Positions 1-64,000 of a stretch of DNA of 64,000 nucleotides are shown here, in pieces. Made by a program: the position numbers and the translations under genes. The stretch is from Sunxiuqinia elliptica. Its GTDB lineage: Bacteria; Bacteroidota; Bacteroidia; Bacteroidales; Prolixibacteraceae. The stretch's first letter is position 1, and each line of letters starts with the position of its first letter. A model generated the notes under the pieces. The model was not told the DNA's origin and searched no databases. It saw nothing but the letters and a program-made list of their open reading frames with translations. Location of the stretch: contig NZ_FONW01000001.1 of assembly GCF_900113005.1 (NCBI RefSeq), positions 1 through 64,000 on the forward strand. The letters are read 5' to 3'.

Positions 1-312
1 TTTCATTCTGACAGGGGGATACAATACGCCTGTACCGAGTTTAAAGAGCTGCTGGCGTCAAATCCATTTGTAACACAAAGCATGAGCAGAAAAGGAGATT
101 GTTGGGACAATGCCGTTGCTGAAAGCTTTTTCAAGACCTTAAAAACAGAATGGATCTACAGAAACAAGTATGCCACAAAAAAGCAAGCGAGAGTTTCTGT
201 TTTTGAATATATAGAAACTTGGTACAATACCCAGAGAACCCATTCTGCTTTAAATTATTTGTCGCCAGTGGAATTTGCTGAATTAATAAATAAACAAAAA
301 TTGGCAGCGTAG
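1..312 (+). CDS. IS3-family transposase (OrfB), C-terminal part
   Basis: The reading frame is open from base 1 and ends at TAG 310-312, so this is the C-terminal ~103 residues of a DDE integrase-type transposase. Two parts of the catalytic core are visible: HSDRGIQY, with an active-site Asp, and [15 protein letters not shown], with the catalytic Glu region typical of IS3/IS150 OrfB. The ending, with [19 protein letters not shown], is also family-typical. The first in-frame ATG (82) falls in the middle of the catalytic domain and is not the start. Whether the whole element is intact cannot be judged. Confidence 0.9.
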
Positions 313-347
313 CTTAACTCAATGTCCACTTTTTTGTTGCAAGTTCA
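1..347 (+). mobile_element. IS3-family insertion sequence, right end only
   Basis: The window opens inside an insertion sequence. It holds the end of the transposase gene and about 35 bp of downstream sequence that finishes in a TTCA-type terminus near 344-347, as IS3-family ends often do. The left end lies outside the window, so neither the inverted-repeat pair nor a target duplication can be checked. It borders a repeat-rich accessory patch reaching to about 5640. Confidence 0.7.
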
Positions 348-367
348 AGCCAGCTTTGCAGGCTTTG

Positions 368-391
368 CCCCTCTCTTTGAAAAGAGAGGGG
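368..391. repeat. Perfect palindrome, 11-bp arms
   Basis: The arms cccctctcttt (368-378) and aaagagagggg (381-391) are perfectly complementary around a 2-nt centre. No clear T-tract follows on either strand. It sits just beyond the insertion-sequence end and may be a REP-like dispersed palindrome; that is inference, because only one copy is in the window. Confidence 0.6.
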
Positions 392-516
392 ACAGAGTCG
401 GTGTAATCCGTTAGGATTGCATAAAACTCCGGGGTGAGTTTGGTTGAAAAAAAACCACTTCCCCATTCACTATTTACGAACTGACTCTCCTCGTTCATTT
501 AATCAGCCTGGCTTCT

Positions 517-547
517 CCTTTTCCAAAGTTTGAAACTTTGGAAAAGG
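517..547. repeat. Perfect palindrome, 15-bp arms
   Basis: The arms ccttttccaaagttt (517-531) and aaactttggaaaagg (533-547) are perfectly complementary and almost directly abutting. It would form a long hairpin or cruciform immediately before the 42-bp tandem repeat. No gene end is close enough to make it an obvious terminator. Confidence 0.6.
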
Positions 548-562
548 TTTGATCTCCGCAGG

Positions 563-846
563 CCACTGTTCTCTGTCAATGCCTTCCCCGTGATGCCCGG
601 CAGCCCTCTGTTTGGGTTCGAGGCCTTGCCCGTGGTGCTCGGCATGCCTTTGTTTGAGATCAGAAGCCTGCCAGCGGTGCACGGCAACCAAATGTTTTGC
701 GTAGAAAGCTTGCCAGTGATGCCCGGCGACCAAATGTTTGTGAACAGAAGCTTGCCAGCGGTGCCCGGCAACAAAATGTTGGCCGACAAAAGCTTGCCGA
801 CGATGGCTGGCAGCCAAATGTTTGCGAACAGAAGCTTGCCAGCGAC
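563..846. repeat. 42-bp tandem repeat (six full units plus partial ends)
   Basis: Six successive 42-bp units start at 581, 623, 665, 707, 749 and 791, with partial units at 563-580 and 833-846. Units 3-6 are most alike, each beginning agcctgcca or agcttgcc. The first two have diverged. Because 42 is a multiple of 3 and the unit has few stop codons, several frames stay open on both strands. The plus frame would give a 14-residue repeat like SLPAVPGNQMFANR. No start context or homolog supports translation. A decayed unit reappears near 4825-4862 ahead of the second copy of the downstream module. Confidence 0.8.
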
Positions 847-905
847 CAATGGGGAGCTATCTAAATCAGTAAGTTAGCACACTTCAAGCTTGAACTACGC
901 TTCTG

Positions 906-1060
906 AAACCTGCAGCTGGCAAGCTCATAGCCTCGACCAGCGATTGTCCAACACTATTTGATCTATCAGCTTTATTCAGAATCAAAATTTCTGGTTAGCA
1001 ATATCAATTATTATTGCTAATTTAATGCCTCGCCATGACGATGAATAAACGACTAGAACG
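906..1060. repeat. ~155-bp intergenic module, copy 1
   Basis: This block aligns with 4877-5029 along its whole length at roughly 80% identity by eye, from aaacctgcagct to tagaacg. It contains a conserved hairpin, ttagcaata (995-1003) with tattgctaa (1012-1020). Both copies sit just upstream of an unrelated gene (1088 and 5060), and both are preceded by material related to the 42-bp repeat. That resembles cassette-type arrangement rather than a promoter shared by homologous genes. Confidence 0.65.
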
Positions 1061-1087
1061 GTGGGGCTAATTTAAAACAGACAAAAT

Positions 1088-2044
1088 ATGATTCTTGGAA
1101 TAGATGAAGTTGGTGATTTTGCTATAAACTCAGAACAGTTTCATTTTTTCTTAGTCGTTCAACTTGACCAAAATAAAAATGGCATTGAAATTAAGAAGAA
1201 ACAATTTTCAGACTGGTTGAAAACCATCCCAGAAGAGAAGATAAATGATAATGGAGAGGTAAAAGGCACAGACTTAACTGATGAAGAACTTTATGAGTTT
1301 GCTAAACATGTAATAGCAGCTGACCCAATTACTAGAATTCTACAAGTTAGAGTTGTGCCAGCCGAGAATCCACCAGAACTAATTGAAAAATTTAAAGAAA
1401 TTGAAATTGGAAGAATCCAAGGAGCCATAGAATATTACCAAAAACATGGAAATCAACAAATTGCTAAGGACTTACAAAAACTTACATATTGGTATAAAAA
1501 TCGAAACTATCAACACTTTCTAAAAATGTTAGTTCTTCACAGGGCAATATCAGAAGCACTAAATGAAACTATTGGAATTTCTATTTTATTAAGTTTTTTA
1601 CCTGGAAATGAAGAAGAAAAAAACCTTCTTAATATCAAATTAAAAATCGACAGAGATTTTATAAATGGTCCCCAACCCAGAATCTTCTGGGGTGAGATAT
1701 TGAGGAATGCTATTAGAGAATATTCACAAGCTAAACCTATCCCTGTTCTGGATACATGGAAAGATACTGGACATCCATTCCTAGAAAAATATAAAACTCC
1801 TGATGGAAAATTGAATTTCAAAGACATACTTAAAGAAAATTGCCACTTTTTTCACTCCCATGAACATTTTGAAATCCAAATGGCTGACATTGCTGGAAAT
1901 ATAGTGCATAGATATCAGAACAGAGGGAGATGTAAAGATGCCTATGACAAACTAGTTGAACCAATCAGGAAAGAACAAATAGATATAATTCATTTAAAAT
2001 TGAATCCAAATCCAACAGATGACAATGAAATATTTATTGAATAA
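1088..2044 (+). CDS. DUF3800-like protein
   Basis: This 318-aa protein begins MILGIDEVGDF, like the (Y)IDESGDFG start of DUF3800 proteins. It ends with the family-type segment FEIQMADIAGNIVHR (about residue 262 on), equivalent to the iQlADliaga motif. DUF3800 proteins are thought to adopt an RNase H-like fold with acidic catalytic residues, and are frequent in mobile and defence contexts; their cellular role is not established. No signal peptide or membrane segment is seen. The gene is AT-rich and stands alone. Inverted sequences bracket it: AACGGT at 1057 with ACCGTT at 2140, and GTGGGG at 1061 with CCCCAC at 2117. The family call is from motifs only. Confidence 0.6.
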   Translation: MILGIDEVGDFAINSEQFHFFLVVQLDQNKNGIEIKKKQFSDWLKTIPEEKINDNGEVKGTDLTDEELYEFAKHVIAADPITRILQVRVVPAENPPELIEKFKEIEIGRIQGAIEYYQKHGNQQIAKDLQKLTYWYKNRNYQHFLKMLVLHRAISEALNETIGISILLSFLPGNEEEKNLLNIKLKIDRDFINGPQPRIFWGEILRNAIREYSQAKPIPVLDTWKDTGHPFLEKYKTPDGKLNFKDILKENCHFFHSHEHFEIQMADIAGNIVHRYQNRGRCKDAYDKLVEPIRKEQIDIIHLKLNPNPTDDNEIFIE

Positions 2045-2176
2045 TATAAAAATAAAAGTCAGCGCATAGCAAATTGTATATGGCATATGGAGCCCAGCAT
2101 AGTTTGGAAGGTTAAACCCCACACTCTTCATATGGCTGAACCGTTATACCGTCACGCGATGAAACACAAATTGTAG

Positions 2177-2992
2177 ATGAACTATCAAACCATTAAACCA
2201 CATTGTGATTTAGCGTCCATCGTCAAATTCTACTGGACTTTGGAAGTGCCTTTTGATCCCAAAAATCAGAAGCAAAAAATCATCCCTGACGGCTGCATTG
2301 AAATGACATTCAACTTTGGAGACAAGATCAAAAGGTACACTTCGGAAACAGACTTTACCCTTCAGCCTGATGCTATGGTAATGGGACAGAGAACAAAATC
2401 ATTTGACATCTTACCCCTTGGAAATGTTGACACTTTTGCTATCTGTTTCTATCCTATTGGATTTGCAAACTTCGTTAAACAACCTCTTGAAAACCTGGTT
2501 GACAAGGAAACACCTATTTCAGAGCTTTTCGAACAAGAAGAAGCCTCTGAACTAGAGCAACAAATGATTGAAGCGACTAACAGCCAGCAGAGAATCGCGA
2601 TTATTGAAACCTTTCTTCTGAAAAAACTCAATGAAAAAAATACGATTAGTCAGATCGTGAAATCAACGGTTGATGTCTTTTTAGAAACAAACGGAACGGT
2701 TCCAATAAATGCCATTTTGAAGCATGATATTTCAAAGAGAAGACAGCTTGAAAGGCATTTTAGAAAACAAATTGGCATTAGCCCAAAGCAGTTAGGTAAA
2801 GCCATTCGACTTCAAGCAACCTTAAATTTGTTGCTCAATAAAAAATCAGAAACACTAACAGCAATTGCTTACGAGAGTGAGTATTTCGACCAAAATCACT
2901 TCATAAAAGATTTTAAAGACCTTATCGGGCTTACACCAAAGGAGTTTTTAAACAATGAACACATGACTTTATCTGCACTCTTCTACAAATAA
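2177..2992 (+). CDS. AraC-family transcriptional regulator (DUF6597-type N-terminus)
   Basis: This is a 271-aa regulator. The N-terminal ~150 residues resemble the DUF6597 ligand-sensing domain of Bacteroidota AraC proteins, with the sequence IKPHCDLASIVKFYWTLE followed by IIPDGCIEM. The C-terminal ~100 residues form a double helix-turn-helix, including SKRRQLERHFRKQIGISPKQ and the second-helix region IAYESEYFDQNHFIKDFKDL, then GLTPKEF. It should bind DNA in the cytoplasm in response to an unknown signal. The VOC lipoprotein gene begins 80 bp downstream on the same strand and may be its target or operon partner (inference). The ATG at 2177 follows the in-frame TAG at 2174-2176. Confidence 0.85.
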   Translation: MNYQTIKPHCDLASIVKFYWTLEVPFDPKNQKQKIIPDGCIEMTFNFGDKIKRYTSETDFTLQPDAMVMGQRTKSFDILPLGNVDTFAICFYPIGFANFVKQPLENLVDKETPISELFEQEEASELEQQMIEATNSQQRIAIIETFLLKKLNEKNTISQIVKSTVDVFLETNGTVPINAILKHDISKRRQLERHFRKQIGISPKQLGKAIRLQATLNLLLNKKSETLTAIAYESEYFDQNHFIKDFKDLIGLTPKEFLNNEHMTLSALFYK

Positions 2993-3071
2993 GGTTTGCA
3001 GTGTCGCATTTCTACTATTTTGGCTTCGCGCCAGCCATTAGTTTTGCCCTTAAATCAAAATAAGCGCATCA

Positions 3072-3569
3072 ATGGCAATCAAAGGAATAGTTATCGCATC
3101 GTTGGTTTCTGCAGTTTGTTTTGTTTCATGCACCAATTCGGACAAGACAAATTCTGATGCAACAACAAAAGACACTTTAACAAACTCAAAAGAAAATGAT
3201 ATGAAAAGTTACGTTTCAATGTTTGAAATTCCAGCAACGGATATTTCACGAGCAATTAATTTTTACCAGGCATTGTTAGACATCAAAATCGAAAAAATGG
3301 CTATTGAAGGAATGCTTATGGGAATATTGCCTTATGAAGGACAAATGGTAACGGGTGTGATCATCCAGGCAGATGGATACAAACCATCTCGAAACGGAGT
3401 TACCATGTACCTAAACGCAGGAGACAATCTCCAGGTAGCCCTTGACAGAGTAGAAAAAAATGGCGGGCAAATCCTGGTCCCTAAAACAGCACACGCAGAC
3501 GAAAGTGGATACTTCGCAATCTTCCTTGACTCAGAAGGAAACAAGCTAGCTCTTAACTCGCCAAACTAA
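3072..3569 (+). CDS. VOC (glyoxalase/bleomycin-resistance fold) protein with lipoprotein signal
   Basis: This 165-aa protein has an N-terminal hydrophobic segment ending in a lipobox-like FVSC (Cys at residue 20), then a Ser/Thr/Asn-rich linker to about residue 43. A single VOC domain follows: SMFEIPATDISRAINFYQ for strand and helix 1, YFAIFLDSEGNKLAL for the last strands. VOC proteins are usually cytosolic and would begin at the in-frame ATG 3201 (MKSYVSMF). Either the lipoprotein form is real, or translation starts at 3201 and the upstream part is fortuitous. The credible signal peptide favours the longer form. Substrate unknown. Confidence 0.75.
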   Translation: MAIKGIVIASLVSAVCFVSCTNSDKTNSDATTKDTLTNSKENDMKSYVSMFEIPATDISRAINFYQALLDIKIEKMAIEGMLMGILPYEGQMVTGVIIQADGYKPSRNGVTMYLNAGDNLQVALDRVEKNGGQILVPKTAHADESGYFAIFLDSEGNKLALNSPN

Positions 3570-3583
3570 CGACACTATCATAC

Positions 3584-3645
3584 GTACGGATCTCGCACTG
3601 GTCGACTCACTATGTCATCAAAAGCAGAACCGTACTTTTTTATTT
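3584..3645 (+). terminator. Possible Rho-independent terminator after the VOC gene
   Basis: The arms gtacggatct (3584-3593) and agaaccgtac (3626-3635) pair at 9 of 10 positions across a 32-nt loop and are followed directly by TTTTTT. The loop is long for a canonical terminator, so this is tentative. Confidence 0.35.
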
Positions 3646-3926
3646 TAGATGTAGCATTCCAGTAAAAGAATGTCCCCCCACAACCTCAACCGATCAATTG
3701 TAATTTCATTCCCAGGTTCCGATAGTTATCAGGACACAACGACAACTTGCAAATAATCGTTCGCTACTAGACTTACAGCATCATTGTAAATGTAATTTTT
3801 TTATATTTGCGCCTCGAAAATAAAACGATATAATAAAAATGTGATTAATAATTTCTTTCAGAGAAATTAAAACCAAACAGTCATAGCCGGTTTAGTTGAT
3901 TATTCAACTTTTTAGCGAAAGAAATT
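3646..3926. other. Intergenic region with a promoter-like box
   Basis: No open frame of note is present. A TATATTTG box (3802-3809) matches the Bacteroidota -7 consensus TAnnTTTG, with a TTG 15 nt upstream, which is closer than the usual 19-20 nt. It could have driven the now-broken ABC-F gene at 3927. The rest is AT-rich and unremarkable. Confidence 0.4.
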
Positions 3927-4227
3927 ATGATATATCTACAAGGTAGTTCATCTATCCATCCAGACAAGGATTTACTTTTTGAGAATATATCTTTCTCAAT
4001 TAACAATTCTGAAAGAAATGCATTAATTGGCAACAACGAAGTCGGAAAAGCAACACTACTGCAACGAATTGCTGGAAAACGACAAGCCTTCGAAGGACCG
4101 TTAAAAGCAGAAACAAAACCGTATCATATCCCCAAAATATTTGGACAATTTAATTTATCTGACAATTCCTCAAACGCTGGAAATTGACAGAAAGCCCCAT
4201 ACAAGAACCATTCACAATAATTTATAA
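3927..4227 (+). pseudogene. ABC-F ATPase remnant (5' end only)
   Basis: The first ~80 residues match the start of ABC-F family proteins, cytosolic twin-ATPase translation factors normally above 500 aa. Visible are SIHPDKDLLFENISFSIN and a Walker A region. The P-loop reads GNNEVGKAT instead of GNNGVGKST, so it has lost key identity. The frame stops at 4185-4187. Shifting frame near 4160 restores the expected continuation LTIPQTLEIDRK, which itself ends at 4227. It is therefore both frameshifted and truncated, and the rest of the gene is absent. It probably marks an old rearrangement in this patch. Confidence 0.75.
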
Positions 4228-4230
4228 ACG

Positions 4231-4641
4231 ATGAAGAGAATATTATTTATTTCAGTTTTAGCTGTATTATTTTTAGGTTGTTCTAAAGAGGATGAACCTG
4301 AAGTTTCTTCACCAAGTGAGGAAACAGAGCAAGCTGAAGCTTTTTCACTTAGCGGGAAAACATATGCCGCCTATGGAGGTCAGGGAGGAATATATGGCTT
4401 CGAAGTCTATGATGTTTACTATGTTAGTAGGTTTACATCAAATAACAATGTTGAACAAACAGCTCGTAAAAATTCTCCAACAGGAGAGATTTTGGGAGCG
4501 ATTGTCAATTACACCTACACGATTGATTATCCCACGCTAACAATTACAATGGGATCAAATGAGGTCATCGCTACATTTGTAGATGAAGAAACCTATAGAA
4601 CTGGAAGTGGTTCAAATGTAACGGAATATATCCTGCAATAA
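4231..4641 (+). CDS. Small lipoprotein of unknown function
   Basis: This 136-aa protein has a clear lipoprotein signal peptide (hydrophobic core, lipobox LFLGC, Cys at about residue 17) followed by an acidic, Ser/Glu-rich linker to about residue 37. The mature part is rich in Tyr, Thr and Gly and looks all-beta. I do not recognise the family. It starts 3 bp after the ABC-F remnant, and its 3' end lies 17 bp before the group II intron-like fragment. It is likely anchored in the inner or outer membrane. Confidence 0.65.
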   Translation: MKRILFISVLAVLFLGCSKEDEPEVSSPSEETEQAEAFSLSGKTYAAYGGQGGIYGFEVYDVYYVSRFTSNNNVEQTARKNSPTGEILGAIVNYTYTIDYPTLTITMGSNEVIATFVDEETYRTGSGSNVTEYILQ

Positions 4642-4658
4642 ACGAAGCACGAACCACT

Positions 4659-4714
4659 AATTGAGTAGACGGCCGGTGAGCAAAAAAGCTCACTGGAGCG
4701 CCTCTCACACCGCC
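4659..4714 (-). ncRNA. Group II intron 3'-end fragment (domain VI-like), copy 1
   Basis: On the minus strand this reads gtgtgagaggcgctcc, a hairpin gtgagc/gctcac with a T-rich loop, then ccgtctactcaatt. It folds as a domain VI helix. GAG pairs with CUC across an unpaired A seven nucleotides from the 3' end, which is the branch-point geometry of group II introns. The preceding ggtgtgagagg resembles the end of domain V in Bacteroidota introns. The rest of the intron is missing and is replaced by ABC permease gene sequence. Identification is by structure and remembered consensus, not by a covariance model. Confidence 0.5.
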
Positions 4715-4717
4715 CTT

Positions 4718-4778
4718 TTAAATAAACTTCTCGCGTTTTTGCAGGTTAAACAGGCCATAGAGTAAAAAGACCACGGCA
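4718..4778 (-). pseudogene. ABC-2 permease 3'-end remnant
   Basis: The minus strand encodes FNLQKREKFI and stop, identical to the end of the intact permease at 5698-6414, plus a few upstream codons (VVFLLYGL). Beyond 4778 similarity fades, with possible gapped matches to about 4795. It is a duplicated gene tail, not a functional gene. Confidence 0.8.
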
Positions 4779-4876
4779 GCAAGAACGATTTTACTTACCA
4801 GAGGCTATCCAATTCTTTAGGAAAGCCTGCCAGCGATACTCTGCAACAACCTATTTGTAGCAAAACGATTCTTTTA

Positions 4877-5029
4877 AAACCTGCAGCTAGTTAACTGTAG
4901 CCTTGACAGGCAATCGTCCAACACTATTTTATCCATCACTTTTTTCTGAATCTAAATTTCTGATTAGCAATATCAATTATTATTGCTAATTTAATGCATC
5001 GCATTGACCATAGATAAACTAATAGAACG
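4877..5029. repeat. ~155-bp intergenic module, copy 2
   Basis: This is the second copy of the module at 906-1060, with the same internal hairpin: attagcaata (4963-4972) pairs with tattgctaat (4981-4990), one base pair longer than copy 1. Just upstream (4825-4862) lies a degenerate unit related to the 42-bp tandem repeat. Just downstream is TTACCAACC (5030-5038), which recurs inverted as GGTTGGTAA at 5633-5641 beyond the gene at 5060. Confidence 0.65.
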
Positions 5030-5059
5030 TTACCAACCATATTCGGAGGCTAAATTAGA

Positions 5060-5626
5060 ATGCAAATGGACAACTTTTTCTTCGACTACATATTTCCGGT
5101 TCTTCTAAGTATTGGGATGATTCTTTGGATTTATTGTATTTGGTTCTTAAATAAATACGACAAGAACACGAATAGACTTGTAATGCTGCTCCTTCTGAAT
5201 ATCTATTACGTTCCTTTTTATTTATTCAGGGTTCGGAGAATCAAAAAAGAAAATAGGATAAAAGCTTTAAGTGAAGAAATATATGATTCGGGTTTTATTG
5301 AAATGTCCCGTCATAGTATCATCGACACACTTGACTTGTGGGCTTCCGAAGAAAAACAACTTGAATATAAAAAGACTGAAAGTGAAGCGAACCTTACAGA
5401 TGAATTATTTCAACAATGGAAAACAGTTTACAGAATCGACAATAAAATTATTGGAGAAGCATTCAATAACTTAGAAACTGAATTACTCAAGACATTTGAC
5501 AAATCAATTGCGATTAGTGATGAAAAATTCAGAAATGATTTTCCTGATATAAATGAATTTCAGAACACAAATGACTGGAAAGTTTTGAATCAATTAGCGA
5601 AAGAGATAATAAAAGAAATAAAATAA
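5060..5626 (+). CDS. Membrane-anchored protein of unknown function
   Basis: This 188-aa protein has two hydrophobic segments near the N-terminus (about residues 8-30 and 40-56, the second with MLLLLNIYYVPFYLF). They are followed by a basic stretch RVRRIKKENR and a ~125-residue hydrophilic, helix-rich domain probably on the cytoplasmic side. I recognise no family. The gene is AT-rich and stands alone. It is bracketed by a perfect 9-bp inverted pair (5030-5038 and 5633-5641) and by direct repeats further out, which suggests it arrived as a unit. Start 5060 (MQMDN) could also be 5066. Confidence 0.6.
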   Translation: MQMDNFFFDYIFPVLLSIGMILWIYCIWFLNKYDKNTNRLVMLLLLNIYYVPFYLFRVRRIKKENRIKALSEEIYDSGFIEMSRHSIIDTLDLWASEEKQLEYKKTESEANLTDELFQQWKTVYRIDNKIIGEAFNNLETELLKTFDKSIAISDEKFRNDFPDINEFQNTNDWKVLNQLAKEIIKEIK

Positions 5627-5639
5627 AAATACGGTTGGT

Positions 5640-5694
5640 AATTGAGTAGACGGCCGGTGAGCAAAAAGCTCACTGGAGCGCCTCTCACACCACC
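5640..5694 (-). ncRNA. Group II intron 3'-end fragment (domain VI-like), copy 2
   Basis: This has the same fold and nearly the same sequence as the fragment at 4659-4714. On the minus strand it lies directly behind the stop codon of the small ABC-2 permease, so it would be transcribed as the 3' end of the efflux operon mRNA. Whether it acts as a transcript end structure is unknown; no T-tract follows. Confidence 0.5.
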
Positions 5695-5758
5695 CTTTTA
5701 AATAAACTTCTCGCGTTTTTGCAGGTTAAACAGGCCATAGAGTAAAAAGACCACAGCA
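5640..5758. repeat. Direct repeat, copy 2 (intron fragment plus permease 3' end)
   Basis: This is the partner of 4659-4778, about 97% identical. Here the permease sequence continues into the intact gene, so this is probably the parental copy, although copy 1 could derive from a close paralog. Confidence 0.85.
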
Positions 5759-6414
5759 CCAATCACCAAGAACAGGCGGTTTTTTAGGACAATTCCTTCC
5801 CACACCACTTCATTCATCCGCCCGGGAACATTAAAGGGGTTTAGGAACACGAACCACATCGTACGTTCCAATGCATCTGAAAGAATAAGCAGAATTATTC
5901 CCAGAATTACCATCACTACTGCTGTTCCATTGCCATTTTTGATGATGGTGGAAAACATAAAAGCCATGCTTCCGAGGAAGAAAACCGGAAACATCAGCTG
6001 GCCTGCCATTTCCAGCCAATTAACGGGAGCCAGAAAAATACTGCTGACACCTGCAAAACCAATGAGCAGCAGGAAGACCAACACAAAAATCAGCACCAAA
6101 CGCACCAGCCAGACTTTGTACCGATAATCCGGAATTCCGAATAAAATTTCGAGAATCCCTGCATCCTGATCGTTCTGAATACCAAAAGTCATGGGATAAA
6201 AAATAAGCAGCACTGCCGGAAAAAATAAAACTCCATAAACAAACTCCTCATCAGGCAGTTCGCCATCCAGCACTGCAACGATGGAGACAAAAGCATAAAA
6301 CGCAAATGCTGCCAACAAGAACCAAATAAACCGTCCTCCAAAGATGATCCGGAAATTATACTGAATCATTTTTCGAATCAGGTTCATCGTATTTTTTAGT
6401 TTGAGTGTATCCAT
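5698..6414 (-). CDS. ABC-2 type transporter permease
   Basis: This 238-aa protein has about six hydrophobic segments, including FIWFLLAAFAFYAFVSIVAV and VLFFPAVLLIFYPMTFGI, and the EILFGIPDYRYKVWLVRL loop typical of ABC-2 permeases that expose a cytoplasmic loop to the ATPase. It is the last gene of the seven-gene efflux locus, 197 bp after the RND-ABC fusion, whose ATPase domain is its natural partner (inference). Translation may start at 6414 or at the ATG two or three turns later (MNLIRKMI). Its 3' end is duplicated at 4718-4778. Confidence 0.8.
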   Translation of the reverse strand: MDTLKLKNTMNLIRKMIQYNFRIIFGGRFIWFLLAAFAFYAFVSIVAVLDGELPDEEFVYGVLFFPAVLLIFYPMTFGIQNDQDAGILEILFGIPDYRYKVWLVRLVLIFVLVFLLLIGFAGVSSIFLAPVNWLEMAGQLMFPVFFLGSMAFMFSTIIKNGNGTAVVMVILGIILLILSDALERTMWFVFLNPFNVPGRMNEVVWEGIVLKNRLFLVIGAVVFLLYGLFNLQKREKFI

Positions 6415-6611
6415 AATTGCAGTTTAAAAGTTTGTTGTTATTAAGCAAGCCAGGGCTATCTCGAGTTTCAAATAATCCCGTTTCCGGTCTCCTCTTCACT
6501 CCTTGCCCCATGCTCTTACCCCTTTGCTCTTTGCCAAATCCTAAATTGTAAATCGTAAATAGTCTAATCCTCGCTAATTTTGCCTGTGCCTTAGCCTATT
6601 CCTTCGCCTTC

Positions 6612-9600
6612 TTACTTCAAATCTTTAATCAAACATAGGTAAGCATCTTCCAGCAAAGGTTTCGCCTCAATCGCTTCTTCTGCCGGTTTTTCACGGCTCA
6701 GCATCCGCACCCGGATGTTATCGCCAACCCGCATGTGGTGCGTAACCAAATGCTTGTTGGGCAGATTCTCAAATGCCTCGGCTGGCACATCGTATTGCCA
6801 CACCAGTTGATCCGCCAAGCCCACCATATCCATCGGTGTTCCATGATATTTTACCTGTCCCCGGTTAATTACGGCCACCTGGTTACACGAACTTGAAATA
6901 TCTTCAATAATATGGGTAGAAAAAATGACGATACGCTCGCGACTCAGCTCCACCAGCAAGTTTCGGAACCGAATCCGCTCGCGCGGGTCAAGCCCGGCCG
7001 TAGGTTCATCCACCACCAAAATCTTGGGTAAATGCAGTAAAATCTGAGCAATCCCAATCCGCTGTTTCATCCCACCAGAAAAAGAACCAATCTTGTCCCG
7101 CCGTTTCTCCCACATGTGTACCGCTTTCAAAACATACTCCACCCGTTCTTCACGCTCCTTCACATCGACCAAGCCTTTCAACAAGGCCTGATAATCCAGA
7201 AAATCCTGAGAGGGCATGTCCTCGTAAGTGCCAAATTCCTGTGGCAAATAGCCAATCAGGCCCTGCAGTTCTTCGCGCTTTTCCTGCGTGTCAATGCCAT
7301 TGATCCACACCTTACCGTAGCTCTGCTCAAAGATTCCGCAGATAATCCGCATCATGGTTGATTTTCCAGCACCATTTGGCCCCAGCAAACCAAACATTCC
7401 CGTACCAATTTCAAGCGACACCCCATTGAGCGCTTTAAAGGGCACCCGGCGTTTCCCAATCACCGGAATTTGTTTTACCAAACGGTAAATGGTTCGTCGC
7501 AATCGGCTAAAGCGTCCGGTTATCCGGTCGATATTAACCTTTTCTTCGTACAGGCGGCGAGCTGTTACCGACACCATTAAAGCCAAGTACCAAAGGGCTC
7601 CGAAAGCTCCAGCCAAACCCGTATACTTGGTCTTTTGCCATAAGATGCCAACTGCCACCAAAGGAAAAAACCAAAACAAAAACCGTTTGACTACTCCGTT
7701 GAGCCTGCGATAACGCTTCCGCTGGGTCTCCGCATAACGATGTTCCAAATAAATGGCTACCGGCTTCCAAATCTGGTTCAGGTAGAGATAAACCATCACC
7801 ATCATAAAACAAATCCAGAAAGTCGCATTTAAAAAGAAGAAGGTAAAATAGATGAGGAAAGCCAGCAGCGGTAACTGCCAAATCAACTGATCAAACTCTC
7901 GCAGGGAACGGTATTCCTTTTCCAGCCCGGCACGACGCCTGATATTCAGCCCTCCTCTCCACTCGCGGGCAAAGCGACTTGGTCGGTCGTATATTTTAAC
8001 CAGGTTTTGAATGACGATATGCACCTTCTCATCCGGCGCAATCAAGCGGCTATTGGCCTTTTTCAAGCTGTTGAGCACAAACCAGGTGATTCCCGGAATA
8101 AGCACAACGGCCAGCACGGTATCCAACATTTTCCAAGTCAGAGCATCCACTTCAAAATAGATCAAGACCAAGGTGCCTGCCATCGCCACCAATTGAAATA
8201 CTTTTAGCTTCCAATCCAATCCGTAAAACCAGTCCAAGGCATTTTCCAATCCCGAATAAAAGGTCGGGATAAAGATCAACGTCAACGCAGTACTCAAAGC
8301 CAAGCCACCAATTACGATGATTGCAAAAGGTGCTCCAATCACGCTGACATATTCTGCTTGTCCCATGGCCAGTGGCACCATCGCAACAATCGTGGTTATG
8401 GCGGTTATCAAAATTGGTCGCACCCGCGATAAGCCGGCTGTCATCAGGGCCCGAGGCCGACGATAACCCCGTTTTCGGAGAATGTTACTATAATCAATCA
8501 GAATGATTCCGTTGTTGACCACCACCCCAAGCAGAATGAGGAAACCGATCATCGTGTTGGTATTGTACAAACTGTTTCCAGTTATAATTAAGGCCAACAG
8601 CGAACCGATGGCTGCCAAGGGGATGGAAAAGAGTAAGACAAACGGCGTAGCAAACGATTCGAACACCGAAGCCAGAATCATAAAAATCAGAATGATGGCT
8701 GCCAGAATAAGAAACTTGAATTCACTTAAATCATCTTCTTCGTGAATCACTTCAGCTGCAACACCCGATGGAAAATTGTATCCGGCAATCAACGCATCAA
8801 TATCATAGCGATACGACTCCAGCAAGTCTTTCGATTGCTGCGCCTCCGAAATCAGGCTGTAAGTTATTTCAATCTGCTTTTCCTGGTTCACCCGCTGAAT
8901 GCTTGCCGGTCCACGAGCGTACACCATCTGCGTAAAATCCTGCATATCGTGCAAACCTCCGGAGGCATCACTAACCGGCAATCGCTTCAGGTCATCCATC
9001 GAGCGAGGCTTTTCCTCTTCCTCGTTCTCCTCACCTTGTTTGATGATAATTTCATACTCTTCCACGCCCTGATTAAACTGCACTCCCGTTGCTATTTCAC
9101 CTGAAAAAGAGTTCAGTTCGCTGGCGACCTGCCCCATATTAATGTTATAAGTAGTCATCAAAAGCGGATCAAATAGCAAGTGAACTTCCGGGCGATTGTC
9201 CTGCACGTTGACTCGGGCACTGTTAATAAAATCCTGCTCTTCGAGGAAATACTCCAGGTCTTCCGCCACGGTCTGCATCATTTCAAAATCCTGTCCTTTA
9301 ATGACCACCTTCTCCTGATCGGTACCAATTCCCATCATGCGCTGAAAGTCACCCATCATATTTCGGGCCCGGCCTCCAAAGCCACCGCCACCGCCGCCAG
9401 ATTGACTTTCTTCAAAGGAAATTTCGGCCGATCCAATCTTTTTGGTGAGCTCATTAACATCGGCTTTTATGGTCGCAAAATCCCTTCCTCCAATTTTTTC
9501 ATAGTCTTCAGCCAAAGTAATGGCCACCACCGCTTCTTCTTCCTGAATGGTGCTTACCACATCCTGCTTTTCTGCCAGCTCGCCCAACTTCTCTTCAATC

Positions 9601-11327
9601 TTAGCCACTGTTTCGTCGGTAGTTTCCAGACTTGAACCCGACGGCATGGTCACAAACAATTGGATCTGGTCATTTTCCACTTCCTGCAGCGAGCTGACAC
9701 TTAACATCAAACTCACAAATATCGTGATAAAGAAAACGGCAACAGCTCCTAACACAGTGGCTGCCGGATACCGCATGCACGATTTCAGCAGCAACAAATA
9801 CACTTGCACCATCCGGTTGTTGGTGGTCACCTTCTCAAACGAAACCGATTTTCCGCCTTTTCTTTTCAGGATGTAGTGAATCGCCATTGGAACGAAAAGC
9901 AGAGCAACCACCAGCGACACCAACAAGGTTGAGATAATGGAAATCCCAACATTCTTGCCAAGCAATTCAATCATGAAATTACTGGAGAACACAAATGGCA
10001 GGAATACCGTGATGGTAGTCAGCGTAGCCGCCAGAATGGATCGCCACACTTCGGATGTTCCCTGAGTCACGGCCGTATCGGGATCAGCGCCTTTCCCCGC
10101 CAGCCGGTAAATATTTTCGAGCACCACCACACTGTTGTCGAGCAGCATCCCAATGGCCAAAGCCATGCCCACTAGCGTGAGGCTGTTTAGAGTAATATCG
10201 TAGGCATAAAATAAGTTGAAGGCTGTAAAAATGGACACCGGGATCGCCAAGGCAATGAAGGCCACAATCCGAACATTTTTCAGAAACATCCAAAGCACAA
10301 ATACGGCCATCAGCCCGCCAATCAGTGCCAGATTGATGATCTGATCAATATTCTCCTCCATGGTTTCAGCAGCATTATTCTGCACCACCAATTCCACCTC
10401 TTTACGAGCCAGCTCCGCATTCAATTTCTCAATCAACTCCAACACTTTATGCGACAGTTCAATCTGATTGGCCTGCGAGTCATTAATCAGCTGAATTGAA
10501 ACTGCATCTTTACCATTCACGCGGCTGTAGGTTGTTTCCTCCTTCACCCCAAAACGCACCTCGGCAATATCTTTTAGCAGAATGGGGCCATCAGCCACCA
10601 CCAGGTTTTCGATATCACTCACCTGGTCATACTCTGCCGTTACATGCACAAAGTAGAGTTTCTCGCTTTCATTCAGGTTACCAACATAAGTCCGCGAACG
10701 TGCATTGGATGACAAAGCTGTTCGCACAGCAGCAGGTGTAATACCATAAGCTTCACAGGCTTCCATATTCAGAATAACCTCAATGGATCGTTCGCGTCCG
10801 CCAAACACATTGACCCCGGCAATACCATCGACATTCTCCAACTCAGGCGCTATTTCCTGATCCACCACATTCCGCACCCGGTCAACTCCGCCACTTCCCC
10901 GAACCTGCAGATCCATAAACTGGGAATTGATTTGCGAGAGGTCCATCCGGTTGACATTCACCATCACCCCTTCCGGCAGCTGGCTTTTTATTTCGTTGAT
11001 CTTCTCCTGAAGTTTCAGATAAGCAAAACTGAAATCGACATCCTTTTGGTAGTAAACAATGACGGTTCCCATTCGGGAAGTTATATTCGACTCAATCGAT
11101 TCAATTCCTTCAAGTGTGCCAACAGCTCCCTCAATTGGAATGACAACTTCGTTTTCAAGATACTCCGGATCAGCTATTTGAGGAGTCGTTGCCTGCACAA
11201 ACAAAAAAGGCAAATCGGCATTGGGCAACAGCTCAACCCCCAATTGTTTATAAGACACGTAACCCAACAGGGTCAGTCCGATAAACAACATACTGATCAA
11301 GGTTTTTCTATCAACTATAAATTTCAT
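6612..11327 (-). CDS. RND efflux pump fused to an ABC ATPase
   Basis: This is a 1571-aa chimera. Residues 1 to ~1045 form a full RND permease: first membrane helix at ~10-30, helix cluster with GMLLDNSVVVLENI near residue 400, a Gly-rich periplasmic loop (~640-650), and a second cluster with GVVVNNGIILIDY. A ~250-residue bridge with about six further hydrophobic segments follows, then an ABC ATPase domain with GPNGAGKST (~1316), Q-loop YLPQEF, signature FSGGM (~1415), Walker B ILVVDEPTAGLDP (~1426) and H-loop STHI. All ATPase motifs are intact. An ABC-type first strand, HIVIQNLVKIYD (~1103-1114), lies about 180 residues before the rest of the domain, so the domain appears split by membrane helices. 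Ordinary RND pumps are ~1030 aa and driven by proton flow. The frame is unbroken, so the fusion is not a simple frameshift artefact. Its closest ATPase relative here is the product of 20830-21723. Confidence 0.9.
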   Translation of the reverse strand: MKFIVDRKTLISMLFIGLTLLGYVSYKQLGVELLPNADLPFLFVQATTPQIADPEYLENEVVIPIEGAVGTLEGIESIESNITSRMGTVIVYYQKDVDFSFAYLKLQEKINEIKSQLPEGVMVNVNRMDLSQINSQFMDLQVRGSGGVDRVRNVVDQEIAPELENVDGIAGVNVFGGRERSIEVILNMEACEAYGITPAAVRTALSSNARSRTYVGNLNESEKLYFVHVTAEYDQVSDIENLVVADGPILLKDIAEVRFGVKEETTYSRVNGKDAVSIQLINDSQANQIELSHKVLELIEKLNAELARKEVELVVQNNAAETMEENIDQIINLALIGGLMAVFVLWMFLKNVRIVAFIALAIPVSIFTAFNLFYAYDITLNSLTLVGMALAIGMLLDNSVVVLENIYRLAGKGADPDTAVTQGTSEVWRSILAATLTTITVFLPFVFSSNFMIELLGKNVGISIISTLLVSLVVALLFVPMAIHYILKRKGGKSVSFEKVTTNNRMVQVYLLLLKSCMRYPAATVLGAVAVFFITIFVSLMLSVSSLQEVENDQIQLFVTMPSGSSLETTDETVAKIEEKLGELAEKQDVVSTIQEEEAVVAITLAEDYEKIGGRDFATIKADVNELTKKIGSAEISFEESQSGGGGGGFGGRARNMMGDFQRMMGIGTDQEKVVIKGQDFEMMQTVAEDLEYFLEEQDFINSARVNVQDNRPEVHLLFDPLLMTTYNINMGQVASELNSFSGEIATGVQFNQGVEEYEIIIKQGEENEEEEKPRSMDDLKRLPVSDASGGLHDMQDFTQMVYARGPASIQRVNQEKQIEITYSLISEAQQSKDLLESYRYDIDALIAGYNFPSGVAAEVIHEEDDLSEFKFLILAAIILIFMILASVFESFATPFVLLFSIPLAAIGSLLALIITGNSLYNTNTMIGFLILLGVVVNNGIILIDYSNILRKRGYRRPRALMTAGLSRVRPILITAITTIVAMVPLAMGQAEYVSVIGAPFAIIVIGGLALSTALTLIFIPTFYSGLENALDWFYGLDWKLKVFQLVAMAGTLVLIYFEVDALTWKMLDTVLAVVLIPGITWFVLNSLKKANSRLIAPDEKVHIVIQNLVKIYDRPSRFAREWRGGLNIRRRAGLEKEYRSLREFDQLIWQLPLLAFLIYFTFFFLNATFWICFMMVMVYLYLNQIWKPVAIYLEHRYAETQRKRYRRLNGVVKRFLFWFFPLVAVGILWQKTKYTGLAGAFGALWYLALMVSVTARRLYEEKVNIDRITGRFSRLRRTIYRLVKQIPVIGKRRVPFKALNGVSLEIGTGMFGLLGPNGAGKSTMMRIICGIFEQSYGKVWINGIDTQEKREELQGLIGYLPQEFGTYEDMPSQDFLDYQALLKGLVDVKEREERVEYVLKAVHMWEKRRDKIGSFSGGMKQRIGIAQILLHLPKILVVDEPTAGLDPRERIRFRNLLVELSRERIVIFSTHIIEDISSSCNQVAVINRGQVKYHGTPMDMVGLADQLVWQYDVPAEAFENLPNKHLVTHHMRVGDNIRVRMLSREKPAEEAIEAKPLLEDAYLCLIKDLK

Positions 11328-11483
11328 CTTGTAATTAGACGTTTGATGTTAAATATTTAGGCAATAGCTATTAAAAGAGAGAGAGTCAAGATCCAAGAAC
11401 CAAGAGGGGATGGAAACGGGAGACAGTTTTCCCCTAAGCACTCTGCCCATCGCTCTCTGCGCTCTGCTCTTTGCTCTCTGCCC

Positions 11484-14400
11484 TTAGCTCGTCCGCTTCT
11501 GCAAACGGTCTTTCACTCCTTCAATCGCCTCGTACATGCACGGCAGCACAACCAGAGTCAACAAAGTTGAAGTGACCAATCCCCCAATCACAGCCAATGC
11601 CATGGGCGAGCGCAACGAAGCACTTTCGCCAATTCCCAGGGTTAGTGGGAACAAGGCCAGAATGGTGGTCAAACTAGTCATGATAATTGGGCGAATACGT
11701 TGCTGCCCGGCCAATAAAATGGCATCCAAACGAGCCATTCCATCTGCCCGAAGCTGCAAAATCCGATCGATAAAAATGATGGAATCATTCACCGCAATCC
11801 CTACCAACATGATAATCCCGATGTAGGCCATAATATTCAATGTTTTACCCAAAAGGAAAAACACCAAAATGGAACCTACCACTGCAAGTGGAATCGTCAA
11901 CAAAATGGTGAACGGATGCAAAAGTGACTCAAACTGAGAGGCCAAAACCATGTACACCAGCACAATGGACAAGATTAAGGCAAAGCTTAAGCTCGCCATG
12001 GATTCTTGCCGCTTAGCTTCTTCCCCACTGATTTTCACCTGATAATCGGGAGGAATATTCATGGGTTGAATCGCTGTTCGTATTTCACGGGCAGCTTGAT
12101 CCAATGGAACATCTTTTTCCAATTGAGCTGTAATTTTTCCAATCCGGTTCTGATTTCGACGATACACTTCTTTGGGCGATTGACCAATGCGAATATCGGC
12201 CAGTTCACTCACCAAAAACTCTTGATTATTACTCGAAATACGTAACTCATCCACCTGCTTCAATCCTTTTTCTGGCAGCTTGATGGTTATGTCCTGCATC
12301 TCCCCTTGTCGCTCCACCTGGCCAGCGACTTTTCCTTCCAGCTGATCTTGAATCTGGCTCACCATGTTGGTGACACTCAGGTTATACATGCCCGCTCTCA
12401 AGCGATCCACCACAATTTCAACCTCGGGCGAGCCTTCTTCCATGGAAGACTCGAAGTTGTACATTCCCGGAAGGCTCTCCACCCGGCTCATCACCTCAGC
12501 GGTTAAGGATTCAATCACCTCCAGATCTTCTCCCTGAACCTCGATCACCAAAGGAGCCTCATCGGTTCCCATGATGCTTTTCAAGGCTGTTTCGTCCTGC
12601 TGGTAGTTGATTTCCATGCTTGGAATTTCACCCACGGCCCGACTGATTTTTCGAATTGCTGCCGTTGAAGCCAAGTTCGTTTCCGGCTTCAATATAATTT
12701 TGATGGTTGCCGTATTTTCACCTTCAAAAATCTGGTTGGCCGAACCACTAACCCCTCCCGAAGGACCAACATGGCTGTACAAGGTCTCCAAGTCTTCAGC
12801 AAGCAATTCTGAGATCAGGGTTTCGAGGTTTTCCACTGCAGCTGAAGTCCGCTCCAGCCGGGTTCCTTCCTGCATGCGAACTTCAAGGCTAAATTCCCGG
12901 GTTTCGGTTTTCGGCATAAACTCTGTACCAATAAAAGGAAGCAACAAAGCCGAGCCACCCACCAAAATCAAAGCCAATAAAATCACCAGCCACTTCATTC
13001 GAAGCACACGCCCCAGAAAACGGCCATATCCCTTAACCTGAACCGATTGCTTTTGCGTTTTGCGCGGTTTCTTTTTATACAGTAAATTAAAGAGCATCGG
13101 GATAACCAGAATGGCTACTGCCAGGGAAGAGACCAGCGAAAAGGCCACTGTCCACGCCTGATCTTTAAACAATTCGCCCGATGCACCGTGCAAATAGACG
13201 ATGGGCAAAAACACGATGATGGTTGTAATGGTAGAAGCCGTAATTGCCCCGCTCACCTGCGAAGTTCCCTCAATGGCCGCTTCCCGGACCGACATGCCCG
13301 ATTCATGGTTTCGAAAGATATTCTCCATCACCACGATGGCATTATCCACCAGCATTCCCGCACCAAGAGCCAAACCTCCCAAGGTCATGATATTCAGGCT
13401 CAAGCCATTAAAGTACATCAAATTGAAGGTGGCAATGATCGATATCGGGATGGCAATGCTGATAATCAGGGTCGTTCCAAAACGCCTCAGAAAAAGGAAC
13501 AGGACAAAAACTGCCAGGACAATCCCCAGCAAAGCCGACTCTTCCACTTCATTGATCGCATCGCTGATGAAGCTTCCCTGGTTAGTCACCATTTGTAGCT
13601 GATAGCCCGGCAACGCCTTTTCGATATCACCAATGGCCTTGTTAACCTCCTCAACCGCTTTGACCGTGTTAAACTTGGTTTCTTTATAAATAGACAAGCC
13701 CAGGCAGCGCTTGCCATTGAGCCGAACAATGTTTTCCGGATCTTTATTCTGAAAGCTCACGTTAGCCACTTCGCGTAAATAAATGGGGGCTGAAGCAACT
13801 TTTTCCTGCTCGGCAACCACCGGTTTGTAGCCGACAATAATGTTCTCAAAGTCCTCCCTATCGGTGAGTAAACTCACACCTTTAACCACATAGCGCAAGC
13901 CCATCTCCTCAATGCTTCCGCCCGAAATATTTTGGTTGAAACTGTTGATCCTTGTGCTAATCTCATCCAGGCTTAAGCCAAAAGCATCCAGCAGGTAATC
14001 GTTGGTTTCGATTAACACCTGCACATCTTCTTCGCCTGCAACATCCACTTCTGCCACCCCCTCCAAACGAATCAACTCATTTCGGATGTAATTGTCAGCC
14101 ACCTTACGCAAGTCGTTCATGTCGTTGTTCGTCGGATGACTCAATCCCAGCAACATCACCGGCGATGTATTGGGATCGTGCTGCGTAATGTTGATTTCGT
14201 CAATATCTTTATTCTGAGCAAATGAACTCACCGCTTTCTGGAGGTCCAGAAAAGCATCGTCCATATCTTTATTCCAGGCATATTCCACCGTAATTTGCGC
14301 ACTCCCCACTTTTGAGATGGACGAAACCTGAACGACATCCGACTGTCTGATCGCCAGCGCCTCGAGGTTCTCAACAAATTGCTTTTCCATCTCTTCCGGA

Positions 14401-14567
14401 GGACGTTCGCCCGACTCCATCTCAATAAACAGGCGTGGGTTGTTCAAATCCGGGAACAGGTCAACGCCCAGCTTATCATACGAGATGTAGCCCAACAGCA
14501 CGATGCCAAGCACCAACATCCAAATGGTAACCGGATAGTTGACCGAAAATTCGCTTAACTTCTTCAC
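11484..14567 (-). CDS. RND efflux permease
   Basis: This is a 1027-aa inner-membrane RND transporter of normal length. It shows the N-terminal helix (VTIWMLVLGIVLLGYISY), the periplasmic domain start with DLFPDLNNP, the mid-membrane motif GMLVDNAIVVMENIF (TM4 Asp), and the C-terminal cluster with LASQFESLLHPFTILLTIPLAVVG and GIAVNDSIIFID. It should export substrates through the adaptor and outer-membrane channel encoded just upstream. The adaptor gene ends 12 bp before it, so they are co-transcribed. The RND-ABC fusion follows after 156 bp. The substrate cannot be read from sequence. Confidence 0.92.
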   Translation of the reverse strand: MKKLSEFSVNYPVTIWMLVLGIVLLGYISYDKLGVDLFPDLNNPRLFIEMESGERPPEEMEKQFVENLEALAIRQSDVVQVSSISKVGSAQITVEYAWNKDMDDAFLDLQKAVSSFAQNKDIDEINITQHDPNTSPVMLLGLSHPTNNDMNDLRKVADNYIRNELIRLEGVAEVDVAGEEDVQVLIETNDYLLDAFGLSLDEISTRINSFNQNISGGSIEEMGLRYVVKGVSLLTDREDFENIIVGYKPVVAEQEKVASAPIYLREVANVSFQNKDPENIVRLNGKRCLGLSIYKETKFNTVKAVEEVNKAIGDIEKALPGYQLQMVTNQGSFISDAINEVEESALLGIVLAVFVLFLFLRRFGTTLIISIAIPISIIATFNLMYFNGLSLNIMTLGGLALGAGMLVDNAIVVMENIFRNHESGMSVREAAIEGTSQVSGAITASTITTIIVFLPIVYLHGASGELFKDQAWTVAFSLVSSLAVAILVIPMLFNLLYKKKPRKTQKQSVQVKGYGRFLGRVLRMKWLVILLALILVGGSALLLPFIGTEFMPKTETREFSLEVRMQEGTRLERTSAAVENLETLISELLAEDLETLYSHVGPSGGVSGSANQIFEGENTATIKIILKPETNLASTAAIRKISRAVGEIPSMEINYQQDETALKSIMGTDEAPLVIEVQGEDLEVIESLTAEVMSRVESLPGMYNFESSMEEGSPEVEIVVDRLRAGMYNLSVTNMVSQIQDQLEGKVAGQVERQGEMQDITIKLPEKGLKQVDELRISSNNQEFLVSELADIRIGQSPKEVYRRNQNRIGKITAQLEKDVPLDQAAREIRTAIQPMNIPPDYQVKISGEEAKRQESMASLSFALILSIVLVYMVLASQFESLLHPFTILLTIPLAVVGSILVFFLLGKTLNIMAYIGIIMLVGIAVNDSIIFIDRILQLRADGMARLDAILLAGQQRIRPIIMTSLTTILALFPLTLGIGESASLRSPMALAVIGGLVTSTLLTLVVLPCMYEAIEGVKDRLQKRTS

Positions 14568-14579
14568 GGCTAATCCTTT

Positions 14580-15638
14580 CTATTTGATGATTTTTACTTT
14601 GGAACGATCGCGCAGGGTCTCAAACCCTTTGACCACCAAGCGGTCATTGGCTTTCAAGCCCGAGGTAATTTCAACCCGGTCCTGATTTTCGTAGCCAAGC
14701 GTTACTTGTTTTTGTTCTGCCGTTCCCTTAACCACGATGAATACGGATTTGCCCCGTTGGTTCGACAAAATCACATCTTTAGGAATGACAATGACGCTAT
14801 CTTTTCGATCCAGAATAATTTCGGCCTGAACAAACATCCCGGGGCGTAATTTCAACGCTTCATTCTGAACTTCCAGGTTGCCTTTAAAAGTCCGTGTTTC
14901 AGTACTGATAGCCGGCGATAGTGCTCCAACTTTTCCCTGCAAAGTATCTTCAGGAAGCGTGTAATTCATCACCCGAATCACTTGATTCTTATCGACCTCA
15001 TTGATGTATTTCTCCGGAAGATTAACCTCCAGGTTCAAGGTTTCATAGCTCATCAAAGTGGCCACTTCTGCATTGCTGGCTACTTTTGTTCCCTCAGTAA
15101 AGTAGGGTAACTCGGTAATTACCCCGGTAAATGGAGCACGTACCTTCATCTTCTCCAACTGAATCTGAGCCAGCTTATAGCTATCGCGTGCGTTTACCGC
15201 CGACACTTCTGCATTACTCAGTTCACTTTGAGTCACTCCCCCCTTGTCAAACAACGATTTTTGCTTGGTGTACTGTTGCTCCGAAATATCCAGATTCAGC
15301 TTTTTGGCTTCCAAACCGATATTATTTACATACTCTTCATCCTCCAACTGCACAATTACTTGTCCTTGTTTTACCTTATCGCCAAGCATAAACGGCTTCC
15401 CAGTCGCCGGATTCACTTCCAGTGCATACCTGCCACTCATTTCAGTCAATAGGCTGGCTTCTTTTATTGCGGTTACTGTTCCGGTCGTATTGATGGTTTG
15501 TTCAATGAAACCAGGCTTAAGGTCTTCCACAGAAACCGGAATGGCAACTTCTGTTTCTGAATCGGCATTTTGATTGTTACAAGCTCCTAAGCCCAACAAG
15601 GCAAGGATCGTAATCAAGTGGTAAATTTTGATCTTCAT
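14580..15638 (-). CDS. RND efflux membrane-fusion (periplasmic adaptor) lipoprotein
   Basis: This 352-aa protein has a lipoprotein signal (ILALLGLGAC, Cys at residue 20). Family-typical parts follow in order: barrel-sandwich half-motif GTVTAIKEASLLTEMSGR, GDKVKQGQVIVQLED, a short helical hairpin (~95-150), MKVRAPFTGVITE, and beta-barrel and membrane-proximal domains ending in GLKANDRLVVKGFETL. It links inner-membrane RND pumps to the TolC-type channel. It is the only adaptor in a locus with two RND proteins, so both pumps may use it (inference). Confidence 0.92.
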   Translation of the reverse strand: MKIKIYHLITILALLGLGACNNQNADSETEVAIPVSVEDLKPGFIEQTINTTGTVTAIKEASLLTEMSGRYALEVNPATGKPFMLGDKVKQGQVIVQLEDEEYVNNIGLEAKKLNLDISEQQYTKQKSLFDKGGVTQSELSNAEVSAVNARDSYKLAQIQLEKMKVRAPFTGVITELPYFTEGTKVASNAEVATLMSYETLNLEVNLPEKYINEVDKNQVIRVMNYTLPEDTLQGKVGALSPAISTETRTFKGNLEVQNEALKLRPGMFVQAEIILDRKDSVIVIPKDVILSNQRGKSVFIVVKGTAEQKQVTLGYENQDRVEITSGLKANDRLVVKGFETLRDRSKVKIIK

Positions 15639-15665
15639 GGGACTACGTTTATTGGTGGATGAATG

Positions 15666-17150
15666 CTAGTTTTTTCTTTTTTGAATAATTTCTTCAGGCA
15701 CAATTCCCTGTTTGGATTCAAAATCGTACAAGGTTTGAATCTTCAGGTTAAGCAGTTCGATCTTATAATTGATCAACGACTCGGCATAGGCCATTTTCTT
15801 TTCAGAGAGCTGATTCTGATACAGGTTCAGATCCATACTGGTTAAATCGCCATTGGCGTATCGCTCCAGGTTGATTTCATAGGTTAACTGTGCATTTTTC
15901 TCGTTCTGACGCGCAATGTCGATTTGATTTTCGAGGTTGAGCAATGACCGGTATACTTTCCGGATGTCCAGCACAATTTGAATTTCCTGTTGCTCGGCGT
16001 TTAACTCCTGTGTTTTTATAACGGCTTCCTGTGCCTTAATCCGGGACTTTTTCTCACCCCAATCAAAAAGTGGCACATTGAACGAAACTGATACTTTGGG
16101 ATTATTCGTAGGACTGTCGTAAATATCGCCCAGCTTACGGTCATCCCCAATGATCCCAATCGACAAGTCCATCTCACCCCGAAATTCATTCGAAGCTTTG
16201 GTCCGAATCAACCCAAATTGCGATGTTTCAATATCAATCTCACGTTGACGAATCTCCATACGCGAACCCAAGCCATAGTCAATGGCTTTTTGCAGGTCAA
16301 CCTCCACAGGATTAGCCTCTACATTCGACATGACAGCAAAATCCTCGAAGATGTCCATCCCGATGTATTGCTTGAATTGATCCTTGTAGTTTTCGAGTAA
16401 CACCCTTTGGTTTTGAACGTTCGACTTAGCCGTGGCATAGTTGAGCTCGGCTTGGTACAGCTCTTCCCGGGCTGCCAGTCCCGCCTCCACTTTGTTCTTG
16501 GTTATATCAAAACTCTTCTCGGTATTGGCTAACTCATCCTCGGTAATGCTCAAACTCATTTGTGCCAGGTAAACATCGTAAAAATACTGGGTTACCAGTT
16601 TCTCCAGATTGAGTTTCTGCATCGCATAACTCAGGTTTGAGTTTTCAAGATCCAGCTCTAACTCTTTCAGCTCCAAACGCAACTTATTATAGGTAAACAA
16701 CGGCTGGTTCAAACTCAAATACAGGTTGTTTGAAAATGAACGGTCCTCAATATTGTTGGTGCTACTGGTACTTTTTTGCCATCCAAAACGATTCACCAAC
16801 TGCACTGTTCCATCGGTTATCAAAATGGGCTGAGAAACCGTGAAAGTTCCCGAAGCTCCAAGCGACTCATTGGTGTACCAATTGGAATAATAATCGTCAA
16901 ATGCACGTGTACGGCTGTAATCAATCGGATTAAGGCTCAAGGCAAACTGAGACTTCAAACTCGCCCGTTTAGCATTCAACGACTCTTGCGAGCGTTCTAA
17001 TCCCAACAGCGAGGTTCGAATATCAGGGCTGTTTTGAGATGCTATTTCCAATGCTCTATCCAGGTTTAGCAACTGTTGTCCGAAAGCAAATCCGGCTGGC
17101 ATGAAAGCAAGCAAGAACAGCAGTTTGATTGTTTTAAATCGTGTCTTCAT
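15666..17150 (-). CDS. TolC-family outer-membrane efflux channel
   Basis: This 494-aa protein has a signal peptide (FLLAFMPAGFAFG) and the two repeated coiled-coil/beta halves of outer-membrane efflux proteins, for example NLDRALEIASQNSPDIRTS at the N-terminus and NLEKLVTQYFYDVYLAQM. A second half follows with VSVSFNVPLFDWGEKKSRIKA and ENQIDIARQNEKNAQL. It would form the exit duct for the RND pumps. The adaptor gene starts 27 bp downstream. A 276-bp spacer separates it from the preceding permease gene. Confidence 0.9.
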   Translation of the reverse strand: MKTRFKTIKLLFLLAFMPAGFAFGQQLLNLDRALEIASQNSPDIRTSLLGLERSQESLNAKRASLKSQFALSLNPIDYSRTRAFDDYYSNWYTNESLGASGTFTVSQPILITDGTVQLVNRFGWQKSTSSTNNIEDRSFSNNLYLSLNQPLFTYNKLRLELKELELDLENSNLSYAMQKLNLEKLVTQYFYDVYLAQMSLSITEDELANTEKSFDITKNKVEAGLAAREELYQAELNYATAKSNVQNQRVLLENYKDQFKQYIGMDIFEDFAVMSNVEANPVEVDLQKAIDYGLGSRMEIRQREIDIETSQFGLIRTKASNEFRGEMDLSIGIIGDDRKLGDIYDSPTNNPKVSVSFNVPLFDWGEKKSRIKAQEAVIKTQELNAEQQEIQIVLDIRKVYRSLLNLENQIDIARQNEKNAQLTYEINLERYANGDLTSMDLNLYQNQLSEKKMAYAESLINYKIELLNLKIQTLYDFESKQGIVPEEIIQKRKN

Positions 17151-17426
17151 ATATTCGTTTTCAGTTTCAAGTTCTTAATTTCAAGTTTCAGGTTCACTTC
17201 TCACCTCCGCTCACCGTTCACAGTTTCAGCTTTCATCCTGGCTCTTCGCTCTCTGCTCTCTGCTATTTGTTCGAACGTTTGAGAAATGGTTTGAATTTGT
17301 TCCGGCCATCCATTGATCACCGACCACTTCTTCAATCATCTCCCGACAACTATCGGGCATCAATCAAAAATCACCGTCCATTCTCCCATCTCCGCTCTCC
17401 TCTTGGCTCTCTGCCCATTGCACTTC

Positions 17427-20400
17427 CTACTGCTTCACCAATTTCACAGCATCGGCAACCACCAAGCGCGCTTCCGACTCATTCGTTAGTTCAATACGAG
17501 CGGTATCTGAAGAAAAATAATAAGCTCCCAAATGGTTCCAGCCATCTTCAGCCGACTTCAAATCAACCAAAGCGTCTTCTTCTCCATCATCATGATGCAC
17601 GATGAAATGGTATTCACCGTTCTTATTTCCGCCCCAACGCCCCCGGCGATCTTCTTTGTAGACGTAAGCGTACACATCATAAAAACCGGCCTCAGAAACG
17701 GGAACGTTCCAGGTAGCCACTTTATCTCCTACGCCGGATCGCAAGTAATAGGCCGACCGGATGTAGGCGCCATAAAATTCAGAATTCGTTGTCAAAGTCC
17801 AGGTACGGGGAGCTCGCCAAGAAGTGAATCCAGCATACTTTTCAGGATTCTGATTCTCCTTAATCAGTAATTCGCGAAGCAAGCTTGTTTCAGCCTCTCC
17901 ACGGACTTCAAAGCCCGGATCTTCGTTATCCAGAATTAGCTCATTGTCTTCCGCAATCCGAACAGGTATATCCACCACTTGCTCTCCTTCGTACGGAACA
18001 GCTTTCTTATCTTCTTCAATGTTTTCCAACGGCATTCTAATTTCCGAAGGAATATTTTTAGAGGCTAGTGTATTGATCGAAAATCCACGAGGACTTTCAT
18101 TCAACAAGAAGCTCACTTCCTTGCTTTGCTTTCCTTCTAAATGAATCAGTTTAGTAATTGTTTCCGGGGCTCCACCACCTCCAAAACGTCTTCCACCACC
18201 TCCCAAGCGAAAGTCAACGGTCAGGATGCCTTCTGTCTCTTCGGTATTACTCACCTTAAACTTCACCATCGTTTTCAACTGGTCGCCATCCAACACATTG
18301 ACTGCATCGACCGATCCAATTAAAAACGCAGGCAGTTCTTTACTACTAAACCAGCCTTCCATGTACGGAATCAGGTCGATTCCAAATTCTTGTTGAAGGG
18401 CGGTATTGAAATCATCAATCGTTGATGCTGAAAACTTGGCATCATTCAGGTAGGCATATAAAAAGTCTTCAAAAGCATCCCCTTCCACTTTTGTTTTAAT
18501 AATTGAAAACAAGGTCTTTCCTTTCAGTTGAATGACATTGTCAATAATCTGCTTTTGCTCCGGATCTTCCAGTATTTCCTCGAAACTATGCGATAACAAG
18601 GCCAAGTTTCCTTTTTCATCTTCGGACATCCCTTGTAAGTTACGCACCCAGCCCATTTGCTGCCCATCGGTTTTCAGTTTTTTGTAAGCTTCAAAAACAC
18701 GATCGGTAACCGGCCAGCGCTCCGAACGAATGTAGTAGGCATAGTTGTAGAACAATGGAAAGACATAGAACGGGTTCTTCTTTTCCTCAACTTCCACTTC
18801 GCCACGCGAACGGTTCACATCGGGGCGCCCTTGCTCCCGAGTAAATGTGGACAGAAAATTCTGAAGGATCCTGATCTTCCGCTCTTCTGGTGTCAGGTTC
18901 TGCTCATCTCTGCCTCCCCATCGCCGACGTCGTTCCATTTGACCGTAAAAGTCAGCATCACGCTCCAACAAACCTTTTTCCGGATAAAGAATCATCCCGG
19001 GTTGAATTTGCTCACGCGCCCCAGTCAAAATCCGATCATAAGCAGTAAACTGAATCGGCACCTCAACCAGAGAAAGCTGCTCAAAGGGATAATATAAATC
19101 AACATTTCGCTCAAAATCCTGCAAGGCCTCAGTGATAATTGATGGAATGGTATCCTGAACATCTTCAAAAAAGGCTGAAAAATAATCGTGTCCTTTTCGG
19201 TAATAAATGTTGAAATCCAAGCCATCAATCTCCCGGCTCATCTGCTCATACTCACCAATGGCTAAAGCAATTTGCGATTGCGCATGAGAATTGGTAAAAA
19301 CAAACCGATTATCCTGCTCTTCCAGCTCTCCTTGCGAAACGGCCCTTAGTCCTTTTGCAGTAATCACTTCCAACCGGTAATCACTAAACTGGCGGGCAGC
19401 CCATTGTTTGTTTTTTAATCCAAAGCCAACTCCCGGAATCGGATACCAATTTGCTTCGCGTGTAAGCAATACGTATGAAGGAGTGACAAACGCATAACGC
19501 TTATCAATTTGGTAAAGAAAGTTATGATAGGGTTCTGCCAAGGTCTCATCGTCCACATCCAAAAAACAAGCAGCCTCGTTAATTTTGCCTTGGTATTGAA
19601 AAGTCAACTGCAATTCACCGCCTGCAGGAACCCTTAAGTTGGTTAGCTTGACTAAGCCCAACTCTCGCTTATAGGTTTGACTCTGCCCGTTAACCAGCAC
19701 TTGGCTCACCTGCAAGCCCGGATTCAGGCTAAAGATAACTTCATCAATAGCTTCATCGGAATTATTCCAAGCTTCAAGCGTCGTTTTACAAGCGATTGTC
19801 TCTCCCAGATGTTCCAACTGAATGTCGTAAGCTGACACCTCCAACTGTTGTGCTTCCAGATAGCGATCATTCAAGCTGATCATCTCTTCCCGCAGCTTCT
19901 GATCATCTAAAAAAGAATGAACATGTAAATAACCCAGGTAAAGTCCACCCGTCAAAGCAATGACGCCAACGATCAAAGACCAAAGACGCATTTTGTCGGA
20001 ATGCGGAAGTCGACGCAACAACAAGATTGTGAAGCAAATGAAGGCTATGCCAAGCAGAAGATACATCCCACGGTGAATCAGGATGGTTTCCTGATTGCCA
20101 AAGCCAACAAAGTCAGACATGGTCAGCGGAATGTTATAGGCCATATAATCAAACAGGTAGTAAAACTTGTTTCGCAGGTAAAACAACGAAATGGCAACAT
20201 AACCCAACAGTACCACAAAGGTAACTGCCTGATTTCGGAGCAATGACATCACTAAAAACGACAGCCCCATGATGAATATCAACGTTGGCACACTGATCAC
20301 CAGAAAGTAACTGAGGTAAGCCATGGCATTGACACCCGTATTCTTTGTAATGAGGTTAAACAGCAAGGCAATAGCCAATATAATCAGGTTCAACACGATA

Positions 20401-20759
20401 AAGACCACGAAATTTCCTAAAGTCTTTCCTAAAACATACTCTCCGTTAGTCATCGGACGCATGTAAATGACCTCAGTTGTATCCAGTTTTTTATCTCGTT
20501 TCAGGAAATCGGATGCCAGAAAAATGGCAATCACCGCCTGCACCACATTCAAAAACAACAAATTGACATAAGGAATGATGGATGGAAGTCCTTTAATGGA
20601 CCATTCGCCTGCCCCTCCACTGGATTCAATTAAAACTCCAAAATTGAAAAACGATAGAAACACAATGGCCAGTATGGCAAAAATCCGGAAGAACCAGCTT
20701 CTCAATAAAGTTTTGGTTTCGTAGCGGGCAATCGATCGTATGTTATGAATCGAGATCAT
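17427..20759 (-). CDS. ABC-2 permease fused to degenerate M1 peptidase-like and golvesin-like domains
   Basis: This is a 1110-aa membrane protein. The first ~270 residues hold about six helices and the XRPMTNGEYVLGKTLGNF-type loop of ABC-2 permeases. Residues ~300-810 resemble the N-terminal beta and catalytic-like regions of M1 aminopeptidases found in ABC permease/M1 fusions (QLSLVEVPIQFTAYDR, GMILYPEKG). I find no HExxH zinc motif where catalysis would need it, so it is probably inactive. The last ~125 residues match the golvesin/xanthan-lyase-type C-terminal domain (WNVPVSEAGFYDVYAYV, then RIELTNES and ADAVKLV). It pairs with the ATPase 70 bp upstream. Topology puts the large domain outside the cytoplasm. 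Confidence 0.8.
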   Translation of the reverse strand: MISIHNIRSIARYETKTLLRSWFFRIFAILAIVFLSFFNFGVLIESSGGAGEWSIKGLPSIIPYVNLLFLNVVQAVIAIFLASDFLKRDKKLDTTEVIYMRPMTNGEYVLGKTLGNFVVFIVLNLIILAIALLFNLITKNTGVNAMAYLSYFLVISVPTLIFIMGLSFLVMSLLRNQAVTFVVLLGYVAISLFYLRNKFYYLFDYMAYNIPLTMSDFVGFGNQETILIHRGMYLLLGIAFICFTILLLRRLPHSDKMRLWSLIVGVIALTGGLYLGYLHVHSFLDDQKLREEMISLNDRYLEAQQLEVSAYDIQLEHLGETIACKTTLEAWNNSDEAIDEVIFSLNPGLQVSQVLVNGQSQTYKRELGLVKLTNLRVPAGGELQLTFQYQGKINEAACFLDVDDETLAEPYHNFLYQIDKRYAFVTPSYVLLTREANWYPIPGVGFGLKNKQWAARQFSDYRLEVITAKGLRAVSQGELEEQDNRFVFTNSHAQSQIALAIGEYEQMSREIDGLDFNIYYRKGHDYFSAFFEDVQDTIPSIITEALQDFERNVDLYYPFEQLSLVEVPIQFTAYDRILTGAREQIQPGMILYPEKGLLERDADFYGQMERRRRWGGRDEQNLTPEERKIRILQNFLSTFTREQGRPDVNRSRGEVEVEEKKNPFYVFPLFYNYAYYIRSERWPVTDRVFEAYKKLKTDGQQMGWVRNLQGMSEDEKGNLALLSHSFEEILEDPEQKQIIDNVIQLKGKTLFSIIKTKVEGDAFEDFLYAYLNDAKFSASTIDDFNTALQQEFGIDLIPYMEGWFSSKELPAFLIGSVDAVNVLDGDQLKTMVKFKVSNTEETEGILTVDFRLGGGGRRFGGGGAPETITKLIHLEGKQSKEVSFLLNESPRGFSINTLASKNIPSEIRMPLENIEEDKKAVPYEGEQVVDIPVRIAEDNELILDNEDPGFEVRGEAETSLLRELLIKENQNPEKYAGFTSWRAPRTWTLTTNSEFYGAYIRSAYYLRSGVGDKVATWNVPVSEAGFYDVYAYVYKEDRRGRWGGNKNGEYHFIVHHDDGEEDALVDLKSAEDGWNHLGAYYFSSDTARIELTNESEARLVVADAVKLVKQ

Positions 20760-20829
20760 AAAAAGTTTAGCGTTGTCAGTTTTCTGTTTATCGTTTCTTA
20801 TTTATTGTTCTGGTCAAGGGCCTCAATTA

Positions 20830-21723
20830 TCACCCTGCTGTCCATTGATTCAGACGGCTTTCCATAAAATAGACATAGGCGTGCTCTAGGTTTGGATCAA
20901 TCGCATGCCCATTGTATCCATTGATCTCGTCAGCCACAAGCTGAATCTCCCAGCCTTCACTGGTTGGCACATTCGAAATTACTGGATATTTTTCATTGAT
21001 TTCCTGATATTCTCGCTCGCTGGCATTGATCAGCCATACTTTTCCAACCGCTTGTTCAACCAAATCGTCCGGCGAACCACTGTAAGCCAGTTCTCCCTGG
21101 TTAAGCAAAGCCATGCTCTTACATGTGCTTGAAATATCCCCCACGATATGCGTAGACAGAATAATTATCACATCCTTCGTAGAAATAGTGGACAGCAGAT
21201 TTCGAAACCGAATTCGTTCCTCCGGATCCAAGCCGGTTGTTGGCTCATCCACAATAATAATCTTCGGCTCATTAATCAAGGCTTGAGCAATTCCCAATCG
21301 TCGTTTCATCCCACCCGACAAGCGATTTGCCTGCCGATCGCGGGCTTCAAACAAGCCCACCTCTTCCAGCATCCGATCAACTGCATCTGCACGCCTCTTG
21401 CCCGACTTTATCCCAGCCAAACGTGCAGCGTAATCCAAAAATTCGTAGGTTTTTAGCTTCGAGAAAAAACGAAAGTCCTGAGGCAGGTAACCCAACATTT
21501 TGCGAATCTCTTTCCGATCTTTCTCCAAGTCAAGTCCATTCATCGTTACCTTACCATGACTTGGTTTCATCAAAGTGACCAGGATACGCATCAAGCTTGA
21601 TTTACCGGCTCCATTGGGACCTAACAAACCAAACATGCCATTTTCGATTTCCAGATGCACGTCATGCAATGCCCGGTTCCCGTTGGGATAAATTTTGCTT
21701 AGTTGGTCAATCGTTATTTTCAT
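20830..21723 (-). CDS. ABC transporter ATP-binding protein
   Basis: This 297-aa ATPase shows every key motif: GPNGAGKSS (Walker A, ~35), GYLPQDF (Q-loop), RLSGGMKRR (signature), IIIVDEPTTGLDPEE (Walker B) and STHIVGD (H-loop). It is the first gene of the efflux locus and should energise the permease fusion downstream. Its EERIRFRNLL stretch and C-terminal layout are shared with the ATPase domain of the 1571-aa fusion, suggesting duplication within the locus. I see no exact TAnnTTTG box in the 296 bp upstream (21724-22019), which otherwise hold nothing recognisable. Confidence 0.93.
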   Translation of the reverse strand: MKITIDQLSKIYPNGNRALHDVHLEIENGMFGLLGPNGAGKSSLMRILVTLMKPSHGKVTMNGLDLEKDRKEIRKMLGYLPQDFRFFSKLKTYEFLDYAARLAGIKSGKRRADAVDRMLEEVGLFEARDRQANRLSGGMKRRLGIAQALINEPKIIIVDEPTTGLDPEERIRFRNLLSTISTKDVIIILSTHIVGDISSTCKSMALLNQGELAYSGSPDDLVEQAVGKVWLINASEREYQEINEKYPVISNVPTSEGWEIQLVADEINGYNGHAIDPNLEHAYVYFMESRLNQWTAG

Positions 21724-22019
21724 TCGTTTTTAATTGTTCATTTATGTGGCATCCTCTACCTGCCCAGCTTACCATATCAGAAGAGCAACTTTTACCAGCT
21801 TAAACCATCTCGCTATCGGGAAATGCATCATCTTTTTAGGTAGATTTAAAAGACATCAATCTGAATCAAGTTTGCTCTCTGGTCGTAATATGAAGACTCT
21901 ATTTTATTCAAAACGTTTAATGCTTAGCAAGATAAAATAAGCTTTTCCAAGTTAAATACGTTTACTTTTTTCGATGAAGAGGGCGAAATTCAAGACAAGT
22001 ACTTTTATTTATTCTACTG

Positions 22020-22712
22020 CTATTGGTTCCACATCCGATAGTGACTTCTTTCGTCTACACTCAGACTTATCTTTCTTATCGGCGAATAACCATCTAAGTG
22101 AGCCCCATTCGTAAGTGTCCCTTCTAACTCCCCAATTTCAGTCTCAAATATTCGGATTTCAGTCTGATTCAAATCAAAGTTTAGTCGATCAATTTTCTGA
22201 TTGTTAAACTGAATGTGGCTGTTTGAACTTCCTAAAATAGCTAAGTGCCCCAATTTTGGAGTCGTATACTCCGATCGCATATAAAGCCAACTATCGGTTA
22301 AGCTGACTACCACAGAATCGGATTCAAAATCAATTAAACTCACCTCACTATTCTGATTTACTCTCAGGTTCTGAATATCGTTCACAACAAGCTCCAAAGG
22401 CATCCCCCTTACCTCTCTTTCAGGTTGAGCTAAAAACAGCGTATCATTCTTCACATTCCAAGTCGGCATCACCAAACCACTATCCAGCGAACTATAATTA
22501 ACTGTCAACTGATTTGAAGCTCCATTTCTGATTTGAAGCTTGACATACTTTTCTGCCACAACCGTTGAAAACTCGCCCAAAGCCTCGTTCTTAGAATGAT
22601 ATTCTTCGGGAGCTATTTCCCACAAGTGCACTTTTCCGGACCAGAAAAGCAAAACGGTACTTCCTACAAGAAACACCACAAAAGACAGGATGATATAATT
22701 ACTCGTTTTCAT
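22020..22712 (-). CDS. Exported beta-rich protein (DUF2807/GIN-like), unknown role
   Basis: This 230-aa protein has one N-terminal hydrophobic segment (IILSFVVFLVGSTVLLFW), a signal or anchor, followed by a repetitive beta-strand pattern (LVVNDIQNLRVNQNSEVSL, LAILGSSNSHIQF, then LNFDLNQTEIRIF). That is similar in style to the DUF2807 putative auto-transporter adhesin-head fold of Bacteroidota. It overlaps the GntR gene by 14 bp and ends the GntR/ABC operon, so it is probably co-regulated. Related ABC/GntR operons often carry such a gene last; its function is unknown. Confidence 0.6.
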   Translation of the reverse strand: MKTSNYIILSFVVFLVGSTVLLFWSGKVHLWEIAPEEYHSKNEALGEFSTVVAEKYVKLQIRNGASNQLTVNYSSLDSGLVMPTWNVKNDTLFLAQPEREVRGMPLELVVNDIQNLRVNQNSEVSLIDFESDSVVVSLTDSWLYMRSEYTTPKLGHLAILGSSNSHIQFNNQKIDRLNFDLNQTEIRIFETEIGELEGTLTNGAHLDGYSPIRKISLSVDERSHYRMWNQ

Positions 22713-23079
22713 TGCAATCGTTATTTTTTATCACATCCAATAGTTCAGACAGATCGTTACTGGTTAATTTTAAAAGTTTTACTTTTCGAATAAGATCGGG
22801 TAAGTCCATCTCATAAAACGTTGACTTCTCGCGGCTACGAACAAGTTCAAGCGCTTCATCTGAAACGAAAAATCCTATTCCTCGCTTGTTTTCAAAAATC
22901 CCAGCGTCGCTTAAAATGGTATAAGTTCTCATCACCGTATTCCGGTTGACTTCAAAATCAGCTGCCAAATCCCGAATTGAAGGAACCCGATCTCCCGGAT
23001 TCAACTTCCCCTCCAAAATCTGATGGCACAGGTTATCTGCTATTTGCAGAAAGATTCCTTTCGTCGATTGAAATTCCAT
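22699..23079 (-). CDS. GntR-family regulator, YtrA type
   Basis: This 126-aa protein has the winged-helix GntR domain at residues ~10-75 (IFLQIADNLCHQILEGKL, then GDRVPSIRDLA, FEVNRNTVMRTY and the wing FENKRGIGFFV) and only a short C-terminal helical tail. That is the hallmark of the YtrA subfamily, which represses its own ABC-transporter operon. The palindrome at 24850-24871, just ahead of the operon's first gene, is its likely operator. It begins 1 bp after the permease stop. Confidence 0.88.
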   Translation of the reverse strand: MEFQSTKGIFLQIADNLCHQILEGKLNPGDRVPSIRDLAADFEVNRNTVMRTYTILSDAGIFENKRGIGFFVSDEALELVRSREKSTFYEMDLPDLIRKVKLLKLTSNDLSELLDVIKNNDCNENE

Positions 23080-23080
23080 T

Positions 23081-23878
23081 TCAGATTTCTTTTTCCTTAA
23101 GTTTCATATAAGCCAATGGAAGAAAAAACAACCAAGTTGAATAGGCCAGCATGTAAAAATAAAGTTGAATGTTAATCAAATCGTCTGTAAGCCTGTATTC
23201 TCTGACAAAAATATCGAAACCACTCACCACATCGGGGTAAAAAAGATGAGACAATAACACAAAAAACACAATCAATAAACCAATGGTTATTGCAACAACA
23301 ATCAAGGTTTTAACCAATGCAAAGCGATTAAAAAATGTAGCACCAGCAAAAGCAATTGAAAAACAAGAAAGACCTGATAATATAACTGCCAGCCGATCTC
23401 TAAAACTCGGAAGCTCTTCGAACAAGTTGGCATACGAAAAATCTGGAATTATAGACGGATCATAATTTCGAAGAGGGTTAGGAACCATAGAAGCCTTAGC
23501 CAAATGAGCCCCCACCCAAAACAATCCCATGCCGATAAAGGTGACCAGAACAACTCGAATCACAAATTGCACCAGGAACTTTTCAAAAATCGATGCTGGT
23601 AGCAAAAAGTAGTTCCCTCTCAACACCGAATTATTCAGCGCAGGGAAAGCTGTTCCTACAAGTACCAAGAGCCCCATAAAATACATGATAAGCACAGGAA
23701 AATAGTCCTCGTAACTATTAAATCCAGACCGCCCCATGTACATAAAGAACCAAATGAAGCCATAGGCAATAATCCCCATCCCTAGAATTCCCAACAGATA
23801 GAGTCTCTGATTAATCAACAAATCATATTTCAACAAACGGGCAAAACGGTTCAAACTAAAAAAACGGTTCAATTTCAT
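23081..23878 (-). CDS. ABC transporter membrane subunit
   Basis: This integral membrane protein has about six hydrophobic segments, including LYLLGILGMGIIAYGFIWFF, FPVLIMYFMGLLVLVGTAF and VVAITIGLLIVFFVLLSHLF. It lies between an ABC ATPase gene and a YtrA-type regulator, so it is the permease of that transporter. I place the start at 23878 (MKLNRFFSLNRF), the tenth codon of an open frame from 23905. The longer form adds nine residues of no obvious purpose and lies within the small frame at 23856-23969. Confidence 0.75.
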   Translation of the reverse strand: MKLNRFFSLNRFARLLKYDLLINQRLYLLGILGMGIIAYGFIWFFMYMGRSGFNSYEDYFPVLIMYFMGLLVLVGTAFPALNNSVLRGNYFLLPASIFEKFLVQFVIRVVLVTFIGMGLFWVGAHLAKASMVPNPLRNYDPSIIPDFSYANLFEELPSFRDRLAVILSGLSCFSIAFAGATFFNRFALVKTLIVVAITIGLLIVFFVLLSHLFYPDVVSGFDIFVREYRLTDDLINIQLYFYMLAYSTWLFFLPLAYMKLKEKEI

Positions 23879-23969
23879 CTGTATAAATTTTAATTTCCTG
23901 ATCATTTAAAAATTCAAATTTGACAGACAGAACCGCTCCATCCGTCGCTCTCACATAAAATTTGTTCAT
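23856..23969 (-). CDS. Possible 37-aa small protein between ABC subunits
   Basis: This is an ATG-initiated frame of 37 codons (begins MNKFYVRATD, ends EIEPFF) in the 120-bp gap between the ATPase and permease genes. It overlaps the permease start in another frame, an arrangement compatible with translational coupling. No homolog is recognised and there is no independent evidence of expression. Confidence 0.25.
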   Translation of the reverse strand: MNKFYVRATDGAVLSVKFEFLNDQEIKIYTDEIEPFF

Positions 23970-24025
23970 TCTTGTTTTTGTAATTTTTGAATGAAAAATT
24001 TCATGTTCGTTTCATAACTCCAGTT

Positions 24026-24835
24026 TTAAATGGCTTCCTTCACCAAAGCGTTAAATAATAATTCCAAATCAACCTCCGATTCTTGTCGATCGGCAGCAAG
24101 CATAACCTTAAATCCACTCGGGCATCTTTCATAATAGAGTGGAGACTCAATAACAGCAAGCGAGTCGACGGCTAAGAATTTCCACTGCTGACTAATTTCA
24201 TCCATATTTTTGTCTAAAATGATTTTTCCTTCATCAAGCACCAACACTTTCTCTATGATGGTTTCCACATCTTTTACCTGATGGGTCGAAATCAACACTA
24301 GCTGCTCATCGGTCACAGATCGAATCAAGACCTTTCGAAAAAGACTTTTGGATGGAATATCCAACCCATTGGTGGGCTCATCTAAAATCAGTAGCTTACA
24401 GTTGGTAGACAAAGCAAAAGCAATCAAAAACTTTTTGCGCTGCCCATGTGAGAGTTTATTGATATTTCGCTGAGACGCAAGTTCAAAATCCTTTAATATT
24501 TGCGCCATCTTTTCATAATCAAAATCAGGATAGAGTGGTGCCGTCGCTTTCACATAACAAGAGATTGTTACCGGCGGAAGGATGAACTCTTCGGGAACAA
24601 AATAAATACTCTCTAAAAATGAGGGATTCCGTTCAAAAGGCTCATAACCATTTATCTTCAATTGTCCCCCTTTGGGTGCCAACAGGCCAGCAATCAATTT
24701 GAGCAAAGTCGTTTTCCCTGCTCCATTCTTTCCCAAAAGCCCAGCAATGCTTCCGTTTTCTTGCCGAAATGAAAAGCTGGAAAATAATTCCTGTTGCCTT
24801 TTATAGCGAAAGCTCATTTCTTGAATTGAAATCAT
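24026..24835 (-). CDS. ABC transporter ATP-binding protein
   Basis: This 269-aa ATPase has GKNGAGKTT (Walker A), a signature region reading LSHGQRKK rather than LSGGQ, LLILDEPTNGLDIPS (Walker B) and STHQVKD (H-loop). The LSHGQ form occurs in BcrA/YtrB-like ATPases. It is the first gene of the GntR/ABC operon, and the palindromic operator ends 15 bp upstream of its start. Partner permease: 23081-23878. Transported substrate unknown; related systems respond to cell-envelope stress (family knowledge). Confidence 0.9.
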   Translation of the reverse strand: MISIQEMSFRYKRQQELFSSFSFRQENGSIAGLLGKNGAGKTTLLKLIAGLLAPKGGQLKINGYEPFERNPSFLESIYFVPEEFILPPVTISCYVKATAPLYPDFDYEKMAQILKDFELASQRNINKLSHGQRKKFLIAFALSTNCKLLILDEPTNGLDIPSKSLFRKVLIRSVTDEQLVLISTHQVKDVETIIEKVLVLDEGKIILDKNMDEISQQWKFLAVDSLAVIESPLYYERCPSGFKVMLAADRQESEVDLELLFNALVKEAI

Positions 24836-24849
24836 GATTAAGAATATTA

Positions 24850-24871
24850 GTGTCCTATCAAACTAGGACAC
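24850..24871. promoter_or_regulatory. Palindromic operator, likely for the YtrA-type GntR
   Basis: Perfect 8-bp arms gtgtccta (24850-24857) and taggacac (24864-24871) are separated by 6 nt. The site is immediately upstream of the ABC ATPase gene that heads the operon encoding the GntR regulator. Known YtrA-family operators have the same GTnTnCTA-spacer-TAGnAnAC character, so this is probably the autoregulatory site. Confidence 0.7.
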
Positions 24872-25239
24872 AAATTAAATTCTTTTTTCAATCCCTTCCA
24901 AGCCTCACTCAAGTTTCATTCTGTTTACCCTCGATTACACAAAAACCAACCACCTATCAATCACATATATATGGTAAAATATTTTCCAAGAAAAAAGTAA
25001 AACATGCTTCTAAAACATAGTTTTACTTTTCACAAAACAAAGCTTCAAGAAGGCCTATATTCGTCTGTGAACCCTTTTCCACACATTCCAATAACCTCCA
25101 CATTCATTGTAAAATTTTTGCTTCGCCCCATTCACTCTTGAAGCCCAGCAACTCAGCGTTCCACTGACAATAATTATTTTTGGCACGATATTGTTTTTTA
25201 CCATAACTTACAGAAGTAATTCAACTCAAAATACAAGCG
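24872..25239. other. Divergent intergenic region with a hairpin and a promoter box
   Basis: Between the divergent ABC operon and mscS-like gene lies a perfect 11-bp hairpin, aaaagtaaaac (24993-25003) with gttttactttt (25020-25030). Since it lies between divergent genes it is not an obvious terminator. TATTTTTG at 25175-25182 matches the Bacteroidota -7 box and lies 57 bp before the channel gene; no convincing -33 element is seen. No coding frame is present. Confidence 0.45.
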
Positions 25240-26190
25240 ATGGAAAAATTATTTACTGATGAATTTTGGGAAACATTAATAGGAAGTATTACTAAGTGGC
25301 TGGTTACAGAACTTCCTGCCATACTCTTTCTCATCATCCTCCTAGTCATAGCCTTACGCACCAGTTCTTTCATGATTAGAAAACTTAAAAACGTGCTGGC
25401 AAAACGCACCGTTAACCAAACTGATGAACCCAACCTGGAAGTAGAAAAACGACTGAATACCCTTATGGGGATTGTGAAAAAAGGGGTTGCCATTTTCATC
25501 TGGACAATCTTCATCATGATTTTCCTAAAGAAAATAAACATCGACATTGCTCCCCTAATTGCCGGTGCCGGGATTGTTGGTTTGGCAGTTGGTTTCGGTG
25601 CCCAGGAACTGGTTCGGGATTTTATCACCGGCTTTTTCATTTTGCTCGAAAATCAAATCCGAACAGGCGATGTAGCCATTATCAATGGAACCAGTGGACT
25701 GGTTGAAAAAATAGAGCTACGTACCATTACCTTGCGCGACTTATCGGGGACTGTTCATGTCTTTCAGAATGGAAAAATCAATACCGTTTCCAACATGACC
25801 AAAGGGTGGTCGGCCATTGTCTTCGACATTGGCGTTGCCTACAAAGAAAACCTGGATCGTGTAATGGAGATTATGAGTGAAGTTGCAGAAGACCTTCGCC
25901 AAGATCAAAAGTTTAAATCGCTCATTTTGGAGCCTATGGAAATTTTTGGCTTGGATAGTTTTGGAGATAGTGCTCTTGTGGTTAAAGGACGGATTAAAAC
26001 CAAGCCAATCCAACAATGGGTTGTTGGGCGCGAATACCGAAAACGTTTAAAAGAAGCTTTTGACAAACACAAGATTGAGATTCCATTTCCACACCGGACG
26101 ATTTATTGGGGTGAAGAAATTGATCCATTGAAACTAACGCTGAGACAGGCCGAAAAACAAGCCAAAGGACAAAGCGAACAGACGAAATAA
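25240..26190 (+). CDS. MscS-family mechanosensitive channel
   Basis: This 316-aa protein has two N-terminal membrane helices and then the canonical pore helix, APLIAGAGIVGLAVGFGAQE (~105-125), followed by LVRDFITGFFILLENQI and the beta domain start RTGDVAIINGTSG. The C-terminal alpha/beta cytoplasmic vestibule is present, with a charged tail rich in Lys, Gln and Glu. It opens on hypo-osmotic shock to release solutes. Single gene with its own terminator. Confidence 0.92.
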   Translation: MEKLFTDEFWETLIGSITKWLVTELPAILFLIILLVIALRTSSFMIRKLKNVLAKRTVNQTDEPNLEVEKRLNTLMGIVKKGVAIFIWTIFIMIFLKKINIDIAPLIAGAGIVGLAVGFGAQELVRDFITGFFILLENQIRTGDVAIINGTSGLVEKIELRTITLRDLSGTVHVFQNGKINTVSNMTKGWSAIVFDIGVAYKENLDRVMEIMSEVAEDLRQDQKFKSLILEPMEIFGLDSFGDSALVVKGRIKTKPIQQWVVGREYRKRLKEAFDKHKIEIPFPHRTIYWGEEIDPLKLTLRQAEKQAKGQSEQTK

Positions 26191-26240
26191 ACAAGTTTGC
26201 TTACAGAATTTAGAAAGCAATATTGTTACATGAAGATTCG

Positions 26241-26275
26241 AAAAGCTGACCAGGAACATGGTCAGCTTTTTCTTT
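26241..26275 (+). terminator. Rho-independent terminator of the MscS gene
   Basis: A perfect 12-bp stem, aaaagctgacca (26241-26252) with tggtcagctttt (26259-26270), has a 6-nt loop and is followed by a T-rich tail. Confidence 0.85.
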
Positions 26276-26468
26276 TGCTGTTTTCTGACAAGAATCGGCA
26301 CGTTACTCCTTGCCACTAAATTCAAATTCCTGCTCTGATTCGACTGGCTTCTTTCGAATGATTTCAATCAAAAATATCCACGGAAGTGGTTTTCTATTGA
26401 ACATCGACCAATAGAATCGTGATTGTCCCTGCTGGTAAGGACCTGTTATTTTTTGTAATTTCGAAGAA

Positions 26469-27197
26469 ATGCAAAAGACCAACACAATGAATCAAACAAA
26501 AACAGCCATTATCACCGGAGCGAGTCAAGGAATTGGAAAAAACTGTGCTTTAGGGCTAGCAAGAATGGGTTACCATTGCATTTTGATGGCTCGCAACCAA
26601 GAGAAGCTGGAAGAAGTTGCAGAAATCATCAAACAAAATGGAGGGGAATCGTCCTTATTTGCCGTCGACCTCACCCAAGAAGAAGAATTGGTCAGCTGTT
26701 TACAAACAATCAAGAAATACTACGGCAATATTCAAGTCTTGGTCAACAATGCCGGGATGTACACCGGCGGAACATTGCAAATCACCAGCCATGCTTTCAG
26801 GCAACAACTGGAACTAAACCTGACTGCCGGCTTTATCCTTCTTCAAGAGCTTGTTCCCGTGATGAAAGCTCAAAAAAGTGGCTCCATTTTCAACATTGTT
26901 TCTCGATCAGGGAAGGTTGGCTTTGCACAAAGTGGTGCTTACTCGGCCTCTAAATTTGGCTTGCTTGGCTTAAGCGAATCGCTGTACCGCGAATTGGCTG
27001 AATATGGCATAGCAGTAACTGCAATTTGCCCTGCATGGGTAGCCACCGAAATGGCTTCAGTAGCCGGTTCTCCTCATCAGAATGATGAAATGATTCAACC
27101 CGAAGACATTTTCAAAACCATTGCTTATCTGCTTTCACTTGCTCCCAATACACGTATCAAAGAAATTGTTATCGAAGCTCGGAAAAGCATTCGTTAG
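26469..27197 (+). CDS. Short-chain dehydrogenase/reductase (SDR)
   Basis: This 242-aa classical SDR has the cofactor motif TGASQGIG (~14), the structural motif VNNAG (~93), the catalytic Ser in NIVSRSGKVG and the active pair in YSASK (~158). The Arg after the Rossmann strand (ILMARNQEKL) suggests NADP(H). Closest functional type is a 3-oxoacyl-ACP-reductase-like enzyme, but the substrate cannot be assigned. The ATG at 26487 (MNQTKTAIITG) is an equally good or better start. It is convergent with gldB, with only 4 bp between stop codons. Confidence 0.88.
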   Translation: MQKTNTMNQTKTAIITGASQGIGKNCALGLARMGYHCILMARNQEKLEEVAEIIKQNGGESSLFAVDLTQEEELVSCLQTIKKYYGNIQVLVNNAGMYTGGTLQITSHAFRQQLELNLTAGFILLQELVPVMKAQKSGSIFNIVSRSGKVGFAQSGAYSASKFGLLGLSESLYRELAEYGIAVTAICPAWVATEMASVAGSPHQNDEMIQPEDIFKTIAYLLSLAPNTRIKEIVIEARKSIR

Positions 27198-27201
27198 CAG
27201 A

Positions 27202-28203
27202 CTATTCTGGCTGATAACCAGACTGATTTAAAATTCCCAGGTAATCGTGATTCTCCATTAGCTGTTTCAAGGTCGTTTCTGGGTTTTTCCGCATGTAACT
27301 CCGAACAATCTGCCATCCCAACCAAGCGCCAACACGCCCTGGTGATTCGGTTGAAAAACTAGAGGTGTAGGGACCATCATCGACATAGCGTTTGATATCC
27401 ATCCGGTTGGTAGAAAAGAGTAGGTTTTGCTCTGCCATATAACTCCACATGGCGGCCTCACTATTCTCGCAAAAAGTAAGTTGAGCACCAGTATAGCCAA
27501 CAACCACGCTGTCGGGCGCATCTGGCATCATCGCCTCGACAAAATACAGCAGACTTCCTTGGTGCACCATGCTTTCAACTACTTTACTGGCTTTAGCACT
27601 AATTGGAAATTCCGTAGCTCCCCAAAAGTACATTGCATCCGGTACAATCTTCTGCGGATACATATTTCGAATTTTATAGGCCGGAATGCCCAGTCGTGGA
27701 TAATAATAGGAATTAGCGCCCAGGTACCTATCCAAACTAATCCCAATCAGCGAATCGGCGACCACCACCGACTGGTTCAATCCACTTATGCAGGTATAAA
27801 TGTTCGGAACCACCTTTTCTGGAAAGTAATAATGATAATGCTTGAATGCCTGCTGAAATTCATCAGCCAACTCCTCCCGGTCAATCAGCTTATCTGTTTG
27901 CTGTTTCAAGTTCACAATCATCGTATCGGCAACAAACGACTTTAATTGGGGCAAAAAATCCGCTTGCTCTGGTCCACCTATCCCAATCATATGGAAGTTG
28001 AACAACTCAAAGAAACGCCCATATTCTTGCTCTAATTTCGGAACGGTCATTTCTAGTTGCTCAGTTGTCTCCAAAAGCGCCTTATCATACGACTTGAACT
28101 CCTGAGTGATTTCGATATCTGAAACATCAATCTTCAATGGATTTCGCTGACAAGCAAAAACACTTACTAATATAATCAACACTAGGATCCAGCAATTTCT
28201 CAT
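27202..28203 (-). CDS. gldB: GldB-like gliding-motility lipoprotein
   Basis: This 333-aa protein has a lipoprotein signal (LVSVFAC, Cys ~18) followed by sequence typical of GldB. It shows the early VSDIEITQEFKSYDKALLE, the mid part with LGIPAYKIRNMYPQKIVPD, and the C-terminal region with NLLFSTN and GRVGAWLGWQIVRSYM. GldB is required for gliding and type IX secretion function in Flavobacterium. Orthologs occur widely in non-gliding Bacteroidota, so presence does not prove motility. No other gld genes are in the window. Confidence 0.8.
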   Translation of the reverse strand: MRNCWILVLIILVSVFACQRNPLKIDVSDIEITQEFKSYDKALLETTEQLEMTVPKLEQEYGRFFELFNFHMIGIGGPEQADFLPQLKSFVADTMIVNLKQQTDKLIDREELADEFQQAFKHYHYYFPEKVVPNIYTCISGLNQSVVVADSLIGISLDRYLGANSYYYPRLGIPAYKIRNMYPQKIVPDAMYFWGATEFPISAKASKVVESMVHQGSLLYFVEAMMPDAPDSVVVGYTGAQLTFCENSEAAMWSYMAEQNLLFSTNRMDIKRYVDDGPYTSSFSTESPGRVGAWLGWQIVRSYMRKNPETTLKQLMENHDYLGILNQSGYQPE

Positions 28204-28234
28204 CTTCTGTTCTTTTGATTTTCCTCGGAGTGAA

Positions 28235-28264
28235 TAAAAGCCCCGACTGTTTTTAATCGGGGCT
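28235..28264 (-). terminator. Rho-independent terminator downstream of 28336-29163
   Basis: The arms agccccgact (28239-28248) and aatcggggct (28255-28264) pair at 9 of 10 positions. On the minus strand the stem is followed by TTTTATT. It sits 72 bp after the stop of the duplicated-domain gene and separates it from gldB. Confidence 0.8.
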
Positions 28265-28335
28265 ACACCTTTAACTCTTCAAACTAACAAATATTTCACA
28301 AAAGAATCAATTTCTGACACCTTCTCTTTATAAGA

Positions 28336-29163
28336 TCATTCTTGTTTCCAAGCAGAATCAATCACTTCCCAAAGTTCAGCTTTTACCTGCTTCCTCACCT
28401 GATTCGTTTCCGTTGTCAGCTCATTCATCATTTTTCCCGGATGTGCCTTCTCAAAGGCCTCCATAATATCAGCTGCTCCCAATTTCGAAAAGTCAGCATA
28501 ATAGTCAACTGTTACGTAATCGTAAGGCATCCCAGCGCCCATCGGATAAACGCATTCCCACAACGACCAGCCCGACCTTGTTCCAGCATCCACCAAAGCC
28601 TGATGGACGGGCTTCCAAACTTTACGTTCATGCTCAACATAGGCGCCGCCATTGCCGGGCTTCACTTTCATAAAATTAACCTGAATGTACTTAAAGTCTC
28701 CCGGTCCGCCTTCCGGATAAACAAAGTCATCCCGATACAAAAGCTGTTTCCGAACCAACTCCCGACTGCTTAAAGTTTCAGCGAAAGCTTTGTCCAGATC
28801 TTTTCCCGGATGGACCTTTTCCATATCGACTTGAAACGTGTGTTCCAGCTTGGCCGGATCATCAAAAAGCGCCGCAGTAACAAAGTTATACTCATCGTCG
28901 CTTCCCGCATAATGAATGGCGTAAAGCACCCAGCCGACAATCTCTCCCTGTTTGATTCGCTCCTCGTGAATTGGCTTCCAAACTTCCTTCTCCAATTCTA
29001 CATACTTCGCTTCATCGCCCTGCTTGACTTTCATAAAATCAACTACCACAAAATAGTTCTTGCTTTCCTGAGCTTGACTTTTCAACACAAAAGCTCCCAT
29101 AAAAAGACTTAATACTAAGGCAAAAAGAGTCACCTTCGACATCGCAATTTTTCTTGTTCTCAT
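28336..29163 (-). CDS. Exported protein with two copies of an unknown ~120-aa domain
   Basis: This 275-aa protein has a signal peptide (LFALVLSLFMGAFVLKSQAQ). The mature part is an internal duplication. The first half has VVVDFMKVKQGDEAKYVELE, KEVWKPIHEERIKQG, GWVLY, YNFVTAALF and KVHPGKDL. The second half repeats these as IQVNFMKVKPGNGGAYVEHE, RKVWKPVHQALVDAG, GWSLW, YDYVTVDYY and KAHPGKMM. Alternating strands and helices suggest a tandem ferredoxin-like alpha/beta barrel fold (inference). I do not recognise a named family. Translation may begin at the eighth codon (MSKVTLF, 29142). Monocistronic with its own terminator. Confidence 0.7.
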   Translation of the reverse strand: MRTRKIAMSKVTLFALVLSLFMGAFVLKSQAQESKNYFVVVDFMKVKQGDEAKYVELEKEVWKPIHEERIKQGEIVGWVLYAIHYAGSDDEYNFVTAALFDDPAKLEHTFQVDMEKVHPGKDLDKAFAETLSSRELVRKQLLYRDDFVYPEGGPGDFKYIQVNFMKVKPGNGGAYVEHERKVWKPVHQALVDAGTRSGWSLWECVYPMGAGMPYDYVTVDYYADFSKLGAADIMEAFEKAHPGKMMNELTTETNQVRKQVKAELWEVIDSAWKQE

Positions 29164-29383
29164 TGTAAATCCATTTTAAGTTAACCCACTAGTTTCTAGA
29201 ATAAGTTACGACTTATTTAGATCAAATAAAAATAAAACATCCACCCAAAACACTAACGCACAGCAACTTAAAATAAAGTTCATTAAAGGCAGATAACATA
29301 GACAAATGCTATGTTACAATTTATAGAGAAGGGTGATAAACTGCCCTGAAACGTTCAAGAAAAGTGTGATTGACCAAACAGAA

Positions 29384-29414
29384 TTGCCTTTTTAAATAGA
29401 ATATTCGAGATTTG
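29384..29414 (+). promoter_or_regulatory. Candidate Bacteroidota-type promoter for the 29468 gene
   Basis: TTG at 29384-29386 and gagatttg at 29407-29414, one mismatch from TAnnTTTG, are separated by 20 nt, close to the usual -33/-7 spacing. They end 53 bp before the start codon. The remaining 29164-29383 divergent region shows nothing else recognisable. Confidence 0.4.
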
Positions 29415-29467
29415 CAGATACAAAAATGCAAAGAACAAGCGTTCTCTAAGTCAGAAAACAAACAGCT

Positions 29468-30145
29468 ATGAAACAGAAATATCAAAAATTGTGGATCATT
29501 ATCCTGCTTATTTTCGCAGGTCAGGCTTCTTGGGCTCAAGGAAAAACGGAGCTGTCTTTTACGGCAAGCCCAACCATTAACTGGCTATCATCAGATCAAA
29601 AAGGAGTTGAAAGTGGGAAAGTCACCCTTGGCTTTAACTACGGAGTAAATGCCGATTTTTATTTTGATGAAGGCAACCGCTATGCATTGGCAACAGGGCT
29701 TCTAATTAACAGCACCGGCGGAAATCTTCGCTATTACGACAATTCTGATGATATCCAGTTTTCCAGACATACTTTTGACTCCGGCACCACTTTTCGTTAC
29801 CGCCTAAAATACATTGAAGTGCCATTGGCTCTGAAGCTGAAAACCAGCCAATTCCGTCGTTGGTCATATTGGGGACAATTCGGGTTCTCTGGAATGATCA
29901 ATATCCAGTCTAAAGGAGACAGCAGCAATGACCTCCTGGATAAAAGCAATATCAATGACGAAGTTAAACTATTCAACCTTGCACTAAACATTGGTGTTGG
30001 TTCACATTTCGATTTGGGAGGCAATAATGCGATTGATGTAGGAATTGTTTACAAAAACGGTTTTATGGATGTCACCTCCAACAATCAGTTTAAGGATAAA
30101 ACCGATCTTAATTCGCTGATGTTAAAACTTGGCTTGGTTTTCTAG
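29468..30145 (+). CDS. Outer-membrane beta-barrel protein (PorT-like family)
   Basis: This 225-aa protein has a signal peptide ending ASWAQ. The mature chain is built of amphipathic strands ending in the aromatic C-terminus LMLKLGLVF, as expected for a Bacteroidota outer-membrane beta-barrel. Family-typical parts are the early LSFTASPTINWLSS, YIEVPLALKLKT and GVGSHFDLGGNNAIDVGIVY. It resembles small PorT/OMP_b-brl_2-type barrels of unknown function. Single gene, ahead of nadE by 142 bp. Confidence 0.75.
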   Translation: MKQKYQKLWIIILLIFAGQASWAQGKTELSFTASPTINWLSSDQKGVESGKVTLGFNYGVNADFYFDEGNRYALATGLLINSTGGNLRYYDNSDDIQFSRHTFDSGTTFRYRLKYIEVPLALKLKTSQFRRWSYWGQFGFSGMINIQSKGDSSNDLLDKSNINDEVKLFNLALNIGVGSHFDLGGNNAIDVGIVYKNGFMDVTSNNQFKDKTDLNSLMLKLGLVF

Positions 30146-30287
30146 AAATCAACCCGTTTTTTCTCTTTTTCAATTATTTTTGCTCTCCAAAGCAGATTGA
30201 TCATCAAATGAGCCTCAAGAGTTCCCTATCTGACTAAAAAAGCAGATGGGGCATTGACACATTTGAAAACATAGAATTTTAAATCAA

Positions 30288-31931
30288 ATGAAAATAGCAC
30301 TTGCGCAACTGAACTACCACATTGGTAATTTCGAAGATAATGCCCGAAAAATTATCGAAGCGATCCAGAAAGCTGAACAGCAACAAGCCGAGCTGGTTGT
30401 CTTTTCAGAATTAGCCGTAACTGGATATTATCCTCATGATTTGCTCGAACGGAAGGAATTTATCGAACAGGCGGAGCAAACCATCGAAAAGATAGCAAGT
30501 GCCTGTACCAATATTGCCGCACTGGTTGGTGCACCAAGCATCAATACCGACAGCGATGGAAAACAGCTTTTTAATTCAGCTTTTTTCCTAAAAGATGGAC
30601 AAGTTCAAGCAATTCGCCATAAATCCCTGCTTCCAACATATGACATTTTTGACGAATACCGGCATTTTGAGCCCAACAAACAGTTCGAACTCATTGAACT
30701 CAATGGGAAAAAACTGGCCGTAACAATTTGCGAAGATCTTTGGGACGAGCAACCAACCCACAATGTGTTTGGCAAAAACAAACTTTATACCTGCTCTCCA
30801 TTTGAAGAGTTGAGCAAGCTGAAACCAGATTTGATGATCAATTTATCAGCTTCTCCGTTTTCTCACAACCAAGCGAATTGGCGAAAAAATGTGTTGGTAA
30901 ACAAAGCCATTCACTACCAATTACCCATTGTGTACGTCAACCAAATTGGCGCTCAAACTGAAATTGTTTTTGATGGAGGCTCTTGCTTTTTAAAAGCAGA
31001 TGGAAGCATTCCGGTAGAGTTGGCCTATTTCCAGGAAGATTTTCAGATAATTGATACTGACAATCCAAAGGCACATACACAAGCCCAAACAGATTACATC
31101 GCCAAAATACATGAAGCCTTGGTGCTCGGAATTCGGGATTATTTCCAGAAATCCGGTTTCAAAGATGCTGTTTTAGGACTTTCCGGAGGAATTGATTCCG
31201 CCTTAGTTTGTGCCCTTGCCGTTGATGCCTTGGGCAAAGACCATGTTCGGGGCATCCTGATGCCATCAAAATACTCGTCTGATCATAGTGTTGCCGATGC
31301 TGTTCAGTTGGCCGAAAACCTGGGAATTCAATACGACACCGTCCCTATTCAAAATATGGTTAACGAGTTCGAGAAACAACTGGCCCCTCTCTTTGAGAAC
31401 ACACCAAGTGGCGTTGCTGAAGAAAATATCCAAGCCCGTACTCGCGGAACCTTGGTTATGGCCGTATCGAACAAATTTGGACACATACTCCTCAATACAA
31501 CCAATAAAAGCGAATGTGCCGTAGGGTATGGAACCTTGTACGGTGACATGAATGGAGGACTAGCCGTTCTGGGCGATGTATACAAAACGGATGTTTACAA
31601 GCTATCGCACTACATCAACCGAGAGCAGGAAATCATTCCCATCAACAGTATCCAAAAGCCACCATCAGCAGAATTGCGTCCCGACCAAAAAGATACTGAT
31701 TCGCTACCCGACTATGATATTTTAGATGACATCTTGTTTAACTACATAGAACTCAACAAGTCACCTCAAGAAATCATTGAAAAAGGCTTTGAGCAAGAAA
31801 CCGTCAAAAAAATTATAAAAATGGTTAACCGAAATGAGTATAAACGGTTCCAAGCCCCCCCTATTTTAAGAGTAAGTTCGAAAGCTTTCGGCTTTGGCAG
31901 AAAGATGCCCCTGGTTGCGAAATACGACTAG
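30288..31931 (+). CDS. nadE: Glutamine-dependent NAD+ synthetase
   Basis: This 547-aa two-domain enzyme makes NAD+ from deamido-NAD+, ATP and glutamine. The N-terminal nitrilase-type glutaminase (~1-260) shows the catalytic triad: Glu in VVFSELAVTGYYP, Lys in RHKSLLPTYD and Cys in VTICEDLWDE. The C-terminal synthetase (~275-547) has the PP-loop LGLSGGIDSALVCAL and the NTTNKSECAVGYGTLYGDMNGG region. The length is normal for the bacterial glutamine-dependent form. Cytosolic, last step of NAD synthesis. Confidence 0.96.
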   Translation: MKIALAQLNYHIGNFEDNARKIIEAIQKAEQQQAELVVFSELAVTGYYPHDLLERKEFIEQAEQTIEKIASACTNIAALVGAPSINTDSDGKQLFNSAFFLKDGQVQAIRHKSLLPTYDIFDEYRHFEPNKQFELIELNGKKLAVTICEDLWDEQPTHNVFGKNKLYTCSPFEELSKLKPDLMINLSASPFSHNQANWRKNVLVNKAIHYQLPIVYVNQIGAQTEIVFDGGSCFLKADGSIPVELAYFQEDFQIIDTDNPKAHTQAQTDYIAKIHEALVLGIRDYFQKSGFKDAVLGLSGGIDSALVCALAVDALGKDHVRGILMPSKYSSDHSVADAVQLAENLGIQYDTVPIQNMVNEFEKQLAPLFENTPSGVAEENIQARTRGTLVMAVSNKFGHILLNTTNKSECAVGYGTLYGDMNGGLAVLGDVYKTDVYKLSHYINREQEIIPINSIQKPPSAELRPDQKDTDSLPDYDILDDILFNYIELNKSPQEIIEKGFEQETVKKIIKMVNRNEYKRFQAPPILRVSSKAFGFGRKMPLVAKYD

Positions 31932-32040
31932 TTCCAAAAAGAGTAAAAAAAACAAAAGCCCCTGTACACGAGGCCTGATGTGGCTCAGCGCTTTTTAGCA
32001 TAAAAGATTTCTAAAACGTTTTTTATTTGTTAAAATTAGT

Positions 32041-32048
32041 TAACTTTG
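32041..32048 (+). promoter_or_regulatory. Candidate -7 box for the Crp/Fnr gene
   Basis: TAACTTTG fits TAnnTTTG exactly and lies 29 bp before the probable ATG at 32078, implying a very short leader. The only TTTG upstream is closer than the usual 19 nt, so the -33 element is unclear. Confidence 0.4.
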
Positions 32049-32077
32049 ATGCTCTATAACATATAAAGTTGGAATAT

Positions 32078-32779
32078 ATGCTGAGTCACGAAATGGGGAT
32101 TAAGGAGATGCTGGAAAATCCGAAATCGGTTTTCAGCCTTTTAACTCCTGAAGAAAAAGAACTACTGCTCAAACACATCACGTTGACCAATTTTAAGAAA
32201 AACGAATTCATTTACAAGGAAGGGGATAAACCAACCGGGTTTTCGTTTTTAATTGAAGGAAAAATCAAGATTTTTAAGGAGGGAGTCGGAGGACGTGAAC
32301 AAATTATCCGGATGACCAAACCCAATGGTTTTATTGGGTATCGCGCGCTTCTGGCAGAAGAAATCCACATTGCCTCGGCAGTCGCTTTAGAAGACTCTTT
32401 AGCGTGCCATGTCGATTCTGGATTCTTTTTTAACCACATGCTGAAAAACTCGGACATTACAGCAAAGCTCTTACGGAAACTAGCTCGCGAACTTGGGTTC
32501 TCAAACAGCCGAACCGTTACCCTTACACAAAAGCACATCCGAGGCCGATTGGCTGAATCGCTGCTTTTGCTAAAAGAAAAATACGGCTTTGAAAACGATG
32601 GGGCAACTCTGAAAGTTTTCTTGTCTCGTGAGGATATTGCGAACTTGTCTAACATGACCACCAGCAATGCCATCCGAACTTTATCAACCTTTGCAGGCGA
32701 AAGAGTCATTGCCATTGACGGCCGGAAAATTCGAATCTTGGATTCACAGAAACTCGAACGCATAAGTAAACTTGGATAA
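32078..32779 (+). CDS. Crp/Fnr-family transcriptional regulator
   Basis: This protein of about 233 aa has a cyclic-nucleotide-binding-like domain (~20-140; FIYKEGDKPTGFSFLIEGKIK) and a C-terminal winged helix (~150-225; LSREDIANLSNMTTSNAIRTLSTF). No Cys cluster typical of iron-sulfur Fnr proteins is present near the N-terminus. I take the ATG at 32078 (MLSHEMGIKEML) as start. An in-frame TTG at 32069 would add three residues but is a weaker choice in Bacteroidota. Ligand and regulon unknown. Confidence 0.88.
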   Translation: MLSHEMGIKEMLENPKSVFSLLTPEEKELLLKHITLTNFKKNEFIYKEGDKPTGFSFLIEGKIKIFKEGVGGREQIIRMTKPNGFIGYRALLAEEIHIASAVALEDSLACHVDSGFFFNHMLKNSDITAKLLRKLARELGFSNSRTVTLTQKHIRGRLAESLLLLKEKYGFENDGATLKVFLSREDIANLSNMTTSNAIRTLSTFAGERVIAIDGRKIRILDSQKLERISKLG

Positions 32780-32800
32780 ACTGGTTTCACTAAAAACCAG

Positions 32801-32845
32801 AAAAAAGGAGAAAACAAGTACAAACTTGATTTCTCCTTTTTTATT
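32801..32845. terminator. Bidirectional terminator between Crp/Fnr and MurF-Alr genes
   Basis: A perfect 13-bp stem, aaaaaaggagaaa (32801-32813) with tttctcctttttt (32830-32842), is extended inside by caagt/acttg. T-runs occur on both strands. It serves the convergent genes ending at 32779 and 32872. Confidence 0.85.
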
Positions 32846-32871
32846 TCTTCACCTTACGGCTTAAGTCAATT

Positions 32872-35358
32872 TTATTCTTGAGAATAAATGCGCTTCACAC
32901 GCTGCGATATGCCTGTTAATATTTCGTAGGGAATAGTTCCAGCCCATGCCGCCAGCTCCGTTAAATGAATGTGCGAGCCCATTAACTCCACTAAATCGCC
33001 GGCTTTCACTTCAACATCAGTAACATCCAACATCGTCATATCCATACAAACATTTCCAATTACAGGAACTACGCAACCATTCACCCACATCTTGCCACCA
33101 CCATTACTAAACCGCCGGTCATAACCATCAGCGTACCCAACCGGAACAACCGCTACCTTTTTGGGGTTTGCAACTTCCCCTTTACGCCCATATCCAACAG
33201 TCTCTCCCTCGTCAACTTCTTTAATCTGCGAAATCGTACTCACCCAACGGGCAACCGGACGAACAGATACGGCAGAAGTAGCCGCGACCCCGTAAAGCCC
33301 AATTCCTAAGCGTACCATCTCCATTTGAAATTCAGGAAACCGTTCGATTCCGGCGGAATTCAATAAATGCCGAATAACCGGATTCTTCTGCCTGGACACT
33401 ACCTCCTCAGCTAAATCAACAAAACGGGTGTACTGTTCTTTGGTAAAGTCATCATGCAAAGATTCGTCGGTTGCAGCCAAATGCGAAAAAACCGATTGAA
33501 TTCTCAAGGTATCATTTCCACCAACTTCCTCGGCCAGATGCTTCAACTCCTCAAGCTTGGAAAATCCCAAGCGGTGCATGCCTGTTTCTAGCTTAATGTG
33601 TATCGGATAGTCAGAAACAGCAGCACTTTGGGCTGCCCGATAAAAAGCTTTGAAAACCTCGACAGAATAAACGTTAGGCTCAAGGTGATAGGCAATCATC
33701 GCATCAAAGCTATGCGCTTCAGGATTCATTACAATAATTGGAACGGTAATTCCCGCTCTTCTTAACTCAATGCCCTCGTCGGCAACAGCTACTGCCAGGT
33801 AGTCGACTTTCTGATACTCCAATGCCCTCGCAATCTCTACCGTTCCGCTTCCATAGGAAAACGCTTTCACCATAATCATGATTTTGGTTCCAGGCTTGAT
33901 CTGGCTTCTGAAAGCATTCAGGTTTTCAACCAAGGTGTTTAAACTAATTTCGAGCCTCGTTTGATGATATTTTTTTTGAAGAATTGCCGCCAAATCCTCA
34001 AAACAAAACTCACGTGCACCTTTTAGCAAAATGGCTTCATCGGCAAACAAATTATCAGGATGTTTATCCAATAACTCTTGAGTTGATGAGAAAAACTGAG
34101 AGGGTAATTGAAATACAGACCGGAACTTACCAATCGTTTCGCCAATTCCAATTAGCCGACTCACCTTATTCAGCATTAGCAAACGGTTAATTTCTGCATA
34201 CAGTTGATCCGGAGGAAATCCTGACTGTCGCATATCTGATAAAACGACCGTCTTATGCTGTCGGCTTGAACTGGTTTGTTGCTCCTGAAACTGCAAAGCA
34301 ATTTCCAACGAGTTGATATCAGAATTATAGAAATCATTAATCAGAATACAACCATTAATTCCCTCTTTCAATTCTAATCGCATCGCTATGGGCTGCAAAT
34401 CTTCAAAAGCAGTTGCCAGCACCGATGAAAACCAGCCTTGCACCAAAATCAATGCTAAACAATGGCAAGCATCCTCAATGGAAGCTTCATCACAAAACGG
34501 AATGACCACCTGATGCTGAATTCCATCCCAAGCAAAACCAATCCGTGTTTTCTGCCCCTGCTTCTCTATACCAAAAAGCAAGTCAGCTTCTTGCTGACCT
34601 TCTATTGCCCAGGAAAACAACCGAGTTGACACCCCCTTAAACTTTTTTGCGACCTGCTGAGCAATCCAAGTTGTATCTGCTCTAAAAACCAACAGTCTTG
34701 CATTTTCAAAAAGCTGTAGTTTCTCCTCTAGTTTTTCTTCTAAGCTCGAGAAATTCTCCTGATGCGCATCACCTATATTGGTTAAAATACCCAACTCCGG
34801 ACGAATTAAGCCAGCCAATTTTCGCATTTCGCCAGGCTTCGAAATTCCAGCTTCCAGAATTCCCAAATCAGCCTCTCCCTGCATACTCCAAATAGAAACA
34901 GGAACACCAACCTGCGAGTTATAACTCCTCGGACTTCGCCGAATACGAAACTGGTCTTGTAGCAAATCGAACAACCATTCTTTAACTACCGTTTTTCCAT
35001 TGCTCCCCGTAACTGCCAATACCGGAAAGTCAAAATGATTCCGAACATCGGAAGCCAACTTCTGCAAAGCTTCCAAAGTATCTTTCACTTCGATAAAATG
35101 TGCTTGCCCAAACTCCTCAAACTCCGCTGGGAAGTGCGAAACAACAAAACAGCGCACGCCTTTTTCATACAACTCCGAAACGTACTGGTGCCCGTCATGC
35201 CGCTCACCCGCTAGGGCAAAAAACACAGTCACCACCGGATCAACCAAAGTCCGGCTATCAATAGCCACATTCCGAATATTAAAATCAGACGCTAAAGCGC
35301 CCTTCTGATAAGTACCATTAAGAATAGATCCTAATTCTTTTATTGAGAGATCACTCAT
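32872..35358 (-). CDS. Bifunctional MurF ligase / alanine racemase
   Basis: This 828-aa fusion is typical of Bacteroidota. Residues ~1-450 form UDP-MurNAc-tripeptide:D-Ala-D-Ala ligase (MurF), with the ATP-binding loop [14 protein letters not shown] and the family segment [17 protein letters not shown]. Residues ~460-828 form PLP-dependent alanine racemase (Alr), with the PLP lysine in [11 protein letters not shown] and the C-terminal part [15 protein letters not shown]. One polypeptide thus makes D-alanine and adds D-Ala-D-Ala to the peptidoglycan precursor. It overlaps the thymidine kinase gene by 8 bp. The D-Ala-D-Ala ligase itself is at 58908-59885. Confidence 0.95.
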
Positions 35359-35932
35359 GAGTCATTACTTTATTGTAGCAAACCCGACACAGCGGTTCAT
35401 ATTCCGTCTTTTCTCCCAGCATTACTTGCTTTTCGTTGGACACCAACCGATGAGAAAACTGAGCCACACTTCCGCATCGCATGCAAATGGCATGCACTTT
35501 CGAAACGTAATTGGCAATTGCCATAAGCTCAGGCATTGGACCAAAAGGTTTTCCTTTAAAATCCATATCTAAGCCAGCAACAATAACCCGAACACCCAAG
35601 TCGGCCAGTTTCTGGCACACCTCAACCAATCCTTGATCAAAAAACTGCGCTTCATCGATGCCAACAACATCAACATTCCCAGCTAACAACAAAATATTCG
35701 CTGAATTTTCTACAGGCGAGCTTGGAATCGAGTTTTCATCGTGTGAAACCACCTTTTCATCAGAATAGCGGGTATCAACCACCGGTTTAAAAATCTCCAC
35801 CTTTTGCCGCGCAAACTGTGCACGCCTCAACCGCCTAATTAATTCTTCTGTTTTGCCTGAAAACATAGAACCGGCAATAACTTCAATTGTCCCACCGTTT
35901 TTATGATGGCTGACATCCCTTTCAAGAAACAT
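35351..35932 (-). CDS. tdk: Thymidine kinase
   Basis: This 193-aa type II thymidine kinase phosphorylates thymidine in the salvage pathway. It shows the P-loop [14 protein letters not shown], the Walker B-like [10 protein letters not shown], the lasso-region residues and the two zinc-binding pairs CMRCG and CRVCYN. The length is normal. It is translated just before MurF-Alr (8-bp overlap), so the two are co-transcribed. Confidence 0.95.
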
Positions 35933-35966
35933 TTACCGTGATTAGTTTTGGATTTTACTACTTTTA

Positions 35967-35974
35967 CAAAAGTA
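35967..35974 (-). promoter_or_regulatory. Candidate -7 box for tdk/murF-alr
   Basis: On the minus strand this reads TACTTTTG, a match to TAnnTTTG, 35 bp before the tdk start. No clear -33 element is seen. The box lies inside the imperfect palindrome acttttacaaaagt, so it could also be an operator. Confidence 0.35.
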
Positions 35975-36009
35975 ACGAATTTGTTGGGTTAAATTGTTTT
36001 TAATTAAAT

Positions 36010-36888
36010 ATGGAAAAACAGAAATTAATACAAATCATATTAAAAGATTTAAGAGAATTAGATGATATAGCGGATGGACTGGGACGCTCTCAGGGCCTTT
36101 CGAATTTTGAGATTGATATTGCGCTAAGTAAATCAAAACTCATCTATCAGGAATTCCAATTTTTACAGGAAATAGAAAAACAAAAGGTTGAAATCCCTTC
36201 AATCCCCAAACCTGTAGAAGCTCCAGTAAAAGAAACTTTAGCAGATCATCCAGCGCCTCAAGTTGAAACAGTTGCTCAAGAAGAGGCGGAGGAAGAACGA
36301 CCAACAGAAACACCAACAGCTGAAAAGCCAGAGACAGTTTCAGAAGAAAAAGTTGCGGAACAACACAAACCTGAAACAGCTTCTGAAGCAAGCATTACCG
36401 AGGAGGAAATTGCTGTAGAGATCAAAAATGAGCCACTGGAATCAACAACAGCGACAAAGGAAGCGATTGAAGTAGAGGAAATAGCAGCAGAATCTCCAGC
36501 TCCAAAAGAAGAACCACAAAAAAAGGACGATACAATCGATGAAGAAGAGCTAACAGAAGAGCCCACAGAACAAAAGATTGTAGGTGAAAATTTTGCCAAG
36601 GGAAAGTCGCTCAATGATTTGCTTCTTGAAAGTAAAACACTGGATCAGAAACTGGCTAACTCTCCAATCGAAAAGCTGGAAACTGCTATTGGCTTGAACG
36701 ACCGTTTTCAATACACACGGGAACTGTTCAACAACAACCCGGAGCTATTCAGAGACACCGTAAAAGAAATAGATCAATCCACAAATCTGGAAGAAGCCGT
36801 AAGTTTTCTTAATTCAAATTTTAAATGGAAAAAGACGGAAACCTCCATTCAATTTGCACAATTAGTAAAACGTCGCTTCACAAATTAA
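36010..36888 (+). CDS. Acidic, low-complexity cytosolic protein of unknown function
   Basis: This 292-aa protein has three parts. A ~55-residue helical N-terminal segment starts MEKQKLIQIILKDLRELDDI. A ~135-residue linker dominated by Glu, Pro, Thr and Ala is probably disordered. A helical C-terminal domain of ~95 residues has LNDLLLESKTLDQKLANSP, then ETAIGLNDRFQYTRELFN and NSNFKWKKTE. I recognise it only as a Bacteroidota conserved hypothetical; the C-terminal domain is the likely functional part. The rsmI start codon lies 2 bp after its stop, so the genes form an operon. Confidence 0.7.
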   Translation: MEKQKLIQIILKDLRELDDIADGLGRSQGLSNFEIDIALSKSKLIYQEFQFLQEIEKQKVEIPSIPKPVEAPVKETLADHPAPQVETVAQEEAEEERPTETPTAEKPETVSEEKVAEQHKPETASEASITEEEIAVEIKNEPLESTTATKEAIEVEEIAAESPAPKEEPQKKDDTIDEEELTEEPTEQKIVGENFAKGKSLNDLLLESKTLDQKLANSPIEKLETAIGLNDRFQYTRELFNNNPELFRDTVKEIDQSTNLEEAVSFLNSNFKWKKTETSIQFAQLVKRRFTN

Positions 36889-36890
36889 TT

Positions 36891-37607
36891 ATGGGAAAAC
36901 TATATATTGTACCAACTCCAATTGGCAATCTGGACGATATGACGCTTCGGGCCATTAAAGTTCTGAAGGAGGTAGATCTTATTTTAGCCGAAGACACACG
37001 CACCTCTTCGAAACTGCTGCATCATTTCGAGATTCAAAAAAAACTATTCTCACATCATAAGTTCAACGAACATAAAACCGTAGAAAACATTGCTCAACGC
37101 ATCGCTGCCGGTGAAACAATCGCACTAATTTCCGATGCCGGAACCCCTGCGATCAGTGATCCTGGCTACCTCTTAGTAAGAGCCTGCCTCGACCACGATG
37201 TTGAAGTTGAATGTCTTCCCGGAGCTACGGCTCTAATCCCTGCGTTGGTCAATTCTGGTCTTCCTAACGACCGCTTCTGCTTCGAGGGATTTCTTCCGCC
37301 GAAAAAAGGACGCCAAAAAAAGTTAACCCAACTTGCCGAAGAAGAGCGCACCATGGTTTTCTACGAATCGCCTTACCGCTTGGTAAAAAGCCTGGAACAA
37401 TTTGCCGAGTTTTTTGGGGCAGAACGCAGGGCCTCTGTTTCGAGAGAATTGAGCAAACTCCATGAAGAAAACCAACAAGGCACTTTAACTGAATTAGCTG
37501 AGCACTTCAAATCCAAAAAGGTTAAGGGAGAAATCGTCATCGTTGTTGAAGGCAAACAGCAACAAAAGCAAAAAACTGACGGTTCACCAAAAGAACAAAA
37601 GAGCTGA
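36891..37607 (+). CDS. rsmI: 16S rRNA (cytidine1402-2'-O)-methyltransferase
   Basis: This tetrapyrrole-methylase-fold enzyme methylates the ribose of C1402 in 16S rRNA. It begins GKLYIVPTPIGNLDDMTLRA and shows LILAEDTRTSSKLL, ALISDAGTPAISDPG and the PGATALIPALVNSGL segment, all family signatures. The ATG at 36891 is the true start (238 aa). The open frame runs upstream to an ATG at 36825, but that part reads through the previous gene in another frame. The C-terminus ends in a Lys/Gln-rich tail. Confidence 0.93.
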   Translation: MGKLYIVPTPIGNLDDMTLRAIKVLKEVDLILAEDTRTSSKLLHHFEIQKKLFSHHKFNEHKTVENIAQRIAAGETIALISDAGTPAISDPGYLLVRACLDHDVEVECLPGATALIPALVNSGLPNDRFCFEGFLPPKKGRQKKLTQLAEEERTMVFYESPYRLVKSLEQFAEFFGAERRASVSRELSKLHEENQQGTLTELAEHFKSKKVKGEIVIVVEGKQQQKQKTDGSPKEQKS

Positions 37608-37694
37608 AAACAGATGATCACATTTTCATACAACTTAGATTTTAGAAACCGTCTGTCTTACTCAGTAGAATATAAGAGTAGAACTCGAAACTGA

Positions 37695-38444
37695 ATGTCC
37701 ATGAGAAGATACGACCACTTATTTTTTGACCTCGATCATACTCTTTGGGACTTTGAAACCAATTCAAGGCTAGCCATGCAGCAAACAATTCTCGAGCTAA
37801 AGCTGGAGTCCCAAATAATCGATTTTGAACAATTCATTCACTATTACGAACAGATCAACAGCCAGCTTTGGGAATTATACAGAAAGCAAGAAATTAGAAA
37901 ACCGGAACTCATCAGACAACGATTTGAGCAAACGCTTTCCCATTTTGAGATTCATGGAACTGATCCGATGGTCATGAACGACCACTACCTCAAACGAATG
38001 CCCCTGCAGAAGAAGCTCTACCCTAGAGTTATTGAAACACTTGAATATCTCCAACAGAAAGGCTATCAAATGCACATCATCACCAATGGCTTTACAGAAG
38101 TACAGCATCAAAAGATTGAATCCAGCGGACTAAGCCCTTACTTTCAGCGTGTTTTTATATCTGAAGAGATTCAGGCTCCAAAACCTGACAAACGTATTTT
38201 CCAATACGCCCTTTCATCATGCAATGCCAAAAAAAATAGAAGTATCATGATTGGCGACTCCTGGGAATCGGATATAGAAGGTGCTCGCAATTTCGGAATC
38301 AGCCAGATATTCATAGATAATACTAGCAGCTTCCCTCAAAAAATGCACACACACCCTAATAAAAACTCATTTACAAAGACATCACCCCCTAAAAACACCA
38401 CCCACATCATTAAAAGCATCAAAGAACTAACACGATTACTCTAA
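37695..38444 (+). CDS. YjjG-type noncanonical pyrimidine nucleotidase (HAD family)
   Basis: This 249-aa HAD phosphatase shows motif I FFDLDHTLWD, motif II in HIITNGFTEVQ, the Lys region QAPKPDKRIF and motif IV MIGDSWESDIEG. The cap between motifs I and II is all-helical, as in YjjG/YfnB nucleotidases, which dephosphorylate noncanonical pyrimidine nucleotides. The last ~40 residues (rich in Thr, Lys, Pro and His) are unlike the usual compact ending and may be a lineage-specific tail. The start may be 37695 or the ATG two codons later. Confidence 0.85.
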   Translation: MSMRRYDHLFFDLDHTLWDFETNSRLAMQQTILELKLESQIIDFEQFIHYYEQINSQLWELYRKQEIRKPELIRQRFEQTLSHFEIHGTDPMVMNDHYLKRMPLQKKLYPRVIETLEYLQQKGYQMHIITNGFTEVQHQKIESSGLSPYFQRVFISEEIQAPKPDKRIFQYALSSCNAKKNRSIMIGDSWESDIEGARNFGISQIFIDNTSSFPQKMHTHPNKNSFTKTSPPKNTTHIIKSIKELTRLL

Positions 38445-39224
38445 TTCGAGATTTCTTAACATCAATTTAAACTTCCCCCATATACAAACCAAAGTTCTAG
38501 AAAGACAAAGCTTTAGAATTACAAATTATCAACATCGCCGTTCTGGCAACCAAAGTAAAAGCCTCCGGAGCCTATACCGTACGTCTGTTAAGCAATATCA
38601 ACAATTTACTTACAGTTATATTTTTTTACATTTGCAATTGTTGCATTTTAAAAGAAAGAGAAACTCAAAGCTTTCATTTTAATCCACCAGCACTAAAAAT
38701 GAAGCAACTTAAAAAAATAAATTGGTTGTTTTATAACATAAGACAGAACAAGCAGAACAAATAATCAAACCCTTCAAAAGAACATAACAACGAAATAAAA
38801 AAATGCAAAAACTAATAAAATTTAGCACAAGAAAAATCTACAAGAGAACAACTTACAAACAAACAATACGAACAAATGTCTAAAGATGATTAATTATATA
38901 TATTTACATATCTAGTAAAATTACTCATGAATGTCATTTCATTACACCTATGACATTTGTCAATTAATCAATCAACTTAACATTAAAATTTTCATGATTT
39001 TGCCTTTTTTCTAATTTTGTAATTGTTAATTTTTTTTAACATTTCACAAATAGTTTAAAAGAAGAAGCCAGAAATGGCTTAACAAACAACAGAGGGGACG
39101 GCTTATTTGGGGGAATAATCGTCTCTGACTTCAAAAACAAAGGGGAACAACAAATTCACATTCACCTCTCCTTAGAAAGAAAAAGTAAAAGAATTGATGC
39201 TGTTTATTTATTAAAATTATTTCT
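38445..39224. other. 780-bp AT-rich non-coding region before the first SusC gene
   Basis: No frame longer than about 26 codons starts with ATG here. A TACATTTG box at 38627-38634 matches the -7 consensus but has no gene nearby downstream, so it could drive a small RNA. The last ~190 bp hold the first SusC promoter and leader. The leader has two hairpins, agcca/tggct near 39067 and gacg..ttatt with aataa..cgtc around 39099-39124. Confidence 0.4.
39015..39045 (+). promoter_or_regulatory. SusC operon 1 promoter
   Basis: TTTTG (39015-39019) and AACATTTC (39038-39045) are exactly 18 nt apart. The same pair with the same spacing precedes the other two SusC genes, which makes a -33/-7 promoter likely. 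The resulting leader is about 170 nt and carries hairpins. Confidence 0.5.
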
Positions 39225-42200
39225 ATGAAAAAAATCGCATTACTGCTTGCAATTTTTGCAATTGGCTTGCAGTCCCTATGGGCTCAAACCAAGGAAATTA
39301 CAGGTACAGTAACCTCTTCGGAGGATGGAAGCTCAATACCAGGGGTTTCTGTGTCTGTCAAAAACACCACCTTAGGAACAATTACCGATCTTGATGGAAA
39401 CTATGTATTAAAAGTACCTCAAGATGCAACGACACTTGTTTTTTCATTTGTTGGAATGCAAACCCAGGAAGCTGAAATTACAGGTACCACAATTAATGTA
39501 GCCCTAGAATCTGATGTTGTTGGAATCAACGAAGTTGTTGTTACTGCACTGGGAACAAGCCGGGCTAAAAAATCTCTGGGATACGCCTCACAAGGAGTAA
39601 GTAGTGAAGAACTAACTGCGGCAAATTCAGTTAGCCCGATTTCATCACTATCAGGAAAAGTTGCCGGACTGCAGATTTCCGGACAAAACTTCTCCGGATC
39701 TCAGAACATTCTAATCAGAGGTGCTAGCTCTTTCAGTCAAAACAACCAACCATTATTCGTTGTAGATGGAGTCCCCATCAGCAACGAAAACTTCAATACC
39801 ACAAGCACTCAAAACGGAGGCGGTGGCTATGACTATGGATCAATGACCAATGACTTGAACTCATATGATGTAGCCAGTGTCGAAGTACTGAAAGGAAGTG
39901 CGGCTTCTGCGCTGTATGGTAGCCGTGGTCAGAATGGAGTGATCATGATTACCACAAAATCAGGAAAAGCTGGGAAAAAATCTTTTTCTGTAGAAGTCAA
40001 CTCTGGAGTCAATTTCGAGACCGTTTCTATTTTGCCAAAACAACAGAAACAATACGGAGGAGGCTACGGATTTGAAACCGTGTCCATCGAAGGGAAAGAC
40101 TACCTCATCCCAGACTACGCCGTAGATGAAAGCTGGGGACCAAAGTATGAAGGCCAAGAAGTTCTACACTGGTGGGGCGTTGCAGATTACGAACAAGGCA
40201 TAACAAGCACCCCCCAAACGGCTCCTTGGGTTGCCCCTAAAAATGATGTAAAATCATTCTACGAAACAGGTGTTTCCTATCAAAACTCACTAAACGTAGT
40301 TACTACAAGCGACCGTTCTGCCCTGAGAGTTGGCTACACAAACGTCAACATGACAGGTATTGTACCAAACTCCGAGCAAGAAAAACACAACTTCAACATC
40401 AACGGACAATCATCTCTATTCGAGGACATCATCGAGTTGAATGCCAATTTGAATGTAATCAAAACAGAGACTATGGGGCGTCCTCAATTTGGATATGGAG
40501 ACAACTCACAATCACAAAAATTCTTCCAGTGGGGACAACGTCAGTTAGACTTTGACAAACTAAAAGACTACATCAACCCAGACGGGACACAACGAGTATG
40601 GAACCGGAAATCTTTAACGAATCCAAAACCCAACTACTCAGACAACCCCTACTGGACCGCCTATAAAAACTACCAAGATGACGATCGCACAAGAATCTTC
40701 GGTAAAGCAGGACTGAAAGCGAACATTACGGACTATTTAAGTGCGTCAGGTAATTTTTACTACGACACCTACACATTTAATCAAAGAGAACGTGTAGCAA
40801 AAGGTTCACAAGCCCTTTCAAGCTATTTGCAGATTAACCGCCAAGCAACAGAAATTAACTTGGAAGGAAAATTAGAATTCAACCGCAATTTCGAAGATTT
40901 CAGCGTACTTGCAATGCTTGGTGCCAACACCCGCAAGAATGATTATTCAAGATTCGAAGGAGAAACAAACGGAGGCTTGGTTGTAGACGGACTTTATAAC
41001 TTAAACAACTCTGCCAACCAACCGCTACTGGATGATTTCAAACGAGAAATTCAAGTTAACAGCTGGTTTGCATCTGCTAGTGTTGGCTACAAAGACATGC
41101 TTTACCTTGACGGAACATTCCGTAAAGACTACGACTCCACTCTTCCAACAGGTTCGAACGAATATTCCTACTCTTCTGTTTCTGCCAGCTTCTTAGCATC
41201 AGAACTTTTAGAAGTTGATTGGTTGGACAATTTAAAAGTTCGCGCCAATTACGGAGAGACAGGTAACGGAACAGAAGCCTACCAAGTATTTAATACTTAT
41301 CTCATCAGCGATCCATTCAATGGAAGCCCTCAGTTCACCAATGACGATCGCCTAAAAAATCAGAATCTAAAACCTGAGCTGACCAGCGAAATTGAATTCG
41401 GAATTGAAGCTGCTTTCCTAAAAAACAGAATTGGATTTGATATCAGCTACTATAATCGCGACACCAAAAACCAGATCGTTCCAATTGAAGTAAGTGGAGC
41501 CAGTGGCTACGTAGAGCGAGTAATCAATGCAGGAAAAATCAATAACAAAGGGGTTGAAATTCTGCTGTATGGAACTCCGGTTAAGATCAAAGATTTCTCC
41601 TGGGACATCACGTTAAACTTTGCTAAAAACCAAAACGAAGTCCTTGATTTACCTGAAGGCCTAGACAAGATCCAGCTAGCAAGAGCTCCTTTTGGCGGCG
41701 CATACATCAATGCTGTTGAAGGAGCAACATTCCAGGAAATTTTCGCCTATGACTATGTTCATGACGAAAAAGGCAATAAAGTTGTTGGCGAAGACGGCAT
41801 CTACCTAACCTCCGGAGAACTAACTTCCGTAGGATCCGTGCTTCCAGACTACACAGCCGGGATTCACAATTCTTTCAAATACAAGAATTTCGATTTTAGT
41901 GCACTCATCGACATCTCCGAAGGTGGAAAGTATTACTCGATCACCAACATGTGGGGAATGTACTCAGGAATGGCAGAAGGCACTGCAGTTCCAACATCCA
42001 ACGGAAACACCATCCGCGAAGATGGCATTATCTTACCTGGCGTAAAAGAAGACGGTTCTCCCAATACAACATCAATCACAGCTGAAGACTGGGGAGTATC
42101 TCACTATCATGGAAATGGAACCCCCAGTGCAACCAGTATCTTTGATGCTTCCTATATCAAACTTCGTGAAGTCACTTTAGGTTACACCATTCCAAAATTT

Positions 42201-42383
42201 GTTGACATCATCGAATCTGTCCGCCTATCCATTTATGGGCGAAACCTTGCAGTTTGGGGATTAGACAACAAGGGAATTGATCCAGAAACGGTCGTTGGTG
42301 GATCTGGGAATATTCAAGGACTTGAAGGAGGAATCATTCCTGCCACACGCTCTTTTGGATTCAACCTAAAAATTAATTTCTAA
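39225..42383 (+). CDS. SusC/RagA-family TonB-dependent outer-membrane transporter (operon 1)
   Basis: This is a 1052-aa transporter with a signal peptide (~1-21, ending LWAQ), a carboxypeptidase-regulatory-like N-terminal extension (~24-98), a TonB-box region NEVVVTALGTS (~102-110), a plug (~115-230) with PLFVVDGVPIS and ALYGSRGQNGVIMITTK, and a 22-strand-type barrel ending LKINF. Together with the SusD-like lipoprotein 19 bp downstream it imports an unknown ligand across the outer membrane using TonB energy. The first ~110 codons and ~35-nt leader closely match those of the other two SusC genes. No regulator or hydrolase is adjacent. Confidence 0.95.
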   Translation: MKKIALLLAIFAIGLQSLWAQTKEITGTVTSSEDGSSIPGVSVSVKNTTLGTITDLDGNYVLKVPQDATTLVFSFVGMQTQEAEITGTTINVALESDVVGINEVVVTALGTSRAKKSLGYASQGVSSEELTAANSVSPISSLSGKVAGLQISGQNFSGSQNILIRGASSFSQNNQPLFVVDGVPISNENFNTTSTQNGGGGYDYGSMTNDLNSYDVASVEVLKGSAASALYGSRGQNGVIMITTKSGKAGKKSFSVEVNSGVNFETVSILPKQQKQYGGGYGFETVSIEGKDYLIPDYAVDESWGPKYEGQEVLHWWGVADYEQGITSTPQTAPWVAPKNDVKSFYETGVSYQNSLNVVTTSDRSALRVGYTNVNMTGIVPNSEQEKHNFNINGQSSLFEDIIELNANLNVIKTETMGRPQFGYGDNSQSQKFFQWGQRQLDFDKLKDYINPDGTQRVWNRKSLTNPKPNYSDNPYWTAYKNYQDDDRTRIFGKAGLKANITDYLSASGNFYYDTYTFNQRERVAKGSQALSSYLQINRQATEINLEGKLEFNRNFEDFSVLAMLGANTRKNDYSRFEGETNGGLVVDGLYNLNNSANQPLLDDFKREIQVNSWFASASVGYKDMLYLDGTFRKDYDSTLPTGSNEYSYSSVSASFLASELLEVDWLDNLKVRANYGETGNGTEAYQVFNTYLISDPFNGSPQFTNDDRLKNQNLKPELTSEIEFGIEAAFLKNRIGFDISYYNRDTKNQIVPIEVSGASGYVERVINAGKINNKGVEILLYGTPVKIKDFSWDITLNFAKNQNEVLDLPEGLDKIQLARAPFGGAYINAVEGATFQEIFAYDYVHDEKGNKVVGEDGIYLTSGELTSVGSVLPDYTAGIHNSFKYKNFDFSALIDISEGGKYYSITNMWGMYSGMAEGTAVPTSNGNTIREDGIILPGVKEDGSPNTTSITAEDWGVSHYHGNGTPSATSIFDASYIKLREVTLGYTIPKFVDIIESVRLSIYGRNLAVWGLDNKGIDPETVVGGSGNIQGLEGGIIPATRSFGFNLKINF

Positions 42384-42402
42384 CAATATTAATACGATAA
42401 AT

Positions 42403-43923
42403 ATGAAGACATTAAAATATATCACACTTTTCTTCGTAGGCGTCTTGCTATTTTCTTCCTGTGAGGTTGACTACTATGGTGATCCAAACAATCCAGAAAT
42501 TGCACCTACATATGGAATCATGAACCGTGTCCAAAAAAGATTCATGGACGACACTCGTGACGAATGGTTCTCCGGGCGTCAAATGTTATTATGGGTTCAA
42601 TACTGGAATCAGGTAAACTACACTGAAGAAGACCGCTTTCAATATCGTGAAACCGTCAACCAAGGAGCTTGGGACGACATTTACAAAAACGCTCAAGACC
42701 TGAAAGACATCATCACCCTTAACACAGACGAAGCAACTAAAGGAGACATGGCTCAGTTTGGAGCAAATGTCAACCAAATTGCCGCTGCCAGAATCATGCT
42801 AACTTACGTTTATCTTCAAGCAGTTGAACTCTGGGGAGACGTGCCATACTGGTCATACGGAAGCGACAATCCATCCTTCCAAGCCAATCAACTAAAGGAC
42901 AATGGCATCGATCGGCCGGCCTACGCTAAGCAAGAAGACATCTATGCAGACATGCTCAAAGAACTCGATGAAGCCCAACAAAGCATCATCACTTCTGAAA
43001 ACATGATTGATGGAGATAACTTCTTTGACGGAAATGCAGCTCAATGGAAAAAGTTCGCAAACTCTCTTCGCTTAAGAATAGCCAACCGAATCAAAGACGT
43101 TTATCCAGCAGCTGAAAGCCACATTACTGGTGCCATCGCCGCTGGAGTGATGGAATCAAACGAAGACAACGCAGGAGTAACCTACGAAGACAATGCAGTT
43201 AACGGAGCTCCAATGTACAGAGCCTTCGTTGTTGAAGCTCGTACAGACTTTGCTCCTTCCATGCAATTTGTCGAGTTACTTCAAGGAGAAAGAGGACCTT
43301 TCGCCGTTGAAGATCCTCGTCTTGACCTATTTGTCGCAGACAATGAAGATGGCTTTAAAGTAGGCATCCCTTTAACTGAAGCTAACGAAGTCGTTACCTC
43401 ATTTAAAGCCGAATCAATGCCAGGGGACGCCATCCTAAGCGCAGATTATACCGAAATTTACATGGAGTATGCTGAAGTGTGCTTCATCATGAGCGAAAAT
43501 AACAACTGGGATCAAAGCTGGTATGAAAAAGGAGTTAAAGCATCTCTTGATCGATGGGGAGTAGATGCTACTACAGCAGACGATTACATTGCAAATCTTC
43601 CTGCTGCAAGCGAGGAAACAGTCATGATGCAAAAGTATATCGCACTTTACATGCAACCAATGGAGGCATGGAGCGAATATCGCAGAACGGGCTATCCCAA
43701 CACATTAGTACAACCAAACACTCCTTATGAGTACACTTGGCCAACTGCTGACGGGACAGCAACAGAAACCTATGAATTCAAACCAATAGGAGGACTAACT
43801 GACGTTCCTGGAAGAAACAAATACCTTCTGAACGAAGCCAGCATCAATGACGACAATGTCAAAGCCGCTGCTTCATCCATCGGAGGAGACAAGCAAGACA
43901 CTCCACTTTGGTGGGCTAACTAA
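42403..43923 (+). CDS. SusD/RagB-like nutrient-binding lipoprotein (operon 1)
   Basis: This 506-aa surface lipoprotein has lipobox LFSSC (Cys ~20) followed by the acidic start EVDYYGDPNNPEIAP. The helical TPR-like body and segments LQAVELWGDVPYWSY and MQPMEAWSEYRRTGYPN resemble the SusD-like subgroup annotated as SusD/RagB nutrient-binding outer-membrane lipoproteins (PF12771 type). It would act as the lid of the SusC barrel. Its stop is followed by the 78-nt conserved element and a terminator. Confidence 0.92.
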   Translation: MKTLKYITLFFVGVLLFSSCEVDYYGDPNNPEIAPTYGIMNRVQKRFMDDTRDEWFSGRQMLLWVQYWNQVNYTEEDRFQYRETVNQGAWDDIYKNAQDLKDIITLNTDEATKGDMAQFGANVNQIAAARIMLTYVYLQAVELWGDVPYWSYGSDNPSFQANQLKDNGIDRPAYAKQEDIYADMLKELDEAQQSIITSENMIDGDNFFDGNAAQWKKFANSLRLRIANRIKDVYPAAESHITGAIAAGVMESNEDNAGVTYEDNAVNGAPMYRAFVVEARTDFAPSMQFVELLQGERGPFAVEDPRLDLFVADNEDGFKVGIPLTEANEVVTSFKAESMPGDAILSADYTEIYMEYAEVCFIMSENNNWDQSWYEKGVKASLDRWGVDATTADDYIANLPAASEETVMMQKYIALYMQPMEAWSEYRRTGYPNTLVQPNTPYEYTWPTADGTATETYEFKPIGGLTDVPGRNKYLLNEASINDDNVKAAASSIGGDKQDTPLWWAN

Positions 43924-43931
43924 AAAAAGAC

Positions 43932-44009
43932 TAGGACTGGAGCAGGCACTTCTTTCTCCTTCAATTTCAAAGAAAAGTTCTCAGTAACTACCTCTCCAGT
44001 CCTTCCTTT
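43932..44009 (+). repeat. 78-nt conserved 3' element, copy 1
   Basis: This is identical at every base to 50424-50501, although the adjoining genes are clearly diverged. It forms a large hairpin through aggactggag (43933-43942) and ctccagtcct (43994-44003). It lies between the SusD stop codon and the operon terminator, so it is transcribed as 3' UTR. A structured 3'-UTR-derived small RNA or a regulatory target is possible (inference). Confidence 0.75.
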
Positions 44010-44012
44010 AAT

Positions 44013-44065
44013 AAAAAAAGCAATATTTTCTATAACATATGTTGTAAAAAATATTGCTTTTTTTA
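44013..44065 (+). terminator. Rho-independent terminator of SusCD operon 1
   Basis: A perfect 17-bp stem, aaaaaaagcaatatttt (44013-44029) with aaaatattgcttttttt (44047-44063), ends in a T-run. Beyond it, 44066-44210 hold nothing recognisable. Confidence 0.9.
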
Positions 44066-44212
44066 TTATGTATTATTCTTTTTAAACCCCAGTAAAAATA
44101 GGGGATCCATAACACCACACTTTCCAATTTCACAACTAGTAGAAACAAAGAATCTATCAAAGAGCTTGTTATATCTACCATTTTCATTTTCAGAATTCAA
44201 TCAAATCCTTAT

Positions 44213-44243
44213 TTTTGTTAGAGTTAAGATTTTTTAACATTTG
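44213..44243 (+). promoter_or_regulatory. SusC operon 2 promoter
   Basis: TTTTG (44213-44217) and AACATTTG (44236-44243) are 18 nt apart, as at the other two operons. Upstream, AATTCAA-nn-AAATCCTTA is also shared with operon 3. Overlapping the -7 box is a palindrome, catttgt with acaaatg (44238-44259), a possible regulator site. A ccggt/accgg hairpin with a G-rich loop follows in the leader near 44294. Confidence 0.55.
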
Positions 44244-44398
44244 TTATACAATACAAATGGAAATTGAAGGGGAACAAACTTAACACATTCTTACCGGTTG
44301 GGGGACCGGAATATTAATCTCTTTTAAGAAAGCAAATCATATTCGCTATCTACGATATAACTTAGAATTGATGCTGTTTAATTATTAAAATTATTTCT

Positions 44399-47300
44399 AT
44401 GAAAAAAATCGCATTGTTACTTGCAATTTTTGCATTTGGGTTGCAGTCAGTCTTGGCGCAAACCAATGAAATTACAGGGACAGTAACTTCTGCTGAGGAT
44501 GGAAGTTCCATCCCAGGTGTTTCTGTTTCTGTAAAAGGTACCACTCTTGGTACGATTACTGATTTTGATGGGAAATATACACTGAAGGTTCCCGAAAATG
44601 CAACCACCTTAGTTTTCTCCTTTGTCGGTATGCAAACACAAGAAGCTCCAATCAACGGGGCTACTGTCAACGTACAAATGGAAGCGGATGTTGTGGGAAT
44701 CAACGAAGTAGTAGTCACAGCACTGGGAATTTCCAAAGAACGTAAGTCTTTAGGCTTTGCTTCAACGTCTGTTAGTAGTGAAGAATTCGCTGAAGCAAAA
44801 ACAATTAATCCGATGAATGCCCTGCAAGGGAAAGTTGCCGGAGTAGATATTTCTAGTGCTCCAAGCCCCGGAGGAACCCAAAACGTAATCATACGTGGAA
44901 CTTCTTCTTTCTCCAGCAACCAACCTCTCTATGTAGTAGATGGCGTTCCAATCACCAACTCTCAAGTACAAACGGGATCATCTCTCAACTGGAATACAGA
45001 CTTTGGATCAGGGCTAAATGCAGTCAACCCTGATGATATCGAAACAATGACAATCCTAAAAGGAGCCGCAGCAACAGCACTATACGGTTCCAGAGCCGCA
45101 AACGGGGTCATACTCATCAAAACTAAATCAGGTAAAAACACAGGTGGCAAGATGAGAGTAAGCTACGACGGCTCGATAACTGTTCAGAATGTAGGACGAA
45201 TTCCAGAACGTCAGAGCAAATTCGGACAAGGATGGAGTGGAGATCATGCACTTGACGAAAACGGAAACTGGGGACCTAAATACGACGGGCAGATGCGTCT
45301 TTGGGGATTTATTGTAAATAACAGCCAGTTATTAAAGCCATATGCTTTTGTAGAATCTAGAGTAAGAGATTTTTACGACTATGGCATAAGTTATAAAAAT
45401 GCAGTTTCTGTATCTGGTGGAAATGAAAACACAACCTATTTCATGTCTGTTTCAAACAATAACACAGACGGTGTTTTACCGGAAGACTTTGACACCTACA
45501 AAAGAACTACACTTTCAAGCAAAGGAAGCCATAAGTGGGGCAGATTAAAGCTTAGCTCATCAATCAACTTTAGCAATGAGAAGACAAAAGCTGTTCCATC
45601 AGGACAAGGAAACTCTGTTTTCAGAAGCCTTTGGGAAATCGCAGAAGACTACTCCATTGTTGATTTTAAAGATTACAAAAACCCATTTTTCAACCTTGAC
45701 AATTATTTCACTCCATATGGACTGAACCCTTACTACGCTTTGTTTGAAAACGGTTCAGAACAAAAGAGAAATAAGTTTTACGGAAAAGTCCAAGCAGACT
45801 TGGATATAACAAATGAGTTGTCTTTTACTTATCGTTTTGGAGGAGACTTTGAAGCTACCAACACAGAAGCATGGGTTGCTATTGTCGATATTCCAGAAGA
45901 TGCTCCTAGTTATAATGCTCAATCCCTAGATCCTGGTAGTTACTCAATAGCCAAAAGAGCTCGATACGAGACAAACCATGATGCATTCTTGAAATACAAC
46001 AAGAATTTCGGAGAGAAATTCAGTTTAAATGCACTTATTGGAGCAAACATTAATGAAAGAGGTTTCCAAAGAGTCACTGGAGAGCTCACTGCACTTGACG
46101 TACCAGGATACTATAATCTTTCAAACGGAACTTCTGATGCTGTTGCTTCTCAATACGAAAGTAAAAGAAGACTTTGGGGTGCATTTGCAAACGCAGAACT
46201 AGGTTACAATGACTATTTATACCTAACAGTAACTGCTCGTAATGACTGGTCTTCTACCTTACCGCCAGAAAACAATAGCTATTTCTACCCTGGAGTAACA
46301 GGAAGTGTTATTCTATCAGAACTAGCCAAAGAAAGTGGTATGTCATTAAATGCTATTGATTTTGCAAAACTAAGAGTAGCCTATGGATGGACTGGTAATG
46401 ACGCTGGTGTATATGACATATATCCTGTTTTCCAAAAAGGTTTTATCGATAACCCTGGATTCCCAAATGTCGATGATCTGGAATTTCCGCTAAATGGAAT
46501 AAATTCTTGGATGATTAGCAACCAACTGGGAAGTCCTGACCTTGCACCTGAGATTACAAAGGAATATGAACTTGGGCTTGAAATGAATATGTTCTCAAAC
46601 CGCCTAGGATTTGACGTTTCATACTACAACAAGCTAACCGAAGGACTTATTAACTCTCAACCTCTTGACCCCTCTTCAGGATATACCTCAATTGTTAATA
46701 ATATTGGAGATGTTAGAAACAAAGGGTTCGAAATACTCCTATTTGGATCACCAATTAGAACAAACAACTTCGAGTGGATCGTAAGTGCCAATTACTCCCA
46801 AAATGATAACACTGTTGAAAGCCTTGCTGAAGGCGAAATCTTTTTAGCGGGTTATGGTGGAGCAAGCATTGTTGCAGTTGAAGGTAAAGAAATGGGGCTG
46901 TTTAAAACATTTATCACTCAAACAACTGAAATTAACGGAGAAGAACACATTGTAGTCGATGGAAACGGAATGCCTCTCTCAACTCCTGATGAAGTTGTTC
47001 TAGATAAAAGTATCAACGAAGACTTTAGAGCTGGTCTATCAAATACATTCAAATACAAAGGAATTGCACTTGGAGCTACTTTAGACCTACGTTACGGAGG
47101 CTACATTTACTCTTATCAAAAAGACTACATGGGCTGGACTGGTAGTGGATTGGAAACAACATTCAATGACAGAAATCCATTTATTATTCCAAATTCTGTA
47201 GCGTTAGTCAATGGTGAATATGTAGAAAACACAACACCTGTAGCATCTGCTGACTTACACGACTTCTATAGTGAAGGAGGCTTCAACCGTACGGATGAAT

Positions 47301-47563
47301 TCTTTATCGATAGGTCATATCTGAAACTAAGAGAAGTAAAACTCACCTATGACCTTCCTAAAAGATTTGCTCGCAAATTAGGCGTTGAAAGCGTAAGAGC
47401 TTCTGTTGTTGCCGGCAACATCTTACTCTGGACTCCTTCGGAGAATCAATACATTGACCCTGAAACAACCACATTCGGGAATGACCTTAGTGCAAAATTT
47501 GGTGAATTTGGAGCCAATCCAACTAACCAAAATTACACATTCGGGTTATCTGTTACATTTTAA
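44399..47563 (+). CDS. SusC/RagA-family TonB-dependent outer-membrane transporter (operon 2)
   Basis: This 1054-aa transporter has the same architecture as the operon 1 SusC: signal peptide ending LAQ, N-terminal regulatory-like beta domain, TonB-box region NEVVVTALGIS, plug with PLYVVDGVPIT and ALYGSRAANGVILIKTK, and a barrel ending FGLSVTF. With the SusD and two lipoproteins downstream it matches the gene order of the Bacteroides thetaiotaomicron BT2264-BT2261 complex, known to carry oligopeptides. By analogy this operon may import peptides; the plug and barrel have not been compared directly. Confidence 0.95.
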   Translation: MKKIALLLAIFAFGLQSVLAQTNEITGTVTSAEDGSSIPGVSVSVKGTTLGTITDFDGKYTLKVPENATTLVFSFVGMQTQEAPINGATVNVQMEADVVGINEVVVTALGISKERKSLGFASTSVSSEEFAEAKTINPMNALQGKVAGVDISSAPSPGGTQNVIIRGTSSFSSNQPLYVVDGVPITNSQVQTGSSLNWNTDFGSGLNAVNPDDIETMTILKGAAATALYGSRAANGVILIKTKSGKNTGGKMRVSYDGSITVQNVGRIPERQSKFGQGWSGDHALDENGNWGPKYDGQMRLWGFIVNNSQLLKPYAFVESRVRDFYDYGISYKNAVSVSGGNENTTYFMSVSNNNTDGVLPEDFDTYKRTTLSSKGSHKWGRLKLSSSINFSNEKTKAVPSGQGNSVFRSLWEIAEDYSIVDFKDYKNPFFNLDNYFTPYGLNPYYALFENGSEQKRNKFYGKVQADLDITNELSFTYRFGGDFEATNTEAWVAIVDIPEDAPSYNAQSLDPGSYSIAKRARYETNHDAFLKYNKNFGEKFSLNALIGANINERGFQRVTGELTALDVPGYYNLSNGTSDAVASQYESKRRLWGAFANAELGYNDYLYLTVTARNDWSSTLPPENNSYFYPGVTGSVILSELAKESGMSLNAIDFAKLRVAYGWTGNDAGVYDIYPVFQKGFIDNPGFPNVDDLEFPLNGINSWMISNQLGSPDLAPEITKEYELGLEMNMFSNRLGFDVSYYNKLTEGLINSQPLDPSSGYTSIVNNIGDVRNKGFEILLFGSPIRTNNFEWIVSANYSQNDNTVESLAEGEIFLAGYGGASIVAVEGKEMGLFKTFITQTTEINGEEHIVVDGNGMPLSTPDEVVLDKSINEDFRAGLSNTFKYKGIALGATLDLRYGGYIYSYQKDYMGWTGSGLETTFNDRNPFIIPNSVALVNGEYVENTTPVASADLHDFYSEGGFNRTDEFFIDRSYLKLREVKLTYDLPKRFARKLGVESVRASVVAGNILLWTPSENQYIDPETTTFGNDLSAKFGEFGANPTNQNYTFGLSVTF

Positions 47564-47584
47564 TCATTTATAAACTATAGAATT

Positions 47585-49102
47585 ATGAATCTAAAAAAAT
47601 TACTATACATTTCACTGATTACCCTTCTAACTTCAACGTTAGTTGGATGTGAAGATTGGTTGGATGTAAACAGAGATCCCAACAATCTAAGTGAACTTAG
47701 CAGCCCCGAAACTGTTCTTCCTGTTGCTCAACTTGGAATAGCAAATGCTTTAATGGGATGGGAAATGGGTTTTCACGGTGCATTTTGGTCACAATATTGG
47801 ACCCAAGATCACACGTCATCTCAATTCAAATTTATTGATCAATACAATGAAGATGATTTTAGCATCACTTATCGTAACCTTGTTCCATTTGCATTAAACG
47901 ACCTAAAAGGCATAATGGCTAGGTCAGAAGAAGGAAGTGGAACTTATATTATAGCAGAAGCACTTTCTATCTACACTTGGCAAATAGTAACTGACACATG
48001 GGGAGACATCCCTTATTCTGAAGCTCTTGGTGGAGAAGAAGGTTCTTTTTCTCCCAAGTTCGATACTCAAGAATCAATTTACGATGATCTACTAACAAGA
48101 GTTGATGCGCTGCTTCAAATGAACTTCGCAAGTGCAACAATCACCTCTCGATACGATTTCATATTTGATGGTGATATGCTAAAATGGAAGGCCTTCGTAA
48201 AATCATTAAAACTAAAATTAATGATCCGCCTTTCTGAAACATCCAAATACAATAACGCTGATTTGATCGCTCTTGCAGAAGCCGGAGGATTCATTACTGA
48301 GAATGCAATGATACACGGCAACATCTGGAACGACAAAGACGGCAAACGTCACCCAATGGACGAATTCATCGATGCGGGATATTTTGACAATGTTATTGCT
48401 AGTAGAACAATGATCGAATACCTTGTTGTAAACAACGATCCTAGAATTGGAAAACTTTATGAGCCTACTCCTGATGGAAACTATTTAGGATCATTCCAAG
48501 GAGACTTTGCTTACACCGGTGACACTGACGGAGATGGGACTACTGATGACAAGGAAGATTTCAGCTTGGTTAGTTTTGCTCCAACTTCAGACATCCCCTT
48601 AATGACGACCTGGGAAATCAATTTTTATCTTGCTGAAATCTATGCTAGAGCCAACAACTCAGGCGAAGCAAAAGCTTATTATGACAATGCTGTTCAAGCT
48701 TCCATGGATTATTGGGAAGTCAGCGGCTCAATTACTGGATCAGGAGAATATGCTGAATGGCCAAACGGAACTGTAGAAGAAAACATAAAGGCTATAGCTA
48801 TGCAAAAGTGGGTAGCTTATTGTAAACTTCAGCATATGGAAGCATTCTACGAAAGAAACAGGACCAAATATCCTTCTGTTAGCTCAATTTTAATTAAAAC
48901 ACCGGCAGATCGATCGGATATTCATCTTAATTACCCAGCAGGAGAATTTATCGTATCTATTGCAGGGCAAGGTAAATTGAGTGGCAATCTTCCTGCTTCT
49001 CCTATTTATCCAAATGATGTTGTAACAAGAAACACTACCAAACCATCTCAAAAAACAAGCATGGGTGAGAAAGTATGGTGGGATCAAAAAGCAGGTAAAT
49101 AG
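47585..49102 (+). CDS. SusD-like nutrient-binding lipoprotein (operon 2)
   Basis: This 505-aa protein has a signal peptide with lipobox LVGC (Cys ~22), then EDWLDVNRDPNNLSELSSPE, the start typical of PF12771-type SusD-like proteins. Further family-like parts are QIVTDTWGDIPYSEALGG and MQKWVAYCKLQHMEAFYE. It is the predicted ligand-binding lid of the SusC at 44399-47563, 21 bp downstream of it. Confidence 0.92.
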   Translation: MNLKKLLYISLITLLTSTLVGCEDWLDVNRDPNNLSELSSPETVLPVAQLGIANALMGWEMGFHGAFWSQYWTQDHTSSQFKFIDQYNEDDFSITYRNLVPFALNDLKGIMARSEEGSGTYIIAEALSIYTWQIVTDTWGDIPYSEALGGEEGSFSPKFDTQESIYDDLLTRVDALLQMNFASATITSRYDFIFDGDMLKWKAFVKSLKLKLMIRLSETSKYNNADLIALAEAGGFITENAMIHGNIWNDKDGKRHPMDEFIDAGYFDNVIASRTMIEYLVVNNDPRIGKLYEPTPDGNYLGSFQGDFAYTGDTDGDGTTDDKEDFSLVSFAPTSDIPLMTTWEINFYLAEIYARANNSGEAKAYYDNAVQASMDYWEVSGSITGSGEYAEWPNGTVEENIKAIAMQKWVAYCKLQHMEAFYERNRTKYPSVSSILIKTPADRSDIHLNYPAGEFIVSIAGQGKLSGNLPASPIYPNDVVTRNTTKPSQKTSMGEKVWWDQKAGK

Positions 49103-49130
49103 TTTTTTTAACTTTTAACTAAGTACAAAT

Positions 49131-49865
49131 ATGAAATCAATTTATTCACTTATAAGCATGATTGTCCTTTTAAGCCTGTTTACAAGTTGTGACAAGGAAT
49201 CTGAAGGATGGTCAACAACAATAACCCACTATGTGACCTTTTCATTTGATATGGCAGAAGGCACTGACCAATTAGGGAACAATAAAATAATCATCGACAA
49301 AGGAGAGGCATACGATGTCAATCAAAACTTTGCTGCGATGGAAGGAGAAACAGATGTTATTGATAAAGTTTCAATTGATGGAAGTGTAGATGGAAATACC
49401 CCTGGATATTACGTTGTAGACTATTCTGCAATTAACAACGATGGCTATTCTGCTGCTGCCTCCATTGGTGTTTTTGTTTCTAATCCTGATATAACAACGG
49501 ACTTTTCCGGCAGTTACAGCGGAGACGTATACAGAACTCCTACAGGTGGCTCTTACGAAGATTCTCCAGTAACAATTAAAAAAATTACTGACGGCATCTT
49601 TTACATAGACAGATTGCTGGGAAGCTACTATTATGACGGTGTCGGTTATAAAATATATGGAAATTATTTTGTCCATGGGTTTGTTCGACTTAATGCAGAT
49701 AATACACTGACTCACCTAGCTAGCATCTCTCCTGCCTGGCAAGATACGCTGGGCGGTGAAGGAATTGTAGATGGCAAATATGATCCCGAAACCGGAGTTA
49801 TCACCTTTGGATCAATCTATGCTGGAGGTCGCACCTTCCATGTTACCTTAACTCCTAATGAATAA
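49131..49865 (+). CDS. BT2262-like (DUF5012-type) surface lipoprotein
   Basis: This 244-aa lipoprotein (lipobox FTSC, Cys ~19) starts DKESEGWSTTITHYVTF, the N-terminal pattern of DUF5012/BT_2262-like proteins. An Ig-like beta domain (~25-115, ending in a YVVDYSAINNDGYSAAASI-type last strand) is followed by a second beta domain (~120-244). In the Bacteroides BT2261-BT2264 complex the equivalent lipoprotein sits on the SusCD assembly. Position and sequence both fit that role. Confidence 0.75.
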   Translation: MKSIYSLISMIVLLSLFTSCDKESEGWSTTITHYVTFSFDMAEGTDQLGNNKIIIDKGEAYDVNQNFAAMEGETDVIDKVSIDGSVDGNTPGYYVVDYSAINNDGYSAAASIGVFVSNPDITTDFSGSYSGDVYRTPTGGSYEDSPVTIKKITDGIFYIDRLLGSYYYDGVGYKIYGNYFVHGFVRLNADNTLTHLASISPAWQDTLGGEGIVDGKYDPETGVITFGSIYAGGRTFHVTLTPNE

Positions 49866-49883
49866 CGCTTAAAATCTTTTAAC

Positions 49884-50402
49884 ATGAACAGAATATATCT
49901 ATACGCAATCATTTTCAGCTTCTTTGGAATTCTTAGTGGTTGCCAAGAAGACCCTGAGATCTGGGATAGCTCAACTGCAGATTTCGACGGGAACTGGTAT
50001 GTACAGTACAACCACGAAACTCTGGGAGAAGACCCTTTTGGTGAAGGCCTTACAACTTTATATACCTACAACACGGCATCCAATGACGGAGCTGAGATAT
50101 GGTTTACTGATGAAGGTGGTTTTTGGGATTATAAAGTTCGTATTCCTGTAAATCAAGCTAGTTTAACTTTTGGAAGTACGTCTGAAGTAACAAGCATCAT
50201 AGACGGCTATGAAATAAAAGTCATTGTCAATAATGGAAAGATTATCAAAAACGCAGTAGAGCTCCCCTCTGGAGCCATTGTTGATAGTATCTATTTCGAA
50301 GTGTGGTTTGAAGACCTTCAAGATGCCACTGAAATTGAAAATGATAAACTCATTGTTGGAGGCCACAGAAAATCAGGTTTTGAAGAAGATGAGCCTCATT
50401 AA
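49884..50402 (+). CDS. BT2261-like (lipid-binding family) surface lipoprotein
   Basis: This 172-aa lipoprotein (lipobox LSGC, Cys ~20) has the beta-barrel-like pattern of the Bacteroidota lipid-binding (PF12888-type) proteins: DFDGNWYVQYNHE, YNTASNDGAEIWFTDEGGFW and DSIYFEVWFEDL. It is the fourth gene of the operon, matching the BT2261 position. Whether it binds lipid is unproven; in the Bacteroides complex it is an accessory subunit. Confidence 0.7.
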   Translation: MNRIYLYAIIFSFFGILSGCQEDPEIWDSSTADFDGNWYVQYNHETLGEDPFGEGLTTLYTYNTASNDGAEIWFTDEGGFWDYKVRIPVNQASLTFGSTSEVTSIIDGYEIKVIVNNGKIIKNAVELPSGAIVDSIYFEVWFEDLQDATEIENDKLIVGGHRKSGFEEDEPH

Positions 50403-50423
50403 TCAATAAAGTACGTTAAGATT

Positions 50424-50501
50424 TAGGACTGGAGCAGGCACTTCTTTCTCCTTCAATTTCAAAGAAAAGTTCTCAGTAACTACCTCTCCAGTCCTTCCTT
50501 T
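50424..50501 (+). repeat. 78-nt conserved 3' element, copy 2
   Basis: Exact copy of 43932-44009, located 22 bp after the last gene of operon 2 and directly before its terminator. Operon 3 does not carry it. Confidence 0.75.
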
Positions 50502-50507
50502 TACATC

Positions 50508-50556
50508 AAAAGCGATATTTTTTATAGTTTATGTTATAAAAAATATCGCTTTTTTT
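50508..50556 (+). terminator. Rho-independent terminator of SusCD operon 2
   Basis: A perfect 19-bp stem, aaaagcgatattttttata (50508-50526) with tataaaaaatatcgctttt (50535-50553), is followed by T residues. The interval 50557-50680 holds nothing recognisable. Confidence 0.9.
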
Positions 50557-50701
50557 ATTTCTGCCTACTTCCCTGAAAACTCCATATTCAGTGGGTTTAT
50601 AAAAAACAACTATCAATCAAAAGCCCCTTCCAGGTAACAATTTCTTAAGACAAATCACAATCCTGGGAGATTTCATTCCCAAAATTCAACGAAATCCTTA
50701 C

Positions 50702-50732
50702 TTTTGTTAGAATTAAACTTTTTTAACATTCG
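50702..50732 (+). promoter_or_regulatory. SusC operon 3 promoter
   Basis: TTTTG (50702-50706) and AACATTCG (50725-50732) have the same 18-nt spacing as operons 1 and 2, and the upstream sequence is shared with operon 2. The leader is about 170 nt and ends in the shared atgctgtttaattatta block before the ATG. Confidence 0.5.
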
Positions 50733-50912
50733 TGTTAAAAGTTACAAATTGAAATTGAAGGACCAATTTTGTATCAAGTTTAACTAAACCACTTTCTGCT
50801 CTATAAATGGGGTAGACTGTAATCGTATTTCCATCGTAGGAATAGAACTCTATACGAGTTTTTCTATATATGAAGAAAATTATTATGCTGTTTAATTATT
50901 AAAGTTATATCT

Positions 50913-53900
50913 ATGAAAAGAATCGCATTATTGCTTGCAATTTTTGCTATTGGGTTGCAGTCAGTACTGGCTCAAACCAAGGAAATTACAGGTACAGTAA
51001 CTTCCGCGGAGGACGGAAGTACAATCCCTGGTGTTTCCGTGTCTGTTAAAGGGACAACCATGGGGACAATTACAGACCTTGATGGACACTACGTAATTAA
51101 AGTACCAGAAGAAGCCTCAACATTAGTCTTCTCGTTTGTGGGACTTCAAACTCAAGAGTTAGAAATTTCGGGATCAGTCCTTAATGCAACTCTGACTCAA
51201 GACTTCGTAGGAGTTGAAGAAGTAATGGTAGTTGCCTATGGTACCTCTACAAAAGGCTCCTTTACTGGATCTGCCGCAGTTTTAGATAATGAAAAACTTG
51301 AAAAACGCCAAGTGTCAAACGTATCGAATGCGCTGGCAGGAGCTGTTGCAGGTGTACAAATACTTGCAGACAATGGTCAGCCAGGATCTTCTGCAAAAGT
51401 TCGTGTACGCGGAGTAGGCTCAATCAATGCCGAATCAGATCCACTCTATGTTGTTGACGGTATTCCATTTGATGGTGATCTGTCTTCTATCAACAGTTCT
51501 GATATTGAGTCCATGACTGTCTTGAAAGATGCTGCCTCAACTGCCTTATACGGAGCCCGGGGAGCTAACGGAATCATCATGATTACCACCAAGAAAGGTA
51601 CTTCTGGTGAAGCAAGAATCAACTTCGACATGAAAGTAGGTGTAAATTCACGCTCGGTAAAAAACTATGACGTATTTACAAGTCATCAGAAATACACAGA
51701 AAAAGCCTACAATGCTATTTACAATGCCGGAATATACAATTTGAACTACGACGAAGCTCAAGCAAATGCTTACGCAAATGAAAAATTAGTCACTAAATCT
51801 GAAGGAGGTTACGGTTACCAAATCTATACTGTTCCAACAGGAGAGCTCCTAATTGGGACTGACGGGAAACTAAATCCAAATGCGACATTGGGATATGCTG
51901 ATGCAGATTACTATTACACCCCAGACAACTGGGCTGACGAAACATTTTCAAAAAACCCAAGACAGGACTACAACCTTTCAATTTCCGGAGGAAATGATAA
52001 GCAAAACTATTTCCTTTCATTAGGCTATATGGATGATCAAGGTGTTGTTTCTGGTTCAGGATTTAACCGTATTTCAGGACGTTTCAACGGAGACCACAAA
52101 GTAAAAGAGTGGTTAAAGGTTGGAGCAAACGTAAGTTACAGCCAAATCAACAGCGATTATCCTGATGAGCAAATTACGACTAACTCCAGTGGTAATGCAT
52201 TCTACATCGCAAACTACATTGCTCCTGTATATCCAATGTATGTTCGTGATGCTGCAACAAAAGACATTCTATTAAATGTAGGCCGTAAGGTTTATGACTA
52301 TGGTGACGGAGAAAGCACGAATTTCTCACGTACGTTCATGCAGATATCAAATCCTGCAGGTGATTTAGCATACAACAAAACCGAGTATTTAAAAGATATC
52401 GTAAATAGTTCTTGGTATGCTGAACTAACACCTCTTACAGGTCTGAAACTTACAGCCAAATATGGCTTCAATGTAGACAACACCAAATACAATTCATTGG
52501 GTAACGCCTACATGGGGCAAAGCGCTGCCTATGGAGGTACAGCCTACCAAGAACAAACTCGTATACAAGGTTTAAACCAGCAATACATTGCTTATTACCA
52601 ATTTATGCTTGATGACATTCATCAATTCGACATCACAGCGGGTTACGATGGATACACCTACTCAGAAGAGCTCATTTTCGCTTCAGGTCAAAACCTGTAT
52701 AATCCTGAAAGCTACTATGTGAACAATGCCATTGACAACCTTAGAGGTGGAGGGAAAATAGATAACTACGCCACAAAAGGTATCCTTGGACGTGTAAACT
52801 ATTCATACAATGACACCTACTTTGCAAACATCGCCTACCGTCGCGATGCCTCTTCTCGCTTTAGCCCAGATAATCGTTGGGGGAATTTCTACTCTGCAAG
52901 TGTCGCATGGATGATGAGCAATGAGGATTTCCTTACCGGTGTTCACTGGATCAACATGCTAAAATTAAAAGCATCATACGGGGAACAAGGAAACGATGAC
53001 ATTGGTAATTACTACGCATGGCTTGACCAGTTCAATATGACGGGCTCCGATGGATTTTTCTCTGATGGTCCACGAAAATATAAAGGGAATGCTGACCTAA
53101 CATGGGAAACATCAACTTCATACAACATAGGAGCTGATTTCACCCTTTTCAATAATATCCTATCTGGATCATTAGAATACTTTGGGCGTAAGTCTGTCGA
53201 CATGCTGTACTACAAACCAATACAAGGCAGCCAAGGCTACACTTCACTTCCGATGAACGTTGGATCAATGACTAACTCAGGACTAGAAATAGACCTAGCT
53301 TGGAATATTGTAAAAACCAACAATATTCAATGGAGTCTGAACACAAACGCGACCTCAATAAAGAATAAGATCAATGAACTTCACCCTGACTTAGAAGGTG
53401 AACTAATCGATGGAACTCGTATTTACGAAGAAGGAGAGTCAATGTACCGGATGTATTTAGCTGAGTATGCTGGGGTAGATGCTGAAACAGGCTTAGCGCA
53501 ATATTGGGCTGAAGACGAAGATGGAAATCGAATCAAAACAAATGATTACTCTCTGGCTCAAGAATATAAAACGGCGACTGAAGATTTACTTCCAACAGTT
53601 TATGGAGGATTCGGAACAACCATCGATGCTTATGGATTTGATGCATCAATTCAGTTCTCCTACCAACTAGGAGGTAAAATCTATGACGCAGGCTACGCTC
53701 AATTAATGCATGGAGGAAAAGCAAGTTCAGCCGGAACTAATTGGCACAAGGACATTAACAACGCTTGGACTCCAACAAATACAGATACGAATGTTCCTCG
53801 TTTAAATGCAAATGACCTATACGCTAATTCTCGATCAACTCGTTTCATCACAAGCTCAGATTACCTAAGCCTTAATAACATCACAGTAGGTTATACCCTA

Positions 53901-54080
53901 CCAAAAAACATGGCAAATTCTGTAAAATTTGAGAAAATCAGAGTTTATTTCACAGCTGATAACGTTGCATTAGTCTCAAAACGTAAAGGACTGGATCCAC
54001 GCCAAAGCTACGTACAAGCAACAACTGCTCGTTACACGCCAATCCGCACCGTATCAGGAGGAATCAATCTAATATTCTAA
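50913..54080 (+). CDS. SusC/RagA-family TonB-dependent outer-membrane transporter (operon 3)
   Basis: This 1055-aa transporter has a signal peptide ending LAQ, an N-terminal beta domain nearly identical to the other two (~22-100), then a different TonB-box region VEEVMVVAYGTS. The plug contains PLYVVDGIPFD and ALYGARGANGIIMITTK. The barrel ends GGINLIF. The EVMVVAYGT form and its RagB-type partner place it in a different SusC subgroup from operons 1 and 2, despite the shared 5' end. Ligand unknown. Confidence 0.95.
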   Translation: MKRIALLLAIFAIGLQSVLAQTKEITGTVTSAEDGSTIPGVSVSVKGTTMGTITDLDGHYVIKVPEEASTLVFSFVGLQTQELEISGSVLNATLTQDFVGVEEVMVVAYGTSTKGSFTGSAAVLDNEKLEKRQVSNVSNALAGAVAGVQILADNGQPGSSAKVRVRGVGSINAESDPLYVVDGIPFDGDLSSINSSDIESMTVLKDAASTALYGARGANGIIMITTKKGTSGEARINFDMKVGVNSRSVKNYDVFTSHQKYTEKAYNAIYNAGIYNLNYDEAQANAYANEKLVTKSEGGYGYQIYTVPTGELLIGTDGKLNPNATLGYADADYYYTPDNWADETFSKNPRQDYNLSISGGNDKQNYFLSLGYMDDQGVVSGSGFNRISGRFNGDHKVKEWLKVGANVSYSQINSDYPDEQITTNSSGNAFYIANYIAPVYPMYVRDAATKDILLNVGRKVYDYGDGESTNFSRTFMQISNPAGDLAYNKTEYLKDIVNSSWYAELTPLTGLKLTAKYGFNVDNTKYNSLGNAYMGQSAAYGGTAYQEQTRIQGLNQQYIAYYQFMLDDIHQFDITAGYDGYTYSEELIFASGQNLYNPESYYVNNAIDNLRGGGKIDNYATKGILGRVNYSYNDTYFANIAYRRDASSRFSPDNRWGNFYSASVAWMMSNEDFLTGVHWINMLKLKASYGEQGNDDIGNYYAWLDQFNMTGSDGFFSDGPRKYKGNADLTWETSTSYNIGADFTLFNNILSGSLEYFGRKSVDMLYYKPIQGSQGYTSLPMNVGSMTNSGLEIDLAWNIVKTNNIQWSLNTNATSIKNKINELHPDLEGELIDGTRIYEEGESMYRMYLAEYAGVDAETGLAQYWAEDEDGNRIKTNDYSLAQEYKTATEDLLPTVYGGFGTTIDAYGFDASIQFSYQLGGKIYDAGYAQLMHGGKASSAGTNWHKDINNAWTPTNTDTNVPRLNANDLYANSRSTRFITSSDYLSLNNITVGYTLPKNMANSVKFEKIRVYFTADNVALVSKRKGLDPRQSYVQATTARYTPIRTVSGGINLIF

Positions 54081-54088
54081 TTATAAAA

Positions 54089-55708
54089 TTGAAAACGATG
54101 AATATTAATAAAATATATTTTCTTGCACTAATCGCATCCCTTTCCTTAGCATTAACAAGCTGCGAGGATTTGGATACACTCCCTGGGGGGAAAGAAGTTA
54201 CAGATTCGCAAAAAGATGAGGTTGTGAACAACGACCCATCTAAGGCCGAAGCTGGAGTCAACTCCATTTTTGCTCAGTTTTCCGTTTTTGCTCCAAACGA
54301 GAAGGTTTTTGACGCCGAACGTCATAACGATTTTGGCTATGGTGCTTTAATGATGTTCACTGATGCCAATGGAAACGATGTAATATCTGAAGACAATGGT
54401 TACAACTGGACTGGCAATGATCTTGACTATACAGACCGGGAACATACCTCTCGAGAAGTTCAAATCATATGGAATGAAATGTACGCCATCATTGACATGA
54501 CCAACAGTGTTATTGGAGCCAATCCATTGGATGTTGAAGACCCCACTCGTCAGTTCTATTTAGGACAAGGACTAGCAACCCGATCTTTTAGCTATTGGGT
54601 TCTAGCTCAACTATTCCAATTCAACTATGTTGGCAATGAATCAGCTCTTTGTGTACCCATTGTTACCAATGAAAATTCAGATGAAACAGCGATAAACGGT
54701 GCACCACGCGCTACCGTGAAAGAAGTTTACGAATTGATTCAATCAGACATTGACAAGGCTATCGACCTGCTAACTAAGGCAGAGGGAGAAGGAATAGCTC
54801 GTAAAGACAAACGCTATGTTGACCTATCTGTTGCCTATGGGATCCGTGCTCGGATCAACCTAACCATGCAAAAGTGGTCTGAGGCAGCTAGTGATGCAGC
54901 AAAAGCAATTGAGCTATCGAGTGCTGCTCCTGCAAGCATCGAAGATGTAAAGAAACCTGCTTTCTGGACTGTTAATGAAGCAAACTGGATGTGGGGTATT
55001 GTCATCAATGAGACTGACAGGGTTGTTACTTCCGGTATTGTAAACTGGATTTCTCACATCGGATCACTAAACTGGGGCTATGCCAACTACTCAGGAGGAA
55101 AACAAATCAACAAAATACTGTTTGAATCAATTCCTGCAAGTGATGTTCGTAAAGGATGGTGGATTGATGAAGACTTAACTTCACCAAATTTAAATGAAGA
55201 ACAAGCTGAAAAAATGGTAAAAACCGGTTACCCGGCTTTTACTCAAGTTAAATTTGCTCCTTATAATAATATCGTTGGAAACTCAACAAATGCCAACGAC
55301 ATTCCTCTGATGCGTATTGAAGAGATGTACTTAATTAAGGCAGAAGCTGAAGCGATGAGCGGAGCAGACGGCAAGTCAACCTTGGAAAACTTCGTGAAAA
55401 CATACCGTAATCCGGACTATGTTTGCCAAGCAACTTCCGCGACTGACATCCAGGAGGAAGTATTCAATCAGCGTCGTATTGAGCTGTGGGGTGAAGGCCT
55501 GAATTGGTTCGATATTATGCGTTTAAACAAAGGGGTTGATCGTAGAGGTGCTGGATATCCAAATGCGACAACGATATTTAATATTCCTCCCAAAGATAAT
55601 ATTCTACTTTGGCGTATTCCGGAGGCTGAAATTCAAGCCAACCCATCTTTGAGCGAGGCTGACAACAACCCTCATGCATCAAAACCAACTCCAGTAGAAG
55701 ATATCTAA
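54089..55708 (+). CDS. SusD/RagB-family nutrient-binding lipoprotein (operon 3)
   Basis: This 539-aa lipoprotein (lipobox LTSC) has the classic RagB/SusD layout: the N-terminal CEDLDTLPGG, four TPR-like helical pairs (including YVDLSVAYGIRARINLTMQK), and the C-terminal RagB part with PLMRIEEMYLIKAEAEAMSG, the RRIELWGEGLNWFDIMRLNK motif and IPEAEIQANPSLSEADNNP. It lies 8 bp after its SusC partner. Confidence 0.95.
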   Translation: MKTMNINKIYFLALIASLSLALTSCEDLDTLPGGKEVTDSQKDEVVNNDPSKAEAGVNSIFAQFSVFAPNEKVFDAERHNDFGYGALMMFTDANGNDVISEDNGYNWTGNDLDYTDREHTSREVQIIWNEMYAIIDMTNSVIGANPLDVEDPTRQFYLGQGLATRSFSYWVLAQLFQFNYVGNESALCVPIVTNENSDETAINGAPRATVKEVYELIQSDIDKAIDLLTKAEGEGIARKDKRYVDLSVAYGIRARINLTMQKWSEAASDAAKAIELSSAAPASIEDVKKPAFWTVNEANWMWGIVINETDRVVTSGIVNWISHIGSLNWGYANYSGGKQINKILFESIPASDVRKGWWIDEDLTSPNLNEEQAEKMVKTGYPAFTQVKFAPYNNIVGNSTNANDIPLMRIEEMYLIKAEAEAMSGADGKSTLENFVKTYRNPDYVCQATSATDIQEEVFNQRRIELWGEGLNWFDIMRLNKGVDRRGAGYPNATTIFNIPPKDNILLWRIPEAEIQANPSLSEADNNPHASKPTPVEDI

Positions 55709-55763
55709 TTTGCTAATCTTCCATTTTTACAAAACATGGAAATTAAGCAAACTTAACAATATC

Positions 55764-55803
55764 AAAGGAGGTCAATTCGAATAGAATTGACTTCCTTTCT
55801 TTT
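55764..55803 (+). terminator. Rho-independent terminator of SusCD operon 3
   Basis: The arms aaaggaggtcaattc (55764-55778) and gaattgacttccttt (55784-55798) pair at 14 of 15 positions with a 5-nt loop, followed by a T-rich tail. Confidence 0.85.
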
Positions 55804-55966
55804 AGAAATATCCTTGATTTGTTCCCGCCTTAACACTTGGTAACTCATACACCGAAACAAAAAAGCAGATTAAGCATATAACAATACCAGAGAAACTTAC
55901 ATCGATACCAAAAATAGAATAATATCCCCTCAAGAAACTGTTTCGATAATACTCCAAACACTAGTA

Positions 55967-57247
55967 TCACGTCTTCTGCTTTTTCTTTTTTGCTGCGGGA
56001 AAAAGAATATTATTTAAGATTAGGCGGTAGCCCGGAGAAGTAGGATGAAGGCTTAAGTCGGTAGGTGGATCACCTACTAAGTGACGGTAATCTTCAGGAT
56101 CGTGTCCTCCATAAAAAGTCCAAAATCCTTTACCAAGCTCACCATGAATATAACGGGCCTCTCCTGCTGCTTTATTCTCCCCCATAATCAGAACATTGGG
56201 CTTTACCAATTGATGATTAAAAGCCGTAGTTTGCCCCATAAATCCCTTTATAATACGCTGGTGGTTTTGGGTCAACATGGTAGGTACCGGATCCCATTTG
56301 GCCGAAAAATCAAATAGCGTAAAATAGTCTTCGGTAGGTCTCACTTTTCTTGTCACCGAAACATCAATATCCGAAAATTCATACTCAAATGGATCTTTCA
56401 CAACCTTAAAATTGTGGAAAGCCAAAGCATGATCATAATTCAGTTTCTCATTCATATGCGGGTCAGCCGGATCTCCATCGAACATGGATTCACAGATATC
56501 AATCCCATCTGCAGCAATGGCAATGTCATACGTGTCGGTTGCTGCACACATGGCGAATAAGAATCCCCCTTGAGCGATGTAAGCTTGTATTTGCTTGGCC
56601 ACAGCCCGTTTCATTTCAGATACCTTTGCAAATCCCATTCGCTCAGCCAATGCCTTATTGGTATTAACTTCCTGCTGGTACCATGGCATGTGTTGGTAGG
56701 AACGATAAAACTTCCCAAACTGCCCGGTAAAATCTTCGTGGTGCAAATGAAGCCAATCGTAATCTTTAAGTTGATCCGTTAATATTTCTTCATCGTAGAT
56801 GACATCGTAGGGAATCTCGGCATAGGTTAATACCAAGGTAACCGCATCGTCCCATGGCTGTTTATTGGGCGGAGAATAAACGGCAACTTTAGGCGCTTTC
56901 TGCATGCTTATTGCATCCTGATTGACCTCAGGAAGCGCAATTTCGGACAAAATAGCGTTGGATTGAGCGTCAGCAATTTTCTCCACACTTACCCCACGAA
57001 CCAAACATTCGTTTTCAATCTCTTCGTAATAGGGAATCAGAAAACTGCCTCCCCGATAGTTCAAAAGCCATTTTACTTCAATGGCTTGCTCCAAGGTCCA
57101 GTAAGCAATTCCATAAGCTTTTAAATGATCCTTTTGCTTTCCATCCATTGGAACCAACAGATAGACAGCAAAACTACTTTGCGCAACTAATAGCGAAAAG
57201 CATATAAACAAGAACAGTTTTTTGAATTTTTTAGAATGGAATATCAT
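55967..57247 (-). CDS. Secreted amidotransferase-like protein (often labelled asparagine synthetase B)
   Basis: I take the start at 57247 (MIFHSKKFKKLFLF), giving 426 aa with a signal peptide ending QSSFA. The open frame extends to 57331 only by running into dnaB. The mature start VYLLVPMDGKQKDHLKAYGI matches Bacteroidota proteins commonly named asparagine synthetase B. It lacks the N-terminal catalytic Cys and synthetase domain of true AsnB. A class I amidotransferase-like fold is suggested by the GGFLFAMCAATDT turn with a Cys, and by a late GHDPEDYRH. It ends in KKKKQK. Function unknown; it may be a periplasmic or surface protein. Confidence 0.6.
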   Translation of the reverse strand: MIFHSKKFKKLFLFICFSLLVAQSSFAVYLLVPMDGKQKDHLKAYGIAYWTLEQAIEVKWLLNYRGGSFLIPYYEEIENECLVRGVSVEKIADAQSNAILSEIALPEVNQDAISMQKAPKVAVYSPPNKQPWDDAVTLVLTYAEIPYDVIYDEEILTDQLKDYDWLHLHHEDFTGQFGKFYRSYQHMPWYQQEVNTNKALAERMGFAKVSEMKRAVAKQIQAYIAQGGFLFAMCAATDTYDIAIAADGIDICESMFDGDPADPHMNEKLNYDHALAFHNFKVVKDPFEYEFSDIDVSVTRKVRPTEDYFTLFDFSAKWDPVPTMLTQNHQRIIKGFMGQTTAFNHQLVKPNVLIMGENKAAGEARYIHGELGKGFWTFYGGHDPEDYRHLVGDPPTDLSLHPTSPGYRLILNNILFPAAKKKKQKT

Positions 57248-58778
57248 CTGATTTAGGTACCTCATAGGAATCGGAATTTTCAGATTCAAAGCCGCTGTTA
57301 ACAGGCATTTCAACGCCTCCCATATCGTCATTCATTTTCGATCCAAATGTCTGCCCTACAATACCTCCGCCAATCTCTTCCGGAATTACAGTTTCCAAAT
57401 CACAAAACTTAACTTGTTGTTTCTTAAAGGCTAACTGAACATCTCCGACCGAACCATTCCTGTGCTTGGCAATGATAATTTCAGCAACACCCAGTAGTGA
57501 ATTCCCATTCTCGTCTTCGGTAATTCCATAATACTCCGGACGGTGAATAAACAATACCAAGTCGGCATCCTGCTCAATTGCTCCAGATTCCCTCAAGTCA
57601 GATAGCTGAGGACGCTTTCCTTCACGCGACTCCACCGAACGGTTCAACTGGGAAAGTGCCAAAATAGGAATATCCAGCTCTTTCGCAATGGCTTTTAGCG
57701 ATCGAGAGATCATACTCACCTCTTGCTCACGACTCCCTTTTCCAGCATCACCAGCTGTCATCAACTGAAGGTAGTCGACAATAACAACGCCAATGTTATG
57801 CTGCATCTTTAATCGACGGCATTTGGCCCTAAACTCAAAAATAGATAATGCCGGTGTATCGTCAATAAACAGCGGGGCATCTTCCAATAAGTTCAACTTT
57901 CTGTTGAAATGTTCCCACTCCCAGTCCATTAAGTTACCATTTTTAATCTTTTCTGAGCCCAGTTCTGTTTCAGCAGCAATTACCCTGTTTACCAGCTGTA
58001 CGGAGGACATCTCCAATGAGAATACTGCCACTCCCCGCTTGTGCTCTACAGCCATGTTCCGCGCCATGGAAAGTACGAAAGCTGTTTTCCCCATCGCAGG
58101 ACGGGCAGCAACAATCACCAAGTCGGTCTTTTGCCATCCCGAAGTCATTCGGTCTAAAGCTGTAAATCCGCTCGGAACCCCACTCAACCCATCCTCGCGT
58201 TTCGAAGCCTCTTCTATCAACAAAGCAGCCTCCTTCAAAAGGGGTTTAATCGGCAAGGTTTCTTTTTTAATGTTTCCCTCAGCAACCTGGAACAGTGCTG
58301 TTTCAGAAAAGTCAATCAGGTCATCCACATCCATATTGTCGTCGTATGCCTTTGTCTGGATCTCCGTTGACACACGGATCAACTCTCGCTGAATATACTT
58401 TTGAGCAATAATTCGGGCGTGAAACTCAATATGGGCAGCTGAAGCAACTCGACTGGTTAATTGAGTGATATATAAGGGACCTCCAACAGCCTCTAATTCT
58501 CCCAGATCTTTCAACTGTTGCGTTACCATCAACAAGTCAACCGGTTTCTCATGAGTTGACAGATACTTAATGGCTTCAAAAATCTTTTTATGTTCTTCTT
58601 TATAGAAGCTTGCTGTATCAATAATATCAGCAACAGAAACATAAGCATCTCGCTCCAGCATCAAAGCTCCCAAAACAGCCTCCTCCACATCAATAGCCTG
58701 CGGTGGTAGTTTTCCGTACTGGGCATTGATCTGCTCAATTGACGATACTTTCTTATTACTTTTTCTCTCTGCTGCCAT
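57231..58778 (-). CDS. dnaB: Replicative DNA helicase
   Basis: This 515-aa hexameric helicase of the replication fork has the N-terminal domain (~20-125; LPPQAIDVEEAVLGALML), a linker, and a RecA-like domain with Walker A AARPAMGKTAFVL, Walker B VVIVDYLQLM, the GSREQEVSMISRSLKAIAKE segment and LSQLNRSVE. It ends in a long acidic, Ser-rich tail (~485-515). Length normal. The following gene overlaps it by 17 bp. Confidence 0.96.
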   Translation of the reverse strand: MAAERKSNKKVSSIEQINAQYGKLPPQAIDVEEAVLGALMLERDAYVSVADIIDTASFYKEEHKKIFEAIKYLSTHEKPVDLLMVTQQLKDLGELEAVGGPLYITQLTSRVASAAHIEFHARIIAQKYIQRELIRVSTEIQTKAYDDNMDVDDLIDFSETALFQVAEGNIKKETLPIKPLLKEAALLIEEASKREDGLSGVPSGFTALDRMTSGWQKTDLVIVAARPAMGKTAFVLSMARNMAVEHKRGVAVFSLEMSSVQLVNRVIAAETELGSEKIKNGNLMDWEWEHFNRKLNLLEDAPLFIDDTPALSIFEFRAKCRRLKMQHNIGVVIVDYLQLMTAGDAGKGSREQEVSMISRSLKAIAKELDIPILALSQLNRSVESREGKRPQLSDLRESGAIEQDADLVLFIHRPEYYGITEDENGNSLLGVAEIIIAKHRNGSVGDVQLAFKKQQVKFCDLETVIPEEIGGGIVGQTFGSKMNDDMGGVEMPVNSGFESENSDSYEVPKSDDIPF

Positions 58779-58907
58779 ACTTCAATTTATAAAGCAATTG
58801 ATATTCAATTATTTGTTTAGCGCTATTTTTTCGGCCGTGGGAATCTTAAAGGTAACAAAAAATGAAGACCAATCTAACCCTCACTTTTGTTATTTTCTAA
58901 CTTCAAA

Positions 58908-59885
58908 TTACTTCAACTCGTATTGAATAATTTGGGTCAAAACCTCTTCAAGGGTTTCTCCCATTGCCTCAATTTGTTGTGGAATAAAACTAGTTGCGGT
59001 CATTCCCGGGGTAGTATTCACCTCCAGAAAATAAAACTCCCCATCTCTCAGAATGTAATCTACTCGCACGATTCCTTTACAGTCACACAAATCATAAATT
59101 CGAGATGATAGTTGCTGACATTTTTGAGTCAATTCGTCTGAAATTCGAGCTGGCGTTATTTCTTCAGTAGCACCTTTTGTGTACTTGGCTTCGAAATCAA
59201 AAAACTCATTTTTGGGCAATACTTCTGTCACCGGAAATACCAAAGCTTTGTCGCCCATTTTCACCAATCCGCTGGTTATTTCGAGTCCTTCAACAAACTC
59301 CTCAACCAAAGCATCCGAGCTTTCTTCCCAAGCTTTTTCAACGGCTTTCTGAAGGTCTTCTTTTCGTTTTACTTTGGTAATTCCAAAACTGGAGCCACCA
59401 GCATTCGGTTTCACAAAAACAGGAAGCCCCAACTCTTCAACTAAAGCATCAACATCAAGCACTTCTCCTTTTGTTAGCCTCGCTGATTTAGCCATTGAAA
59501 AACCAAAGTTTTTCAAATAGTTACTGCAATAATATTTATTGAACGTTAACGCCGAAGACTGCACCCCGCAGGTTGAATATGGAATTTTCAATAAATCGAA
59601 GTAGCCTTGCAAAATGCCATCTTCTCCAGGTGTTCCGTGAATGGTAATGTAAGCAAAATCAAACCGAATATTCTGCCCTTTGTAACGAACCGAAAAATTT
59701 TGCTTGTCGATATCAGCAACGGGCTCGCCATCAACAACCAACTTCCAGTCGGTTCCTTTCATTTCAACTGCCCAAGGTTTGAACAGCTCCTGGTTAATGG
59801 AATTCAGCACGTTTTTGCTACTCTTGACTGAGACTACATATTCTGAGGAGTCACCTCCATAAACAACTGCGATATTTTTTTTCAT
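58908..59885 (-). CDS. ddl: D-alanine--D-alanine ligase
   Basis: This 325-aa ATP-grasp enzyme makes the D-Ala-D-Ala dipeptide for peptidoglycan. It shows the N-terminal IAVVYGGDSSEYVVS, the ITIHGTPGEDG turn, the ATP-binding VFVKPNAGGSSFGITKV and the metal site EVNTTPGMTATSF. It supplies the substrate used by MurF-Alr (32872-35358), which is encoded elsewhere in the window. Confidence 0.95.
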   Translation of the reverse strand: MKKNIAVVYGGDSSEYVVSVKSSKNVLNSINQELFKPWAVEMKGTDWKLVVDGEPVADIDKQNFSVRYKGQNIRFDFAYITIHGTPGEDGILQGYFDLLKIPYSTCGVQSSALTFNKYYCSNYLKNFGFSMAKSARLTKGEVLDVDALVEELGLPVFVKPNAGGSSFGITKVKRKEDLQKAVEKAWEESSDALVEEFVEGLEITSGLVKMGDKALVFPVTEVLPKNEFFDFEAKYTKGATEEITPARISDELTQKCQQLSSRIYDLCDCKGIVRVDYILRDGEFYFLEVNTTPGMTATSFIPQQIEAMGETLEEVLTQIIQYELK

Positions 59886-59989
59886 TCGTTAAAAAATTAG
59901 GACCAAGACTCAAGACTTTCAATCTGCCTTAAACTCTTAAAAAGCTTCTATTTAATTACTTTCACTCTTCAAAAAAACGAAGGCCTTCC

Positions 59990-61048
59990 CTAATCAATAC
60001 TCCGATTCGAAATATAATCCCGCCAACGATCAATCACCTGAATCATATCATCAGGAAGTTCCGAATCAAAAAGCATCTCTTCACCAGTTACCGGATGCAC
60101 AAAGCCCAAGGTTTTTGCATGCAGAGCTTGACGCGGCAACATCTTAAAACAGTTGTGAACAAACTGTTTATACTTCGAAAAAGTTGTTCCTCTCAATACT
60201 TGATCCCCACCGTAAGTATCATCGTTAAAAAGTGGGTGTCCCAAGTATTTCATATGCACCCGGATTTGGTGCGTCCGCCCAGTTTCCAACTGGCATTGAA
60301 TTAAATTAACATAGCCCAATTCTTCCAATACCTTATAGTGGGTAACGGCATGCTTTCCATGGTCACCTTCAGGATAAACCGTGAAAATTTGCCGATCCTT
60401 CATGCTTCGACCAATATTTCCTTCAATTGTTCCGGCTGGTTCTTTCAGGTTTCCCCATACCAAAGCAACATACTGTCGCTTCGTGGTCTTCTCAAAAAAC
60501 TGCTGAGCCAACTTAATCTTGGCCCTTTCGGTTTTTGCGACAACCATTAAGCCAGAGGTATTTTTATCAATGCGATGCACCAGTCCAGGTCTTGGATCAG
60601 TTGTTTTAAACAATGGCAGATCTTTGTAATAATAAGCTAGCGCATTCACCAAAGTTCCAGTGTAATTCCCGTGCCCCGGATGCACAACCAAACCGGGCTG
60701 TTTATTAACAACCAATAGCTCATCGTCTTCATAAACGATATTCAACGGGATATCTTCCGGAATAATCTTCAATTCACGACGAGGGAAATCCATCACGATA
60801 CTAACCTCATCGCCTGGTTTAACCTTATAATTTGACTTTACCGATTCACCATTCACCAAGATATTCCCAGCATCAGCTGCAGACTGAATCCGGCTTCTAG
60901 AAGCATTATCGATTCGATTGACCAAGTATTTATCAACGCGTAAGAGTTTCTGCCCCGGATCAACCTCTAACTTGTAATGCTCATACATACCACCTTCTTC
61001 CGGATCACCCAGTTCTTCATCATCCCGCATATCTTTATCTTCAACCAT
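59990..61048 (-). CDS. RluA-family rRNA pseudouridine synthase (RluD-like)
   Basis: This 352-aa enzyme has an acidic N-terminal extension (~1-25), an S4 RNA-binding domain (~30-90; LLRVDKYLVNRIDNASRSRI) and a pseudouridine-synthase domain with the catalytic HRIDKNTSGLMVVAKT and the late family block LETGRTHQIRVHMKYLGHPL. The architecture fits RluD, which acts on helix 69 of 23S rRNA, though RluA-family specificity is not certain from sequence. The stop of the PASTA gene lies 3 bp before its start. Confidence 0.9.
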   Translation of the reverse strand: MVEDKDMRDDEELGDPEEGGMYEHYKLEVDPGQKLLRVDKYLVNRIDNASRSRIQSAADAGNILVNGESVKSNYKVKPGDEVSIVMDFPRRELKIIPEDIPLNIVYEDDELLVVNKQPGLVVHPGHGNYTGTLVNALAYYYKDLPLFKTTDPRPGLVHRIDKNTSGLMVVAKTERAKIKLAQQFFEKTTKRQYVALVWGNLKEPAGTIEGNIGRSMKDRQIFTVYPEGDHGKHAVTHYKVLEELGYVNLIQCQLETGRTHQIRVHMKYLGHPLFNDDTYGGDQVLRGTTFSKYKQFVHNCFKMLPRQALHAKTLGFVHPVTGEEMLFDSELPDDMIQVIDRWRDYISNRSID

Positions 61049-61051
61049 GAT

Positions 61052-61858
61052 CTAAAACTCTTTTTCGTTGGCTTTTTCAATTTTCTCTTCATCTACTGTC
61101 AACCAGATATCAATCGATGTTCCTTGATCAATTTTTGCTCCGGGAACAGGTTCGGGACGCTGCTGCCAAACTCGGGCACTAAGCGTATCCGTCTCTTCAT
61201 CAAAAGACTCATCGTAGATTATTGCTCCTACGTTCAAGTAGGACGCTGTCAACAATTCATTCGCCTGATCAACTAGAACTCCCAGCAAATTAGGAATCTC
61301 GGTTCTTTCACCATAGCGATTTTGCCCAACAGTTAAATCAATATTTGATCCTTTGCTTACCAACTGTCCTTCCGCAACAACTTCGCCGTATTGCTTTTGC
61401 TCTAAGACCAAATTAGGAAATTCCGATGGTACATAATCAACATTCCCTACATTTAATCCATAACTCATCATCAAGTTAAGAGCCTGTCGGTATGAAATAT
61501 CTGTCAGCTTGGGCATTGCCACCTGCTCTGGTTTCGTTGCACAAATAGTCATAAAAATTGTCCTTCCGCGCTTTACCATAAAGCCCGCTTCTGGCATTTG
61601 TCCAATTACAGAGCCAGGGATCGCATCTTTCAAATAAAGTGAATCGGTTACCTGAAACTGCAACTCTCTCACCAGAATTTCTTGCTTCACATCTTCTAAT
61701 GGCATTCCTGTAAAATCAGGAACAGCAAAGGATTCGCCGTGATTGGTATACACACGCAAAGCATACATCGTTGCAAGCAACAGCGCAATTGTAAGAATAA
61801 TTGCCAGCAACACATTAAGCCAAAAACGCTTATTAATCAGATATCCCTTGAAACTCAT
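61052..61858 (-). CDS. PASTA-domain membrane protein
   Basis: This 268-aa protein has one N-terminal membrane helix (FWLNVLLAIILTIALLLATM) and three successive PASTA repeats on the outer side, beginning at VPDFTGMPLEDVKQEI, MPKLTDISYRQALNLM and IPNLLGVLVDQANELL. PASTA domains bind peptidoglycan or muropeptides in kinases and PBPs. Here no kinase is attached, as is usual in Bacteroidota. Its place beside ddl and the pseudouridine synthase gene is a conserved Bacteroidota context (recalled). It ends in an acidic/basic tail. Confidence 0.9.
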   Translation of the reverse strand: MSFKGYLINKRFWLNVLLAIILTIALLLATMYALRVYTNHGESFAVPDFTGMPLEDVKQEILVRELQFQVTDSLYLKDAIPGSVIGQMPEAGFMVKRGRTIFMTICATKPEQVAMPKLTDISYRQALNLMMSYGLNVGNVDYVPSEFPNLVLEQKQYGEVVAEGQLVSKGSNIDLTVGQNRYGERTEIPNLLGVLVDQANELLTASYLNVGAIIYDESFDEETDTLSARVWQQRPEPVPGAKIDQGTSIDIWLTVDEEKIEKANEKEF

Positions 61859-62060
61859 AAATTTAATATTAGTGATAACCTATCCAGAATAGAAGTAAAA
61901 ATACACTCAGCTTGTGACAAACGGGCACACACTCAATCCTTTCTTCTACAGTTATCCTATTTCTTTTAAAGAAACAAAAATAGCGTAAAAATTAGTATGT
62001 GAACAGGAATAAAAAAGATAATTCAGCAATGGAAATGCCAGGAAGGAACAAATAAACACA

Positions 62061-62093
62061 AAAAAAGGTAAAGAACTTTATTCTTCACCTTTT
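62061..62093 (-). terminator. Rho-independent terminator after rpmH
   Basis: The arms 62063-62075 (aaaaggtaaagaa) and 62081-62093 (ttcttcacctttt) pair with one mismatch. On the minus strand the stem is followed by a T-run. It lies 31 bp after the L34 stop. The stretch 61859-62060 otherwise shows nothing. Confidence 0.8.
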
Positions 62094-62123
62094 CATGTAT
62101 CTTAACGACTATATATTCTGATC

Positions 62124-62282
62124 TTAACGCTTATGACGAGGCTCATCAGAAACAGTCAATTTCTTTCTTCCTTTCGCACGGCGCAGTTTCAATACCTTAC
62201 GTCCGCTAGTAGAAGCCATTTTCGCACGAAAACCATGCTTATTTCTGCGCTTCCTGTTTGATGGTTGAAATGTCCTTTTCAT
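62124..62282 (-). CDS. rpmH: 50S ribosomal protein L34
   Basis: This 52-residue, strongly basic protein begins [20 protein letters not shown] and continues [20 protein letters not shown], the universal L34 signature. It ends with a short SDEPRHKR tail. ATG at 62280-62282, TAA at 62124-62126. L34 lies on the large subunit surface. It has its own terminator downstream and no dnaA or rnpA beside it, so it is detached from the classical rpmH-rnpA origin cluster. Confidence 0.95.
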
Positions 62283-62370
62283 TTGTCAATATTTTTATGT
62301 GTGATGTACTCTTCCTTATTTTCGGACTGCAAAAATAATCCTTTTTTGATTCCTTCCAAAATATTAGAAA

Positions 62371-63006
62371 TTATTTTCCTGTTTTTTTTAACCTCAAATG
62401 AATGAGTTTTTTAGTCTCAAAAAAAGCTTCCTCAAATTGATCGCTCAAAGGGAAAACCTGAACTTGCTTTTTAAATGGTTCCAACTCTTCCAGAAAATCG
62501 CCACCTTTTAGGTACAAAATACCATTGGGCATCGAATTTTTTTGGTTCGCAGAGATCTTTCTTCGAACCAACGAAACAAACTTCGGGAAAGCAGTAACTG
62601 CGCGGCTTACAACAAAATCAAACTCATCATTAACCTTCTCGGCTCTTGCCTGTTCTGCCAGCACATTGGTCAATCCTAAACTTTGGCTAACTCCTTCAAC
62701 CACTTTAATTTTTTTGGCAATCGAATCGACTAAACGGAAGTGGGTTTCCGGGAATAAAATGGCCAGTGGAATGCCCGGAAAACCACCTCCGGTACCAACA
62801 TCCATAATTTTTGTTCCGGGCGTAAATTGAATGTATTTGGCGATCCCCATAGAATGAAGCACATGCCTTTCATACAATTGATCAATGTCTTTTCGAGAAA
62901 TGACATTGATTTTTTCATTCCATTCTTTGTAAAGTTCTCCCAGCTGTTCAAATTGCTCCAACTGCCGAGGTGTTAAATCCGGAAAATATTTTGTAATAAT
63001 ATCCAT
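62371..63006 (-). CDS. rsmG: 16S rRNA (guanine527-N7)-methyltransferase
   Basis: This 211-aa SAM-dependent enzyme (GidB) shows the family opening LTPRQLEQFEQLGELYKEWN, then INVISRKDIDQLYERHVLHS, the SAM motif MDVGTGGGFPGIPLAI and the VSRAVTAFPKFV segment. The length is normal. It modifies G527 of 16S rRNA. It is 69 bp downstream of the sigma factor gene and probably in the same transcript. Confidence 0.94.
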   Translation of the reverse strand: MDIITKYFPDLTPRQLEQFEQLGELYKEWNEKINVISRKDIDQLYERHVLHSMGIAKYIQFTPGTKIMDVGTGGGFPGIPLAILFPETHFRLVDSIAKKIKVVEGVSQSLGLTNVLAEQARAEKVNDEFDFVVSRAVTAFPKFVSLVRRKISANQKNSMPNGILYLKGGDFLEELEPFKKQVQVFPLSDQFEEAFFETKKLIHLRLKKTGK

Positions 63007-63075
63007 TGCTTGTTCATGTGTTAAGAAGGAACAGTTGCTTTGCCCTTTCCCTTAGCGCTTCGTTTAGCCCTTCAA

Positions 63076-63687
63076 CTATGATTCCTGATCATCCATCTCG
63101 GTTGACTCAATCATCTTGAAAAGCATTTCACGAGCTCGGAATAATTGTGCCTTAACAGTTCCGAGCGGCAAATTTAATTCTTTTGCAATCTCTTCGTAGG
63201 AATACTCTCTAAAATATCGAAGTTCGACCAAAGTCCGATAGCGTGGTTTTAGCCGATGAACGATTTTTCTTAAAAGAATGGCTTTTTGAATTCGGATCAG
63301 CTTTTCTTCCGGATCCGGATCTTTTGATTTTAGGCGTACCGACTGATCATTGTCACTATTGTCCTGATTATTCTCAATCGGAATATGCACGCCTTTCTTT
63401 TTTCTCAAGAAATCGATGCAGTTGTTGGAAGCAATTTTAAACAACCACGTACTAAAAGCATAGCTTGGAGAGTATTGATGCAGGTTTTTAAAGGCTTTAC
63501 CAAAAGCTTCAATCGTTAAGTCTTCCGCATCGCTCTTGTTATTCACCATCTTTAGAAGCATGAAATAGATGGCATCTTTGTATTTACTTAACAGCTTTGC
63601 AAATGCTTTTTCATCCCCTTGTAAGGCGGATTCAACCAAGGCAAAATCTTGCTGAGCCTTATCAGACAAATTAGGATTCAATTCCAT
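63076..63687 (-). CDS. ECF-type RNA polymerase sigma factor
   Basis: This 203-aa sigma factor has region 2 (~20-95; YFMLLKMVNNKSDAEDLTIE, then FSTWLFKIASNNCIDFLRKK) and region 4 (~135-190; LVELRYFREYSYEEIAKELN, LPLGTVKAQLFRAREML), joined by a charged Asp/Asn/Ser-rich linker. No anti-sigma gene is adjacent in the visible part, and it is not next to the SusC operons. Broadly conserved single sigma factors of this kind exist in Bacteroidota (SigH/RpoE-like). Its start overlaps the previous gene by 10 bp. Confidence 0.9.
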   Translation of the reverse strand: MELNPNLSDKAQQDFALVESALQGDEKAFAKLLSKYKDAIYFMLLKMVNNKSDAEDLTIEAFGKAFKNLHQYSPSYAFSTWLFKIASNNCIDFLRKKKGVHIPIENNQDNSDNDQSVRLKSKDPDPEEKLIRIQKAILLRKIVHRLKPRYRTLVELRYFREYSYEEIAKELNLPLGTVKAQLFRAREMLFKMIESTEMDDQES

Positions 63688-64000
63688 TTATTTCTTTTAT
63701 CGAGAATGTAAATCTTCCCTGCATGGTACCAATTAAGTACCGGTCTGATGTACATGTATACGAACGAAGATAAAAAGATTTTCGCTTCATTCAAACGGGT
63801 AGTCATAGTTTTGACTACAAAAAGTTGCAAGAATAAAACAATCACTACAGGAATCGTTATAAACAACCAATTCATTGGTTCAGTAATTAATAACCAGGCA
63901 AAAGCTCCCCAAAGCAGAAATTTCGACAAGTCTTCCAGAAAATGGACAAAACGTTTCCCTGCCCCTAACTGCCTATTAATTCTCAACCGTTTTTTAACGA
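63678..64000 (-). CDS. Membrane protein C-terminus, possibly a glycosyltransferase (partial)
   Basis: The frame is open to the window edge; the first in-frame start-like codon is only a TTG at 63986, so the gene continues beyond 64000. The ~107 residues seen begin with a basic stretch INRQLGAGKRFVHFLEDL. Two hydrophobic segments follow (LLWGAFAWLLITEPMNWLFI and IPVVIVLFLQLFVV), then an amphipathic tail with FVYMYIRPVLNWYHAG. That ending resembles membrane-anchored family 2 glycosyltransferases, but the catalytic part is outside the window, so this is a guess. Confidence 0.4.
   Translation of the reverse strand, partial: VKKRLRINRQLGAGKRFVHFLEDLSKFLLWGAFAWLLITEPMNWLFITIPVVIVLFLQLFVVKTMTTRLNEAKIFLSSFVYMYIRPVLNWYHAGKIYILDKRNKWN

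Follow-up and report, generated by a model that had tools for sequence, protein, structure and literature searches.

The gene at positions 6612..11327 on the minus strand of a 64,000-nucleotide stretch of the Sunxiuqinia elliptica genome (contig NZ_FONW01000001.1, positions 1 to 64,000, hereafter the window) encodes a genuine single-chain RND-ABC fusion, in which an RND permease is joined through about six extra membrane helices to an ABC ATPase. By the usual teaching, RND pumps and ABC exporters belong to different classes, each with its own energy source, and a conserved covalent hybrid of the two would represent natural primary and secondary transport in one chain, making the handover of substrate from the inner to the outer membrane directly testable. 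The parts of the fusion are members of known families, but no description of their single-chain union or of the split ATPase domain reported below was found in the literature searched, which comprised open-access papers and left subscription papers outside its scope. This agrees with a first-pass annotation of the window, made from the sequence alone, which had held that the fusion is not a standard transporter class.

The reading frame starts with ATG and runs for 1571 amino acids without an internal stop. Pfam assigned ACR_tran to residues 2-1025 (8253..11324, minus strand; 551.9 bits against a cut-off of 28, covering profile positions 3-1018 of 1021) and ABC_tran to residues 1300-1444 (96.6 bits, cut-off 25). 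These two domains in one intact frame, together with 61 full-length homologues, bear out the continuous RND and ABC ATPase frame that the first-pass annotation had proposed. The fusion was found at 70 loci (69 if L031 and L131, seemingly one record, are merged), and at 61 of these it occupies a single frame of at least 1400 amino acids. Eight of the 70 loci end with the stored stretch (L031, L034, L035, L131 and L135-L138), and at L038 (coverage 4.48) the fusion is split into frames of 331 and 1231 amino acids inside the RND part. The break at L038, and that at L021, one of the 61, where the first ~55 residues lie in another frame, are what a sequencing or assembly artefact might leave behind, but the 61 full-length frames come from independent records and are 44% (L133) to 84% identical to the window protein in the best segment. 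Because of these homologues, we reject an artefactual origin of the fusion, which has practically no probability left.

The fusion was found within the Bacteroidota. Scanning the species collection for a pattern that picks up close relatives only gave 30 loci, all from this phylum, with carriers including Sunxiuqinia, Gaoshiqia, Mangrovibacterium, Plebeiobacterium, Labilibacter, Tannerella and Prolixibacteraceae bins. Sunxiuqinia dokdonensis, Mangrovibacterium marinum and Labilibacter sediminis, which are cultured environmental species, are among these carriers. Even sampling showed the fusion in 6/395 phylum genomes and 40/295 order genomes; the second figure counts matches extending past the ATPase into the bridge (residues 1039-1296), eight of them in frames that fall short of full length. 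None of the 59 matching plasmid records covered 80% of the bridge and ATPase part, and the RND part matched 24 plasmid records, all at less than 60% identity.

The ATPase part retains every catalytic motif. The Walker A (G..GAGK), Q-loop Q, SGGMKQR signature, Walker B DE and H-loop H, previously noted as intact in the window protein, carry identical letters in 62/62 aligned rows (the 61 homologues and the window). By sequence, the closest solved relatives of the C-terminal part of the fusion are ABCA-type ATPase domains and bacterial ABC ATPases, and a Foldseek search with a model of the fused ATPase placed the Thermotoga ATPase 4yer_A at the top (E 1.2e-17). The annotation had located the ATPase at residues 1294-1571, and the core of the domain does lie there (residues 1297-1571, 6615..7439); its first strand, however, appears already at residues 1103-1113, so that the domain is discontinuous, with its first strand ~180 residues upstream and several membrane helices inserted within it.

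The discontinuity is supported by both a profile search and a structural model. A 12-column profile taken from the N terminus of the free ATPase encoded in the same cassette (consensus KISIKNLNKIYP) was moved stepwise over every fusion protein. For the window protein, residue 1103 (HIVIQNLVKIYD) is the best position and scored 24.6 bits with the next best at 2.1, while the maximum over 300 shuffles of the whole protein averaged 2.9 bits and reached 16.6 once. The best place falls at the same aligned position in 61/61 homologues, with scores from 9.9 to 26.8, some of them within the shuffle range. Residues I1104, V1110, K1111 and Y1113 are invariant in 62/62 rows, and the position of Y1113 is one that we take to be the A-loop aromatic residue site of ABC proteins. 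The AlphaFold model of the junction, built for residues 865-1571 from 58 sequences, is of moderate quality (pLDDT 79.4, pTM 0.62) and contains a strand at 1104-1113, all its other strands lying at 1297 or later within the ATPase. Since a strand assignment needs a partner and the remaining strands all belong to the ATPase, the strand at 1104-1113 would have to pair with the ATPase core, as judged from the strand assignments of the model rather than from its coordinates.

On this architecture, the RND part is followed by a first added helix pair (residues 1039-1091, 8055..8213), modelled by AlphaFold as helices 1039-1059 and 1063-1091 and coinciding with hydropathy peaks at 1046-1064 and 1062-1088, and then by the first ATPase strand with Y1113 (residues 1103-1114, 7986..8021). 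The membrane insert that splits the ATPase domain (residues 1115-1296, 7440..7985) comprises four modelled helices of membrane-spanning length, 1151-1165, 1169-1201, 1204-1233 and 1236-1261, located between strands 1104-1113 and 1297-1307, and a hydropathy scan made three of these four visible. With two helices before the strand and four after it, the model upholds the even number of added helices that had been counted earlier. We know of no described ABC ATPase with membrane helices inserted just after the A-loop strand, and the fusion would be evidence that such a domain can accommodate them at this place.

The insert is a conserved feature of the fusion. The stretch corresponding to residues 1030-1298 measures 251-269 residues in 57/61 homologues, 197 in L133 and L134, and 296 and 313 in L073 and L132. 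In a search with the bridge alone, 3 of 295 class genomes gave a match, and all three matches lie within fused frames. A profile of the insert bore no relation to the permease profiles tested (hhalign probabilities 0.7 or less), and a role of the insert as a third permease was ruled out on these values. At L133:11349-15947 and L134:11053-15582 the insert is ~70 amino acids shorter and holds, by eye, two hydrophobic segments, resembling a natural reduced version.

The nearest solved relative of the RND part (RND2) by sequence is MdtB (9lyq_B, E 3.8e-72), and other RND proteins in the phylum sample reach ~27-32% identity to the window protein at best. The TM4 aspartate D397 is invariant in 62/62 rows, the second TM4 position of the AcrB proton relay is N in 56/62, and N938, at the position of AcrB K940 in TM10, is invariant. 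RND2 is preceded by a second RND permease (RND1, 1027 amino acids, 11484..14567, minus strand; Pfam ACR_tran, 726 bits), and in both proteins the first TM4 aspartate is retained, the second position is mostly N and the AcrB K940 position is N. This DN/NN pattern is common to 8 of 15 ordinary Bacteroidota RNDs, a sample made up of the best matches of RND2 from which 17 of 32 loci were dropped as having no long plus-strand frame. Given that the relay pattern is shared with ordinary RNDs, it is from family membership that we infer the RND part to be proton-driven.

The fusion occupies the sixth place in a cassette of seven genes whose order is fixed. On the minus strand of the window, the order is a free ABC ATPase (297 amino acids, 20830..21723; Pfam ABC_tran, 112 bits), an ABC-2 permease with an M1-like domain lacking HEXXH and a golvesin C-terminal domain (1110 amino acids, 17427..20759), a TolC-type outer membrane channel (494 amino acids, 15666..17150; Pfam OEP, 155 bits), a periplasmic adaptor (MFP, 352 amino acids, 14580..15638; HlyD_D23, and RND_mfp TIGR01730 with 198.2 bits against a cut-off of 94.9), RND1, the RND2-ATPase fusion, and a 238-amino-acid permease (PERM238, 5698..6414). 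The adaptor and outer-membrane channel partners of HAE-1 RND pumps are thus present in the cassette. Counting matches of more than 26% identity on the same strand as the fusion, all seven genes stand in cassette order at 27/70 fused loci, and at one of these a further match similar to the 1110-amino-acid permease stands in front; the last six stand in order at 29/70, the pattern-scan stretches ending inside the 1110-amino-acid gene, and shorter sub-strings of the order occur at 14/70. No other order was seen at the 70 fused loci, most of the incomplete ones ending inside the cassette. A gene for an ABC-type permease lies directly behind the fusion at 65/70 loci, and the remaining five end at or near the fusion. 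Neighbouring cassette frames overlap by a few bases in some homologues (for example L071), and gaps of 70-276 bp separate some of the cassette genes in the window, which makes a single transcript for the cassette less certain.

The motif letters of the free ATPase are kept in 32/32 sequences. In the 1110-amino-acid protein, Pfam placed ABC2_membrane_2 and Golvesin_C over their cut-offs and Peptidase_M1 below its cut-off; HEXXH is absent from this protein and from 34/35 relatives, suggesting that its M1-like domain is apparently a dead peptidase turned into a periplasmic domain of an ABC permease. A separate ABC set lies on the same strand at window positions 22020-24835, with an ATPase at 24026-24835, a membrane protein at 23081-23905 and a small protein at 22699-23079 that, as read from its translation, resembles a GntR-type regulator and whose relatives adjoin the cassettes at L111, L116 and L117.

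The best match of the fused ATPase domain in the genome is the free ATPase of the cassette (43% identical, 236 bits versus 154.5 for the next). A tree built from 122 ATPases groups the 62/62 fused domains in one clade (support 100/99) whose sister is a group of 14 ATPases from outside the cassette (98/91), the free ATPases of the cassette branching elsewhere, and a second tree, for which a third of the fused rows and different outgroups were used, recovered the sister relation at 93/77. Both trees were flagged for long branches, and support for the sister relation is modest. Because the trees place the 14 non-cassette ATPases closer to the fused clade, a recent copying of the free ATPase was rejected as the source of the fused one, and we do not claim a local duplication.

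Thirteen of the 14 sister ATPases directly adjoin an ABC-2/M1 permease of 1191-1249 amino acids that contains HEXXH, and the contig ends in the fourteenth. A rough scan counts 11-17 hydrophobic segments in these permeases, and Peptidase_M1 is over the Pfam cut-off in the two that were scanned. Such two-gene peptidase-ABC systems are widespread in the same order (L139, L142-L144, L146-L148, L150 and L152-L156). A protein of this kind, Q1D520 of Myxococcus xanthus, is described as having 1200 amino acids, 13 TMS, an ABC-2 domain and an M1 peptidase and is listed under TC 3.A.1.145 (PMC3924187); the 1191-1249-amino-acid permeases are assigned to this family by architecture and size, not by comparison with Q1D520 itself.

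To relate the permeases to one another, profiles of 11 of the 13 peptidase-ABC permeases were compared by hhalign with those of 19 cassette permeases. The 1110-amino-acid protein matched residues 313-1179 of the peptidase-ABC permease, that is, the second membrane half and the M1 part, with a probability of 99.7 (E 2.9e-26), although its membrane part alone matched both halves (94.4 for the first, 96.4 for the second). PERM238 matched residues 9-268, the first membrane half, with a probability of 34 (E 4e-4), against control values of 0.2 for the second half, 0.1 for the M1 part, 0.2 and 0.1 for reversed profiles and 0.3 for RND helices. PERM238 itself showed no match to the 1110-amino-acid permease (probabilities 0.4 and 1.5). 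The matches to opposite halves suggest that the two cassette permeases are two halves of one permease, one beside each ATPase, although the assignment of PERM238 as the first half of a peptidase-ABC-like permease, while supported, is the weaker of the two.

The ABC-2 type of PERM238 is suggested by its predicted fold. No ABC-2 Pfam model matched the protein, and an identity as an acyltransferase was rejected, the Pfam Acyl_transf_3 score of 19 bits lying below the cut-off of 31. Its AlphaFold model (pLDDT 87.6, pTM 0.84) retrieved ABC transporter chains at the first 27 Foldseek ranks, including PmtCD, ABCG2, NosDFY, ABCG25 and ABCA4, with TM-scores of ~0.4-0.57 and a best E of 0.056; none of the 143 Foldseek matches had an E of 0.001 or better, nor did any match in a viral fold library. 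Of 119 order genomes, 14 contain PERM238, and each of these is also one of the 40 carriers of the fusion. The annotation had suggested that the ABC-2 permease gene next to the fusion could complete an ABC half-transporter, and a gene for a probable ABC-2-type permease is indeed directly downstream, but the 238-amino-acid protein alone does not complete an ABC transporter, because a further, free ATPase and a further permease are encoded in every cassette long enough to show them.

Taking these observations together, we lean, with some reserve, towards a reading in which the cassette encodes a type V ABC exporter of two ATPases and two permeases that is anchored covalently, via RND2, to a tripartite pump with two RND proteins, and which would couple export across the inner and outer membranes. 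The two ATPases and two permease genes of the cassette supply the set of a type V exporter. The type V (ABC-2) part would consist of the 1110- and 238-amino-acid permeases with the free 297-amino-acid and RND2-fused ATPases, the tripartite part of two different RND subunits, the adaptor and the TolC channel, and the RND2-ATPase fusion would link the two. Using ATP, the ABC part would move the substrate across the inner membrane or extract it from there, the pseudo-M1/golvesin domain outside may take it over, and the RND part would then pump it out via the TolC channel. The pairing of the two ATPases, the assembly of the complex and the handover between the ABC and RND parts are presumed in this model. 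In the simplest trimer, one RND2 would combine with two RND1, and one RND2 per trimer would mean one ABC unit per pump. The proposal of a composite exporter is weakened by the symmetries of its parts, two-fold for ABC and three-fold for RND, which do not match by themselves, and likewise by the weak homology of PERM238, by the modest support and long branches behind the sister relation of the fused and peptidase-ABC ATPases, and by the moderate quality of the junction model.

A closer form of coupling is conceivable, in which ATP binding at the split ATPase is mechanically coupled to the RND part and ATP hydrolysis and the proton gradient together drive one transport event across both membranes in a seven-protein complex; we regard this as a tentative reading of the sequence. 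That the fused ATPase instead mainly pushes the membrane helices of its own RND chain via the inserted helices, with ATP replacing or boosting the proton gradient, much as ATPases of the MacB type power movements in the periplasm, seems unlikely. This mechanism is attractive since the split domain places membrane helices beside the nucleotide site, immediately behind the A-loop strand, an arrangement that would link nucleotide binding directly to the membrane part, and the insert, for which no relative was detected, was seen in fused frames only; the usual TM4 aspartate is nevertheless kept throughout the alignment, and the permease gene that follows the fusion at 65/70 loci, in a cassette that brings a complete partner set, argues against it.

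The fused ATPase could also be a switch or an assembly clamp, ATP binding regulating or assembling the pump without powering transport, in the way that FtsE acts with FtsX in cell division. A tether would be well served by a fusion within a conserved operon, and a regulatory role is conceivable for two ATPases that are both catalytically competent and accompany a complete RND pump, but the invariance of the full hydrolysis motif set in 62/62 rows and the ABC permease pair within the same cassette make this explanation quite improbable. We give still less weight to two independent transporters that share an operon, the fusion only setting how strongly they are expressed or how they are targeted to the membrane. 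Genes for ABC and RND exporters often lie side by side and peptidase-ABC systems stand alone elsewhere (14 loci), yet the junction has a conserved strand and insert of its own, and no un-fused cassette exists among the 70 fused loci; four partial cassettes (L140, L145, L149 and L151) stop before the fusion and cannot decide the matter.

The composite exporter, as proposed, shares features with several known systems. Like MdtABC-TolC (HAE-1, MdtB2C), the cassette combines an adaptor and a TolC-type channel with two RND genes in a row, and RND2 aligns to MdtB over both of its halves; it differs in that RND2 bears an ABC ATPase and has N, not K, at the AcrB K940 position, and in that ABC genes belong to the cassette. 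MdtB and MdtC are reported to form a B2C trimer whose chains have different roles (PMC4338810), and the adjacency of the RND1 and RND2 genes makes a single MdtBC-like trimer of the two a candidate arrangement. MacB fuses an ATPase and a permease in one protein (PMC8277102). As in MacAB-TolC, an ATP-driven inner-membrane part is accompanied by an adaptor and a TolC channel, but the permease of MacB is not an RND protein, and Pfam reported no MacB/FtsX domain in the cassette proteins scanned. ArsAB and KdpFABC combine an ATPase with a carrier- or channel-type membrane protein, but these belong to other families and consist of separate chains. With the TC 3.A.1.145 systems, the cassette shares a 1110-amino-acid permease that corresponds to the second permease half plus M1, a PERM238 that weakly corresponds to the first half, and free and fused ATPases related to those found beside such permeases; in contrast to them, the permease is split into two genes, the M1 site is lost in 34/35 proteins, a golvesin domain is added and one ATPase is fused to an RND permease.

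The window also contains a direct repeat of ~125 bp at positions 4658-4782 and 5639-5762 (100 nt at 97% and 29 nt at 100% identity, spacing 980-981) that covers the 3′ end of the PERM238 gene. A 28-amino-acid remnant of the PERM238 C terminus (88% identical) lies at 4721-4792 on the minus strand and a small ORF at 5060-5626 on the plus strand between the repeat copies, an arrangement that looks like a duplication or insertion event.
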